Below, piece by piece: positions 1 to 64,000 of a stretch of DNA of 64,000 nt (positions within the stretch are counted from its first letter, which is position 1; each line of letters starts with the position of its first letter). The notes under the pieces are model-generated. The model was given only the letters and a program-made list of their open reading frames with translations. It was not told where the DNA came from and did not search any database. The position numbers were made by a program, and so were the translations under genes. This DNA is from Phalacrocorax aristotelis (taxonomy: Eukaryota > Chordata > Aves > Suliformes > Phalacrocoracidae): NCBI RefSeq assembly GCF_949628215.1, contig NC_134280.1, forward strand, positions 54,276,621 through 54,340,620. The letters are read 5' to 3'.

Positions 1-644
1 ACAGTAGAATCTAAGATTCCTATGTCGGGCTTTCTGCTCTGAAACAATCTGCTGTGGCCATTTTTTTCCTCAGCCTTTAAGATGACGTTAACAAAATACT
101 GCAGGAGATGTCAGCTCTCCCACCTATTGCACTTCTGACAGAACAGGCAATATGTCCCTCTGGTTTGTGGTAACTAAATAAACCTTCACTGATCTGAACG
201 ACTGCATATGGCATGGTATTTCACCTGTAACAGACAAATCTGTCCTTGATTGTTATCATCACATAATTTCTTAGTGGCTGAAGACTGTTAAGTAGTCAGT
301 CTAAATGCTGAGGTTGGCCAGGCTCTCTTGAGCAGCTAAGACTCTATCTCAAGCTTGTTATCAGTTTATGAACCCATGTTACACCAAGGGGAAGGGACAG
401 AATGCACACATCAAACTTGATCACCAGTTAACTGGCTCTGGTAACATGCACAATGGATTTAAGATTGTTGGAGTGGAAACAAACAGGTGCTAATTTAACA
501 GCTACCTATTCAAATTAAAGAAAATACTTTATCAAGAAGATTGAAATGTGAGGTTTTCAAAAGCTATTAAGGAGCTACACTGTATTCTGGGTATTGAGGC
601 ATGGTATGTACACTTTTAGAACAGAAAACAGTTTGTTCACTTAC
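1..644. other. CARS1 intron (cut by window edge)
   Basis: Follows the last visible CARS1 exon. No sequence resembling the next CysRS exon, no RNA gene and no repeat family was recognised. Confidence 0.7.
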
Positions 645-785
645 ATTGAGTGCTTCCATATCTTTATGAAATTCCCCTTCCCAGAATTTGGGGAGCTTTG
701 AGAATATGGAATTGTCAGTCACCTGACTGCCAAATTTTGCGTCCAACCAGTCAGAAAGCAAATCTTTGGCTTCTTCCAACAGTAT
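645..785 (-). CDS. CARS1: CARS1 coding exon (last one in the window)
   Basis: 141 nt, phase 0 at both ends, encoding 47 residues including [14 protein letters not shown] and [12 protein letters not shown]. Borders TTTATAG and GTAAGT. The next exon expected in the family does not occur at 1-644, so the gene runs off the left edge. Confidence 0.95.
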
Positions 786-3700
786 CTATAAAACAATAAT
801 TGTAAGTGCAACTGATCAAAGACCCCGTTTAAACCCTGCAGAAAGATCTTATTCTAACCAGTGAGGTTTGCGTAAGGAAAAAGACACTTAGCTATGAATA
901 CAGAGTAATCTGTGCTTCTACTGTACTTTTATCATATTGCCTTTTATAATCATGGATGAAACAAACAGAGGAAGGAAGATAAATTGATAAGTGATATCTG
1001 TTTTGATATCAATCACTTAAATAGGCATGTGGAATTTCTGCTGTAAACAGTGGATGGGACCTGCAGTTATATCACAGCATCTGTTCCCCTCATTACTACT
1101 GGATAATCCTAACAAAAGCCTTACTGTGCACATTGCTAAGAAGGGCTTGAAAGACTAATTTGAACATCAGCAAGGACACATTTCAGTCTTATACTAAAAG
1201 ATGACTTTTTTTTTACAATAGGATATAGCCCAGCAGGTGTGACTGCTTAGATTTTAGTTGTTTTTAAAATTCTGTCACGTCAGTATACACTTTTATAAAG
1301 GCACTTGATATTAGAATAGCTGGACTTTTTAACAGATAATTTAAGAGAGAGAGTCTTCTCAAGGTGGGAGCACATACCCTATCCTTTCTACAGTAATTAC
1401 CACAAATAATCTGAAAGCAAGAAAAGGTGAAAGTGGAAACCAATTACTAAAAGACAGTAGTTATATTGACTGACTTGGTTACTGGGACAGTACCAAAGCC
1501 CAATAAAGTGAACAGGATTATTGTCACTAGATGTAATGGTCTTTGGACAAAAATTATCCTGAGCATAATTTTTTGGGATGTTTTTTCTTCTCTGACCGGA
1601 GATGGAAACACTTGTGTAGAAAACTGCCACCAGTCCTAGAATGTCATAAATGCATGTTCAGCAATTTATACTGAAACTAATTCATCAAGACAAAAAAGTC
1701 AAACAGAAAGTCTAAATATATGCAAGATAAAAATCCCCACTGGAAAGTTAAAAATAACTGAGTAATTATTACAGTGGGAGAGGAAAAAAAGACTGATAAA
1801 AACAGCATCCAAACACTACATAGTTGAATTCAAGCATCAATTTTCCTATATTGAATGTAAAGTACTAAAAAGTCCTCAGGCCCACCATTCGTCTTTATAT
1901 AAATAAAAACTTCCATAAAGTTTCAGGGAATTACTACATGCTAAATACTGTTTTTAAAAACCGTAACAAATACAATTTAAAATTTAAATACAATTTAAAA
2001 AGGAGCGCAAACTGACCTCATGACATCTGTTGATCTCTTCTGCAGGGAGTTTTGCTTGCACAGCTTCTTGTAGAGGGTCAAAAGCAGACTTCACTGCATT
2101 TTGAATTCTTTCCAACATTTGCTTTTTATCTGGGTCTGTTGTCTCACTTAATTTAACTGAAAAGAGCTACAATGAAAAAAAAAATTTAGAAAGCAACTTG
2201 CAGTACAGTAGCACTATGTTCCATATACAATATACTATCTTAGCCACATAGTACCCTGCTAGTGATGAATAATAATACATTATGCCACATAAAAAGCTTT
2301 GATATTAAACTGCTGAAATATACTCCTCATCAGAAATAAAGGTGAAGTGAAAAGATTTTAGTTTACATCTGAATTAAGTTTTTCAGGAAGACTTTAAGAA
2401 TCACTACATCATCATTACTGTTGTTTAGTGATTTTCATTTGCTATGCAGTTGATCACCTGAATTACACAGTTGATTATCACAAATCTGAAAAGGAGAAAC
2501 TGTAATGTGAATCAGAGAGAGCTTAAATGCTATGCTTAGAGAGTATGTCAGGCAATGGTAGTTGGGCAAAATTTCCAGGCCTCCTATTCCCCGGATGGTA
2601 TTCAGTTCATTAGACTGATAATCTCTTTGTGATCTGTAGTTCTAAAAATGACCAGAAAATCACCTTCCCCCACCTTCAGGCCAGCAGACAAAATTTATTA
2701 AATCCTTAAAGCTTTGGAGACTTTTCACCCTTTCCAAGGCCATCAATGGTACAAAAGAGAAATCTCACAAGCTTTAAAAGATTATGAGCATACCATCATT
2801 TAAAAAAATATTTGAAAGAGTTATTTCTAAAATTTGAATTCTAACACACAAACATCCGAATGCTTTTTGACCTTTTTCTCCCAATACCCCAACAACAATA
2901 TACATACTCTCATGAACAAATTCTATAGACATAAAAATCAGGCATGCCTTTTACACGGATAGCTCTTGTCAATTCTAAACCAATGGAAAATCAAAGTGAT
3001 GTGCATTTCCAATGACATTTCTAATTTGTGTGGTTCCAATTCAACAGAACAACTGAAAAAAGCAGAAAGTTTAAGGAGTAGCAAAGTCAGAGGCGTTTTT
3101 TAGATGCTTTGCTGCATTATTGAGTAAGAACCTAAGACACTAGCAGGGATTAAATACCATGCCCACCTCTGAGGCAGTTTTAACATCTTCAAGTAGCTGA
3201 TCTGGTGCTGATTTGTTCTCTCTATACCGTTCAAAAAGGTAATTTTGTCTTGCTCTCTTGATGATCTACAAAGCAGAAACATGAAAATACTTTTGTGAGG
3301 CGACATATAGTTATAGAAAGTGCAAATAAAATCTATTACATACCAAAGGCATTTCGGAATCCCTATAAATTTAACAAGCTACAAGAATTACATGCAGTTA
3401 GTACAAATTAAACACACCATACATAGTTAATCAGCTACCTCAACAGAGTTAATTAGGTACCTCAACAACTGGCAAATAATGTAAGTTATCTTTGTAAAAT
3501 GCTTAGTCTTCGTTATTTATGACAATACTAATTTATATACAAGAATACCACAGGAATGCTACAAAACTGAGAAAAATCAATGACTTTGTGTACAAAATGT
3601 ATGTCTAAGTTAATATGTGTAAGATTTATCTTGCCTTATCAAATGGCAATTACATATGACACTGACTTCCATGCTCAAAGTACAGGATTTTAGATTGCAA

Positions 3701-6700
3701 TTTAAAAAGACCTTACCTTATCATCAATATCTGTAATATTCATACAATAAAAAATGTCATATTTAAAATAATCCCTCAAGATTCTTCTCAGGATATCAAA
3801 TGAGATATATGACCTAAAAACATAAAAGATATAAGGGTAAGGGTGTTTTTAGTGAACACCTCAAGTCTATTTCTACTGTATGCACAAACTACTTTAATCT
3901 CAGAGTCAATTTTACAGCAGTTTTAATTTTCCCTCATCTACTAGTAAGTTTCTAATCATACAATGACATAATATTATAACAGGCTTTTAATTTTAAATGT
4001 CAAGCATTGAGTCTAACAAGACTGTGTTCTAGTAATACACTCACCTAAACAAAGTACCTTTTCTATTAATATTAATTTAATATTAATTAATATTCATATT
4101 CATATTCATATTTTGCTTATAATAGGCACTGTTATTACCTATATCGAAATAAGGAACTGCAGTACCTGGCATGTCCCATGTGAGAAGCATCATAAACTGT
4201 TGGACCACAGCAATACCACAAGACCTTTTTTCCATTCTGAGGCTGAAATATTTCCTTAATTGAAAGGGAAAGTACAGTGATCAGAAGAAATTGAAGACAT
4301 GATCTCAGCACAGTAGCAACATATTTGGAGATTAGAACATGAAAATGTGGATTATAATTAGGAAAAAGAACAGTTATTCCACTCCCAGTTTTACCATAGG
4401 AAAAGATCACCACTAGCTTTATTATGTAAGACAGATAACAGGATGTGGATACTTATATCATCTGTACTCTTGTCAATCAAGATATCAGATTACAAAGATT
4501 TGGACTAGGCAGGGCATTATTCAAGCTGTGTTTCTAAAAAGGAAGATGAGGCTTTCTTTTGCATTGAAAAATGTTAGAGTATAATCATTTCACACATACT
4601 TGGATACTACATCCCATATAAATACATTAGTATTCTTAATATTTCCTCTCTTTCCCGAAGGACCTTCAAATACAACCACGAGAAGTTTTACCAGTCTATA
4701 TTACAATAATATAATTGGTGAGACTTTTTTTTTTTTTACACAGATAACATCTAAAGAAACAAACAGTTTAACGTTTCACATTTCATTCTGTTCACATTGT
4801 GCATACTTACGTGTATTACAGATGAACCCCTGGATATTCTTCATGATGATAACTTGCAACTGGGAACTATATATTATGCAATATGCACATACATACACAC
4901 AATTGTAGTATATGTATATTTATTGTCTATATTATAACACTTGCCAGCAAACACACTTGACTTACACAGCATCTCTGGCACATGCTTGTTAACATTCCAC
5001 AAAATACAACCCAGAAACCTGACTACTGATAGGGTAAGCACTTAAGAAACAAACATTTGATGACTTCTCTATTTGTGTTCCTATGGAAACCTCCACTTTT
5101 CTTCCCTTTAGTCACCTTATTGCGAGTCAGGCTGTTGTAGAGACAGAGCCTAGAATGTTTTGTCCCTTCAGGGGGAGACCAGGGGGGCTGCACACGCTTG
5201 CCTTTACCTAGGGGAAAAAATAGTAAAGAGAACTGAAAAGACACCTTCCACAAACAGATTTGCAGTATAACATTTTCTCCTTACCATATCATTATTTCAA
5301 AAGAAAAAAAAACATATATAATTAGACAAAGCAGCTCCAATCCTAGTAATCCAACTACTTCTGTTAGAGCTTCCTACAAATCCACTAAAACCAAAGTAAA
5401 TTATTTCAGTCTAGTTTATTTTCTACTCTCTGACTTGCCATTCCCACTAACTTTTGATCCAAGTAACAGGAAGGAAGAGGGTATAAAAGTAAGAGCATGC
5501 AATTCAGCTAAGGCATTAACAAGAACTTTGAAATTTAATGAATTATTAATAAAGTGTTATATGGCTGTCCTGGGCTTTCTGCAATGCCACTGATTTTACT
5601 GTGACGGCATATCACAGATCTCATACAGAATTTGCAAAAAAAATCTCCAGAGACCAGGGTTAGTCTCTAGAGCCAATATTGACAGAGTATGTGTACTCAG
5701 GGTGAAAGGGAGGGGAGACCGAAAGGTTTAGAAAGAACCTCAGCTTTCTATCATACATTGTTGCTATGTACACACAGCATTTTTGAACACGCTCATTTAC
5801 CACAAATATGCTCCAATTCAGCAAAAGGCTAAATTTTGCCTTTAAAGAGAATAGGTAAAATCCAGGGTAATATTAGTGATGATATTCTTGCATTTGTTTT
5901 CTTTTAAGTTTTTAAGAAGCAACACAGTTTTTAAACTCGTGGTTTTTTCAAGCAAAAGTATGAGTATGTCATCAGTTGAAGAGTTGCAGTTGGCCATGCA
6001 CAGGGCTGCTTACAGCTGTAATGATGTTAAACTAATTATCGCATTAACTAGGAATGAAAGCAAACCAGGAAATTCAAAAATACAGTAAGATTGCCAGCTT
6101 AATACACACAGCCCTGTCTTTAGGAATTCTCATGGTATGCATTTTAACTGCAATTAAAATATTATATGAATAATTTGTTTTGACAACAAAATTGACTTTC
6201 TGATCCTGTGTATCAGGGTGCTCTTCATTAACTCTGTCTCCCTGATATCTTTGTATGAATATTTTGGCTGAAAACCTTCAAGTAATGTAAACACTCATGA
6301 TATAAAAATTTAATCTCTTCCTCATCCTCCTTTTTTGAATAACTGCCTAAAGAAGAAAAAAAGATACTAATTGTAGTACCCTGTCTCACAAATGGACTCC
6401 ATTTAAACTCCATGTTATAGATACACGAAAATATGTGTTTATTCTAAACATTTAATTGTATGAGGTACCCCTGAACAGAATACCTCAAGTTTAAGAGCAG
6501 TCTATCCATAACACAGACCATATACCAAGGCATGAAGTGGTTTAGTCTTTGATTTACAAAGATTACACTGGCATGCTTAATTGTGGCTAACGTTTCCCTC
6601 AGGGAAGGAAGCCTATGTGGGTTAGTCTAATAAAAGATAAATCTGTAAAGCTTTCTTTACTTACAACCACACTAAACATAAGAAAAAACCCAGATACTGC

Positions 6701-9700
6701 ACCCTAAAGTTCTCAGCTTATGACTTAGGTGTCATGTATATCCGCTACATGGACACCAAGGGCAAAGTAAAAGCTATACTGTTTAGTCTGTTCGAATATG
6801 TCTCTGCCAGCTACAGTCTTCTCCCTGGTTGAACTGACGTTCATTTGCTCTAATCCAGCCCTGCAGCACTCAGACACAGATAAAAAACCACCGATAAAAT
6901 ATCCATGGTCTAAGAAGTGTGTGAGATTCACATGTCATTTTCATAGTGAACACTGCAGAACACCATTTCAGGACTTCTGATACATACATCCAGATCATGA
7001 AGATAACAAGCCATAACCCTTCAGAAAGACAGACTGAACATTATAGATTTAATGGACAGGAAACTGGAAACCTTTTCTGCTATTGCTCCACTCTGATCCA
7101 TGAAAGTCTGCAGACTAGTTGTAGTTAGTGGCATTAAATCTGCTATCAGAGCCAGCCGTAGGGCTGAGATCCCTTCACTGCTGAGAAGAAATCAATAACT
7201 AGCACAAATGCATGCAGGCACACAAACATATACAGAATCTACTCGCAGCAGTCTGATTTTAACTGCTGGTCTGCTAGGAATTGAGAACACATATGATGAG
7301 AGGTTGTGAGAAGATGGCATTGGAGTAATATTAGTCAACAATCATCAGCAAAAATGACAGACATTTTGCATTCATTTGTAGGTATTGCAAGCACTGTACA
7401 ACAGCTCTGTGTTGTTATTAATTATTTCATGACTCCCTGAGCAAGGAACTCACTATAAAGCAATTAAATTAGACTAGCTCATTGGAAAACAACTCAGGAA
7501 GGTGATGCAGCTCCCAAAAATGCCAGCACCCATGCTTACATAATGACCTAGATTAACCAGTTAGTATTTCCTCAAATCATCAGCAATACCTCAATTACCA
7601 GGGTTAAAAAAGAATCCCAAACATTATTTTTGAAATTCTGTGTTAATAACAATCATAAGAGGGGGTATTCAGTTTACTTTATTATGAATTTGTACATTAC
7701 ACAGCAGGTATTTAGTTACTCTTGCAGGGAAAAAAAAGTGGACTGAGCAAATCCTGATATTTTAGAGAACAAGCCAAAACCCACATATTATTTTACAATC
7801 CAGTGGTTAGCTTTTTCAAGAAAATACACATAATAAAATTCTGTACACTGAGGAATTTTAAAATTAAAAAAATGTGGAAACAGAGCTTTAATATTTAAAT
7901 AGGTCAGGATCTATCAATTATGCAGTATGCAAGAAGAATTTCATGACCTTGCATACAAGTTGATACGGTAAATTTTAAAGTTTGCAAGAGAGTATGAAAG
8001 GGAACTTCTAGGAATTCTCAGCTATAAAAACCAATACAATGTCAGCTAGTCTACAACCTGCCCACCAGTTTTGAATTACTCACTTGTTTGAAGTTTACAA
8101 GGCTCATTTTTTTCACTGCTGCCATCATAGATTGCTTCTATGTGTCTGTACCACCGGACAACATGGATATACTGGTCCACAGGTGGCCCCGAAAACTTTC
8201 TGAATACCTCCACATCTGCATGTGAAAATGTGAACCCCTGGATATAACTACGAGTGCTCAGGTACTCGTTCAAAGCCTTCACCCTGGCTTCCTCTTCACT
8301 AATGCTCAGAATAAAACTGTAGCTGGAAGCTGTAAAGAGAGGCACAGGACATTTGGTCAGCATTAAAAGAAGGAGAGCCCATGACCAGAATATAACCTTA
8401 TACTATACACCTCCCACTCTAAATTAGCTCTGGCAACTGACAAGAAATCTGAGAAAAATATAATTAATACAAGCTACTGAATAACTACATATTTCCTATT
8501 AATAGGATTATGTTTATACTGTGACAAGTTTTTTGAGACATCTTTACAAAGAGCAATAAGGACAAAAGCACAGGTCCTTTTCATGAAGAAATACTATCCA
8601 CTTAAAATTGGAGAAAATTCTTCACACACAGTAAACCTAATCTGTCATTCTTTTCCACGCTGCTAAAACACTCATACTGCAAATATTTAACATGATTAAT
8701 TTTATACACTGTGGATCGGCTGTGAATATGTCTCCTGAAGTTCAGCATATCCTTAAATCTTTGCACTGGTGCTCACATCCAAGCTCTCATGCAAGCTCCC
8801 AGCACAGTGCGCAGTTACTCCTACTTCCTCTGAGAACTCAAAACTTAAGCTGTTGCTGTATATTTCCATGCTTCTCCTATACCACCTTCTCTCCTCAGAC
8901 ATACGAATAATTTAAAATTAGTAAGATCTACACAAATGAACAGAAAGGATATTAGGTCATGCTCCTCCCTCACAATTTTTTAATTCCATAATTTACTTGG
9001 CATACAGGCAAAGCAGGTTCAATTATGTTTTATCTTTACAAACGTACAGACAGAGAGGAAGCAGTGGAAGGGTTCTGTGACTTGGTGGGATGCTCACGGT
9101 AACAGCAAGCCCTGTGCAAGTCAGTGGGTACGAAGCACTGTAGAGGTTACGGTATCTGGGCTAGCACTAACATGAGATAAGCCTAGCATTCATATTTTCC
9201 TGCAACAATTCAACATTTGTAACTCCGTTCATGTTCAAAGTACTGTATAATCATTAAGCCGATATCCCGCTTAGGTAGTCAGCCAAAAAAGTAATATAAG
9301 ATGTAGCCAAGGCCATTGTGCAATAAAGTGAGAGAGGCAGTATAAGAACAGCTGTCCCCGCTCCCAAACCCCGACAGAGACCACTACCACAAGAGTCACT
9401 GCTTACACTAGCATGAACATCTTCTGCAAAAGTAGTTACCAAAGCATTGGAGGTGCTCATAGACCAACACTCTTGGAAAGGGAAGGATGAAAGGACATGC
9501 GAAAGCCATGGCTAGGAGAGGATGTGAGGAACTGCAGAACTGAAAAGTTTTTCCAAATACCATCAATATTTCCTATATGGAAATCAACTATTAAAATATT
9601 CTACAGGAAATCAGGATGACAAGGAAAGGGCAGCTAGATACCAAGTATGTTTGTGTTGGACTCTTTTGAGTATAAGTAAGATATAGTGGCACACCAGAAC

Positions 9701-12700
9701 TAATAAAAAAGATCAGTGATTAAAAAAATAATAATAAAAAAATCAAAGGTCACAAAAGATTTTTAAAATTCACACACAAAAGCAAACTCAGATTCATGTA
9801 AAGTCTCAATCCTTCTCAAGGGCTATCCATTAAATTGTTCGGTATAAATAAGGAATAACAAGTAAATAATGGTTCATAACTAGACCTTATGGGCTTGCCT
9901 TACCCAGCTGAATGGGATTCAGCTTTGGCTCACATAGTTAATTTTAGTATAAACTTTTCAGGCTCCTAAATATTTACTTATTTTTATCATCATAGAACTT
10001 CACATGTTTATACACACCAAACAGTTTGAAATAGTTATGTTTATTAACTATGGAAACCTAAGACATGTCTTCCCTGAATGTGAACTTTGTATTCATGAAT
10101 CATATGAGGGAGAAGGCCAAAAAAAAAAAGTATTACAGGAATGATCTGTGTAGAAGTGAAACTATATCTCAAAGAAAAGATCTTTAAAGATCTATTGCAA
10201 GGAAAGCAACATTCAATTTGCTAAGTATTATTAGGGTTATTATGACCATTATTCACATACCAGGCTGCTAATGGGAAGCAAGTCAGTGTATCTGAAACAA
10301 TGTAAGTGCTTTCCAACCACATCTGTAAACCAATCTAAAAGGAAAATTGCACGAACTTACACACAAATACGACAAAGATGCCAGAACTCACACAAGCTAA
10401 TTTTGGTAAGGAGAGATGGCAAATACTGCCTGTGAATGCCAGTACCAGCTCAGCCCTGATAAGCTGAGCAGCCAAAACTACCTTGAACAATCTCGGCACA
10501 CACATTAATACTTGAAATTATAAAGTTTGACATCATGTCTAGTTGCAAGAGCACCAGCAGACCTGAAAGTGTAATACATCAAAGAAACCAGTTAGCCCAG
10601 GGAACCTAACAGGAGGATGTGTTTATGCTGAAACTGAGCACTGACTCAAATTCAGCCCAAACTCACATCCATGACAGCACACCACAGCCAGTGCAGTACA
10701 GCATGAACACACCTGAGCAGCTGTTGAACACAGCAGCGGCTGAGCCACAGCAGTTTTGAGCTCCCAGAAGGTTCATTTCACAAATATGAGCTTCCCACCT
10801 TAGTTTCACGGGCTGTACTGAGCTCCAAACTTCCTTTTCTAGACTGACGGCTACTTTTCAAGCCATGAGAGCTAGCTTAAAGCTAGCACAGGTGTGTTCT
10901 ACTCTCTGCTGCAGTCAGATGCAGAGATAGAAGCAGATTTGCTGTGTTTGAGAGAGGGCTGAGGGCTGAGTGCTATCGCGAAACATCTCTGAGCATCCTA
11001 TTTCAGTACATACAGGACAAAATCATTCTCACTTCCGGCTCCAAACTGGACTGAACTAACGAAACAAAAGCTCTTCTCCTGAAGCATAGGGTGCTCTCCT
11101 GGGAGGCAAAAAGGAACTTGGTAACACTGTCTTTTTGAAGGCAGTATACCAGAGGACCATTTCTTTTAAAGCAAAATAAATAAGTCAAAACAATCTTTAC
11201 ATAAGTCTGTTCTTATTTCATTTATATTACTACTAAAAACAAGAGTAGCAAATCTACAGAATGTTGGTTTTCTGTGATTTATCCTGCACCCCCAGTCCCA
11301 CCCCCTTCCCCCCAGTGCCCCAGTGTCTTGCAATGCTTTTAATTCATCACACACTCCCACTGAAATACTTCCTGGTACCTCCCAAGTGCTTCATCCCCTC
11401 TCCCCATACACTTCAGTATCCCCACTCTCTTGTACAGCTCCAACCCATCTTTGCTCAGTCTGCCAACTGTGTGCAAGAGGCAGCCTACTGTGAAATGTAA
11501 TTAATATCAATGGATTCAAAAAATCTTGAGGGAGAAGGGCCAATGGACACACATAGGTCAGAGCTGCTTTATCCCTGTTGCTTTAGAAAACCAGGCTAAG
11601 AAACAGCCCTTCCCTCTGACCACAATTTTTTCCCGTCCCAAAACAAGAATTTCAGTTGCTACTATTCAGTTGCTTTACAAAGTGTCTTTTGACAACAGAA
11701 ATGTAGGAGTATTACCGAGCTGTTGCACAACATTGAACATTAACTCATGCGAATGGAATCATCCGTACACATCAACTCATACCCCGAGAGCAACTCTGTT
11801 CAGAAAATAAGCACTGAGCACAAGTATGGGAGAGGTAGCAAAATAACCTTGAAAAATCATATGAATTAACATTAATAAAATAACACTCCCCCCACATTAA
11901 GAAGTTATTTCAAAAAAATTTCACTGTAGACATTAATACGGTTCTCATACAATAATTGCCAGTGTACGATCTCTTTGGGCAATCTAATTGTCATACATGC
12001 TTCTTTCCATGCATGGAGCGCTTTGGAGACTACTAAAGGACACTGGGAATTTGCCTGCAAGACCGCAACAACACACAGACTCAAAGGCATAAGATTGCTT
12101 CTCCCTTTTATTTGCACATAAAATACCTTTTGAATCACAGAATCACAGGTTGGAAGGGACCTCAGGGATCATCTAGTCCAAGATGTGTAACCCACACAAT
12201 ATCAAATCTGATGGAAATTTTTCACTTTTATGAAGTTGAAAATTAAAACCTCCATTCCTCGAAGGTGTTGACAGCAAAGTAAATACAGAAAAGCCATAAA
12301 GTAGGCAGTAAGCTAGCTGACACAAAACCAGGGAGTTACTTTGCTTCAGGGAAAAATTAGGTTTCTTGGGCTTCCCTGAACCTGCTAACCTTGTCAGTCA
12401 TAATTAGATGACAACTGAAATGTTCAGGGATTTCTGCAGAGGCATCCTCTGAGAAGAAATCTTAGACATTTCTGAATATTTTAAAATGTCATTTATCTTC
12501 CAGCTTCGCTTTCACAGATTTAAAACAACTCATAAAAGGTAAGGGTAACATGCCTCATTATTAATATGGCTCCAAACTGGCCATTTATCGTTCCGGCTGG
12601 CTACTCTGGTAGCTGTGGAAAGAAGTCGAACTATCTGCTCAGCCAAGACAAATTATCCTTTTACATAAAAATTTCAGAAGAACTGAACCAATGCAACTAT

Positions 12701-14260
12701 CTCATCTATGCAAGACACAGCATACAGACAGAGAGCCAGAGAGACAAAGGACTTTTCAAGGCTCACACACAAGGATCGAGAGGCTTTTAGCAGAGCAGGG
12801 ATTTTTAACACAGGAGTATCCCATCAAGGAAGAGCTTGTCAGTCCTGTTCACTTTAGCCCTGTGAGTTCCACTTTCATTTTTCCTGAACTGAAACTAAAC
12901 TTAACAATCACAATTTACGTAAAAAGCAAAGACTATTTGCCCATTAATAAACTTAACTAAAAATTTCTTAAAGTGGTCATGAACTGAGCCTTTGGTGGGT
13001 TTCCCCAGCCTACCTTAACTAAGATACAGAAAACACATCTGAAAAAGCCTGTCCTTTGACAAGAATAAATGTTTCTGGACTCTCTTATGTAGGAATGTTA
13101 CTGGTGATAAACAGAGAGGAAAGTAACTTTCAGTAACAAAGAAAAGGGGTAAATATTTGAATCTATGGATCCTTAACTGGAATGACAGAAATTTCCAACC
13201 CCTTACATACCATAATGGTATTTCATACTTGTGAGACTGGTATTCCAAGTTTCCATTTGCTACAGTAGTGCCAAAAATTATAGGACTACCCTGGCCCTCC
13301 TTCCATATGGAGGAGTGTAGTATAACCCATCATTAAAACACAACCACCAAAAAATGTCCGGAAAAGTAAAAAAGTTCAGACATGAGTTCAAGGGAGAACA
13401 TAGATGTCTAGAGAAGACAGTAAGAGAGACAGAGGCAGGTGAGAGAGAGCAGACAATGCAGTGATAAGCACAACTGACTGAGTGGTCTGGCAGACACCAA
13501 GCATCTCTTTGAACCCATCAGGCTGGAGAACAGCTGTTTCCAAACTTCAGTACTGAGAAGCTCCAAGTTTTTTTGACAAATGAACATGTGTCATCATTAA
13601 CCTTTACGTTAGAGGCGAGGTATGGCGTGGGATTGCCTCCCATGGTCTTGGAAGGCACTGGAGGTCCTCTGATCCATAGGCGCCAGCATGAGAGGTGCAA
13701 CTGGAACCTATAGATCTCCATGTTTCCCACTATCCATACACGTACAGACCCGGTCACATGTCAAACTCCTCGCTCCTGACACCCTGAAGCGGCATCAGGA
13801 GCTGCTTACGTGTCACCCACCGATGAGGGAGACAGGTGACCTCCACAGGGGCACCCACACAACAAGGGGCACGGCGGGGCGATTTCACACATTGACCTTT
13901 GACCCAAGCGTGTCATCACGGCTGATGGCCTCGCACCTCGGGGGTCTGCAGTGGTGGGGTCCCCCCCAGCGCACGCTGCCACAGACCTCGAGGAACGCGT
14001 TAAGGAGACCCCCCAGGACGACGCCCCAACGCCCCCAGCCGCCATCTCCCTCCCCGACGCCTCAGACCACCGTGACAGGGCGGTGGGTCGGCGGTTCCCC
14101 CCCCCCCCGCGCCTGACGTCACGGCGCCCACCTGACACCGTGACAGCGGCGGAGGCGTGACGCCAAACCATGACAACCCCAGAGGACACCTCGTCTCGCC
14201 TCAGCAGGTCTCCCCGGCGCCGGTCACCGACTTACCCTGCTCGGCGGCGGCCGCTGCCAT
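645..14260 (-). CDS. CARS1: Cysteinyl-tRNA synthetase, cytosolic (5' part of the gene)
   Basis: The enzyme charges tRNA-Cys with cysteine in the cytosol. Eight coding exons in transcription order: 14236-14260, 8084-8329 (optional), 5116-5207, 4166-4254, 3717-3813, 3167-3265, 2017-2166 and 645-785. All have AG/GT borders and compatible phases, giving 313 codons with the optional exon and 231 without. Recognisable parts are the class I synthetase segment [14 protein letters not shown], which carries the HIGH-type signature (HMGH), and the NITDIDDK segment that follows it in CysRS. The start was chosen because it is the only ATG in the GC-rich first exon, lies in strong context (A at -3, G at +4), and its phase-1 donor fits both downstream choices. 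The rest of the catalytic domain, including the KMSKS loop, and the C-terminus lie beyond position 1. The upstream neighbour is the death receptor, on the same strand. Identity is near certain from resemblance to human CARS1. Confidence 0.96.
2017..2166 (-). CDS. CARS1: CARS1 coding exon
   Basis: 150 nt, phase 0 at both ends, encoding 50 residues beginning [20 protein letters not shown]. Borders TTGTAG and GTCAGT. Matches the human segment that includes [15 protein letters not shown]. Confidence 0.94.
3167..3265 (-). CDS. CARS1: CARS1 coding exon
   Basis: 99 nt, phase 0 at both ends, encoding [18 protein letters not shown] and then [15 protein letters not shown]. Borders TTTGTAG and GTGGGC. 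Matches the eukaryote-specific insertion after the NITDIDDK segment. Confidence 0.94.
3717..3813 (-). CDS. CARS1: CARS1 catalytic exon
   Basis: 97 nt encoding [19 protein letters not shown] and then [13 protein letters not shown], a Rossmann-fold segment strongly conserved among CysRS enzymes. Donor GTAAGG, phase 0. Confidence 0.95.
4064..4113. repeat. AT-rich simple repeat
   Basis: Repeated TTAATATTAAT units run into three to four CATATT-type hexamers. It is a low-complexity tract in a CARS1 intron, about 50 bases from the splice donor of the HIGH-motif exon. Confidence 0.7.
4166..4254 (-). CDS. CARS1: CARS1 catalytic exon with HIGH-type motif
   Basis: 89 nt encoding [20 protein letters not shown] and then [14 protein letters not shown] is the ATP-binding HIGH-type signature of class I synthetases, and the Cys pair before GPTVYD is the expected place of the first zinc ligand in CysRS. 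Ends AG before GTACTG; the Arg codon is split. Confidence 0.96.
4255..8083. other. CARS1 introns on both sides of the linker exon
   Basis: Contains the introns at 4255-5115 and 5208-8083. Short open frames here lack family resemblance and splice support. No repeat family was recognised. Confidence 0.6.
5116..5207 (-). CDS. CARS1: CARS1 coding exon (N-terminal linker)
   Basis: 92 nt encoding [15 protein letters not shown] through LYNSLTRNK. It begins with two bases that complete a Gly codon (exon 1 joined directly) or a Ser codon (optional exon included), and ends before GTGACT. It leads into the catalytic core. Confidence 0.94.
8084..8329 (-). CDS. CARS1: CARS1 optional exon, GST-C-like appended domain
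   Basis: 246 nt (82 codons) between TTTACAG and GTGAGT, entered and left in the same phase, so inclusion or skipping both keep the frame. The product contains [20 protein letters not shown] and [11 protein letters not shown], matching the GST C-terminal-like segment found only in the longer human CARS1 isoform. In other synthetases such domains serve contacts in multi-protein complexes; that role here is inference. Confidence 0.93.
12132..12182 (-). mobile_element. CR1 LINE, short 3' end fragment
   Basis: Reading the minus strand, TTGGACTAGATGATCCCTGAG leads into a GGTCCCTTCCAACC-type end and finishes in TGTGATTC. This is the typical extreme 3' end of a CR1 element. Only about 50 bp remain, consistent with the strong 5' truncation usual for CR1. 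Confidence 0.8.
14114..14121. promoter_or_regulatory. Consensus cAMP response element (CREB/ATF site)
   Basis: Perfect palindrome TGACGTCA, about 115 bp downstream of the CARS1 exon 1 donor and inside the CpG island. Further TGACG half-sites lie nearby (for example near 14153-14158). Binding is inferred from the motif alone. Confidence 0.6.
14236..14260 (-). CDS. CARS1: CARS1 coding exon 1 (start codon)
   Basis: Encodes MAAAAAEQ plus the first base of the next codon, then a consensus GTAAGT donor. The alanine-rich start differs from the human N-terminus, but length and phase agree. The 5' UTR lies at higher coordinates; its exact start is not visible. Confidence 0.92.
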
Positions 14261-14290
14261 CCTGCTGCCTCCTCCCCTCGCTCAGCGAGC

Positions 14291-14299
14291 TGATGCAAC
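14291..14299 (-). promoter_or_regulatory. CARS1: ATF4 / C-EBP-ATF composite element (amino acid response)
   Basis: The minus strand reads GTTGCATCA, an exact match to the C/EBP-ATF composite consensus, ending 31 bases upstream of the CARS1 start codon. Cytosolic aminoacyl-tRNA synthetase genes, CARS1 included, are known targets of the GCN2-ATF4 stress response, so motif and gene agree. It may lie at or just below the transcription start. Confidence 0.6.
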
Positions 14300-14316
14300 A
14301 GCGTGTCCGGAAGCGT

Positions 14317-14339
14317 CGCCCCGCCCCGCCCCGCCCGCC
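14317..14339. promoter_or_regulatory. CARS1: Cluster of GC boxes (Sp1-type)
   Basis: Overlapping CGCCCC/CCGCCC repeats 57-79 bases upstream of the CARS1 start codon. This is the usual arrangement in TATA-less CpG-island promoters. Confidence 0.6.
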
Positions 14340-14367
14340 TCTACGCTATTTCCGACGGGTGCCCCGC

Positions 14368-14381
14368 GTCACCACGGCAAC
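14368..14381. promoter_or_regulatory. CARS1: RFX X-box motif
   Basis: GTCACCACGGCAAC matches the RFX family inverted repeat GTNRCC-(0 to 3)-RGYAAC with a 2-base spacer. It lies about 110 bases upstream of the CARS1 start codon. Confidence 0.45.
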
Positions 14382-14429
14382 GGGGGAGCACCGCCCCCCC
14401 CTTCCCGCCAAACCGCGGCCGTCACGCAG

Positions 14430-14434
14430 CCAAT
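14430..14434 (-). promoter_or_regulatory. CARS1: Inverted CCAAT box (NF-Y type)
   Basis: CCAAT on the plus strand reads as ATTGGCTG on the transcribed-gene strand, the common NF-Y arrangement, about 170 bases upstream of the CARS1 start codon. Confidence 0.5.
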
Positions 14435-14544
14435 CTCTCCTCAGGGGCGGCCGTTGCGTCGCAGGGGGTTACCTCAGCCGGGCGGCCGCAGAAGCGACCT
14501 CGCAACACCTCCCACCCTCAGACCACAACGTCAGCGAGTCAACT

Positions 14545-14995
14545 CCAGCTTTTAGCTCAACCGTCTTTTATTACTGTGCATCAAACATAAGTTATGAGCA
14601 AAAAGATACAAAACAAAATGCAGTCGTTTCAGAAACCGAAGCATTGCAATCCTCTCAAAAACAGCAGCAGCCTCTTCATTCCCACTGCCTGGGGCTCAAA
14701 CAGCACGGTCCTGCCTCACGCGAAGGGAAGCGGGAGCTGGAGCACCTTGCTCTGAAGCTGGCATCCGGCGCCTGAGTTTAATATCATACAACTCAAAAGA
14801 CCTTAGTGAACATTGCAACCGGAGTCCATGTTAACGCCGACAGCATTAAATCACTTCCAGCTCCCCGTGTGAAGGTGAGCAGGATATCAAGTCCGTGCCA
14901 TCACTTTTACTAGCAGTTTGTCAACATCCTCATTTACAGGAAGTTTGTAGACATATATATGTACACAGAAACATTTTTTAAATTCATTGTAAACA
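14545..14995 (-). other. Predicted 3' UTR of the death receptor
   Basis: Runs from the receptor stop codon to the inferred cleavage site, about 450 bases. The last part overlaps the edge of the CARS1 CpG island. Confidence 0.55.
14567..14572 (-). terminator. Poly(A) signal of the death receptor gene
   Basis: AATAAA on the minus strand, 424 bases after the receptor stop codon. A GT-rich stretch follows 20-45 bases downstream (about 14521-14545), as expected for a cleavage site near 14540-14555. An ATTAAA variant at 14776-14781 is a possible earlier site. Confidence 0.65.
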
Positions 14996-15291
14996 TTAAT
15001 CTGTACCTTCTAATTTACTTATAATGTTATTACTTTTTAAAGTGTTCAATACATTATCATAAGCCTTGATATCTAGATGCCTTAACTCATCCAGTAACTT
15101 AATAATAGATTGTTTCTCTCCCAGTGTGTTTTTCCAGGTGAGAAGCATCTGATAAGACTGCTCTTCTGTATCATTAGGGAAGTCATAAATAATTTTTAAA
15201 ATATCATTTTCATTAAGATGAGTTCTCATAAACCTCTTCCATTTTTTTGGTGGTACTTCATTTATGAATGCCCAAAAGCTATCTCTCAGTT
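14996..15291 (-). CDS. TNFRSF23: Death receptor exon 10 (death domain and stop)
   Basis: Encodes ELRDSFWAFINEVPPKKWKR, then a helix-rich segment with SYQMLLTWKNTLGEKQ and LLDELRHLDIKAYDNVLNTL, ending SKLEGTD and a stop. Spacing and the central Trp fit a Fas/TRAIL-receptor-type death domain. Acceptor CTTTCAG after a pyrimidine tract. Confidence 0.92.
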
Positions 15292-18200
15292 CTGAAAGAG
15301 AAAACACACATCAGCTTAGGTTTTTGCAATACAGGGTTTTTTTCATAGCTAACATACATCCTTTCCCATTAGATTTCAGCCAATACACACACAGACTAAA
15401 CAGCAGCAGCAAGGCCAGGTTTGGCACCTAAAAAGCAGCAGGACGAATAGGTTTCCTACTGAGTGATCTTGAAAGAAGCTAAACGTATTAGTCTACATAT
15501 CTCAAAAGTAGTCTCTTAAGATGAGATGCCATTCAATAAAGGTGGTTTTGAGGAAGGTGTCATTGGCCTGCACATCTTCACTTAAGCTTAATAGGGCTAC
15601 TCAACAGTGGGCTTTAACCACTTCACTATGCTACTGGTATAGTGGGGTTTGCCATGCCAAGATCAGCATAAGCAAAACCCATCACTTGGACATCCAGCGC
15701 ATCAACTTGCTGGGCACAGGCAGATGTATGGGGATTTGATGCAGTCTTCCACGTGAGTGGACATCTGACAGAAAGATTTCCTGCTCTGACCTACACCTCA
15801 CTAGTTAATGCAGAGTACACTGCCGCAATGCAGACTTGCTTAAAACATAGAAAAAAATTTTGCACCATCGTTATACTTAAAAGCACTATTACACTGTGGG
15901 TTTAGAGGAGAAATGGAGTGAGGAGCGGCTAAAGTCACTTAGTTTGTTCAGCCTAGAGAAGAGGAGACTGAGGGCAGACCTCATCGTGGTCTGCAGCTTC
16001 CTCACAAGGGGAGGAGGAGGGGCAGGCACTGATCTCTCCTCTCTGGTCACCAACAATAGGACCCAAAGGAATGGCAGAAGATGTGGCAGGGGAGGTTTAG
16101 GTTGGATATTGGGAAAACGTTCTTCCCCCAGAGGGTGGTGGAGCACTGGAACAGGCTCCCCAGGGAGGCATCACGGCACCGAGCCTGACGATATTCAAGG
16201 AACACTTGGACGATGCCCTCAGACACTGGGAGTGAATTTTGGGTTTGCCCTGTGCAGGGACAGGAGTTGGACTTGATGATCCTTGTGGGTCCCTTCCAAC
16301 TCAGGACATTCTATGATTCACTGTACCCCGTGCCAAAAAGCCGTGCTTTAAAGTAGAACAATTCGCCACAGGGATTACAACTTCTCTCAAACGTAATAAT
16401 AATCCTGTTTCAGCACATTTTTACAAAAAACTGAACGCCTTGTAGCACTGAGCAATATTCTTTAGCCTCCCTACACTATTCCTTAAGTAGACGAAAGTCA
16501 ACAGGGGGAAAAAAACCAACAACAAATTCCAAGTGCTGCCAATTTATGGAATACTTACCTTTCTGAGAGAGATCTTTAACAATTATTCGATACTTTGCTT
16601 CTCGTACCTGTAATACAAAGTTGGACTGTTACTCCAACATATCGGACCACTTCACTCACGATTATTCCTCAGCTACTTGATAGCTTGCTTCAACAGCACA
16701 CATGCCAGTAAGGGGGAAGGGGGCAGATTTCACAGCACAGCTGAAAGTATTTGAGTAAAGAAAATTGCATACTGAAACAGCCACACTACTAGCTCCAAAG
16801 CAAAACAACAAGGTAACACATTTGCTGCTATTGCAAAATAACAGCTTCTGTGTAAACATTGAACGGGGGCAGAACAGTTAAATGAGGGACTAGTTTGCTT
16901 TCTCAAGATATCACTTCCCATACTTTCTATTACATCTTTAAAGCAAAACCTCCTCTTCCCTATCATTCTGCCTGAAAACAGCATCTATCACTCAAGGAAT
17001 AGCTAAGAACTCTACTGAAATTACACGTGTATGAGAGAAAATACAATAATTTCACACACACACTTACCATACAATTTTCTGGTATCCTACCACTTGCTGC
17101 ATTCTGATGAAAAGCAGGATTCTGCCCAGTTTTTGCTGGTAGTGAAGACTCAGCAATCCTCCTCCAGCACCTTTTCATGTGTTGCCTCCAGCCCCCGGAC
17201 AGGATAGTGCCCCGCTCAGAAAGTGCAACACTGTTTTCCTCTGGCGACCTGGTTTTTACTTCCAGTTTAACATTGGTTTCCTCTTGCCCCTCCAGGCTCT
17301 CACCAGAGTTCTCACCCTCTGGGCTGGTTGTGTTATTTGCATGTGCCTCCACTTCTGGTAAAATCAGGCTTTCAGTACTGCCCTCAGACTCCTGTAAAGA
17401 ATAAGAACATATCTTAAGAGATGTTTCACAGGTAGGCCTTCAAGGACAATCTGGAGGAAGAAAACAGGATACTTAAAAGTTACCAGAAGCCAGAGAAATA
17501 TTAGGAGAGCTGCTTTTCTGGCAGAGTTACAAACACACAAAAGTTACAGCCTTTACAGACTTGAATTTCAAATGGTTTCAGAGCTTAAACTCCCCACTTC
17601 GCTGGCATTCTGCTCCCACTGGACTGTGGGGTAAGGCTCACAGGCTACCTCCATGACAAATGCAGGGAACTTTTCCTGATGTTTTTACTGGAGCATATTG
17701 CTACTTGCTCCTCTCTAGGTATGGAAGGTATGCACCTGTCCTGAGGCAGGAGGAAATTAAATTGCCTTGCTGCACCTGAGCTGACTAACAGCAACAGGGT
17801 CCTGAAACCTATAATTCTATCAAGGCTGATGTTCTCAGAGCTTTTGCCAAGCTGATAATAGTCTATAAGCTCAATGTAAGTGCCCTAGCTTGGATTTCTT
17901 TTGGCATGATAAGTTTTTCTGGGAGGCTTACAAACTAGAATCAGTTGAAAGAAGCCAGGGAGTACCAGTGTGCATTGCATAGTTTTGTGAGAGGACAAAG
18001 AGGGAAGGAAGCAAGGAGGGCTGTATCAATTTTAGCATTGTGAATACATTAAACAAGCACGTGCCAGGGACTATAGCTCCAACTTATCAAGAACAGTATA
18101 ATTACTAAGGAGACCAGCATCCATCTGGCATATAAGCTAGTGCTAAAACTAGAAAGGTTTAGGATTTTTTTTTTTTTAAGGTAGAAAATGAGGGCGAGGA

Positions 18201-21200
18201 GTGACTTTTTCCCAACTTGTGTTTGTTAAGGAACAGTTTTCCCATGAGCATAAGCCAGTGTGATTTCTGTTTCCACAGTCAGCAACCCACGTGTGACACC
18301 ACCATGTGACCAACACACATAAGCAGGGGTGTGAGGAAAACCACCCCCCGCATCACACATGTAGTAGTACATCATCCTCAATGAATCGACTTTGTTTAAG
18401 GGTACAGACAGGTTAAACAAGTTGATCCTATTTATACAGAGTAGTTCTTAAATAGGTAACCAAGTGACCAAAGGTACACAGCACGGCTAACTAATAGCTG
18501 CTGCTCTATTTTGGAATGAAATAAAGTATCAGCAGTATTTTTTCTTGCAGCAGTATAAATTCACTGGTACTTTGGAAAGGACAGCATGTTGGTCCCAAAA
18601 CACCTGGTTGCAGGACTGGATCAGCATAGCTCTTCTTAGCAAATAAGCCTTTTGTTACAGTAGCATGAACACTCCAAGTGTGCAGATGTTGCAACTCAAG
18701 TCTGTGACAACTCATGTCAGAGCTAAGCATCACCATACACCAATTTGTGATTGCATTATTCTACCTCCATTTTATTCAAAATTAAGAGATGTTATATTTG
18801 CCTATTCCTATGCTACAGCACTTTGACCAGGTTTTTTGTTAGGTTTCTTCATCAGCTTCTACGAATACACAAAGCGCTGCAAGTCTGGCCACGGCGTGGG
18901 GGGAGACACAACCCAACAAAAAGCCATGGCTGATTCATATATTTGAGCCACTTATGGACCTTAAAAGAGAGAAGAGTTTAAGGTGATGTTTTTAACAGAT
19001 CTTTCAATCCTGTTTCTTCAGTCTTCAAATATTTGTGACATAATTAACATGAATTTAATTACCTGTAATGTTCAACTAGTAAGATTAGACAAGAGCTCAC
19101 ACACTTGGCGAGTAGTGCACGCATTGGGTGGGGGATAAGGCAGGCAGCAGGGAGAAGGTGCTGTACACATGCTACGAGATGAATTTGGATGCTTCTCTTA
19201 GATCCTCATCAAGACAAATATTTGTTTTACAGCTTGGTGTTACACATCATTAACTACACTAGTGAAGACTGAGCTCATTTTTGTCTCACCATGCTGTTAG
19301 GAGTACACCTTCTAAAGAGAGAAGCTAAAGCTAGACTAGCTAAATACAAGCTAGTCTCTTACCTTGCAAAATGCTAGGCTAGCAATAATTGTTTTAGACT
19401 GAAACAGTATGGTTCTGAAATAGTGTTTGACTACAGGATGCCAGGGTAAGCCTAGCTTTAAAGTGGAACATATGCCAGCGGCCAGTCTCCACTTTGTAAA
19501 CCCTTTTCAGGGGGGTACTTCCGAACTGGTACACTCCAAGCCCTGAACACCTCGTCTTATGGGGCTGTCTAAGACCAAAACGTTGAACTGCCGTGTTCTG
19601 GTCTGTAGCTTGTGACATGAGCCCAAAGATAGGAAGACTCAGTCACTTTGCTGGATCATGAGAAGTAAGCCTTATGAACAAAAAATGTTGTCGTCAAAAA
19701 CCAAGGCAAGCTAGAACACCACCACACAGGGAAGTGATAGCTGACTCTGCCCAGGGAATACACACATGAAGCAGCAAAGAACCAATTGGATCAAGGCATA
19801 ACTTGGAGAGAGTTTGAAGTGAAAGCTTGCACTTTAGGCAAATTTTTTTCCACTTTCAAAACATCCTGGCCACAGGCTCTGGAATGTTTCCAAGGGAAGT
19901 ACTGGAAAGGCCAACTGCAGTGGACACATGCAGCTAACGAATGCATCAGGCCCTTGCTAACATCTGGCCCTGTATGAATCATAACTTGTTGCATCACAGG
20001 AACACATCCTACCAGAGGTCTACAGTGAGGCAAAAGTTGAGAGCTGTGTATCAGCTACAATTAAGCTGCACAAAACTGAGATGAAGCACTTGATCCATCA
20101 AATACTTACCAGACCTTTCTCCATATCTTTATCAGTTGAAGCAGCTGGAAAACAAGATAAATGTCTAAGAAACTTAGGAATTGCAGCAACTTAAACATAG
20201 CTGAATTCATACACAATTTATATGCAGTAGACACATTGATAACAAGCCAAAGCTCTAAGACAAGCTATTTAATTTCCTTGACCTGTCATACATTTAATGA
20301 GAGCACTACCCTCAGCTTCCAAAAATGGCACAAACACTGTGCCTTCATACAGGGGATGAAGCATCCCTTTTGGTGAAATACAGACCACAAGATGCAGTTT
20401 GGCTTTTGAGCCACTCTTTCAACCTCCCCCCTTCCAGCTTATGCTTCTTGGTATTTTTGTGGGCTATTGCAACACAGGAGAGAAGGCAGAAATTTTCTTT
20501 ACTGCAATACAATCAGTAAGACACTATTTGAACAAAAGTTAACATGTAAAATTCAGAATAATTTTCAACACTATTCTAACTAAACTAGTTTCAAGAACTT
20601 CAATATACAGTAGTAGAAAGAAAAGTTTCTCAGGAAAATATTTCTATTTCCACTATAAAAAAAAAAAAAAAAAAGGAATTCACACAGAATTTATCAACCT
20701 AACATTCCTGTTAAGGGACTCAAATGATGAAGGGGAAACAATTTGTAGAAAAAGCCTCCACAGCCAAACACAGTGAATGAAAGTAGTTAACGATATAATT
20801 AGTTGCTACTTCTTGCTTCATACATCTGAGCTCACACACAGATTTCTCTTTGCCAATAGCAGAAGTCCTTTTAAGGACCTTACACTAATCTTGCTTTGAA
20901 GCAAAGGCATCTGCCGGCAAAGAAAGAAAGCTCATAGCTAAGTTTATGCATTTTATTTACTGAACAAAACTAGATTCCATTATATGGGAGTTGCTTAATT
21001 GAATCGCATACTAAACGAGCTAGAGCTTTTGTGTTACCCTATAAGGTAACACCAAGGCCAGGGATAGCCTTAGCACATGCTTTGCCTAGTTCTGGGAAGT
21101 TATGGACAGTAATCAAGCAGTTACCTTTATCCCTCTTCAGCTTTCTAATTCCTAAGAACATCAACAAAACAGCAACCACTACCACCACAATCACAATAAT

Positions 21201-24200
21201 CCAAACAAAGGCTGTACTTCCTACAAAAAAAAAAAAAGGAATAAAATTAGTACCACAGCAGTCGCCAAACAAGATATTTTGAAGTGCAAGTCTTCCCCGC
21301 TCACCTCAAGAGCAGCCAAAGCTCAGCACTAGTACAGTGACCCAGCTAGCTTGTCCTGGCAAAGGCACTGGGACTATCAGCTGACCTGAACATGCAAGTA
21401 CTTGTTTGCACTGCACATCACTATCCCAAAGGCAGCGGGGGATTCTGTATAGAGCTGCAAAACAACTTCTACAAGGTTTTCTGAAGAGGTATTTAAGAAA
21501 AGGGGGAAAACAAATACGCAAAAGACAACAGCAGGCTTCAGCTGCTGTAGTGTTGGCAGCATCAGTTCCTTTCTCTAGTGTAGCAGAAGCTGTCTACCAG
21601 CACAAGAGAAAGCCACTCCATACACATCTTCTCAGACACAGAAGACATGGAAGAACTCTTTGCACTATCCATAACTTTCAACAGTGTCACTGTTGCAGCT
21701 CTGAAAACCCTGGCAATAAACGCAGCTTTTTACTGAGTGAAATTTAAGATAGTTTGTCACTCCAACACCTTTGGGAACTTGTCCCTAGCAAGTAACTTCC
21801 AGACCAAAATATAGAGGCTCTTAAACTTGTTACAGTAGTTCAAACCACCATTTTGCAGACTTCTCTGGTGTTATTAGCCTGAAGCCACACACCCAATAGA
21901 GCAAGCTGAGAGGTATTTGTGTACCAGACCTTGATCAGGTAAGCCACATCCTAGGTCCATAGTAGCATTGCAATTCCGCACAATTTCTTTCCCTTCCGGA
22001 CACCTGAAGTGGATGGCAACACAGGGTTGTATCAACATTTCCAGAGCAATATGCAGCTCCACCCAGGCCTATTGGTTTGGGGTTTTTTTTTTTTCAGGCA
22101 CAACTTAGAGACATGAACAGAACATGCATAAACAGATAGCTTTGTTGGAAGTGCACCTTTAAACAACCCAAGATAACACTACAGTATTAAAGAGAAGCAA
22201 AGCAGATAGAGGCTAACATTTATGAGCCTTAAGTGGCAGGGTAAAACCCCCCACAGAGCAGATGCATTGTTCATGCACACTTAGTTTCCTTCAACAGCTG
22301 GTTCTACCTCTCAAAATTTTGGACTGGCTTCTACAAAGCTCATTCAAGTGTGTACGTGAGGAAGTACTACTGTGAAGGCAAGAAAAGTGTAAGCTTATAG
22401 TCATAAGCAATAAGCACAATACCAAAATACATATCTTTCTAGGCCTCAACATCATGTATTTTGATGCCTGAAATTTAAATGCATGAACAACACATTTGGC
22501 TTCAGGGTAGTTATTTACAGCTTAATAATGCATTAGGTATTGGCACAGATTGGGCCACAGCTCCAACGTTCCCTAAAAGGAAAACAGTCACTTACATTCA
22601 TTATCAAACTTACATTTTACTGCATCTCTGACATATTTCACAGCCCTCAGCGGGGCAGAAATACCCTTGTTTGCATTGGCATTCAGTATCGTGCGTCAGA
22701 GTACAGGGTCTCAAAGTTATCTGATCTAAAAATAAAATATAAGTTACAAAGTAAATATAAGAGTTGCAACTCTACAATGATGCAAAAATTACTCAGGCCA
22801 TAAAGGCAATTTATTTATAAGTTCAATATCCTCAATGACTGGAAGTGCAAAAAACCCAGAGGACCAGGCTTTCTGCATTAAAAAAAGGGGAAAAGGATTA
22901 AGGTTGCATCAAAATTGTGCTTGGTACCCTCTTTGCACTGTCTGCACAACAGGCATTCTTCCAAGCCGTTCTCATGGGCAGTATAACCCTCTCCTTCCGT
23001 GCAAGGGACACATCTTCCTCTCAAATGTGAGGCACTGCAGTGCTGAGCAACATAAGTACCTGTGGAAGGTGAGAACGAGCAGCGGCAGCAGTCTCAAGGG
23101 ATCATTTAACAGGCAGAGGACTATAACAGGACATTACAACACAAACCCATTTTTGGTGAAAGCTCAACTCCTCCTCGCACGCGAACAGTGCGCCACGCAA
23201 ACCAAGGAGGGTCAGGAGGCATATTCGCAGCTCGCTGCTCCAACAGGGAGTGGTGGCAAGCAAGGCATCCAGCCAGGCCTCTGCCGGGATGCACCAGCAA
23301 TGAGGGTGACTCACTGCAGCAGCTCACAGTCACCCACATGGCCAGCACCATCTTCTCTGAAGGGAGATGGCAGGCACAAGGAGAATTGCTCATGACAACC
23401 TCTTTTCCTTCGTTTGAATTATCTTTAAATACATCCAAGAGCCCTCCAATGCTACCTAAGGGCAGGGTGCTTCTGAGCACAAGGCTTGTAAATTGTGCAC
23501 CCAGCGAGCGAGGAGGGGAGAGCAAAGGCAAACCAAAGTTTTACCTGCAGACACAGAAATATCAGAATTCCCCTAGGCATGTTCTTTGTGCTAAGTGAAG
23601 GATTTAAAAAAAAAAAAAAACAACACACACAAAAAAACCCACACCGCCACCCGACTTTGAACCTCAACAGTGGGCAGAGGTTTCCTGGCTTGCCGCCAAG
23701 GCGCCTCTCCCAGTCGTCATCTATTGCGTAAGGGGCTCTCAATTCAAAATGGAGCCCCAAGAAGCCACCACAGCTCCAACCAAGCTAACACTTTCAATGG
23801 AGGAAATGTAAAACACAATACAGTGACACAGTCATTGCCACAGGGGAAAAAAGCCACAGCCATTAGCAGCTACAAGTGCCTAAAGCCTTACCTGCTGGAC
23901 AAGCTACACAGCAGCGACCTTCATGTAAGTATTCTCCCACTCCACAGTCCTCTGCTCCAGTTCCAGGCATCATCAGCAGTATAACCTACAGCAGAAACAA
24001 AAAGGCATCTGAGTGACTCATCCTCCCAGGACACGATAACCATCTCAGGGAGATGTTCCTGTAAGGACTTGAAAACACCTTCAGAAGTTTATGGGAAGCC
24101 ACAAAGGAAACCCAAACTAATTTCTGCTAAGTGTGCTGCTCATGGAGGTAATTACAATCAAAGCCGTGGGATTAGAGCAGCACCATGCAGCGGCTGTTGA

Positions 24201-25343
24201 GCTTTAGGCAGCTGTTCACCCAGCTCCCACCCCCATTTTAAACATCTATTTCTTTTTACTAATTCACCACAACTGAACTTCAGAGGCCGAGGTTTCTGCC
24301 TCGTCTAAGGGGTTCGTTTCTCCCTCAGCTTTTTTAGTTCAGGAGGGCCAGCGTTAGCCTCCTTCCTGCACAAGGGAGGAAACGCCCCAGAGATCCCATC
24401 CAATATTTCTCTGCAATCTTTGTCAGAAGGCAAGTAGTTCTGACTCATTAACCAAATAACTTACTGCAGCCACGGGAGCATTAGGAACACCGGGTGTTTT
24501 AAGACCCCGTGAGCCGCAGAGCCCTCGGCAAGCCGGAGCGGAGCAGAGCGGGGCGGCGGGGACCACTACGGCGGTGCGAGGCCTCCAGATGCCTCCCAAG
24601 GAGGCCAGCGGGGAGCCCAGAGGCCGCGGGTTTCAAGCCACCGAGGTACCTGCCTCGCTTCCAGCATGGAGGCGAGAGAGAGCGGTGAAACAGAAGCAGG
24701 GGACGGGGCGACCCGGCGCTGATAACCGCCTGCGGCCAGTTTCTAGGCTGAAACCGAGAGTCCCCGCTCCCCGGCTCCCGCGGCGCCACTCTTTGGACCA
24801 CCTCCCCGGGGGACCGTAAGTCTCCCTCATAATTGTATAGTTTCGAAACCCACCATCTTCAGAATTAGAGGAGGAGAGGGCCTTTGAAGAGCTCGCTCCC
24901 GCCCTGCAGGGCCCCCGCGGGGAGGCGGCACGGGCTGCGCCACCTGCCTCCCCCAGCGCGGAGCCGAGCTCAGGGGCCGGCTTACCACCACGGCAGCTGC
25001 ACTTCACATGCTTTTCAGGCTTATAAGAGCTGCGCTAACGCCGGACACCCGAAACTTCAGGCAACACGCAATAAAAGTTACGGGAAGTTACTAAAGTCTC
25101 CTGAAGAAGAGGAGGGTAAAAAACCCCGCAAGGCTCCTCCACGCTGGGCTTGGAGGAAGGTGTGGGTTTTTTTCTCCCCCTCTCAAAAGTAAGGATTTGG
25201 GGCTGGCTGCGGCCAGGCGCCAGCCTCGACTCGCGGGGAGCAGGTGGAGGACGAGCCCCTGCCCGCACACACCGGCCCGGGCCCGAGACGCCCCTCGCCC
25301 CGTCACTCACCACCAGCACCCCCGCCAGCGGTCCGGCTCCCAT
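14996..25343 (-). CDS. TNFRSF23: TNF-receptor-superfamily death receptor at the Tnfrsf22/23/26 locus
   Basis: A single-pass receptor of 414 residues on ten exons with matching phases: 25311-25343, 23892-23985, 22928-23059, 22614-22725, 21930-22003, 21125-21220, 20110-20144, 17068-17391, 16559-16607 and 14996-15291. Residues 1-22 form a signal peptide. Residues 24 to about 143 hold three TNFR cysteine-rich repeats, including a Fas/TRAIL-receptor-like PCTLTHDTECQC. Residues 153-173 are a membrane span followed by RKLKRDK. An acidic linker follows to about 315, and a death domain occupies about 317-405, with the conserved Trp in LLTWKN. It should bind a TNF-family ligand and recruit death-domain adaptors. 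It lies between CARS1 and OSBPL5, as mouse Tnfrsf26/22/23 do, but those mouse receptors lack a death domain. The ATG is in strong context (GCCGCCATGG). The symbol rests on synteny and memory of avian naming; a TNFRSF26- or TNFRSF10-like name is possible. Confidence 0.88.
15901..16319 (+). mobile_element. CR1 LINE, 3' fragment
   Basis: About 420 bp of the end of CR1 ORF2 and the CR1 3' UTR, ending GGACATTCTATGATTC. It is nearly the same as the 3' end of the larger element at 55907-57238, so both belong to one subfamily. It lies antisense in the last intron of the death receptor. Confidence 0.92.
16559..16607 (-). CDS. TNFRSF23: Death receptor exon 9
   Basis: 49 nt encoding VREAKYRIIVKDLSQK, which leads into the death domain. 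Borders ATTACAG and GTAAGT. The junction phase to the last exon fits. Confidence 0.85.
17068..17391 (-). CDS. TNFRSF23: Death receptor exon 8 (acidic cytoplasmic linker)
   Basis: 324 nt, 108 codons, phase 0 at both ends, from ESEGSTESLILPEVEAHANN to GRIPENCM. It is rich in Glu, Ser and Asn in the first half and contains a basic GWRQHMKRCWRRIAESS segment. No known domain was recognised. Borders TTTACAG and GTAAGT. Confidence 0.85.
17392..20109. other. Death receptor intron 7
   Basis: A 2.7 kb intron. Short open frames show no resemblance to known proteins, and no repeat family was recognised. Confidence 0.6.
20110..20144 (-). CDS. TNFRSF23: Death receptor exon 7 (small cytoplasmic exon)
   Basis: Only 35 nt, encoding AASTDKDMEKGL. 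Borders TTTCCAG and GTAAGT. It is accepted because it restores the phase between the membrane exon and the linker exon. Confidence 0.78.
21125..21220 (-). CDS. TNFRSF23: Death receptor exon 6 (transmembrane)
   Basis: 96 nt encoding the membrane span, FVWIIVIVVVVVAVLLMFLG, and the basic stop-transfer segment IRKLKRDK. The acceptor TTGTAG follows a run of 13 T bases. Donor GTAACT. Confidence 0.9.
21930..22003 (-). CDS. TNFRSF23: Death receptor exon 5 (cysteine-rich repeat 3, stalk)
   Basis: 74 nt encoding CPEGKEIVRNCNATMDLGCG and then LPDQ. NAT is a possible N-glycosylation site. Borders ACTTCAG and GTCTGG. Confidence 0.87.
22614..22725 (-). CDS. TNFRSF23: Death receptor exon 4 (cysteine-rich repeats 2-3)
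   Basis: 112 nt encoding DQITLRPCTLTHDTECQC and then KQGYFCPAEGCEICQRCSK. The pattern resembles Fas and TRAIL receptors. Borders TTTTTAG and GTAAGT. Confidence 0.9.
22928..23059 (-). CDS. TNFRSF23: Death receptor exon 3 (cysteine-rich repeats 1-2)
   Basis: 132 nt encoding GTYVAQHCSASHLRGRCVPC and then a segment ending NGLEECLLCRQCKE. The Cys spacing is that of TNFR repeats. Borders TTCCACAG and GTACCA, phase 1 at both ends. The plus-strand open frame over this exon is a shadow. Confidence 0.88.
23892..23985 (-). CDS. TNFRSF23: Death receptor exon 2
   Basis: Encodes VILLMMPGTGA, the end of the signal peptide, and then EDCGVGEYLHEGRCCVACPA, the start of the first cysteine-rich repeat. Cleavage is likely after the Ala of PGTGA. 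Borders GCTGTAG and GTAAGG. Confidence 0.88.
23986..25310. other. Death receptor intron 1
   Basis: The part nearest exon 1 (about 24480-25310) is GC- and CpG-rich and belongs to the promoter island. GC-rich open frames on both strands lack any known domain. Confidence 0.6.
25311..25343 (-). CDS. TNFRSF23: Death receptor exon 1 (start, signal peptide)
   Basis: Encodes MGAGPLAGVLV, the first half of the signal peptide. Donor GTGAGTG, phase 0. The exon lies in a CpG island with an optimal Kozak context. Confidence 0.88.
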
Positions 25344-25560
25344 GGCGGCCCCACGCTCGGCTCGGCTCAGCTGGGCTCGGCTCAGCACAGCCTGAGCTGT
25401 GCCACCGCCCCTTTATCCGCCCCCGGGGCGGGTCGCGCCCGCCCCCGCGGGGCTTCGGAGCCCTCGCGGGGGAGAGCAGCGGAAGAAGCGGGGTGCGTGT
25501 ACCCCCAGAACGAGCTGCCCGCTGCCGGGGTCAGCGAACACCCCGTCGTGTGTTAAGATA
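25344..25560 (-). promoter_or_regulatory. TNFRSF23: Promoter and 5' UTR of the death receptor (CpG island)
   Basis: GC-rich, with GC boxes around 25418-25447. A GATAAAG segment (minus strand, 25411-25417) stands about 70 bases above the ATG and could act as a weak TATA-like element. The transcription start is not directly visible. Confidence 0.6.
25359..25386. repeat. Short tandem repeat in the death receptor 5' UTR
   Basis: Two identical 13-base copies, GGCTCGGCTCAGC, with a 15-base period, just upstream of the start codon. Confidence 0.75.
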
Positions 25561-28374
25561 TGGCCTGGTACCGGGCTTTGCGCCTGGTAGGAGCAGGAGG
25601 AAACCACGCTAGGAAATGGCCCGATCCCTGCCTCCCCACCCACAGTGCACGTGTCGCCGCTCCCGGGCTGCTCGCTGATCAGGAAAAGGTGGGGCGAAGG
25701 AGGGAAAGAGGACTTTTCCAAAACTGCACAATGCCCATGACCGGTGGATAGCTGGGTTTTCTAAAGCCCTGAAAGGGTTCTCAACTTTTTCGCCAGCAGT
25801 TGTTGCTCCTAGAGAAATAACATTTCTGGCCATGATTTTCCTCAAGAATACCTTTCATCCTCCATGTGCTCGTAAGTGGCATGTACAAACATTCACCTCC
25901 ACATGTTGTAATTGGATTAAAACTAATGGCACAAAGGTTTATAGATTGTTCCTTTTGGGATTATTTTTTAATCCCCTGTGGCAGCAGCAGTAAATGTTGG
26001 AAACACCTCCTCTGCTAATGCATAATTAGTTTATGTAGGTCAATAGACTCTTTCTTTGAACAGTTCTCACGGTAATGGCATTTGTTTTATTTAACTGCAC
26101 TAACAAGTCCTGGTAAAATCCCTGCGGGCGCGTAGTTTAGTAAAATGGAAATGATCCAAAGAATTTAAAGCATTTGCTTTACACCTAGGGAAGGCTTCCT
26201 GTTCAGCACTGCTACTCTTTCATTTAGGTGGGCTTGGGGATTCTTTTTTTTTTTTTTTTTTAGTAACTATTTCTCAGTCCCAGAATACATTTGTACCCAA
26301 GAGATGCAAATATCCCTACAGAGAAGAGAGGTTCCCGTTAGCAGCTCAAATGCATGGTCCCACCAGGGGATGTACGTGATAAGGATGGCTGCGCAGACAG
26401 GCCAGAGGTGTGCGGACTTGCTGAAGCATTCAAAGGGATATTTAGGCAGGAAATCAGCAGACATGTCTGCACAGCATTAGGAGCCAACGCTTTCAAGGTG
26501 CGTATGGGACTTTTCATAGCCAGGCAGGCATTATTGTCAGCTGCACGTTCTTTCACAGGCAGAGGTCAGAGGCACTCCCCTCACCGAGGCTACACCGCAT
26601 GTGGCACAGTTCAGACTTCCTCAGAAAGGAGTTACTAGGATGACATCCTTCAAAAAGGCACCCCATCTGGATTGACAACCTCAACATTCTTCAAGGATGA
26701 TTCCTCGGGGATGAAGAACCCTTTGGTCTTCTGGACACTCGCTAGTAATGAAATCACTGTCACCCGTTATTTTCTGTGGTCTCTTTCTTGAATGTCAGCT
26801 TCTGGATGCTGGCTCTAATCCTCTCTGTTCGTGTCACTATCTATTCTCTATCATGAAGTTACCTCCTTAATATAAAGGCTTTCTAAGTCCAAGACAAGTC
26901 TGTATGACAGTGAAAATCAAGGCAACCACTTTTCTTTCTGTTTTGAGGAAGTTGCTACCATTAGAAGACATGAACAATTTGAGCCAGAGTGGTATCAAAA
27001 TGCTAATGCCGGTCTAACTTATGGCCTGTGTCTGAGATTCCTGAAGGCCTTTTCCTGTAGCTTTTCCTCTAAAAAGCAGGGCCTATGAGTTGTTTACTTG
27101 TAAAATGCTATAAAACACAAAACCGAGTTCAAGCACACAAATAATTTCTCTGATAGACTGCCACTGAAAGTTGTGTGTAGTTTTATTTCAACATATCCAG
27201 CACAAACAGGTTTCCCCTAACTGGGGAATATGACGAGGAATGTACTTAAAAATTCGGAAACATTTACATTGAAAGATAGCCCAGACTGGCACCACCACTA
27301 AGTCTTTTAAGGCTGTATATATAGCAGTACTTACCACTTGGAACTACTTCAGGCCAGAAAAGAAAGGCTTAGTATTTTCCGCAGTCTACAGAAAATATTG
27401 CAAATCCTTAAAAAAATGGTGTAAAGTAGGAAGACTATAAACAGAATTGAACAATGCAGTGGCAAAACCCTTCCTCCTTCCTGACCTTTCACAAATGAAT
27501 GTGCCTACAACCGAACACACGTACACCTATATTGCTCCTGTCCTCACCTATCCTGGGCAGTGGATTCCTCTCTACAATGCCAGTGTGTGGTATTTTAAAA
27601 CAGCCATATAGCAAATAATAGTAATAATAATATTAAGTGACCAGGTTTGACAAACAGGCATGTCTGACGTTACACTCGAAGGGCCCGGTCCAGGACACCA
27701 GTCAGCTCCCTAACCGAACAAGGAGCTTTCACTGAATACTTCCCATTTCCTAAAGAGGAATGGCTCTAGGAAATTGTGCATATTTACAGTTCCTGTGGAA
27801 TGGAAAATAAAACGCATCCTGAGGTCCCATTCTGTGTGTGCTGACAAAACAGATCATGACTTAATATCCCGGGGGTGGATCTTTTTTGGACCAAGTGTGC
27901 TCCCTCCCATAATTAAAGGCAGCCAGGCAGGCACCGTGGACATCAGTTCTTTACAGCTCCCCAGCTGCGCTCCCTCACTCATAGAGCTATGAACCAGGAC
28001 GGCGTGACCTTTCTGAAATGCTGGGGTGTTTACTGATTTGGGGGTACCAATACTTCTGGGTAATTATTAATTGCATCAGAAAATGACAAGACATAGAAAA
28101 CAAATTGCACAATTAAAGCTACATTTGGCTTCAGCATTAAGGCCCGTACAGGTTAAGAGGTCCTTGAAGATGTACATGTAGAAGGCAAAAATGACATAAT
28201 CTGCAGGAACAGAGTTTTGCAGGTTCCTAGGTCCCTTTCCAAACTTGTTTTTCAACTTTCTTCCACCTCTGCTGTGTTGGCTCTAAAGTGCTTTGGTGCC
28301 TCGCTGGGCTCCTTGCGTGAGTGGCTCCCCCCTCCTGCAGCCAGTAACCATTATTGCTGCCAAACGTAGTGATT
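25561..28374. other. Intergenic region between the death receptor and OSBPL5
   Basis: No coding exon, RNA gene or repeat family was recognised. A T run at 26244-26262 and minus-strand AATAAA signals at 26086-26091 and 27182-27187 are visible. The part nearest 28374 is expected to hold the OSBPL5 3' UTR. Confidence 0.55.
27182..27187 (-). terminator. OSBPL5: Candidate poly(A) signal of OSBPL5
   Basis: AATAAA on the minus strand, about 1.2 kb after the OSBPL5 stop codon. No clear GT-rich element follows, so this is only a candidate. A second one is at 26086-26091. Confidence 0.3.
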
Positions 28375-28379
28375 TTATT
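28374..28379 (-). terminator. OSBPL5: AATAAA overlapping the OSBPL5 stop codon
   Basis: The minus strand reads AAATAAAATC, where TAA is the OSBPL5 stop codon and AATAAA spans it. The hexamer is exact; whether it is used is unknown. Confidence 0.35.
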
Positions 28380-28510
28380 TGAAGACATAATTAATGAATA
28401 GTTGACACGTAAGAAAGATGCAGAGGAGAAACCAACAGCGAGAGTCCAGGAGGAAGCTTTCAGGAGAGACCTTCCTGTGGAAGGACTTTTTGTTCAGCGC
28501 ACTGAGGTTT
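28375..28510 (-). CDS. OSBPL5: OSBPL5 last coding exon, membrane anchor and stop
   Basis: Encodes [20 protein letters not shown], then LDSR and the anchor [19 protein letters not shown], ending in TAA. The hydrophobic tail is almost the human ORP5 end (WFLLCVFLVCQLFINYILK). Acceptor TTTTCCAG. Confidence 0.95.
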
Positions 28511-31500
28511 CTGGAAAAGAAAGCGGTGTGTTTATTTGGGTGTGTAGGGAGGCGTGCATTCACACATGTGTGCGTACCCCGAGCTTCCACACTGGGAGGG
28601 ATCCCTGTCCTTCAGAGACACCCTCACAGGTACAGCGCTGTGCCCCACAAGCTTTACCTCCCCCCTCTTTTTGACAGAAAGATAAGTACTCCTAACTGCT
28701 GCTGGATCGGGCAGAGCATGCTGGTTGGTATGAGAAGGTGTAAGGGCACAACCCCCCAAAAATCTCTTCATCCAGCACCCACTCACAAAACCTATGCCAT
28801 AACCTTCCCAAATACAAGAACTTGCCCTGTACAACCCCAAGAGCAGCACAGAAAAGCTAAAGCCATATCACCGATGGCTCCGGCATCTCGAAACGGTGGG
28901 CTTCATGTGTGATCCCACCACAGCAAAGCCTCGGCAGGGCTGGATAATGCTCCTTATGCCGAGGGGAATCAGCAGGGCTCCCTGGAGCAGATGTAGCAGT
29001 TAATACTTCCCCTGCCCTCCCCACAGGAGTCTGCAGTGCAAAGCCGTTTGGCAGCAGCAGGTTAAGCAGGTGTGCTCACTGCTTACCTCAGACAGCAACT
29101 AGCATTCTACACAAAAAGCTGGATTTTAGTGCTTTTCACCCACAGAGCCCAGTTTTCTGACCACACGCAAGCAAATTCACAACATACTTGATGAGAAGGG
29201 AGACCCCGCACCTTCTTGCCTAGCAGAGATTTATTCATAGCCAGGACCTGGCCCAGCCCCTCCCAACTTCTGCAGCTGTTTTGCAGTTGGGAGTGCCAAG
29301 AGATGCTTAACATGCTGAGGTGATGCTTTTTGCCCCACAGAGTCTTAAGAGGAAGGGATTTCCTCACTGTTTCAAGTAGGGGATAGTTGTGCCTTTTTGG
29401 TGTGTTAATAGGTTACCTATTGAAACAGCTGTTAACTGCATCCCTACAGCCGATAGGGATGCTCCAAAGGCTGCAGTGGAGGAGTTAAATGCCGCAGGTT
29501 ACTTTTAGTCCATTAAGATCATTGATTTGATGAAAGAAAATGGCTACCTGTGTATGTCCTGTTGGGCTCTCTGTAGGGACAAGACGGCTGAATGAATTTC
29601 CTTCAGGTGATTCATTTCTTTCCCGCACTGAGCACACAGGCTTTCAAACCCTGTAGCAAAGTATGGAAGGACATTATGTCTTGCATCACTATCTTTGGTG
29701 GTGGTGCAAAACACAAACCAGGTTCACCCAGCAAGTGGCTGGCTCTGATAAAATTCTCGCAGCCCGGGGGACACTCTCAGGAGGAAACTTGGTGAGAAGG
29801 AGGCAGGGGACATAATCTTTCACTCCAAAGACACAGGTCAATGGAGCAGGTCCTATAACCCTGGCCTGAGGCCCCTTCTTGGCTCTTGGGAAGCAATTTT
29901 TCCAGCATCCTCCCCAGCTGAGGCATGGGAGGGGAGTGCTCACACCTGCCCCATCTCTGAAACATTCAAGGTCACCTCCAACAAAGACTGAGAAAGGGAA
30001 TGAGAAACATCAATTGGAATATCAGTATATTTTCCAACGTGTTCATGCCACCTTGTACCTGCTGGAATTACAGTGTACTTTTGCAACGTGTGTGTCAGGA
30101 GTTGGGAAGCCCATGTTGGCATGGATAGCACAAGGCAGAAAAAGAAGAATGTATGGAGAACAGAAAAGCAGAACATTCTCTGTGTTTGCCTGTGGGCTAT
30201 GGGCCCATGGCATTAACTGGGCTGGGAAATGTCCCAGGGCTGGCTCAAGGAATAAGGTACCGAGGGGAGAACATTAATGCCTGACCCTGTGATACCCAAA
30301 TACTTGCCATCATCATCTGAGAGCTCCTGTACCGACTCTGGTGTTGAACAGCTGCTTTCTGTATTCTGGCTGTGGTTGGACGGCTGATCACTGGTTTTGC
30401 GGCGCCTGCAGTCTTTGGCAGACCTCTGGATAAAACAGGGATTTAAAGAGACTCGGTCACTGTCAAATTGAAGACTCTTGTGTTTGGCTTTAGACAAGCC
30501 AGACTTTGGGGTGCTGGGGAATATCTGTGAGATTGCAAAGTTTGATTGCTTTCTCAGCGACTCCTAGTAGTTGGACTCCTGGCAGCTACTTAAGGATATT
30601 ACACACATGCCCTGAACAGAAGCATTTCCTCAAACGATAACATCCGTTAGACACACATCCAAGTTATTCTTGTTGTAGCTTTAACTAACACATACTAGTG
30701 ATTAACCTTATAGTTCTTTTGCTGAGTTGTGTACCCACCAACCAGATATATAAGAGAAAGGATGCCAAGAAGAAAAACTTAGAATCAAACTTCCTGGGGA
30801 AGATTTTTCAGAAGGTGTCTGAAGGATTTAAACATCACAGAACTTTTACGCCTAATTTCTTGATGCACTTTGGAAAGTTTCTCCCCACCTCTCCAATGGG
30901 TAAACCAAACATATTGATTCAAACTTCTCACTGGAGTGTCTGAAAAGCAGTGATGAACCTCGACTGTCCCACTGTTTCAGAGATGTTCAGATTTGGGGTA
31001 TTACAAAAGAAAAGTCTACATACCTAATAAGATAAAAGTTCTTCAGTGTAATATGGGTTATATCCAGCTAGTTTAGCAGTTCTACATTTACAATGCATTT
31101 TATGAATGACATATATTACTCCAAAGATGAATGCAATGAAATAAGCAAGTATCATCTCTGTTTAAGGGAAAGGATGGAGAGAGGTTTCTTGTTTTGTCTG
31201 AGAGGAAGTAAGTGATAAGGGCAGATGGAAAGACCAAAATTGAAGTTGCAGGATCTCTGTTGTGTAGTCCAAAACCTTGCTCACACCCTTGCTATGGGAG
31301 TTTTTCTGCTTTGCAAACACTAAACAGTGAGGATCAGCTCAGTCACATGCAAAACCCAGCATGAGTCACTGTCACTAACACTGGGTGAAAGAAAAACACC
31401 AAAATGGATAGGATATGTCAACCAAGAATTATAATTATTTGGAGGCAATGATGGTATAATATTGCAAGTCTAGATTCATAAGCTGTATTTACCCAAAACA

Positions 31501-34500
31501 AACCTTTCAGCCTATGCTGCGCTTACATGAAAATGCTGCAGAAAAGGGCTCTGTATCTAAAGAATCATAAAGAATATTACATTACCAAAATCAGGCTTTT
31601 TACCTTGTGCCGTGTAATTTGATTGTTTATGCATGTTGTTTTGTGGTTTGACATCCTTGTTGACAAGTGTCTTTCCATGGTCTGAAGTATCCCATTCTTC
31701 TCAAATTGGGCAATGTCGTTCAAAGGATCCCAAGGTCTTAAACTTTAGAGACCAAAGGAAAAAAACATCAGAAAAGCAAGATTCCCACAGCAGGAGTGTT
31801 AAGAGCGATACACTAATTCCACATGCATCAGAACAGGCATTCATCCCTGACAATAACCCAAATTTCCACAGATACAGCGTGAGGAGTAACAGATACTTCC
31901 CCCTACATTCACAGTTGCTAGCAATAAATGAGGGGGTTCAGCCTCCAAAGGTTTCACCCTTCTGGCTAGGGGAGGAGAGCACAGTTGACAACTCTGCACG
32001 CACAGTGCAAAAAATCCCTGCTAAATGATACCACACTTGATTGCAGCAATAGGGATTTGTAGCAACGGCAAGGCACATTTTCCATTGCCAAGCCCTCATT
32101 TCCAGCTATTCCCAGTTAGTATCAGGAGCATGTATTCTAATAACGACATGGAGCTCAGAAAGAGCAAGCCCAGGGCATAGTTGGGGAACAGCAGGACCTG
32201 AATTACAGGTCTGTAATCTTGCTTGCATCCCTGGGGACTCAAGCAGCAAGGTTTGTTCATAATCCCCAATCCCACCACTCACTCCTCGTATTTGTAGTGC
32301 CATTCGTTAGTCGTGGCATCGTGCCGGAAGAGTAGTGGTTTCCATTCTGTGCTGTTCTCCCTCCGCTCCCGGGCAGCATTCCTCTGCTCCTCTTCCAGCA
32401 CAGATTTTTCCTGCGTCGCCTTGTGTTGATCGCCTTTGTTTATTGCACTTGTAACATGCTGCCAAAGCCTAGAAATAAACAGGGAAGCAAGTTAAACCAC
32501 CTTTAAACCAACAGTGCATTCTGCCAGCTGGAGCCTTAGAGCAGACGCTTTTCTGGTCTATTGATACTCCAGCGGAAATGTAACAGGATTGCTCAGCCTC
32601 AGTTTTGGCTTGTATATTAAAGTAACATCATGAGAATGACAACAGTGAATGCTGTATACAATGATCTACTGAAGAACAGGGGAACTCTCCCTTAGATAAC
32701 ATCACCTACAATTTCATTAAAATCATCAGTGCTGTCTGTGTGAGTTACAAGATAGTTATGCTCAATTCGCTGAGGCCAGTGGCCTCTTTAGAGGTGATTG
32801 ATGTATAATAGAGAATCTGTTCTCTTCCTCGCCCTTTCAATCACTTATGTTTAGGAGCCTTTGTATTAATGTGTATCCCTGAAACAAAGGCATTGGAAAA
32901 CAAAATCATGTGCATGGCTTGCAGCTGTACATGCAATGTTTTACTTCAAAATAGGATCAGCAACCAGATCTGTAGGAAGCTAATTCAATCTGCAAGAAAT
33001 GGACATGTACATGTGCTCACAGACTGCAAGCATGAACACAGGCTTTCACTGGCACTTGCTTTCAGCTGCCAAAAGATACGTGATCTGTCATATGACGTCT
33101 CAGTGAGCCTCCACCCAGAGGAGAGGATCTGACTTTTACTAGTAAGAGAAAAATCATTACCTTTTCTTTCACTAAAGCCAAGCTGTGATAGGCCTCTCCA
33201 CAGTTCCTCTAATCAGAGCACTCTAATCTTCATTTCAGATTGGAAATGCTTCTGAGATTAGCAGCTAGCCCTCCCAAAACATTACCAAGTGGTTTAGCAG
33301 TTAGAATAGGCACTGGAGATCCAGGCTGTTCCAGTATTCCCAGCTCCACAAAACACCAATCCTCCATTCAGAAGATGAATACATTGCTGCATTTAATTTG
33401 GAGCCTGCTGTGAAGCTCTTAATTTAAAAGGGATACTGATGCTTTCATTATATTTCTATCACCGTACGTTAACACAACACTTCCAAAAAAGCAGCCTCTT
33501 AGGTAATTAACTGAAGGCAGAGGAACACTTTCCTGTCCTTTTTGTCACGTCACTCCCGTTTTTCTGTGCATGGATCTTTTCTCCCAGAAAAAAAGGAAGG
33601 AAGCTCAATTCAAACAAAGTGATGGGGGGGGGAGGGGAGGAGTGAAAATAACAGCCTGAGCAAATACTGCGGTGGCAGTAGTGTAAAGAGTCAGTCCTAA
33701 GGAATGCAGCGGCATAAAGAGCGAGACCTCTAATTCTAAGAACCTCAGAGGGACTCGCACAAAATTATTTGACAAGGAAGGGCAAATTACTCCATCAAGA
33801 GCTGCATGTGTCAGACAATGAGACCCTCCGTGGTGAGCTGCATAATGGTATGAGCTTCAGAGACTCTCTGGCATTTGTGAAAATAGGTGATTTTCAGCAC
33901 TGCAGGAAAGACTAAGCAATTCAGGCAGAACACAACCTGGATTAGATGGTATTTTATTCATGCAACTGTCAGCATAATAGAGAGCTTGGTGGAATGTCTG
34001 TTAGGGATCTCTAGAATTTTTCCTTTTGCCTCCTTCCCCTGGACGCATGTATCGTAATTAATGCATGTATCATGATTAATCTCTGATGTAGCAAAGGGAT
34101 TCAGCTCTGGCAGTACCCTGGTAAACACAGAAATGGAGATTCTTTGTCCGCAAGACAGAGATTTCTCTTCTTTAAAAGAATCTTCTTCAGAAGATTAACA
34201 GAGAAATACACTGTGGTCTGCTCTGCTCTGTGGCAATGGCAACTGCATGACTATAAGTTACAAATACAGACGTTATTGGCCATAACGTCCACTGCTGTCC
34301 AGAACAAACCAAAAATTCATGTGTTTTTATTTTCATGCAATCCCTTTCTTTACCCATGAAAAGGGGAATCTTCTTAGTGTGATGTGATGCAACACCAAAA
34401 TTAGACGCCCCAGGGAAGTAGCCAATGTAATGCAGAGCCAGGCAGCAAACTGCACGTACTGGCTTGGGATGTTAGCTGGTACTGGCTAACCGTGTTGGCG

Positions 34501-37500
34501 ACATGGCAGGACTAGTTGGTTTGAAGCCAGGTCATGTGCCAGGACTATATTTTTAGGTAATTTAGCTTACCCTAAAAAAACTGGTGCAGACTTCATTGGA
34601 GATCTCAGCTGAGATTATGAGGCAGGGTTAAACATCTGTTTAATTACGTTCTTTCATAAAATCCTATTATGTGGTTCAAACTACTGCTCTGCTCATGCCA
34701 GGACTTTCCACATGATTCTTGCACCTAGTTTAAGAGCCTGTGGTTGAAACAACCCTTCTTAACAAAACATCCAACCTCAGACTGACATCTTGCCCTTCCA
34801 TAAAAAAACTGCCCTTCCAGCAGTTACAGAGACTCCATTCACGATCTCTGGAGTTCAGGGAGAGTTGTTATTTTAGCAGAAAAAATGTAGCCTCCACTAT
34901 TTCTCAGCCCAGTTCCCTGGTTATTTCAGAGCTATACTTCATGGAAATACTCCAGAGTTAATAGACTGGAAAAAAAACAGGTAAATGGCTGGGTAATATG
35001 TGCAGGCAAGGAAGGTCACTGCCTTTCCAGGACTGTGCTGAGGAATTGGAGTCTTCCGATTGAAGTCCTGCTTCCAGCAGGGAAGCGGCAGCGAGACGTT
35101 CCCAGGGCTCCTCACCTCTCCGACTCAAAGTCTGTCTGTTCCTCAAACAGCACAATATGGCGCTTCAGCCTCTGCCTCCGTACTTCGCTGGTTGGGTTCC
35201 AGAACATTTCTGCGTTCCCGTTTTTCAACTCATTTATATGCACTTCCCCATCCTGAGAAGGAAAGTTAAGTGAAAAGGTTAATGACAATCAGAAACACAA
35301 GGCAGAAAATAATCCTGACAAATGGAAGCTGCTTCCGGATGATGATCAGGGATAGGGCTTGGTTAAAAGGCTTCTTTCCTCCCCTATCCCATTAAATCTC
35401 ACTGAACACTTCCTGAAAGTTTCTAAAATGAATCAGGCGAGATATGCCCGGAAACACTGTCTGAATTAATCAGAGAAGAATTAGAAAGGGACCTGGTCCC
35501 TTTTGTTAGTCTTGTTCCCAGACAAGGGTACTCACAGAAGCCCTAAGGTGCTCTTCTTTCCCTACTATTCCTCCCAGGTACCATCCAGCAAATATACACA
35601 AGATCCCTAACTCCTTTTCCAGTCTGTCTTCTATTCCTCAATGCTGAATTCTCATGCAGAGCCTACTGGAATACCATCCTCTCTAGAAAAGAGAGCCAAA
35701 GCTGAGATATTCTTTTTTTTATTATTATTTTAAGTTTAGCCAGGTTTTTCTACTATTGCACCTGAATTTCATTTAGCACTTCAAAATATCAGGGGTCTTT
35801 CATCCTAATTCCTTGCCAATTTACTTGGCAACCAACTATTAAGCAGCACTTCTCTGATCTGAGGCTGGCTAGACAATATTGTTGTGCCCTTTCTTAACTA
35901 AGCTGCTTCCCAGGTTTGCTCACAGATGCAGCAATGCCACAAAGCCAGACAGGGGAGTTTACAGAGCATATAGTGAACAGCATGACATTGGCTGCAACTG
36001 GAATGAATCAGACGATTACAGCTGCTGAACAGCATGTGCATTGGTGCCATTCAGCTGCCTGGACATGGCATGAGTATCATGCAAACCTCATCTAGGTCAT
36101 GGCTATCAGCTTTTCCCGTTGCTGCCTCATTTCTTTGCATCCCAGCTGCTGCATTTCTTCCCCTGCCACAGTCCCTTGATGCATATCTTTAAGTCCACTT
36201 CCCACATCTTCAGCTGTGAAACTCCCTCAACCCTGAGGGACTCTCATCCCTCCTCAAAGTCTCCCTCAGGACTTCCTCTGCCATGTTTTCAGGTGCCAGT
36301 TCCAGGACAGATGTTGGGTCCCCAAGAGCCCCCCAGCCGTGGACAGGAGGAGGTAAGCAGGCATTTCCAAACATCGCTACATGCATCTCTAAGGGGCATA
36401 TATACAAGCCTGCAGCTGCTGCTTTGATCCTGGGGCTGAGAAGCATTGGGATTTGCTTCCCTTCTTTATTCAGGTGGGTTTTCAGGTCCTGAGGCAGAGA
36501 ATTAGCCTTTCAGCTGTGAGGGTTTCTGTCAGGAAACTAGATGGTGCCAGAGAAAACCCTGCAGAGCTCAAGAGAGCAGGCCAATACTCTCAGCAGGGAG
36601 GGAGGACAAACATCGTCCCTACTCTGTACAGCAGATACTCTATTCACAGCACGCAACTGCAAACAGGGGCTTATGGAGCCACCCTTTCAAAGCCATTTAA
36701 CTTCTTTTATACATAATTCTAATTTTGTGCAGCACAAACAGCCAGCACAAAGGACAATGGCAGAATAAATTATTTTCAGGCTGATGAAACCCTAACACAG
36801 AAAGCTGGAAGCTGAGCAACATGCAACCATGTGGCTCAGCACCTCAGAAGAGCCACTCGATTACATGCTGTCATGGATGGTGTTCACAGGACCCACTGCA
36901 GACAAGGTACTCCACAGTTCAGCACAACTCACAATTGCCAAGGCTCATCCTGCAGGAAAGAGAGCTCAGAATGGAAAAGCTACCCAGGAACAGGGAGCAA
37001 ATCTCCTTGTCTACATCTAGAAAGGGCAAATCTCCCAATTTCAAAATGGTCATTAGCTTTTTATGTAAAAAGACAGATTGTCTGAGCGGAGGAGTCCAAT
37101 AACAAAGGCTATGCTGTGGTTAGGACCTCACTACAGAAAGGGCTTTATCCAGGCACATTTCACCTGACCTACTTTAAATACTTGTCTTAGGATGAGATAA
37201 ATCTTGTCTCAGGAGTGACAGTTTCTGTGGAGTGGAGAGGGAACATAGGTCAACCATAACAATGTCTAAATGTAGCTGAGATAAATACCTAAGTGTCCAG
37301 CTGAAAGCCAGGGCTCACTGCTTTTGCCTCGGTTACCAGGAGTTCCCAGCCAAAACTCCAGTCTACATCCTTCACCACGCAACTTTATTCTTGCTGGATT
37401 TTGGCTTAGGGACGCCTTTGAATCATTCACTTGTGGATACTAGGTGTGCAAAGGTGCTAGCTGCTCTGCTGACTATTCTGAGCTGCCCATACAGATAGAC

Positions 37501-40500
37501 CCTCACAGAATCTGTCTCTTGGTCCTTCATCTCATGAACAGAGGAATAGCCATCTTCTGTCATAAAGGTTTACTGTGAAAATAATGAAATTTAAACCCTG
37601 TGAAGTTCTTCCCCAATACTGCCATAGCTGGAAAAGTATTAAACACAAGACAAAAGGAAGCCTCATGATTTTCACAGACACACATAAGCCACACTATGTC
37701 TGCTGCCATCAGTGCTTATCCTAAGCCTGGGAACCTAAGTACAGAGCTCCTGGCTTTGATGGAAACCCACTTCACCAGTCCCAGCCTTGGCCCTGGCTCT
37801 GGGAGTGCAAGTGTTAACTCGAACTGCAGGTGGATGGGACTACTGAAGCTTAAATGACCTTGAGAGGTGTGGCCATGGCCAGGAAAGCTCTGCTCACCTT
37901 TGCTCCCTGGGGATGGCGGAAAGACGCAGGACATGGGCCCTCCAGAGCCCCGGCTCCAACGCAGGGAGCCTACCAAGGGCTGCCCGTCCTCCCACGCACC
38001 CTGCTGCCACGCGCACTTAAACTGTCAGCAACTTAGGTTATTGTATGTTACCCAGTGTCCACTGAGACTTGCTAACACTTCTTCTCCTGATTTAATCTTC
38101 CCAGAGATTTGATTAATGCTTGCACTGCCACCGAAGAAGGGCTGTCAGGGGAGAATAGAAATAGAAAATATGATCAGTCTAGTGAGAACTGGAAGGGAGC
38201 CAAACACAGTCATGCAGCAGGAGGGAAGGGAAGTGCAACCTGCTTGATTTCCAGTATTTCTGGGGAAAGGCAGAATTAATTCTAACACAGATTTTGACTG
38301 TCTAGCATTGTGCCTTCCTCCTTTTGTTTGCAATACCAAAATCACTGTAGGAGCTGCAGGAAGAGAGATAAGCCTTTAGGTGCATTACGTTCAGCAGTGC
38401 AAGGCCTCGCCTTCATTGCAAATAAGTTTACTGTCAGCTAGACATCAGCATGAGTATATGTGGGCAAGTCCTTCCTATTGTCCAGAATCACATTACCATT
38501 TGCACCCTCACACTTGCAGCCTTATCCAAGGAAAAGGAGCAGTGCTAATGCAGTTGGTGACTTTTCCTGCTTATGGGACAGCAACAGCAGTGTGGCACTG
38601 CTGATGGCTGCATCTGCATGAAGTCTCGAGCCTGAAGAAGCTCTCGTCAGCAGCAGACAAAAAAAGAAAAAGGGTATTTCCAGAGTCAAGGCAAAGATTC
38701 TCAGAACAATGGAAAATTCCCCTCACCTCCTGCCTGCCAAACACAGGAAACAGCAGTGATAGAGTGACCAGCTCTTCCATTCATACCACACAACATTTCT
38801 TCAGATGTTTTAGCAGCTACTTTCCAATAACGTTTGTGCAGGGGAACTGTTTTTTTTTTTTTTAATAACAATATAAAACCAAATTTCCCACAACACTCAT
38901 GGAAAAAGAAATCACAAGTATCTCAAGAATCACTGTTTGCAATCCAGTGGAGAACTGGTCCATATCCAAATTAATAACAGAGTTATGGGGTTAACCTTTA
39001 ACTTCTCAAAATTCTACTAAAAAAGGCGGCTAAGAGATATTCAAAGCAGAGCATGTAATTAAGCCATAGGGACCTTTCTGAGTCATGGTTGGACTAAGCA
39101 TATTGTTTTCAAGCCAGAAAAGAAGAGCCTGCATTTTAAGCTCTGAAGCATTAGAGATGACCTGACCAAAGTCAGGGGAAGTCAGCCATTGGCCTCAACG
39201 CAGTATATCAGGTCTATGGAAAGAACAGGCTTTACAGACAAGTATATGCAAATGTCAAGGAAATATATGGGGCAACAGTTCACTTTGTAAGGGCAAATAA
39301 AGACAGACAATTGTATTGCCCCAAGAAAAACACAATCTGGAAGAAAGACTCCCCTAGCTCCAGTAATTTCTCACACTTATGTTGGCTAAGACTGCAACGC
39401 TGAAGTCCTGCAGGCTCTCTGTTCTCCATCTTCCATTTTATGCCCAGGCAAGAAATTGTTTGTTGGAATAAAGAGAAATGGATGTTCCTTAAAAAGCAAG
39501 TTAACTGTCTAAGAAAAGTTACAGGTCATCACTTTCCCTCCCAAAGTTTAACACATATTAAGTATAGGAATGCTCAAAGATGTCTCCATTTTATGAGTGT
39601 ACCATAAATTTGTATCACCAGGCTTTCTAGGGGAGGGAATAGCTACATGAACAAGTAAGTACAAGTCAATGACATTGCGGCTTGTCAGTGTGATAGCCAC
39701 TCAAAATTATCTGCCTGAAAATGGGCTCTTACCCTCTGTCAAGGCAAGGTCCTGTAGCCTTGAGAAACACTAGGTACAGTTCATTGTAATACCTGCAAGG
39801 TAAGAGTATGTATGTGATGTCTGCTGGAGAGCTATGCTGAAGGTCCACGTCCTAACTTGGCTCAAGTAGTTTGTGCGCCTCATTGTATTTTGCAAGCAAA
39901 ATTGTACCTTCCTAAACAGTAGCCACAATGTCATTGGCAGACATTCAGAACAGAGTTTGGCCAGTAGCCAGCTGGCTGGCTGTGAACAAGTCATGTGTAA
40001 AACTCCAGCTTCCTGTGTTCAAATCGAGTTGCACCAGGAAAAACTGGCTGTAGGATGTTGCCTTCTCTCTGGGTGGGCCACCCCGTGGTGCATGCATACA
40101 TTGCTGATACATAAATGACCAGGTGTGTATGGTCAAACCTTGCCTGGAGCACAGGGCAAGCCTGAGACCCATTCAAAATGGAGGCCACAAAGTATCTTAC
40201 CTTTAGCTTGAATTCCAGTTCTGCCCTGTGGTTAGTTTTCTCACAGCTGATGGTAACTTTACCTCCAAGCTCCATTGTCATGGTACCGTATAGAAGTCCT
40301 GAAAGGGTAAAAAGGGGCTTAAGAGAGCCCCCAATGAAAGCGATCTGCTTTCTCAACTCAAATTGGCTCTCGATGACACACTGTGAAATTTGCTACTTGG
40401 CTTAAAGTTTTGAAGAGACAGAAACCAAAGTTTCTACAAAATGGCTCCTTACTGTAAGCATGAATAATCCTCCCCTGAGCCCATATTCCCCATTTGTTAC

Positions 40501-43500
40501 ACCAGCTAGGAAACAGCTTGACTGGCAGGTGCTGACAGTGCATCTGTGGCAAGCTGATAGAGGGAAAGGAAAAATAAGGGAAGTTGTTCCCAGCAACTTC
40601 AGTTATACTAGTGCTTAAACAGGCCCAGTCGCTTCTCACAGGGTGGATGGGGCAGAGAGGAGGTGTAATGGGATTCAGCAGAATCTGGAAGACCAGCAGT
40701 CATGTAGGGGACCCCTTTTTACACATGCCTACTATTTTCTGAAAAGGTCATTTGCAGAAAAAGAAAACTTGACAAGAAGAAGATTTATGCACAGGAATAG
40801 TTCACGGAGGGTGCGATTTATGGAAGTTACTGTTTTCAGGTAGCTAGTCTCTCCATAAGTATTAACTTAGAGGTCAACATGCCAAAACAAAAAATATTCA
40901 AAAACCAAAATTGGATCAAACTGCTGCAGGAGTGATTTTGCCACTGACACTTAGTGTCCTAAGGAGAAATGCAAAGTTACAGCAGTGAATCAGCAGCCAC
41001 CCCCAGCCCCAGCGTACATTCAGCTCAACAGAGCAAAGCCACATGGTAACAGGTATCAGCCTCACTGAGGCAGCTCATATGCTGAGGAATATCATGATTA
41101 GAGTAACAAAGAAATCGGAAGCCAGGAATTTCCTATATTCTCAAAAAAGCCAGAAAAAAAATTAAACAATTTCAGTGTTAATATTATACAACCTTTTTAT
41201 CCTCAGAAGCTCAGAAAGGTACTCTTATTCCTTCTATCTTCACTTTATCTGTAGTGCATATACACAGAATATTTTTGTTTCTACATAGTGTTAAAGCTAA
41301 CTTAGGTGGGCCTAATTCTGCCCTTAGCTCTGCACTGACAAATCAAAAAGACTTCAGTGAGGATTACCAGTCTTCTGCTGAGCGCTATGACTCGTGTGGA
41401 GCAACTGCTGCCTGGAATTACCAGTGCCTGCGGTGCCAAGTGTTCGGGAGGGAAGAAGAGAGCCAGTGCAAAGTTAGTCAGCAAGATACCGTTATATTAT
41501 GCTTTCTGTTTGCTTCCTGTTTGAACAGTCATAACTTACCTTTACAGTGGGCGTATGGCATAGTAATTATATAATCTTCTCCCCTGTTTAGAAACATAAG
41601 CTTTGCTTTCCCATCCAACAGTGCAGAGAGTGAGTTACCTAGAATTTAAAAGAACGAATACATATATATTAAAAAATGCATGTTATACTTGGTCACTCAT
41701 CCTATTTTAAATAAACATTTCCATTTAAATGTAGGCCACTAATGAAAGAAGAGATATGAAATGTTAATTCAGGACACTGCAAATCATTTACTGTTGGAGG
41801 CAGGCAGTTCTAATAGATTCTGCTGTACAGTTCATATTTGCTGTGGCATTTAGCCCCTGTTGTGGAAAGTGGTGTAGATTAAGTCAGTCATTAGTGGGAT
41901 GCAGAAAGCAGTTTCAGTGCTTAAAAGTTTTTCAGGTCCTTCTGTTCTCACAACTTTTCTGATTGTGTATGATCCCAAATAACAAATAAAACTGCCAGGA
42001 CAGCAATGACTATTTACAAGTGTTTCAGCAAATACATTCACCAGAGGATAGTACCTGAGAAGTGTTTGTCTAAACAAAAAGCCTATTTCAAAAGCAACAA
42101 TGTTTCAGAGCCTGCAGTTGTGCTGTCTCCATTGTGGTTAAAAGATTCAAGTACATTTTGAAGCTCTAGGGTTCAACACTCAGAAATCTGGGAGCTAGAT
42201 AAATGGTTACATTTATACAGAGGCTTTCGAAAAAGTCAGCTGGATGATCACATAGCTATAAAATGACTCACCCGTGAGTATACGCAAAGTAGTCTGACAA
42301 CCAATTGCCCATACATTCTCATGAACCTTTGCCTTCTGAAAATCAGATTTTTAAAGCTCTCAGTTTTTTTACCTGTTTTTTTTTATTATTATTATTTTTA
42401 AACATCAATGTGATCTTCCACTGAAATGGTAGAAATGGGAAAAACCCAGGAGAGCCAAGACAAGGAATAAGGGTGTCCTGGTGGTAGATGTCTTAAGCAT
42501 TTCTTTGTTCTTAACTCCCAACACACAGAGAAGTGATTGAAAAAAAAACCAAAACCAATGCCACGATGTTACCTGGAAGATGCCTAGGCTTAATGCCTTA
42601 CCATAAAACTTGGACCTAGCTAGAATGCTGCCAGTAATGCAGAACCCGTCCTTCCTATTGCTGACGTGAAAAGCTGACACTGGCGGATGGTGGGAGACCT
42701 ATAAGAAAAAAAGAAGAATAGGCACAGGTGATTTACAACAGTCTTTACAGGCTAAGCAGAGAAGTGGGTGCATACACAGCCTCACATGGTGTTACACATG
42801 CTTTAGGGAAAGTAGAAGACAGAGGCCACGGGACTGAGCAGAGTCCTCTAAGCCCCATCTGTACCATTAACCTCAGTGTTAAAGGAAGGAACATTATATG
42901 TGAGACCATTATATATAAGAGCATATTATATGTAAACTTTCTCCCCCACCCAACGTTTTCTTGTCCTTGTGCATTTGAGATCACTTTAGGCCAACAGGTA
43001 AACTGTCAGATTTTCAACACAATAAATGACAGTGGAGAACTTTTTGGCAGCATCTGAATAACCTCCGTAAAATGGATGCAGTGGCTGAAATAAAATAAAT
43101 AAAAATTCTCTGATTAAATAGGAAAAAGAAAGCATGTGAAACAGGGACTCCCTATACAAAAGTCCACATGGTCTTCAAATCCCTTTATTAACACTATAAA
43201 TCTCAAACTATATTTTGTCAGGCCAGTTTACTTGTGATCTCTGCTCGTCCTTTATCCCCAAAGACATAGAGATAAGCTCTCAATTTACTTCTGTTAAAAT
43301 CATTATAGAAAGTTTAGAAATAAAGGAAGGTAGGATTTGGTTCTGTGTTTTACATCCCTTTTGACAGAGGCAGCACAAACTACGTTTTATTAACAATAAG
43401 GAAACAGTAGGGCAGATTCCCATGGAAAAGGTCTTTATTGATGCGGCTAATGTTATATATGGGAGACCTCCTTCTACAGTCCTGAGTACCCACCAAAGCT

Positions 43501-46500
43501 CACATAATCTCTGTAAAACTAAAAAGAAAAAAGCAGCTTGTTTACCCCATGTCCTACTCTGGATGTTTACACAAAACTCCAAGTTCCTCTCCTGGGGTGA
43601 CAGGAAGAGCATGTTCCTATGCACGGATGTGCAAGCAGGCTGCTGTTTACAACACCTGAGCATCCAAATAAAGCAACTTACCTGTTCTGCAATGTAAAAC
43701 GTGTGACTGTTCGTCTGAGGGTGAAACCAACAGCAGCGAAATGTCTCTCCTAGAATAGGGTTGTATGGCTTTTTTATTCCCTGCAAAACAAAGTAATCAA
43801 AACCTGCTACAAATGAAGCTTTGCTATCCAAGTCTACAGAGGTCTCCACAAAACAACATAATACTTTTCTCCCTGATGTTTTAAACTAAGTCAGTCACAA
43901 GAATCAAAACTGAAGAACTGGTTACATATATCCTTCTAATCTAATCTTTTAATCTGAGCCATGGATTCATCTGCTATTCTCACCAATTTATTCTTTGATA
44001 CTGCCTGATCAAAGCTTTACAAGATAATAAAACTTTATTATTTCTGCTACTACATGCAGGAGGTGCATACATGTCACTATGGTACTAATAGGCTTGAACA
44101 GTATCTAGTCTGAAGCCAAATGCAACTTCAGTTTTAAAAGTAATGGTCAAAGCCTTCTGAACAATAGAAGAGGTAAAGTGTCAAAGGAAAGGCAATAAAG
44201 AAATACACAGCTGTAGCGGAAGATTTCAATGCCTGTTGCAACCCCAACTTCATGCCTTATTTTACCTTTGGCTTCTTATAGAAGCCAGACAGGTACCACC
44301 TCAAAACTTGCTTCATTCGACTGTATGGATCATCTTCAAGGACAGCCCTGCAAGACAGACCATAAAATGCTCTTTATCCTGCTGACACATCACATTCATT
44401 TCATACCAGTGTAAAAACATTAATTTCAATAGTATTTCCCCAGCACTAAAGGGAAGTAACTTCTGTGCTGCTGCCAGTGAAAAAGGTGTCTGCCAGCAGA
44501 AATAATTTTTTTAAGTAACGTACTTCATACAACACACACGTAAAATTAAGAAGAGGCACCTCTTGCCCTGCACTCCTGCAAAAAGCCTAATAAAAATTCT
44601 GGAGAGTATCAGGTTTTACTGGACATTCAAGTATGTTAATGTGGGACTGCCACTCACACTAGCATTAGTTACAGATAAAGTACAGCGTGACTCATAAAAA
44701 CAATAACACTTATGCCACCAAAATCAAAGGCAATTCTATTTTTCTCTTCTTCTTTGTTTCCCTCTTCCTTAAAAGATCTTTAAAGCTGCTGTGCTACATG
44801 GCCTCTTTTAGTACTTTGAGATTTCGTACAATAATTTAGGTTGGAAGGGACTTCTCAAGGTTATCTCATCCAACCCCTCCCCCCTCAGAGATGAAGTGGG
44901 AAGTAAACATAGAGTTCCTGGTATTTCCAACCATTTAGTCAGATTTGAAAATCAATCTGGCAAAGTTCTTGCGAAATCCATTTAGAAGGATCATCTGCAC
45001 CACAAAGAGGTTCATTTAACAAAACCCCCAAACCTCTTGAAGTTCTCTTAGACCTCAGCTCTGAGGAAAACAATTTCCATAACTTCAGATGTTACAAATA
45101 CCACAAACTAGGCTTGAAAATACCATGATTCTAAAATTACACAGAGGCAGTGGAATAAACATGAGTAACTAGAGCTGCTATGTGGATATTGCACACACTG
45201 GTTTTAAAATATACCAGGCATATCTCATTGAGAAAGCTGGTCCTATCTGCAAGCATAACATTTCCTATTTTCCACTTTGCTGCTCCGAGCAGGTCTCTCT
45301 CATCAATGGTGTTAAAAAGTGTTTCTTATTTGTTTATCAACCAACATAATTTTATTGCTTTTGGGGGCAGAAGTGCTGACAATTCTGTTTGCTCTCTGTC
45401 CTATTCCCCTCTGTACCCCAGCACACCAGAAGGTGGCACAGCTCTGTTGCAAGGTGCTCAAAGGCATGAGATGAATCCCTATCAGTTCCAGACAACCCTG
45501 GAAAACATGTGCATGGGCAAAGGTAGTTTTGTCCAGAGTTTAACTGTTTTCCTTGCTTCCTGGCCCCTCACTGGCAGCAGTCCATCTTTAAAAGGTCAGC
45601 TGGCTCCTGGCTTGATTTACATGGAATCCAGCAACCTGGGTATTATTTGAGAGCCTTTCAAGCGTACAGACACACCCAGCCAGCACCAAGCTAACACTGT
45701 AACACATTTTCACAGATATAAGGAAAGTGCCCAGGTCAGGCATGCTCTGCGTCCTCCTTACTGGGAAAGCAGGTCAGCATGGTAGTAGTAGTCAGAGAGT
45801 TTGTTAAGGAATGAGCGTGGCTCCAGGATGAAGGTGGGCAGCACTACCCGTGACAGGTCCATGCCGGGCCGCAGCTGCTTCAGCAGGATCCACATCAGGC
45901 TCTTGTTCTCCTCAGAGACAGTTTCTGTTTGAGACGATTCACCTGTCTATGATGGGAAAGGGAAGTTCAGGGCAGAAAAAGGAAAATAATTTCTTGTTGG
46001 TGCATTTACCTGGAGGGTCCAAGCTCACCCAGGCATACCTGGCCCTGGCACAAGGATGAATGCTCAGCTACACGACTGCAAAGAGACATCAGTTCTGTCT
46101 CAGGAGAAATGAATCCCCAAAGCACTGAAGTGAGTGGTACAGAAAGCCCCGGGCCTCTGCAGGAGCTGGCACTAGGCAGGGAGCACACCTCTGCCGTGCT
46201 CCTTCCCGAGCCACTGCCTCCACACACCTTGGGATGGCCAACCTGGACCAATGTTAACCAAGGAGACTGCACCGCAGTCCCTCGGGAGGCATTGACATGC
46301 CCAGGGCTGTTACAGCATCACTGCAGCCTGGTGGGATGCAGTGCCCTTCGCAGCAGAAGTGCAGGCAATGGTAAAAATGCCAGGGATTATGTTGTGGTTT
46401 CAGCTATAACTGTGTAGCTCCTCTGCATGCAGTGGGTCTACATGAGGTGTAACATGGGGGAACGGGCCTTTCAAGCCACTGGAGAAAGAAAATGAAACTA

Positions 46501-49500
46501 AATTTTCAAGCATTAATGTCTCTTTAATGCATCCTAGGCATAATAATTTAACAATGGAAGAGAATACTTAGGCTTTCTACTGTTCTTAGGCATGAGATTT
46601 CTATGAGAAAAAGGGCACAGATCCACTTTTGGAATGGACTTTAGTTTGGGAGAGAACACACAGCATATCCCAACACAATCTGCAGGTGGTGTAAATCACT
46701 AAACTCTCATTTGCACCACCTAAACATTCCCAGCACTACCTTTTTGGCTCCTAATCAGCCCTTTTGCTAGTCATGCAGAAACATTAAGTCCAGCTTGCAG
46801 GCTGAGGGGAATTTCGGATTAAAGAACAACAAAGGTCTCTTCATTTCATTGCTTTTCCATTATCATACCATTCTTCTTGTGACAGTCTGATGCAATACAC
46901 AGCTTGAACCTCCAAGAAGAAATGGAAACCATTAAAGAACGTAACACCACAGCATCAGCTAGGGCTTACAATACATATGGGTCTGTCAGAGCTTTCATTA
47001 TTTATCCAGGCTCTCAAATGTGCATGTATTGGCAATATAAATTAATGCTGTGTTGAAATTGCTGTATGATGGGTTACTCAGAATGAATCACTGCAGAAAG
47101 GATGGATGAAAATGGAAGGATGAGAAGGTGCAGGAGGAAGAGAATAACTTCAAGACATTCTGGTTTGCTTTCCCCTAAAATACATCACCCTCAATAACCC
47201 TTCTTATAACTTGCTATAATTAAAAGCTTGGAAAAAAAGGTTTTTGGTTATCAACCTACCTACTGAGGACATGTCTTTTTTATACTCTAGACCAACTTTT
47301 GCAATCTCAAAGTTCTCCTCACACCTGTCTCTGCCTTCACATTCCTACTGCAAACAAGGCAAAGCAGGAATGTCAGATGCACAAGCATGCACCTTACAAA
47401 CACATACAGGTGTGCATATATACATGCTCACCTTTGAAATGAGCTTTCATAGCCAAGCTGAAAATTTGACAGTGATAGTTTGCATCTGTGACCTTTAATC
47501 TGAGCCACACACACAGGCTGAGGGGCAGCAGTTTCAGTTTAAGATGACAGTTGATGTTATTAGTTGGCATGTGTTTACCTTGATATATCTCCGCCCGTTG
47601 CTTGTAGCAAACTACGTCCTTGCATCCAACCTATTTTTCCTTATGTTACTGTGAGCAGCGGGACAACCAGTCCTATCTGTGTGTCCCAGGTGACAACAGC
47701 CCCATCTCTTGGCCAACATCAGAAATCTAATAAAACACCTAACGGCCAAGGCTACATGGCAATTCTTTTTGAAAGCCCACTGGACGTTACCTCTGCCTGA
47801 GCACCCACGCTATGGTTAGCCTTATTTTACGCTGCACAAAGTGTCACTCTACAGCTGAAATTTAGTTCTTTCCATGTGGTTTGTACTGCTTTTTTTTTCT
47901 ATTTTAATGTAAAACTGCAGAGATCTTGCTCATTCTCACATACCCACACACACATCGGTGCTGCCTGTAAGGCTCTTTCAAACACCAAAGTATCAGCCTG
48001 CCCTACTAACACTTCTAGGACAAGTTTGTCACGTGGAAAAAGTTCATTTCAGAATAAGCAGCTGACAGAAATTAGGTTTGCCTTCATTTTGCTTTTGCTT
48101 AGTTGCTCAGTTATATTAAAAATTCCCTGTTTTGACCCAGTTACCATTTGCTGTATGTCTGGGGTGAGATTTGAGGGGAGAGATGCACAAGGAGGAGTTG
48201 GGTTTTTTTGTCTCTGCAGACAACAGTTCTGTTTGCAAGTACAATTTCTACAGCAGGGGCTTGCACCTCACACCTGACATCTGAAATGGCAGCAAACAGA
48301 TGCTACCTGGATTGGTGGCTCCAAACCACAAACTGCTGCTCTTGGGGGTGGTTGGGCTGTGGAAAGGAGGAGGCAAAACTGAACCCCTCCTGCACCCCTG
48401 CAAGGTGGTACAGCAGAGATGTTCTTTTGTGGTCTCTCATGTAGGTTGTCCTGCTATCAGGAGCTGTGGAGAAATAAACCAGAGTAATATAATCTGCGTG
48501 TGGGACACCTAACTTTTCTCAATGTTCTAAGTAATCACTTAGTGAAACACAGACTGCAGTTAGGAGATATTAAACTATATTTCTTTCCTCAATATTAGTA
48601 TTACACTTTCAGGAAAACATTGAAAGAGAAGCACAAGAGGCTGGCGAAGGGTCTAGAGAAAAAGTCCTATGGGCAGTGGCTGAGGGAACTGGAGTTGTTT
48701 AGTATGGAGAAGAGGAGGCTCAGGGGAGACCTCATCGTTCTATACAACTACCTGAAAAGATGTAAGAGATGTGTAGATGTGGTGCTTAGGGACAGAGTTT
48801 AGTGGTGGACTTGGCAGTGCTAGGTTTATGGTTGGACTTGATGATCTTAAGGGTCTTTTTCAACCTAAATGAATCTATGATTCTATGAAAGAAACAGCTT
48901 TCTAGCAAAGTGGTTTTCTCTGAAGCACCAACAAGGCTTCAGCTTCCTGGTTGAAGCAATGGGCAAGGGAGTGCTCAGAGCCCTCCCAGCACTGGAGCAG
49001 AGCTCCTCTGCTGTGTGCTCAGACTGATTCTCACTCAACACACTTGGCTCCCCCAGCTTTCTACCGCTGCCTTTCTCAGAAGTGTCACGGTGACATCCAG
49101 CTAACTAAGCTCTTACATGGAACAGAAACGCGTCCTCCTGCTGTTAAATGACATGAGAATTGGCTTTCCGGCAAGAAACTGTCATTTAGGAATCAAGTGG
49201 CTCAAATGCTCCATAAGGACACACAAAAACGATGTTCCATGCATAATGAAAAAAGGAAAGTATCATGTTTTGTATCATGCAAGGACTGAGCATCCTTCTT
49301 GGCCAGGACACATGCCAAGAATAACTGCCCCTCCCGCTGGCTCACAAAGACCTGTGCCAATGCTGTGTGGCTCTTTAATGCAATAACTGGTTAAAGCAAT
49401 TGCTGATGCTGGAAACATGCCAAGGCACAGTAGCGGAGCTGCCGTTCATAATGCATAGTTATTAGAGCATATGAAAATTCAACATAATTTAGCATAAAGC

Positions 49501-52500
49501 TGTGCATTGCTTTATCTGTAAAACATTGGAACTCACAAAGTTGGTTCTTAACTGCCATGCATCTAAAAGGCTGAATGACAAATACTATGAACAGAGACAT
49601 TTTAACAGAAATAAGCAGTGATTAAAAGATTTTTTTCTTTTACCTCCCCAAATTCCTCATAGATCTGCTCAATATAAGTCGTCCCTTTCCTTCCTGGAGA
49701 GGCCTCTCCATGGATTTCTGACTGATCGCTCTCACTTTCATTTGTCTTCCGGCTGTTCTCATGCATTTCATTCTCCGACTCTTCTACATTGTCTCTCTCG
49801 GACTTGTCCGAAAAAGCATCATTTTCCAAATGGTGGTGGTTCTCCAGGGCTGATTCATTCAAACTGCAACACACAGTTCATTACTTGCTTCAATTTGATT
49901 TACAAAGCCAGATTACTTAAGGCCCTTTAGATAAGGTAAAAACATCCCCCTGGACTCAAAATAGGGTGCGCAGCCCAGGAGAGTGTAAGACATTGATTTC
50001 CTGAATAGCAGGGGTTTTATCAAGGAAACAGTGAAATATTTTCCATCAAAATTCTCCCCTCCAAACTGCACTTTGCAAAATGTACCACATAGCTCCACTT
50101 ACCCACCCTTATGCAGTGTTGCCATTGGCTCAGGATGGGAGCCCACGTATCAGAGGGTTACAGAGCACACACTAACAACCGTATGCTGCTGATTAGAGAA
50201 CTGAAGTGTCAGTCAGGAGAGAATTTTCCCTTTACAGAAGCAAATCAGTGGATTGCAGCATATGGGAAAAATATGACATTATGGGATACATTTTCTTTTC
50301 AGTACTACTGTTACTTCGTTTCAACAGATGGTGGTCCTAAGTCAGCCCTACACTAGAAAAGGCAAATTTAAAAATCAAGAGAAGCAAGTATTTTCACATG
50401 CGCACACACACGCACACTTATGTACCCAAACAAACCTGGGGAACATGCTTCCTCCAGATAATGCTGTGTGGAAGAACTCAGTTGAAAGCATGGACTGGAC
50501 AATTACACGTAAGAAGAATACCCAGATTATAACAGCATCCAAGAGAAAGCATGGAAGCTGTAGCAAGCTTCCTACTCAGTGATCCAGGCTTTAGAGAATG
50601 AGGAGAAAGCTGAAAATTCTCTCTCAAGTAGCCTATAGCGTCTCTATTTGAAAAAGCAAATGTGGTTCATAGAACAGATGGCAAACATGGTTAGATGGGC
50701 CAGAGGTCAGATGCTGAGAAGTATTCACTAAATGCCTGTTTTTTCAAGTAATATATAGCATGGGCTTCAGTCTTCTCTATTCACACATGTCTCTGCACAC
50801 ACATCACCTCTTTCACAGCCTAGCCTGGCTCTCAGGCGCTGACTGTCTCAGCTTGACCTTCCTCTGAAAATTCATCACCCAAGTCCTCACACAAAACTGC
50901 TCTTGGATAGAGCAATAAGAAAAGATTTGCAGCTGTACAAGGAGTTTCAGAAGACCTAAACAGGCCCTGGCTCTTGAAGAGTTTTGTTACTTCCTGTAGT
51001 CCACGTCCCTCTCAAAGCAAGATTTCTCTCTTCTGTACGTGGGAATGTTCTGTCAAGCTTGAAGTGTCTCCGTGATGGGCCCTTTCTCAGGCCATTCTGG
51101 GCATGTTCCAATTTTGATTACAAATTAATGCTGAAAGTTCCTATCCCTTGTTCTCCCTCTCTTTTTTCGGTTTTTGAAAAGATAATTAGGCATTGCTAGT
51201 TAGAGCCAGATTAAAACAAAACCAACAGAAGAGTCAGAACATGCAACTGGCATCAGCTTTTCAGAAGATCTCAACTTCCAACTATGCACTGAAATAAGCT
51301 CATGATTTTTAACATGCCAAGCAAGCCACATTGTGACAGTCACAGCTCAGTTTCTGGAGAAGCTCAGTTTCTAGAGTTCTTTTGAAAGTGTCGTCTACAG
51401 CTTTCTGTGCCTTTAGAAAATCTTTCTTTTAACTCCATTTGTATATGTATCTATGTATGCATATATATCTATATGTGTATATACATGAACTACAAGGTTT
51501 TTTTAATTTACAGTTTTACTGTAAAATAAAATTGAGATAAGAAATCAGGGAGTCAATGACCACTATACTCTGGCACTAATAATTAGCTATTAGACATTAC
51601 GTGTCTTTATTGTTCGAGTGCCAGGAAGCATAGAGCATAGCACATGCATGAGTTTAAGATAATAAAGGAGAAAAAAGGTGAGGAGAGACCTTTCTAGAGA
51701 GATTATCCCATGATTCCTCAGCACAGATACTTCCTGGATGATTGTTATTAGTTGCCGATCACTTAAATACCTAATTTATTTCTCATTTTTCCAACGATCA
51801 GCTAAATATGTGAGTGATTGTTTGTGGTTGCTGTGCTCCCTTACCTAGTGAAAGTTTTCTCCATGGGATAAAAATGCTTGAAAGAACAGTTCATTACAAG
51901 GCTTAGGGTACATGTCTGAGAAGTAGCACTTATTTCCATTCCACATTTATAAGAAGAGCAAGTGTTTTTCAGTGTCACCTGCCTCACATTTGGCAGATAT
52001 TTGAAGGTTCAGTGGAGCAAATGACTCTTCTTAGTTTCTTTGTGCCCCCCCCCGCCCCTATTTTTTAAGGATTTCAGATTTAGTCCAAGAGGGAATTAAG
52101 TTCACATGAAATCCCACCAGCCACAAACAAGGCAAGATTTAACACATCCAGAGCCAAGGAGCTGCTCTGTGGAACCAAAGGGAAAACAGATGCTCCTCAT
52201 TCTGAGGAACAAATTTGAGATGTTGAAGTGGAGCCAGGCTCTTCTATTTCTCCAGACAGAATCATCACTGAATATGTATTACATGCTAAAAACAAAAGCC
52301 ACACCACAAGCTTGAACTAAAATCAATGTAAAGACTTCCCAGGGTCTTCCAATGGGATTTGGACCAGGCTTTAAAAGCTGAGAGGGGATGACTATGCTAA
52401 AAGTCAAGACTGGATTTCCACCATTAATGTGAATAACTTGGCACTTTTCACAGCTAATCTACCATTTCAGCATATTGGAGTTGTCTTATACCAGTGCTTT

Positions 52501-55123
52501 ATTCTCTACGGGCATTCCTGGAAACTTCAGTCAGTGACCAGGACTTCTTTGAGTTTGATACTGCCCTTCTACACAAAGCAAAAAACCCCTTTGGCTCTTG
52601 TCAAACAAGTAAATCAGCCAGATTCCTGGGGTTGCTGGAGATAAGACATGGAAGCCACACGAAATAAAACTTCATATTAATAAGAAGAGTGCCTGGAGCC
52701 CTAAGGGCCTCTTGTCTAAACTCACAGATTTACACAGTACTTTAGCCTTTGATTTGCTTGCACAGTTATTTCTCTCTCATTTTTATACACTACTAAAGAC
52801 ATGGATTTTAAAATCACTGTGTAATCTTGACTTCTTTCCCAGCAGGAAAGGAGCAAAGCAGCCAGCAGACAAATGCAACTTTGGCTCAACGAAGATTCGC
52901 CTTTGTCTACTCCCTTGGCTTTTGTTCTCCCTATAATATCCATCATCTCCCTTTTCTTTTTCTTTTTTTGACAGAGTAGTTTGGCTAATTTGAAGATAGA
53001 GTTAAATGTAATTAACTGTCCCCCTAACAACAGCGTGCCAATTTAATTGGTAAGATTCCCTGTAGGGAAGGCATTTAATTAGAATGATTGAATCCCTATG
53101 AGGAAGCCACTGTCAGTGGCAAACCAAAACCCTTTGCTCAGCACTTGCACAGTTTTGGTTTTGCATTCTCCCTCATTTAAATGTTCTTTATTTCTCCAGG
53201 GATGACAGCAAGTCGTCCCCCTCTCCTGCAACCATCAAATTCCAACGGGCTTCAGGCACTGGGGAAGGTCTGGGTACACATTAAAACCAGTGGTAGGACT
53301 CAGAAAGGAGAGTGTATTGTCCAGATGACCAGACACTGAACACCCAGCTTGAACCAGACTCAGCTAAAATCTGAGCCCGTCAGAGAAATCTGGTTCCAAT
53401 CGTGGGTACTCTGTCCTGCTGAAAACTCTGCCATGTGTGGTACCGCTGAGCCCCATCGTTCAAAGGGCTTTTAACGTTTAACAACTAAGAGGTGAAACAG
53501 AGGCATCATTTAAGCATCATTTACACATCATATTTTGAAGAAATATTTTAATACAGCTTTAACTCTATCTTCTGCAGTTCCTCAGAGTAGCCATGGGTCT
53601 GCCTGAAAGTTCTCAGTGCCACAGGCTCCATTTTAATATTGGACTTCTGTACATATATCCATCAGCTGAAAAACAAATCCACTGCATTCCTGCATTCATT
53701 ATCACAGTGAGAACAGTCCTAAGAGACTCTCTCTTAGATAGAAAGAAATCAGAAAGTCAAGTATCACAGAAGAAGCCCAAGAGCAAAAGATGTATATGCA
53801 CAAGTACTAGGGCACACGCCCTGCTGACACATCAGGTTTCCTTCTCTTCTCCCATTGCTCTTCAGTAAAGCTCTTCTTCAAACTCTAGGTAAAAACCCAA
53901 ACAGCAGGACTGAAGAATACATGCTGGGAATACCAGAGCCTTTCTGACCAAAGTGCAGACCAAAATGTTGCCATCCCTTTGGTGCCTTGGGAACAGAGAT
54001 ACCTCGACACTCTGAAGAGGACTCAGATCCCTGCTGTTATAACAGAGCCTGAGAAAACCACTTAAAGGCAAGGGCCCGCTGTGCGAGGCATCATCTTTGC
54101 AGATAGCAAGAATTGCTACCCTAAAAACTGTGTAACGAATGGTGCATTGCTGTGAGTCCTAAGCATCAAATTTGTATCAGCAGGACTAGAATTAGATACT
54201 ACATCTCCCAGTTCCCACTCCAAGGGCCAAGCATCTATACCAGAGGGATTTTTGAAGTTGCCTATTTAGCTGTAAAAAACAGATAAGGCCTGGCTTTTTT
54301 TAATGTTTACAGAGCTTTGATGTAGTAATACATGCTGCAGTAATACTAGGACTATGAATAGAAAGAAGGCTGTGGGGACTTTTTTCAGATGCATCAAGGA
54401 AGAAATTGGAAACCACTCAAAACCCCTGTAGACAGAGAAAGTAATTATAAAACTAAGGATGCAGTGTGTGCACTCTGTCGACTATGACACGGTATTATTA
54501 GAAAAGAGAACACATTATTAAAAAATAGATCAGACTCTCAGAGCCATATGTGCTAGCTAACAGACAGACATTGTTAGCGATTGTGTGTGTCTAACTACAG
54601 GTCTACTCTAGTAGCTAGATTCTGCAATCTTTACTCAGGCAAGCCATTTTTCATGCTAGCATCTCCAGACAACATTTTGGCCCAAGCAGGGGACAGAAGA
54701 AAATTGTTTATGTACACACTAACACAGCTGAGGTTCCCCCCAGTCTGTGTGCTCAAGCGTTAGGTGACAACAAACCTCATATGCACCAAACCCACATATT
54801 AGTGACAGATGCGGCAGAAGAACATACAGGCTGGTTTTTAAACAGGTTTCCTTAGTGGACTCTGGCTAGATTACACTAAGGTTAAATGAATGACCAAGTG
54901 TAAGCCATGCAACACCTCTCTGTGCATTAAGAAGTGACAACCCCATCTTACTGGAAGAACTCCTGGTCTGAGATAGCACTTGTGTGCAAGAGGTGGTTGA
55001 GCCCCGCATGTGCGGAATCACTCGAGCAGTTTGTTTCTCCATCCTTGCCCTGCTTGGAGGCACTGAGCCGGAAGAGGCTGGAGCAACGCAGGGCAAGTTC
55101 TAAAGCATCCAGCCAGCATCGGC
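28375..55123 (-). CDS. OSBPL5: Oxysterol-binding protein-related protein 5 (3' part of the gene)
   Basis: ORP5 sits in the endoplasmic reticulum and exchanges phosphatidylserine for PI4P at contacts with the plasma membrane. Fifteen exons are visible, from 54952-55123 down to 28375-28510, all with compatible phases, giving about 656 C-terminal residues. In order they hold the end of the PH domain ([17 protein letters not shown]), an acidic linker, the ORD lipid-transfer domain with the EQVSHHPP signature split by an intron, a [20 protein letters not shown] tail, a CAQC-containing helix segment and the C-terminal anchor [19 protein letters not shown]. This anchor is typical of ORP5 and ORP8; the tail matches human ORP5. 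Exons for the N-terminus and most of the PH domain were not found in the window. The gene is transcribed toward the death receptor. Confidence 0.96.
29548..29650 (-). CDS. OSBPL5: OSBPL5 exon with CxxC and helix
   Basis: 103 nt encoding [20 protein letters not shown] and [13 protein letters not shown], matching the position of human CPRCRREV...LHEAILSIREAQQELH. Borders GCTACAG and GTAGCC. The CxxC pair is kept. The exon was found by phase and similarity, as it has no long open frame. Confidence 0.88.
30296..30425 (-). CDS. OSBPL5: OSBPL5 exon with uncertain donor
   Basis: Encodes [20 protein letters not shown] and [20 protein letters not shown], matching human ORP5. The acceptor ATCCAG is clear. 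The 3' border may be a GT donor (GTATCA, exon end at 30296, adding KYL) or a GC donor (GCAAGT, exon end at 30308). Both keep the phase. Confidence 0.85.
31604..31742 (-). CDS. OSBPL5: OSBPL5 exon
   Basis: 139 nt encoding [20 protein letters not shown] followed by a less conserved tail ending NNQITRHK. The opening matches human ORP5 (PWDPLKDIAQFEQDGIL). Borders TCTAAAG and GTAAAA. Confidence 0.92.
32283..32468 (-). CDS. OSBPL5: OSBPL5 exon: end of the lipid-transfer domain
   Basis: 186 nt encoding [20 protein letters not shown], an Arg/Glu-rich helix ([15 protein letters not shown]) and [15 protein letters not shown]. Borders TTTCTAG and GTGAGT; the Asp codon is split. Confidence 0.94.
32469..35115. 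other. OSBPL5 intron
   Basis: A 2.6 kb intron. A G-rich run lies near 33624-33642. No exon or known repeat was recognised. Confidence 0.6.
35116..35252 (-). CDS. OSBPL5: OSBPL5 exon: lipid-transfer domain
   Basis: 137 nt encoding [20 protein letters not shown] and a segment with [18 protein letters not shown]. Borders TTCTCAG and GTGAGG. Confidence 0.95.
35253..38051. other. OSBPL5 intron
   Basis: A 2.8 kb intron. Several open frames of 60-100 codons show no known protein and no codon pattern of interest. Confidence 0.6.
38052..38141 (-). CDS. OSBPL5: OSBPL5 exon: lipid-transfer domain
   Basis: 90 nt, phase 0 at both ends, encoding [20 protein letters not shown] and [10 protein letters not shown]. 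Borders CTGACAG and GTAACA. It lacks an ATG, so it is easy to miss in a simple frame scan. Confidence 0.95.
40201..40298 (-). CDS. OSBPL5: OSBPL5 exon: lipid-transfer domain
   Basis: 98 nt encoding [20 protein letters not shown] and [12 protein letters not shown]. Borders TTTCAG and GTAAGA. Confidence 0.96.
41540..41638 (-). CDS. OSBPL5: OSBPL5 exon: lipid-transfer domain
   Basis: 99 nt encoding [20 protein letters not shown] and [12 protein letters not shown]. Borders ATTCTAG and GTAAGT. Confidence 0.95.
42602..42698 (-). CDS. OSBPL5: OSBPL5 exon: VSHHPP half of the signature
   Basis: 97 nt encoding [20 protein letters not shown] and [12 protein letters not shown]. The His pair contacts the PI4P headgroup in ORP structures. 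Borders TTATAG and GTAAGG. Confidence 0.96.
43682..43780 (-). CDS. OSBPL5: OSBPL5 exon: lipid-transfer domain, first half of the signature
   Basis: 99 nt, phase 0 at both ends, encoding [20 protein letters not shown] and [13 protein letters not shown]. The KPYNPILGE motif holds phosphoinositide-contacting residues in ORPs. The final EQ is the start of EQVSHHPP. Confidence 0.96.
44266..44347 (-). CDS. OSBPL5: OSBPL5 exon: lipid-transfer domain
   Basis: 82 nt encoding [19 protein letters not shown] and then SGFYKKPK. Borders CTTGCAG and GTAAAA. Confidence 0.95.
44829..44882 (-). mobile_element. CR1 LINE, short 3' end fragment
   Basis: The minus strand shows GGTTGGATGAGATAACCTTG leading into a TCCCTTCCAACCTAAAT-type end, a diverged CR1 3' terminus. 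Only about 50 bp remain. Confidence 0.7.
45762..45946 (-). CDS. OSBPL5: OSBPL5 exon: start of the lipid-transfer domain
   Basis: 185 nt starting [19 protein letters not shown] and including [20 protein letters not shown] and [20 protein letters not shown]. This is the ORD lid and first core segment. The acceptor is CATCATAG; a second AG four bases further would break the phase. Donor GTAAGG. Confidence 0.95.
45947..49643. other. OSBPL5 intron
   Basis: A 3.7 kb intron that holds the CR1 fragment at 48632-48887. No exon was recognised. Confidence 0.6.
48632..48887 (+). mobile_element. CR1 LINE, 3' fragment with internal deletion
   Basis: Starts in the CR1 ORF2 end (GAGAAGAGGAGGCTCAGGGG) and jumps after the ACCTGAAAAGATG segment to the 3' UTR, finishing GATGATCTTAAGGG and ATTCTATG. 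The usual middle part of about 150-200 bp is missing. It is a different CR1 subfamily from the copies at 15901 and 55907. Confidence 0.85.
49644..49863 (-). CDS. OSBPL5: OSBPL5 exon: acidic linker
   Basis: 220 nt encoding [28 protein letters not shown] and, at its end, [13 protein letters not shown]. Matches human ORP5 around [17 protein letters not shown]. It is highly charged. Borders GTTGCAG and GTAAAA. Confidence 0.94.
49864..54951. other. OSBPL5 intron
   Basis: A 5.1 kb intron. A CA-rich tract lies near 50396-50420, a TA-rich tract near 51440-51488 and a C run near 52046-52058. No exon or transposon was recognised. Confidence 0.6.
54952..55123 (-). CDS. OSBPL5: OSBPL5 exon: end of PH domain
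   Basis: 172 nt encoding [20 protein letters not shown], the last PH-domain helix, then a Ser-rich linker ending ISDQEFF. Borders TTCCACAG and GTAAGA. Confidence 0.93.
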
Positions 55124-55906
55124 CTGTGGAAACAAAAGGAATTATTTAAGCACAGGAGAGTAAATAAGACAATTCGTGCACTGCTTCTCAAAAGCTTCTC
55201 GCCTGGGAGAAGTCACTGTGTACAATAATCTATTTTTCATATATACAATCCCTAGGTTATTTTACCAGAAATTATGTGTTTCAGTGGCTGCATGAGTGAT
55301 AAATCTGCATGGGTAACACAGTGGGAAGTTCACACCAACCCACCCTTCCCTAACAGCACCTCTTCCTCTGATCTCCCACAACAAAAGGGGATCTGTTCAC
55401 ATCCCCTTTTGCCCCTTTCTGATGTTGTCCGAGATGCAGGGAATGTGTACAGGTACCGTGTTTTCAAACCACCTAGCATCAAGTAATACAGCCTGAAAAC
55501 ATTCAGCATTTGGCATCCCCACCATACACACTACCCAATGGCAGGGAGATACCCAGGTACTGCGCTGCACAGGAGAGGCCTCTGCTTGCTATGGGATCAC
55601 TGAACTACAAGCCGGCTTGGGGGTCCCGTGCAGGGCGTAGTGCTGCAAATAACAATCACTTTGAACAAGAGCCAGGATGATCAATACTTGCCAGAATGAT
55701 TAAGACTAGAGGGAGTTACTTGTCAGGCTCTTTATTTTTCCTCTTTCTCTGTATTTTTCCCCTTTTCTCCATTCCTTCTCCCTGCCCAGTCCGTTAGATA
55801 ATCTGGGTGGAGTATCAGTTTTTATCTTGTCACAAAAAATCTTTACCTGAAGGTCTGCTTTGCAAATACCAGAAACTATAATCACATCACAGAGACGAGA
55901 CAAACT

Positions 55907-57238
55907 GTGGTTCAAACTGTCAGTCTCACATCTGTGCCTGGTAAAATTATGGCAAAGATTATTCTGGGAGTTATTGAAAAACACCTGAAAGACAACACAG
56001 TCATGGGTCCCAGCCAGCATGGGTTCACAAGGGGAAAGTCCTGCCTAACAAACTTGATTTCCTTCCATGACAAGGTTACCCACCTAGCTGACCAAGGGAA
56101 GCCAGTTAATGTGATCTTTTTGGATTTCAGTAAAGCTTTTGATACTGTCTCTCACAGTACCCTCCTGGACAAAATGTCCGTCATACAGCTGGATAAACAC
56201 GTAGTGCAGTGGGTGAGCAATTGGCTAATGGTTCGGGCTCAAAGGGTCATAGTAAGTGGGGTTACATCAGGCTGGCAGCCAGTCACTAGCGGGGTTCCAC
56301 AGGAATCCATCTTGGGGCCAGTACTCCTTAATCTCTTTATTAATGACATGGATGCTGGACTTGAAATAATACTAATTAAGTTTGCTGATGACACAGAATT
56401 GGAAGGAGCTGTTGACACGCTCAAGGGCGGAGAGGCCCTGCAGAGGGATCTGGACAGACTGGAGAGCTGGGCAATCACCAACCATATGAAGTTGAACAGG
56501 GGCAAGTGCCATGTTTTACACCTGGGGCACGGCAACCCTGGATATACATACAGCCTGGGGGAATGAGAGGCTGGAGAGCAGCTCTGCAGAGAGGGATGTG
56601 GGGACTTTGATTGACAGCAAGCAGAACATGAGCCAACAGCATGCCCTGGGGTGCATCAAGCACTGCATTGCAGCCAGTCGAGGGAGGGGATTGTCCCGCT
56701 CTACTCTGCGCTGGTGAGGCCTCACCTCGAGTGCTGTGGGCAGTTTTGGGCGCCGCAGTACATTACAGATAAAAAGCTACTAGAGAGTGTCCAGAGGAGG
56801 GCCGTGAAGTTGATGAAGGGTTCAGAGGAGAAACCGCATGAGGAGCGGCTAAAGTCACTTAGTTTGTTCAGCCTAGAGAAGAGGAGACTGAGGGCAGACC
56901 TCATCGTGGTCTGCAGCTTCCTCACAAGGGGAGGAGGAGGGGCAGGCACTGATCTCTCCTCTCTGGTCACCAACGATAGGACCCAAAGGAATGGCAGAAG
57001 ATGTGGCAGGGGAGGTTTAGGTTGGATATTGGGAAAAGGTTCTTCCCCCAGAGGGTGGTGGAGCACTGGAACAGGCTCCTCAGGCAGGCATCATGGCACC
57101 AAGCCTGATGATATTCAAGGAGCACTTGGACAATGTTCTCAGAGATATGGTGTGAATTTGGGTTTGTCCTGTGCAGGGAGAGGAGTTGGACTTGATGATC
57201 CTTGTGGGCCCCTTCCAACTCAGGACATTCTATGATTC
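55907..57238 (+). mobile_element. CR1 LINE, 5'-truncated, with broken reverse transcriptase
   Basis: About 1.3 kb of CR1 ORF2 and the 3' UTR. It begins inside the reverse transcriptase (VSLTSVPGKIMAKIILGVIE) and contains the palm motifs VIFLDFSKAFDTVSHS and KFADDTELEGA, where FADD is the catalytic box. After about 56560 the frame shifts ([20 protein letters not shown]). Near 56690 it shifts again ([20 protein letters not shown]), and a short segment is missing between. It ends at ATTCTATGATTC. CR1 is a non-LTR retrotransposon common in birds; this copy is dead and antisense to OSBPL5. Confidence 0.95.
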
Positions 57239-60200
57239 CTATACACAGCCTCACTGGGTTTTCTTAAGGCCTGTGTAGGTCCCACAGGCAGGCAGTAAAT
57301 GAAAGCCATGGGAACCCAAACTGACCCTTGGTTCCTTTTGCAATGATCTATACAAGTCTACAAAGCTGTGTGTTAGGGTTAAAGCCTAACCACCACAATG
57401 CTGGGGTCACCGTGTTCCTGGAAGCACCTGAAAATAGCCTGCTTCTGTAGCGCAGTCATTAATGAGGCCAGGACACCTGCAAATTGGCTGAACATTCAAG
57501 GATTGAAGTATCGAGGGAGTTATCCTCTAATTTCAAGCATGTAAAACAGAGCTCTTCATTACACTCAGAATATATTTTGCAATAATTAGATATGCGCTTG
57601 AGAGGCAGTGAAGAAAACAAAAGGATTTTGCTCTAGCAATGGCAAGTGCTACAAACAGGTTTTCCCTGGATCACATTCATTCCTAGGTCCCATTTGGGAA
57701 ATGTTTCCATTACATTCAATTCTATCATTCATTTAGCATCAAGCATACGCATAAATCTCACTGGAATCCTGCTGTTCTCTTGGGCAGAATTCCCATCAAC
57801 TTTGATACGACCAAAATTTGGCTCTATAAGAAGATCAATGAGAGTTTTTAAAAAATCCAGATCATATGTATATAAATAAATGTTTATAAATTTGAGTAGC
57901 TTTCAGTGCTTGGTTTGATGCAAAGCTGCAACCAGTAAAAGAGAGAAAAACACCCCTGAACTCTGAAGAATTGCACTTGAACACTGAGCCACAAACACTG
58001 CAGAGCCCAGTCATTTATTCTAATTTCATCCCGTAAATTCCTTCATCATCAGCTTATGATTTAATAATAAAATCACACATAATGGTTAATAAAAGATTAG
58101 GAAGGTTGAAGGCTGTTGGAATTGATTTCACACTATTTTGTATTTAACAAATATTCTTGCATTAAGGCTTTACACACAGAGATTTATTCCCTTCTCGCCA
58201 TGTGGAGGATTTGCATGGATAACCCATTAGAGTTAATGGCTGCGCTGAGCACAAATCTGCTTCCTCCTACGTATCCCCTCTTCCCCAAACCCACCAAGAT
58301 GAAAGCCTGTTGCAGGCTATTCCGTACAAGGGAGCACACTCCTGCTTAGGCTCACCACCTTTGACTTTCCTCCTTCTTTACCTTTGCTTTTCTTTTCCAG
58401 TTCTGTAGAGTGAGGACTGCATGATTTGACATTTGGAAATGCTGCGTATGTCAAGATATTTTTATATTCAACTGGCTTGTAAAATCAGGTGCTTTGATAG
58501 GTGGCTTGGTTTGGAACAGCATGAGCACTTTGGAGCAGTAACGGAGATCAGCTCCTCAGCACCCTGCAGCACTCACGTACGGACGTTATCTTATGATGGT
58601 TACAGCAATGCACTGGCTATGTTTATGCTTTCTAACAAGGGTGGCAAAGGTGACCCCAAAGTCTCCCTCAGCCATCTCCCTTACTGTGCCCCTGCAGCCC
58701 ACCCTCCTATGGGGCTGTAGGCAGAGCAGGCCATGCTGGCTGCAAACCCACTGCCACTGCCACAGGTGTTTGCTGGTACTAACATAAGCTTACAGGCTTG
58801 GGCAAACCTTTGGGGTTCACCACATTACCAGAGGAAATTTCTACATATCTAGGGTTTTTATCTCTTTAGATAACTCCATGGAAGAAGTTATGAGTAATTT
58901 GAAACTTTTCTGAAACCTTATCCAATGAGCCTAAATAAAAAAACATATTCACTTTAATATTCCAAGATAGAGACACAAAGCTTTAGAAGAACTCGCTGTG
59001 CGTTAGCGGTCAGCATTTCTTGTGCCCAGCAGAACACAGAAATGGCATCAGTGTATGCTCTTGTTTTCATTTCTAACAGAAATGGAATTCAAGGGATGCA
59101 CAGCAACCCCAAGCTAAGAAATGAGCCTTCAGCCATCAGGTGGTGCTGTGAATCCAAACAAATATATGCCACAAAACCAGACGTAAAATACGGGATTTCC
59201 TCTGCAAATGAAAAGGTCACACTCTCTGCTAGTCAACAGCATGTTAATTGCAGCATAACACTGTAAAATTATACCCTCTCAATTTCAGGGATTGCACACA
59301 AGATAAACCTGTTTCCTTGCTGAAGGCCTACATGAAATGTTTCTACATTTGAGTGATCTTGCTATTGAGTAATATTCTTCTTATTGTGAAAATTATACAA
59401 AAATGCTAGCATTTGGATTACTTAATTGCTTACCTGACAAGTCTACTCACTCCCTCAGGAACTGCAGAAGGGGTAAAAACTATGTGGTCACGTAATTAAA
59501 GGCTGTCATCTACAGTCACAGTAGTCTGCATGAAGGCTTCATGCTTATCTTAATTCTCACATTTTCTAATTTTGAGTGGTTGACTCAAGTCATGCTTTTT
59601 TGTATGCAAGATAATTAGATCAGAGAAGGATGCAAAACATGGGTTCCTTCAGAAAGGAATAGCAGCCCAATATGATGCATATAAAGGAAGCAAAGAAGAG
59701 CTGTTAAGGAGTTACAATGGTATTCTTTTAGAAGGTTTGAGGTTTTTAAAGCTGCAATATAAAACACCGCAATCAATTATCAGTCATAATTTTCCACAAA
59801 TTGTGGCTTAAAACAAGCATATGTTTAAATTCTGAAGGAAAACCCAAGAGCACATTGTCAGCCTATGGCAGAACGTTCCCATAGGCTTTTAAGCTCTTTT
59901 TCTATCAAATCATATATCACTCTCTCCACCACAATGATTACTTTTGGACAAGTTCTGCAGAGATCATGTTGTCTCAAAAACACCTGCATTAGTTCCTTCC
60001 ACTTGGGAGCTGTGAACTAAGTATTGATTTCAAATGTTATATCTAAGCTTGACCCTTTCTTTCTTCATTGTATTTAGTATTTTGTCCCTGACTTCCAAGA
60101 GACAGCCTGCAGAGTAAGCTCTGGCTCTTACCTGGGCTGCAGAAATGGAAAGATGAAAGAGGGAGAGAGTAAAATCGTCCATCTATGTACACATAACGCT

Positions 60201-60522
60201 CCCCTATCTCTCACAAGCCACAAAGAAGGGTTGGCAGAACTCAGCAACAGAAATCTTTCATCCAAGCTAACAGAGTTCTCAGTGAGGAAAATAACAGAGG
60301 GAAGTGACACCCCACCCAGAAAAGATCCCCAACTCTGCTGTGCAAAGTCAAGTTCAGCTAGCACAAGGAGGACATTTCACATCACCCATCTTTCAGCACC
60401 TGAACTGGTCAGGTAGGCTGGTAGCGCAGCCTACCTTTGGCCCCCTCCAGGAAAGATGGGGAAAGAGTGAGACTCTTTGACAAGGTTGTTCCTAAAGTGC
60501 CAAAAGTGGATGTCCTACCAAA

Positions 60523-60544
60523 GTGCTAGTGCTAGTGCTAGCAC
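60523..60544. repeat. Short GTGCTA tandem repeat with palindromic end
   Basis: Three GTGCTA units end in GTGCTAGCAC, a perfect 10-base palindrome. It is intronic; no function is inferred. Confidence 0.55.
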
Positions 60545-63500
60545 CGATCATTGGTTTCAATATCCATCCCCTACATCACTTCAGCAAATGATGATCACAG
60601 CATTTGACATGTGACAGATGTCCCGGGAAAGTGGGATGTCAGAGGAACACATCTGCACATCACTCAGCTATAATCACTGACCAAAAAAAAACCAACAAAA
60701 AACAAAAACCCGAAACAGAGGTGTCTCCCCTGAGTAGGTCTGTAACTCTTTTTCTCTGTTATATGTGTTTACAGTAAAATGACGACAGTCATCAGTGGCA
60801 ATTTGAAAGAGGAAACGCTTTGAAAAATCAGTTAAACCCAGCTGGGTTCCGAAGTTCCTTCCTTCTTGAAAGGTTTCAGAAAAAAAAGCTAATAAAGGAC
60901 ACGTGCTGCCTTGACTTTGCAAAAAAAAAAAGCTGAATGTGTATCCCACATATGTTTTGAAACCTTCTGTATGCTTTCTCCAGAACTTTTGGCTCAGCAG
61001 GCTGGAAGAGCACCTTGTGGTCCTTCGAGATGACTCCTGCAGTACAGCTGTGCAAATGGGAATCATTACGGCTCCTTGCAGGACGATTCCCAGGTCCACA
61101 GCTCACTGCTGGCACCATACGGAAACCTGGAGGCTGCAAGGCTGAACAGGAGCAGGCATGTGCTCGCACCAACTCTTTTTTTCACAGACAAAATGAATTA
61201 CTAAAACCAAGTGACAAAACCCATTTCTTCTCCCCATTGGAAAAAAAAAAAAACCCAAACCCACAAAACCGCCAAAGGTTGCTTATGCTGCTAACCTAGG
61301 CTCAGTTCAGGGAATAACTTGAGTCTGCCCTAGTCTTCAAAGACATCTAAAATTACAACAATAGCCCACAGAAACAAAAAAATCCAGGCAGTATCAAAAA
61401 CACTGAGCTATTCAGCTTTGAAATTCTTTTCAGTGACCATCACTCACCTAGAACAACCCATAATTTGACGTGCCAAGTCTATCTGCCGCATTTTGCAACA
61501 GCTGATCACAGAGGAGCTGGCCAATGTTCTCTCAGCGCTCACCAATAACAAAAATCTGCTTAAGATGGAATCACATCCTTGCACATCGAAATCTCAGTCC
61601 AGGCCTATACTTTTTTTTTTCCATTGCATTCCTGTAGCTATAGAACATCTGGGATTAATCTCTTGCCAATTAAGACTTCAAAAGCCTCACACCTAGTAAC
61701 CATACATTCCTCCAGAGAGGCATCACTACGGGAGTATTATTTTCTTGAATTATTAAAGTCATCTAGCTTTTGGACTTGTGCCTTACTCTTACAAGATAGA
61801 TGCTTTTAAAAATCAACCTGAAGTAGACTGTCACCTGGAAAGCATGAATTCTTGCTCAAGTGCACACGAATCATGAATGATGAGGAAGAGGCTGATTTCA
61901 TTCTGTCAGTGAACATTGAGGTCATCGTATTCAGCTGACTGCTTATTTTGCTGTACCACTTGGGTGCCTGAGTGCATGATTTCTTACACTTTGGCTGCCA
62001 AGATGCAAGGATGCGATCTCTCAGTTAGCTGCAAGTGCAATTTATGCACAGAGCTAAAAGAAGTCTGGTTGCGAATGCCTGGATTTTAAACTGCTGTGAA
62101 AGGGCTAAATAATATGAAGGGCAGAAATAAAGCTAAGGTAACTTCTATTTTTTTCCAGTACTTCCAGGATCCAGTGATATATTTCATTGTGAACTTGGTC
62201 TCAAATTGCAGTCTTCCTCCTGGTTCATTGCTTCTGTGTGTGACCCTTATTTCAATAATCTTATTTCCTCCCCAGATCAGAGCATCAGTTCTGGGGCAAG
62301 GGCCAGATGCCTAGCAAAGAAACAACACACTGTAAGCCAGACCACACAACTCCATCCACATCAGGCAATGGAGACTACCTGAAGCATGCCTGAAGGAGAA
62401 GACAGACCTAAGGGACAAAATATAAGTGTGGTTTACAATTCCACTGTTGAGCCTTTAACCCTTGGCTATCTGCCACTTCGAATTCCTCTGGTAACCGCTT
62501 TGGTGGTAGTGCCCACAGCAAGGTGGAGATCTGCACTACGAGATTTAAGCAGGTGACTCAAAATGTTTAGGAGGCCTGGAGCACTGGTTTGGAGATCTCA
62601 GGGGCAGCCCCAGAATGGTCTGGGCAGGAAGCTTGGGACAGGTTTAAAATACTAATTCTAAGCCACTCATCAGCATAAATCTGAAATGCACACACAGTCA
62701 ATGGTTTGGAAAAAGCAATTTTCTTTTCTGAAATGGTAAGAAAGACAGACACTGTGTTTGTACAGGTTGAGCCCTGTAGGCTGACATGACCTTCCAGATG
62801 TCTTTAAAACATATCACAAAGCAGACTGCTGCTGCGGTCTGTGAATGTGAAATCTAGTGTAGCTTGGCAGTGGTTCTGCAGGCTGTCCAGAAGTCAGGAC
62901 CTTAAATCCTACCAACAGTCTGTCACAGATGGTACGGCAGAGGGGAAAATAGGGATTCTGAAATGCTGAGATAAAAAGTAGGCCATGTAGCTGCTGATCA
63001 CAATATAGTTGCCTGGATAGCAGATCTGTACATCTACCATATGCTTCAACTCAATATCCCCCAGCAAGTCAGAGGCCTCCATGAATTACTGTTAAATTTG
63101 CCAAATGCTCTTGTGGTTCATTTTCCACTACTAACATGGTAGACTGCATTAATAACAGCATGGTCAGGACACCTCCTCAGAGATGCTGAGATTCACACAA
63201 TATTGCATCTACACAGGAGACACGAACATACTACAAATACACGCTAACATTATGCAAGGGAACAGATTCCACCTGCCCCATTTGTGTCAGCTAGCTTATC
63301 TCATTTCACCTTAGTCTCCTGTCTTGCTTGACCATAACGGCATCCTCTGTGTTTGCCCAGTGCATTAAAGAAATGAAACAAACTCAGGTACACCCTCTTG
63401 CAGATGCCTCTTTACAATAGGTAAAGCTATATAATGGTCTACAACCGTTTCAGTAGTGTCTTCTGGGCTTAAAATAAATCTGTATTAACTGCAAAGTACA

Positions 63501-64000
63501 AGCCTTAATTTGCTGCAGTTTATACAGATTACTTTAAATGTAACAGTTTCTGTTCCTTGTGCCTTTGTCTGCATATGTTTTACACCACCGACTGACTTTA
63601 ACGCCGTTTCCAAGCCACTCATCTCCGAGTGTGACACCCCTGTGTTTGGCCATTTGTCAGCACATCTACGCTGCTCAATGGAGCGGATACTCCCAAACTG
63701 CCCTGATCAAGGATAGCTAACAAACAAAAGCAGCAAAGCACAGTCATCATGCCAGGACAGCTCTTGTGTTTGGGAGGGAGGCTAGCCTGAGTGTATGAGC
63801 TGTTCTGCCCTCTCATCTGCAGATTCACATCCTTCCCTTCCTGCACAAGGTACAGCCACTTCTCACAGCTCACTGACCTCCGCTGTGAAGTCAAATACTC
63901 TCATTCAGCTGAAAATTACACCATTTTTCACGCTAGTATTTCTGGCACAGTACTATATATAATTTTTTTGTGAAGTCCACTGCTAAATGGACAGACAGAT

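Follow-up and report, generated by a model that had tools for sequence, protein, structure and literature searches.

Within the window, which is the whole 64-kb stretch of DNA analysed here (C5:54276621-54340620 of the source genome), the gene model places a receptor gene of ten exons on the minus strand, running from 25343 to 14996. Its reading frame begins with the ATG at 25343 and continues without interruption to the TAA that ends at 14996, giving a coding sequence of 1245 nt including the stop codon and a protein of 414 residues, and all nine introns are of the GT-AG type. The original prediction, made from the letters of the DNA, had set a receptor with a signal peptide, three cysteine-rich repeats, a membrane span and a death domain at 14996..25343, between CARS1 and OSBPL5. 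These limits prove to be the exact start and stop codons of the rebuilt coding sequence, and the predicted count of ten exons agrees with the gene model. The architecture is recovered by Pfam searches and hydropathy, and the location is supported by matches to PF01406 and PF01237 on the two flanks. Since the model contains neither a stop nor a frameshift, and its splice dinucleotides are intact, a pseudogene reading is disfavoured. The positions of the features are collected in Table 1.

Table 1. Features of the receptor gene and its neighbours, in window coordinates.
Feature	Position	Strand	Description
Exon 1	25311..25343	-	Start codon in GCCGCCATGG context; N-terminal part of the signal peptide; residues 1-19 hydrophobic
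Exon 2	23892..23985	-	Remaining signal peptide and start of cysteine-rich repeat 1
Exon 3	22928..23059	-	End of repeat 1, most of repeat 2
Exon 4	22614..22725	-	End of repeat 2, start of repeat 3
Exon 5	21930..22003	-	End of repeat 3, N-glycosylation sequon (residue 136), short stalk
Exon 6	21125..21220	-	Membrane span (peak residues 153-171), then a basic stretch
Exon 7	20110..20144	-	35 nt; cytoplasmic linker
Exon 8	17068..17391	-	324 nt, phase 0-0; cytoplasmic linker; in-frame skip possible (computed)
Exon 9	16559..16607	-	49 nt; linker
Exon 10	14996..15291	-	Death domain and stop codon
ATTAAA (candidate)	14777-14782	-	213 nt 3' of the receptor stop; precedes the AATAAA
AATAAA polyadenylation signal (candidate)	14567..14572	-	423 nt 3' of the receptor stop codon
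G+C- and CpG-rich stretch	24500..25500		Covers exon 1; G+C 0.66-0.68, CpG observed/expected 0.77-0.81
CARS1 part	570..14260	-	Catalytic-domain pieces from 570 to ~4450; candidate start codon at 14260; partial trace
OSBPL5 part	35116..42698	-	Four exon pieces, oxysterol-binding domain; partial trace

The CpG-rich stretch over exon 1 is presumably the promoter of the receptor gene. At the other end, the receptor and CARS1 are arranged head to tail, with the end of the receptor lying beside the CARS1 promoter island: the candidate AATAAA is about 300 nt from the candidate CARS1 start codon (window 14260-14572). A repeat search of 14500-25400 returned no repeats of 40 bases or more. In intron 9, the stretch at 15900-16330 resembles the 3' end of a CR1 retroposon of birds.

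In the spliced receptor protein, three stretches match TNFR_c6 (E 2.8e-18) and one matches Death (PF00531, E 9.5e-9), both above the Pfam cut-off. Searched separately, the parts give E 8.7e-22 for the ectodomain alone in the Pfam search and E 5.3e-10 for the death-domain exon alone against PF00531. Residues 1-148 hold 20 cysteines, and the sequon listed in Table 1 is the only one for N-glycosylation in the ectodomain. The strongest hydrophobic 19-mer of the protein covers residues 153-171 (mean 3.52) and the second strongest residues 1-19 (mean 1.94), so that by hydropathy only, a type I membrane topology is predicted, with a signal peptide and a single span. The putative protein thereby combines the tandem repeats, type I topology and cytoplasmic death domain of a death receptor of the TNF-receptor superfamily. 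For the death-domain exon, structure prediction from the single sequence gives a helical but poor model (mean pLDDT 50.3).

The exon pieces to the left of the receptor share its strand, and their match is to PF01406, the class I (C) tRNA-synthetase domain (E 1.2e-29). To the right lie four further exon pieces of that strand, which jointly match PF01237, the oxysterol-binding domain (E 9.1e-18). The flanking matches were obtained with three proteins assembled from exon pieces picked by eye and with one single open frame, all of these being partial proteins rather than full gene models. We take the left neighbour to be CARS1 and the right one to be OSBPL5 specifically, by recognition of their sequences. 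On the CARS1 side, an open reading frame at 8079-8402, again on the minus strand, matches Arc1p_N_like (PF21972, E 7.4e-7) and is perhaps the GST-like N-terminal exon of CARS1. When the receptor was searched against the whole window by tblastn (E up to 10), no second copy of it was found: the search gave its own exons and one chance match (E 1.3), which speaks against a tandem array of receptors at this locus.

The source genome encodes several relatives of this receptor. A scan of its 1.28 Gb with the Death profile gives at least 27 matches at E up to 0.001. These include the receptor locus itself (C5:54291691-54291903, which is window 15071-15283; 39.2 bits), a FAS-like gene on C12 that was then read out, a FADD-like death domain on C5 and a RIPK1-like death domain. 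The corresponding TNFR_c6 scan gives at least 12 matches; the receptor locus is not among the matches listed, probably because its repeats are split over several exons. Searching the genome with the receptor yields 16 matches at E up to 1, seven of them its own exons and nine elsewhere. Three of these nine fall in one gene on C24 (C24:3874001-3884000) that has both repeats and a death domain; this TNFRSF10-like gene is the closest relative found in the genome. The FAS-like gene is not listed by this search at E up to 1. All names of paralogues (FAS-like, TNFRSF10-like, FADD-like, RIPK1-like and so on) are assignments by resemblance, and the species of the PDB rows used below are likewise presumed.

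The kinship of the receptor was assessed by identity against 11 other rows for the repeats and 12 for the death domain. In the repeats, the highest values are those for the TNFRSF10-like gene (47/109 positions) and DR4 (40/93). They are accompanied by bird DR6 (42/114), DR5 (32/87), bird and human FAS (39/117 and 32/91), bird TNFR1 (36/103), bird DcR3 (37/114), bird OPG (32/106), HVEM (36/117) and bird NGFR (23/80). In the death domain, the TNFRSF10-like gene again comes first (28/87), its lead over mouse FAS (18/57 aligned positions) being slight. Then come human TNFR1 (20/71), human FAS (20/74), bird RIPK1 (21/82) and bird FAS (20/88), with six other rows ranging from 12/77 to 19/79. Judged by sequence identity, the nearest relatives of the receptor are thus of the TNFRSF10 type, namely the C24 gene and DR4. 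Among solved structures, the best matches of the ectodomain are DR4 (9.4e-18) and DR5 (4.3e-16), followed by FAS (3e-12). For the death domain, no solved structure is more than weakly similar: TNFR1 comes first (2.8e-5), then FAS (0.0062 and 0.018) and FADD (0.085). The intron phases agree with those of the C24 gene at all five junctions compared (1, 1, 2, 1, and 1 before the death domain) and with those of bird FAS at the four junctions read. Within this comparison, limited to the C24 gene and FAS, shared phases do not single out a sister.

Neither the repeat trees, nor the death-domain tree, nor the joined tree gives the receptor a supported sister. The repeat tree used for topology tests left out NGFR and HVEM as long rows. 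On it, holding the receptor together with bird FAS is rejected (p-AU 0.03), a modest result as the one rejection among five tests, and a pairing with TNFR1 is borderline (0.056). Groupings with bird and human FAS (0.22), with the C24 gene (0.32) or with the C24 gene, DR4 and DR5 (0.29) are not rejected. In the death-domain tree, the receptor pairs with the C24 gene at a weak 67/71, the C12 FAS-like gene forms a clade with FAS of human and mouse at 100/99, and placing the receptor with the FAS clade is not rejected (p-AU 0.36). When repeats and death domain are joined, a grouping with the C24 gene (0.51), with FAS (0.51) or with TNFR1 (0.16) is not rejected.

The gene in the window is almost certainly the one catalogued in chicken as the death-domain TNFRSF23, an identification based on locus, domains and name; for the locus, the position of the chicken gene is presumed. 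The chicken gene appears in a list as death domain-containing TNFRSF member 23 (PMC6854487), under accession NM_204386 (PMC4694067). A bird gene of this kind, death domain included, was thus on record before, and the finding is less novel than the original prediction implies (PMC6854487). In chick interdigits, TNFRSF23 reaches 3.28 +/- 0.88 times its basal level at the peak of regression and shows no marked change with Btg2 (PMC4694067); the interdigit values are repeated in a passage of PMC7644521. An excerpt on virulent Newcastle disease virus places TNFRSF23 among the genes raised by infection (PMC9145607). Another paper cites, by title, a 2004 study of chicken TNFRSF23 splice variants in the ovary (PMC3532176).

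Very probably, then, the window holds the bird orthologue of chicken TNFRSF23, a death receptor of type I topology, located between CARS1 and OSBPL5, that would act by ligand-induced clustering. We infer its ligand, its adaptor, its cell-death output and its sequence orthology with the chicken gene. The three cysteine-rich repeats would be the binding site for a ligand of the TNF family, with TRAIL (TNFSF10) or one of its close relatives as the most likely candidate. TRAIL is the first guess because the repeats are DR4/DR5-like; identity does not single it out, DR5 (32/87 ectodomain positions) being no better than bird DR6 (42/114). Receptor clustering by the ligand would place the death domains side by side. 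The clustered domains might in turn recruit FADD and, through FADD, caspase-8, with TRADD and RIPK1 as the alternative. Given the weak likeness to solved death domains and the poor structure model (mean pLDDT 50.3), either route may apply.

Splicing offers a second possible output. Computed from the gene model, skipping exon 7 gives a form of 182 residues and skipping exon 9 a form of 301 residues, each anchored in the membrane and devoid of the death domain, as is the 208-residue form produced by reading into intron 6. Skipping exon 8 keeps both the frame and the death domain. By leaving out exon 7 or exon 9, the bird gene could therefore make its own membrane decoys.

Could the receptor instead be a translocated or duplicated gene of the FAS lineage, foreign to that of TNFRSF23? 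Its third repeat is FAS-like, the alignment reveals a D-T-x-E-Q stretch common to its death domain and that of FAS, and FAS structures are among the matches of this domain (0.0062, 0.018). The intron phases agree at the four junctions read, and a grouping with FAS is not rejected by the death domain (p-AU 0.36), by the joined data (0.51) or by the repeats when bird and human FAS are taken together (0.22). Against this, the genome has a separate FAS-like gene on C12, whose death domain joins human and mouse FAS at 100/99, so the receptor in the window is not the genome's FAS, and a FAS identity for it is disfavoured. Its repeats are also closer to the TNFRSF10-like gene (47/109) than to bird FAS (39/117), and DR4 and DR5 precede FAS in the PDB ranking of the ectodomain. 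On the point raised by the original prediction, that the extracellular part might fall inside FAS, the outcome is divided: the pair with bird FAS is rejected on the repeats (p-AU 0.03), and a FAS placement is not rejected when human FAS is included, on the death domain or in the joined set. Taken together, we consider a FAS-lineage origin very improbable. A second TNFRSF10-type TRAIL receptor that reached the locus independently, and is not the counterpart of mouse Tnfrsf22/23/26, would account for the fact that the closest paralogue is TNFRSF10-like in both repeats and death domain, the two genes being joined on the latter at a weak 67/71. The comparison with mouse was made with unverified Tnfrsf22/23 ectodomains. 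With these rows, the tree does not join the window receptor and mouse, and joining them is not rejected (p-AU 0.46). Outside the mouse pair itself, the window receptor has the highest raw identity to them (43/118, bird OPG having 35/100), which counts for little, since bird OPG (22/87) equals it (25/100) once shared cysteines are left out. The repeats of the window receptor and of these unverified mouse rows may be called broadly similar, a weak lead. What weighs against an independent arrival is the locus, which is that of the mouse genes; that a gene of the same family should land there by chance is unlikely, and so is this explanation as a whole.

A further possibility accepts the lineage and concerns the product: the bird gene would mainly make decoy forms by splicing, the form with the death domain being minor. 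Each of the three computed events, skipping of exon 7, skipping of exon 9 and read-through into intron 6, leaves a membrane-anchored protein without the death domain, and splice variants of chicken TNFRSF23 in the ovary are on record as a cited title (PMC3532176). Yet exon 10 encodes an intact, recognisable death domain, which one would hardly expect of an exon in rare use, and we regard a predominance of decoys as quite unlikely. The reading that we prefer remains that of a TNFRSF23 death receptor, orthologous to the chicken gene.

At the mouse locus, the gene order is Cars-Tnfrsf26-Tnfrsf22-Tnfrsf23-Osbpl5. An origin of Tnfrsf22/23/26 by loss of the death domain plausibly fits this order. 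Mouse DcR1 is Tnfrsf23 and mouse DcR2 is Tnfrsf22, both being TRAIL decoys (PMC6826877), and Tnfrsf22, Tnfrsf23 and Tnfrsf26 are all described as TRAIL decoys in a text that also reports variants in Tnfrsf22 and Tnfrsf23 lying 37 kb apart on mouse chromosome 7 (PMC4447437). TNFRSF22 at least is presented as a mouse-only, potential TRAIL decoy that lacks the death domain (PMC5650661). Of the original prediction that the three mouse genes lack a death domain and act as decoys or orphans, the accessible literature thus bears out the decoy role for Tnfrsf22/23, with Tnfrsf26 added by PMC4447437, and the missing death domain for TNFRSF22 at least. Evidence against a restriction to mouse comes from a report of TNFRSF26 in a bat (PMC4269970) and from a Tnfrsf23 group described for cow and Xenopus (PMC3532176). 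Two imprinting papers, in the parts available, name Tnfrsf23 and Osbpl5 together, without a gene order. PMC3532176 treats Tnfrsf23 as a decoy in mouse, cow and Xenopus and brings in the chicken gene alongside, a description that may mislead when applied to a bird receptor whose death domain is intact. In the portions of the open-licence literature available, no statement was found that the mouse decoys arose by death-domain loss.

One scenario, which we hold to be possible but somewhat short of probable, is that the CARS1-OSBPL5 locus of the amniote ancestor carried one full death receptor. Birds would have kept it, and the mouse line would have multiplied it and lost the death domain, leading to decoys; the same conversion may still happen in the bird by skipping of exon 7 or exon 9. 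With a death receptor in birds where the mouse has decoys, the change from one type to the other can be addressed directly. The comparison is also a warning that a gene called TNFRSF23 may not do the same thing in birds as in mouse.

Among known systems, the TNFRSF10 receptors (DR4, DR5 and the C24 gene) resemble the window receptor in domain order and give the best matches to its ectodomain, the C24 gene lying at a separate locus. FAS (TNFRSF6) is similar in domain order, in the third repeat and in the death domain. Chicken TNFRSF23, likened here by its description, is, as is the window gene, a bird receptor of the TNFR family that carries a death domain, and it is not known to differ from the window gene. 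Mouse Tnfrsf22/23/26 occupy the same position between Cars and Osbpl5. They are nevertheless described as decoys, TNFRSF22 at least being without a death domain, whereas the window gene has an intact death-domain exon, and there are three receptor genes at the mouse locus versus the one found in the window.
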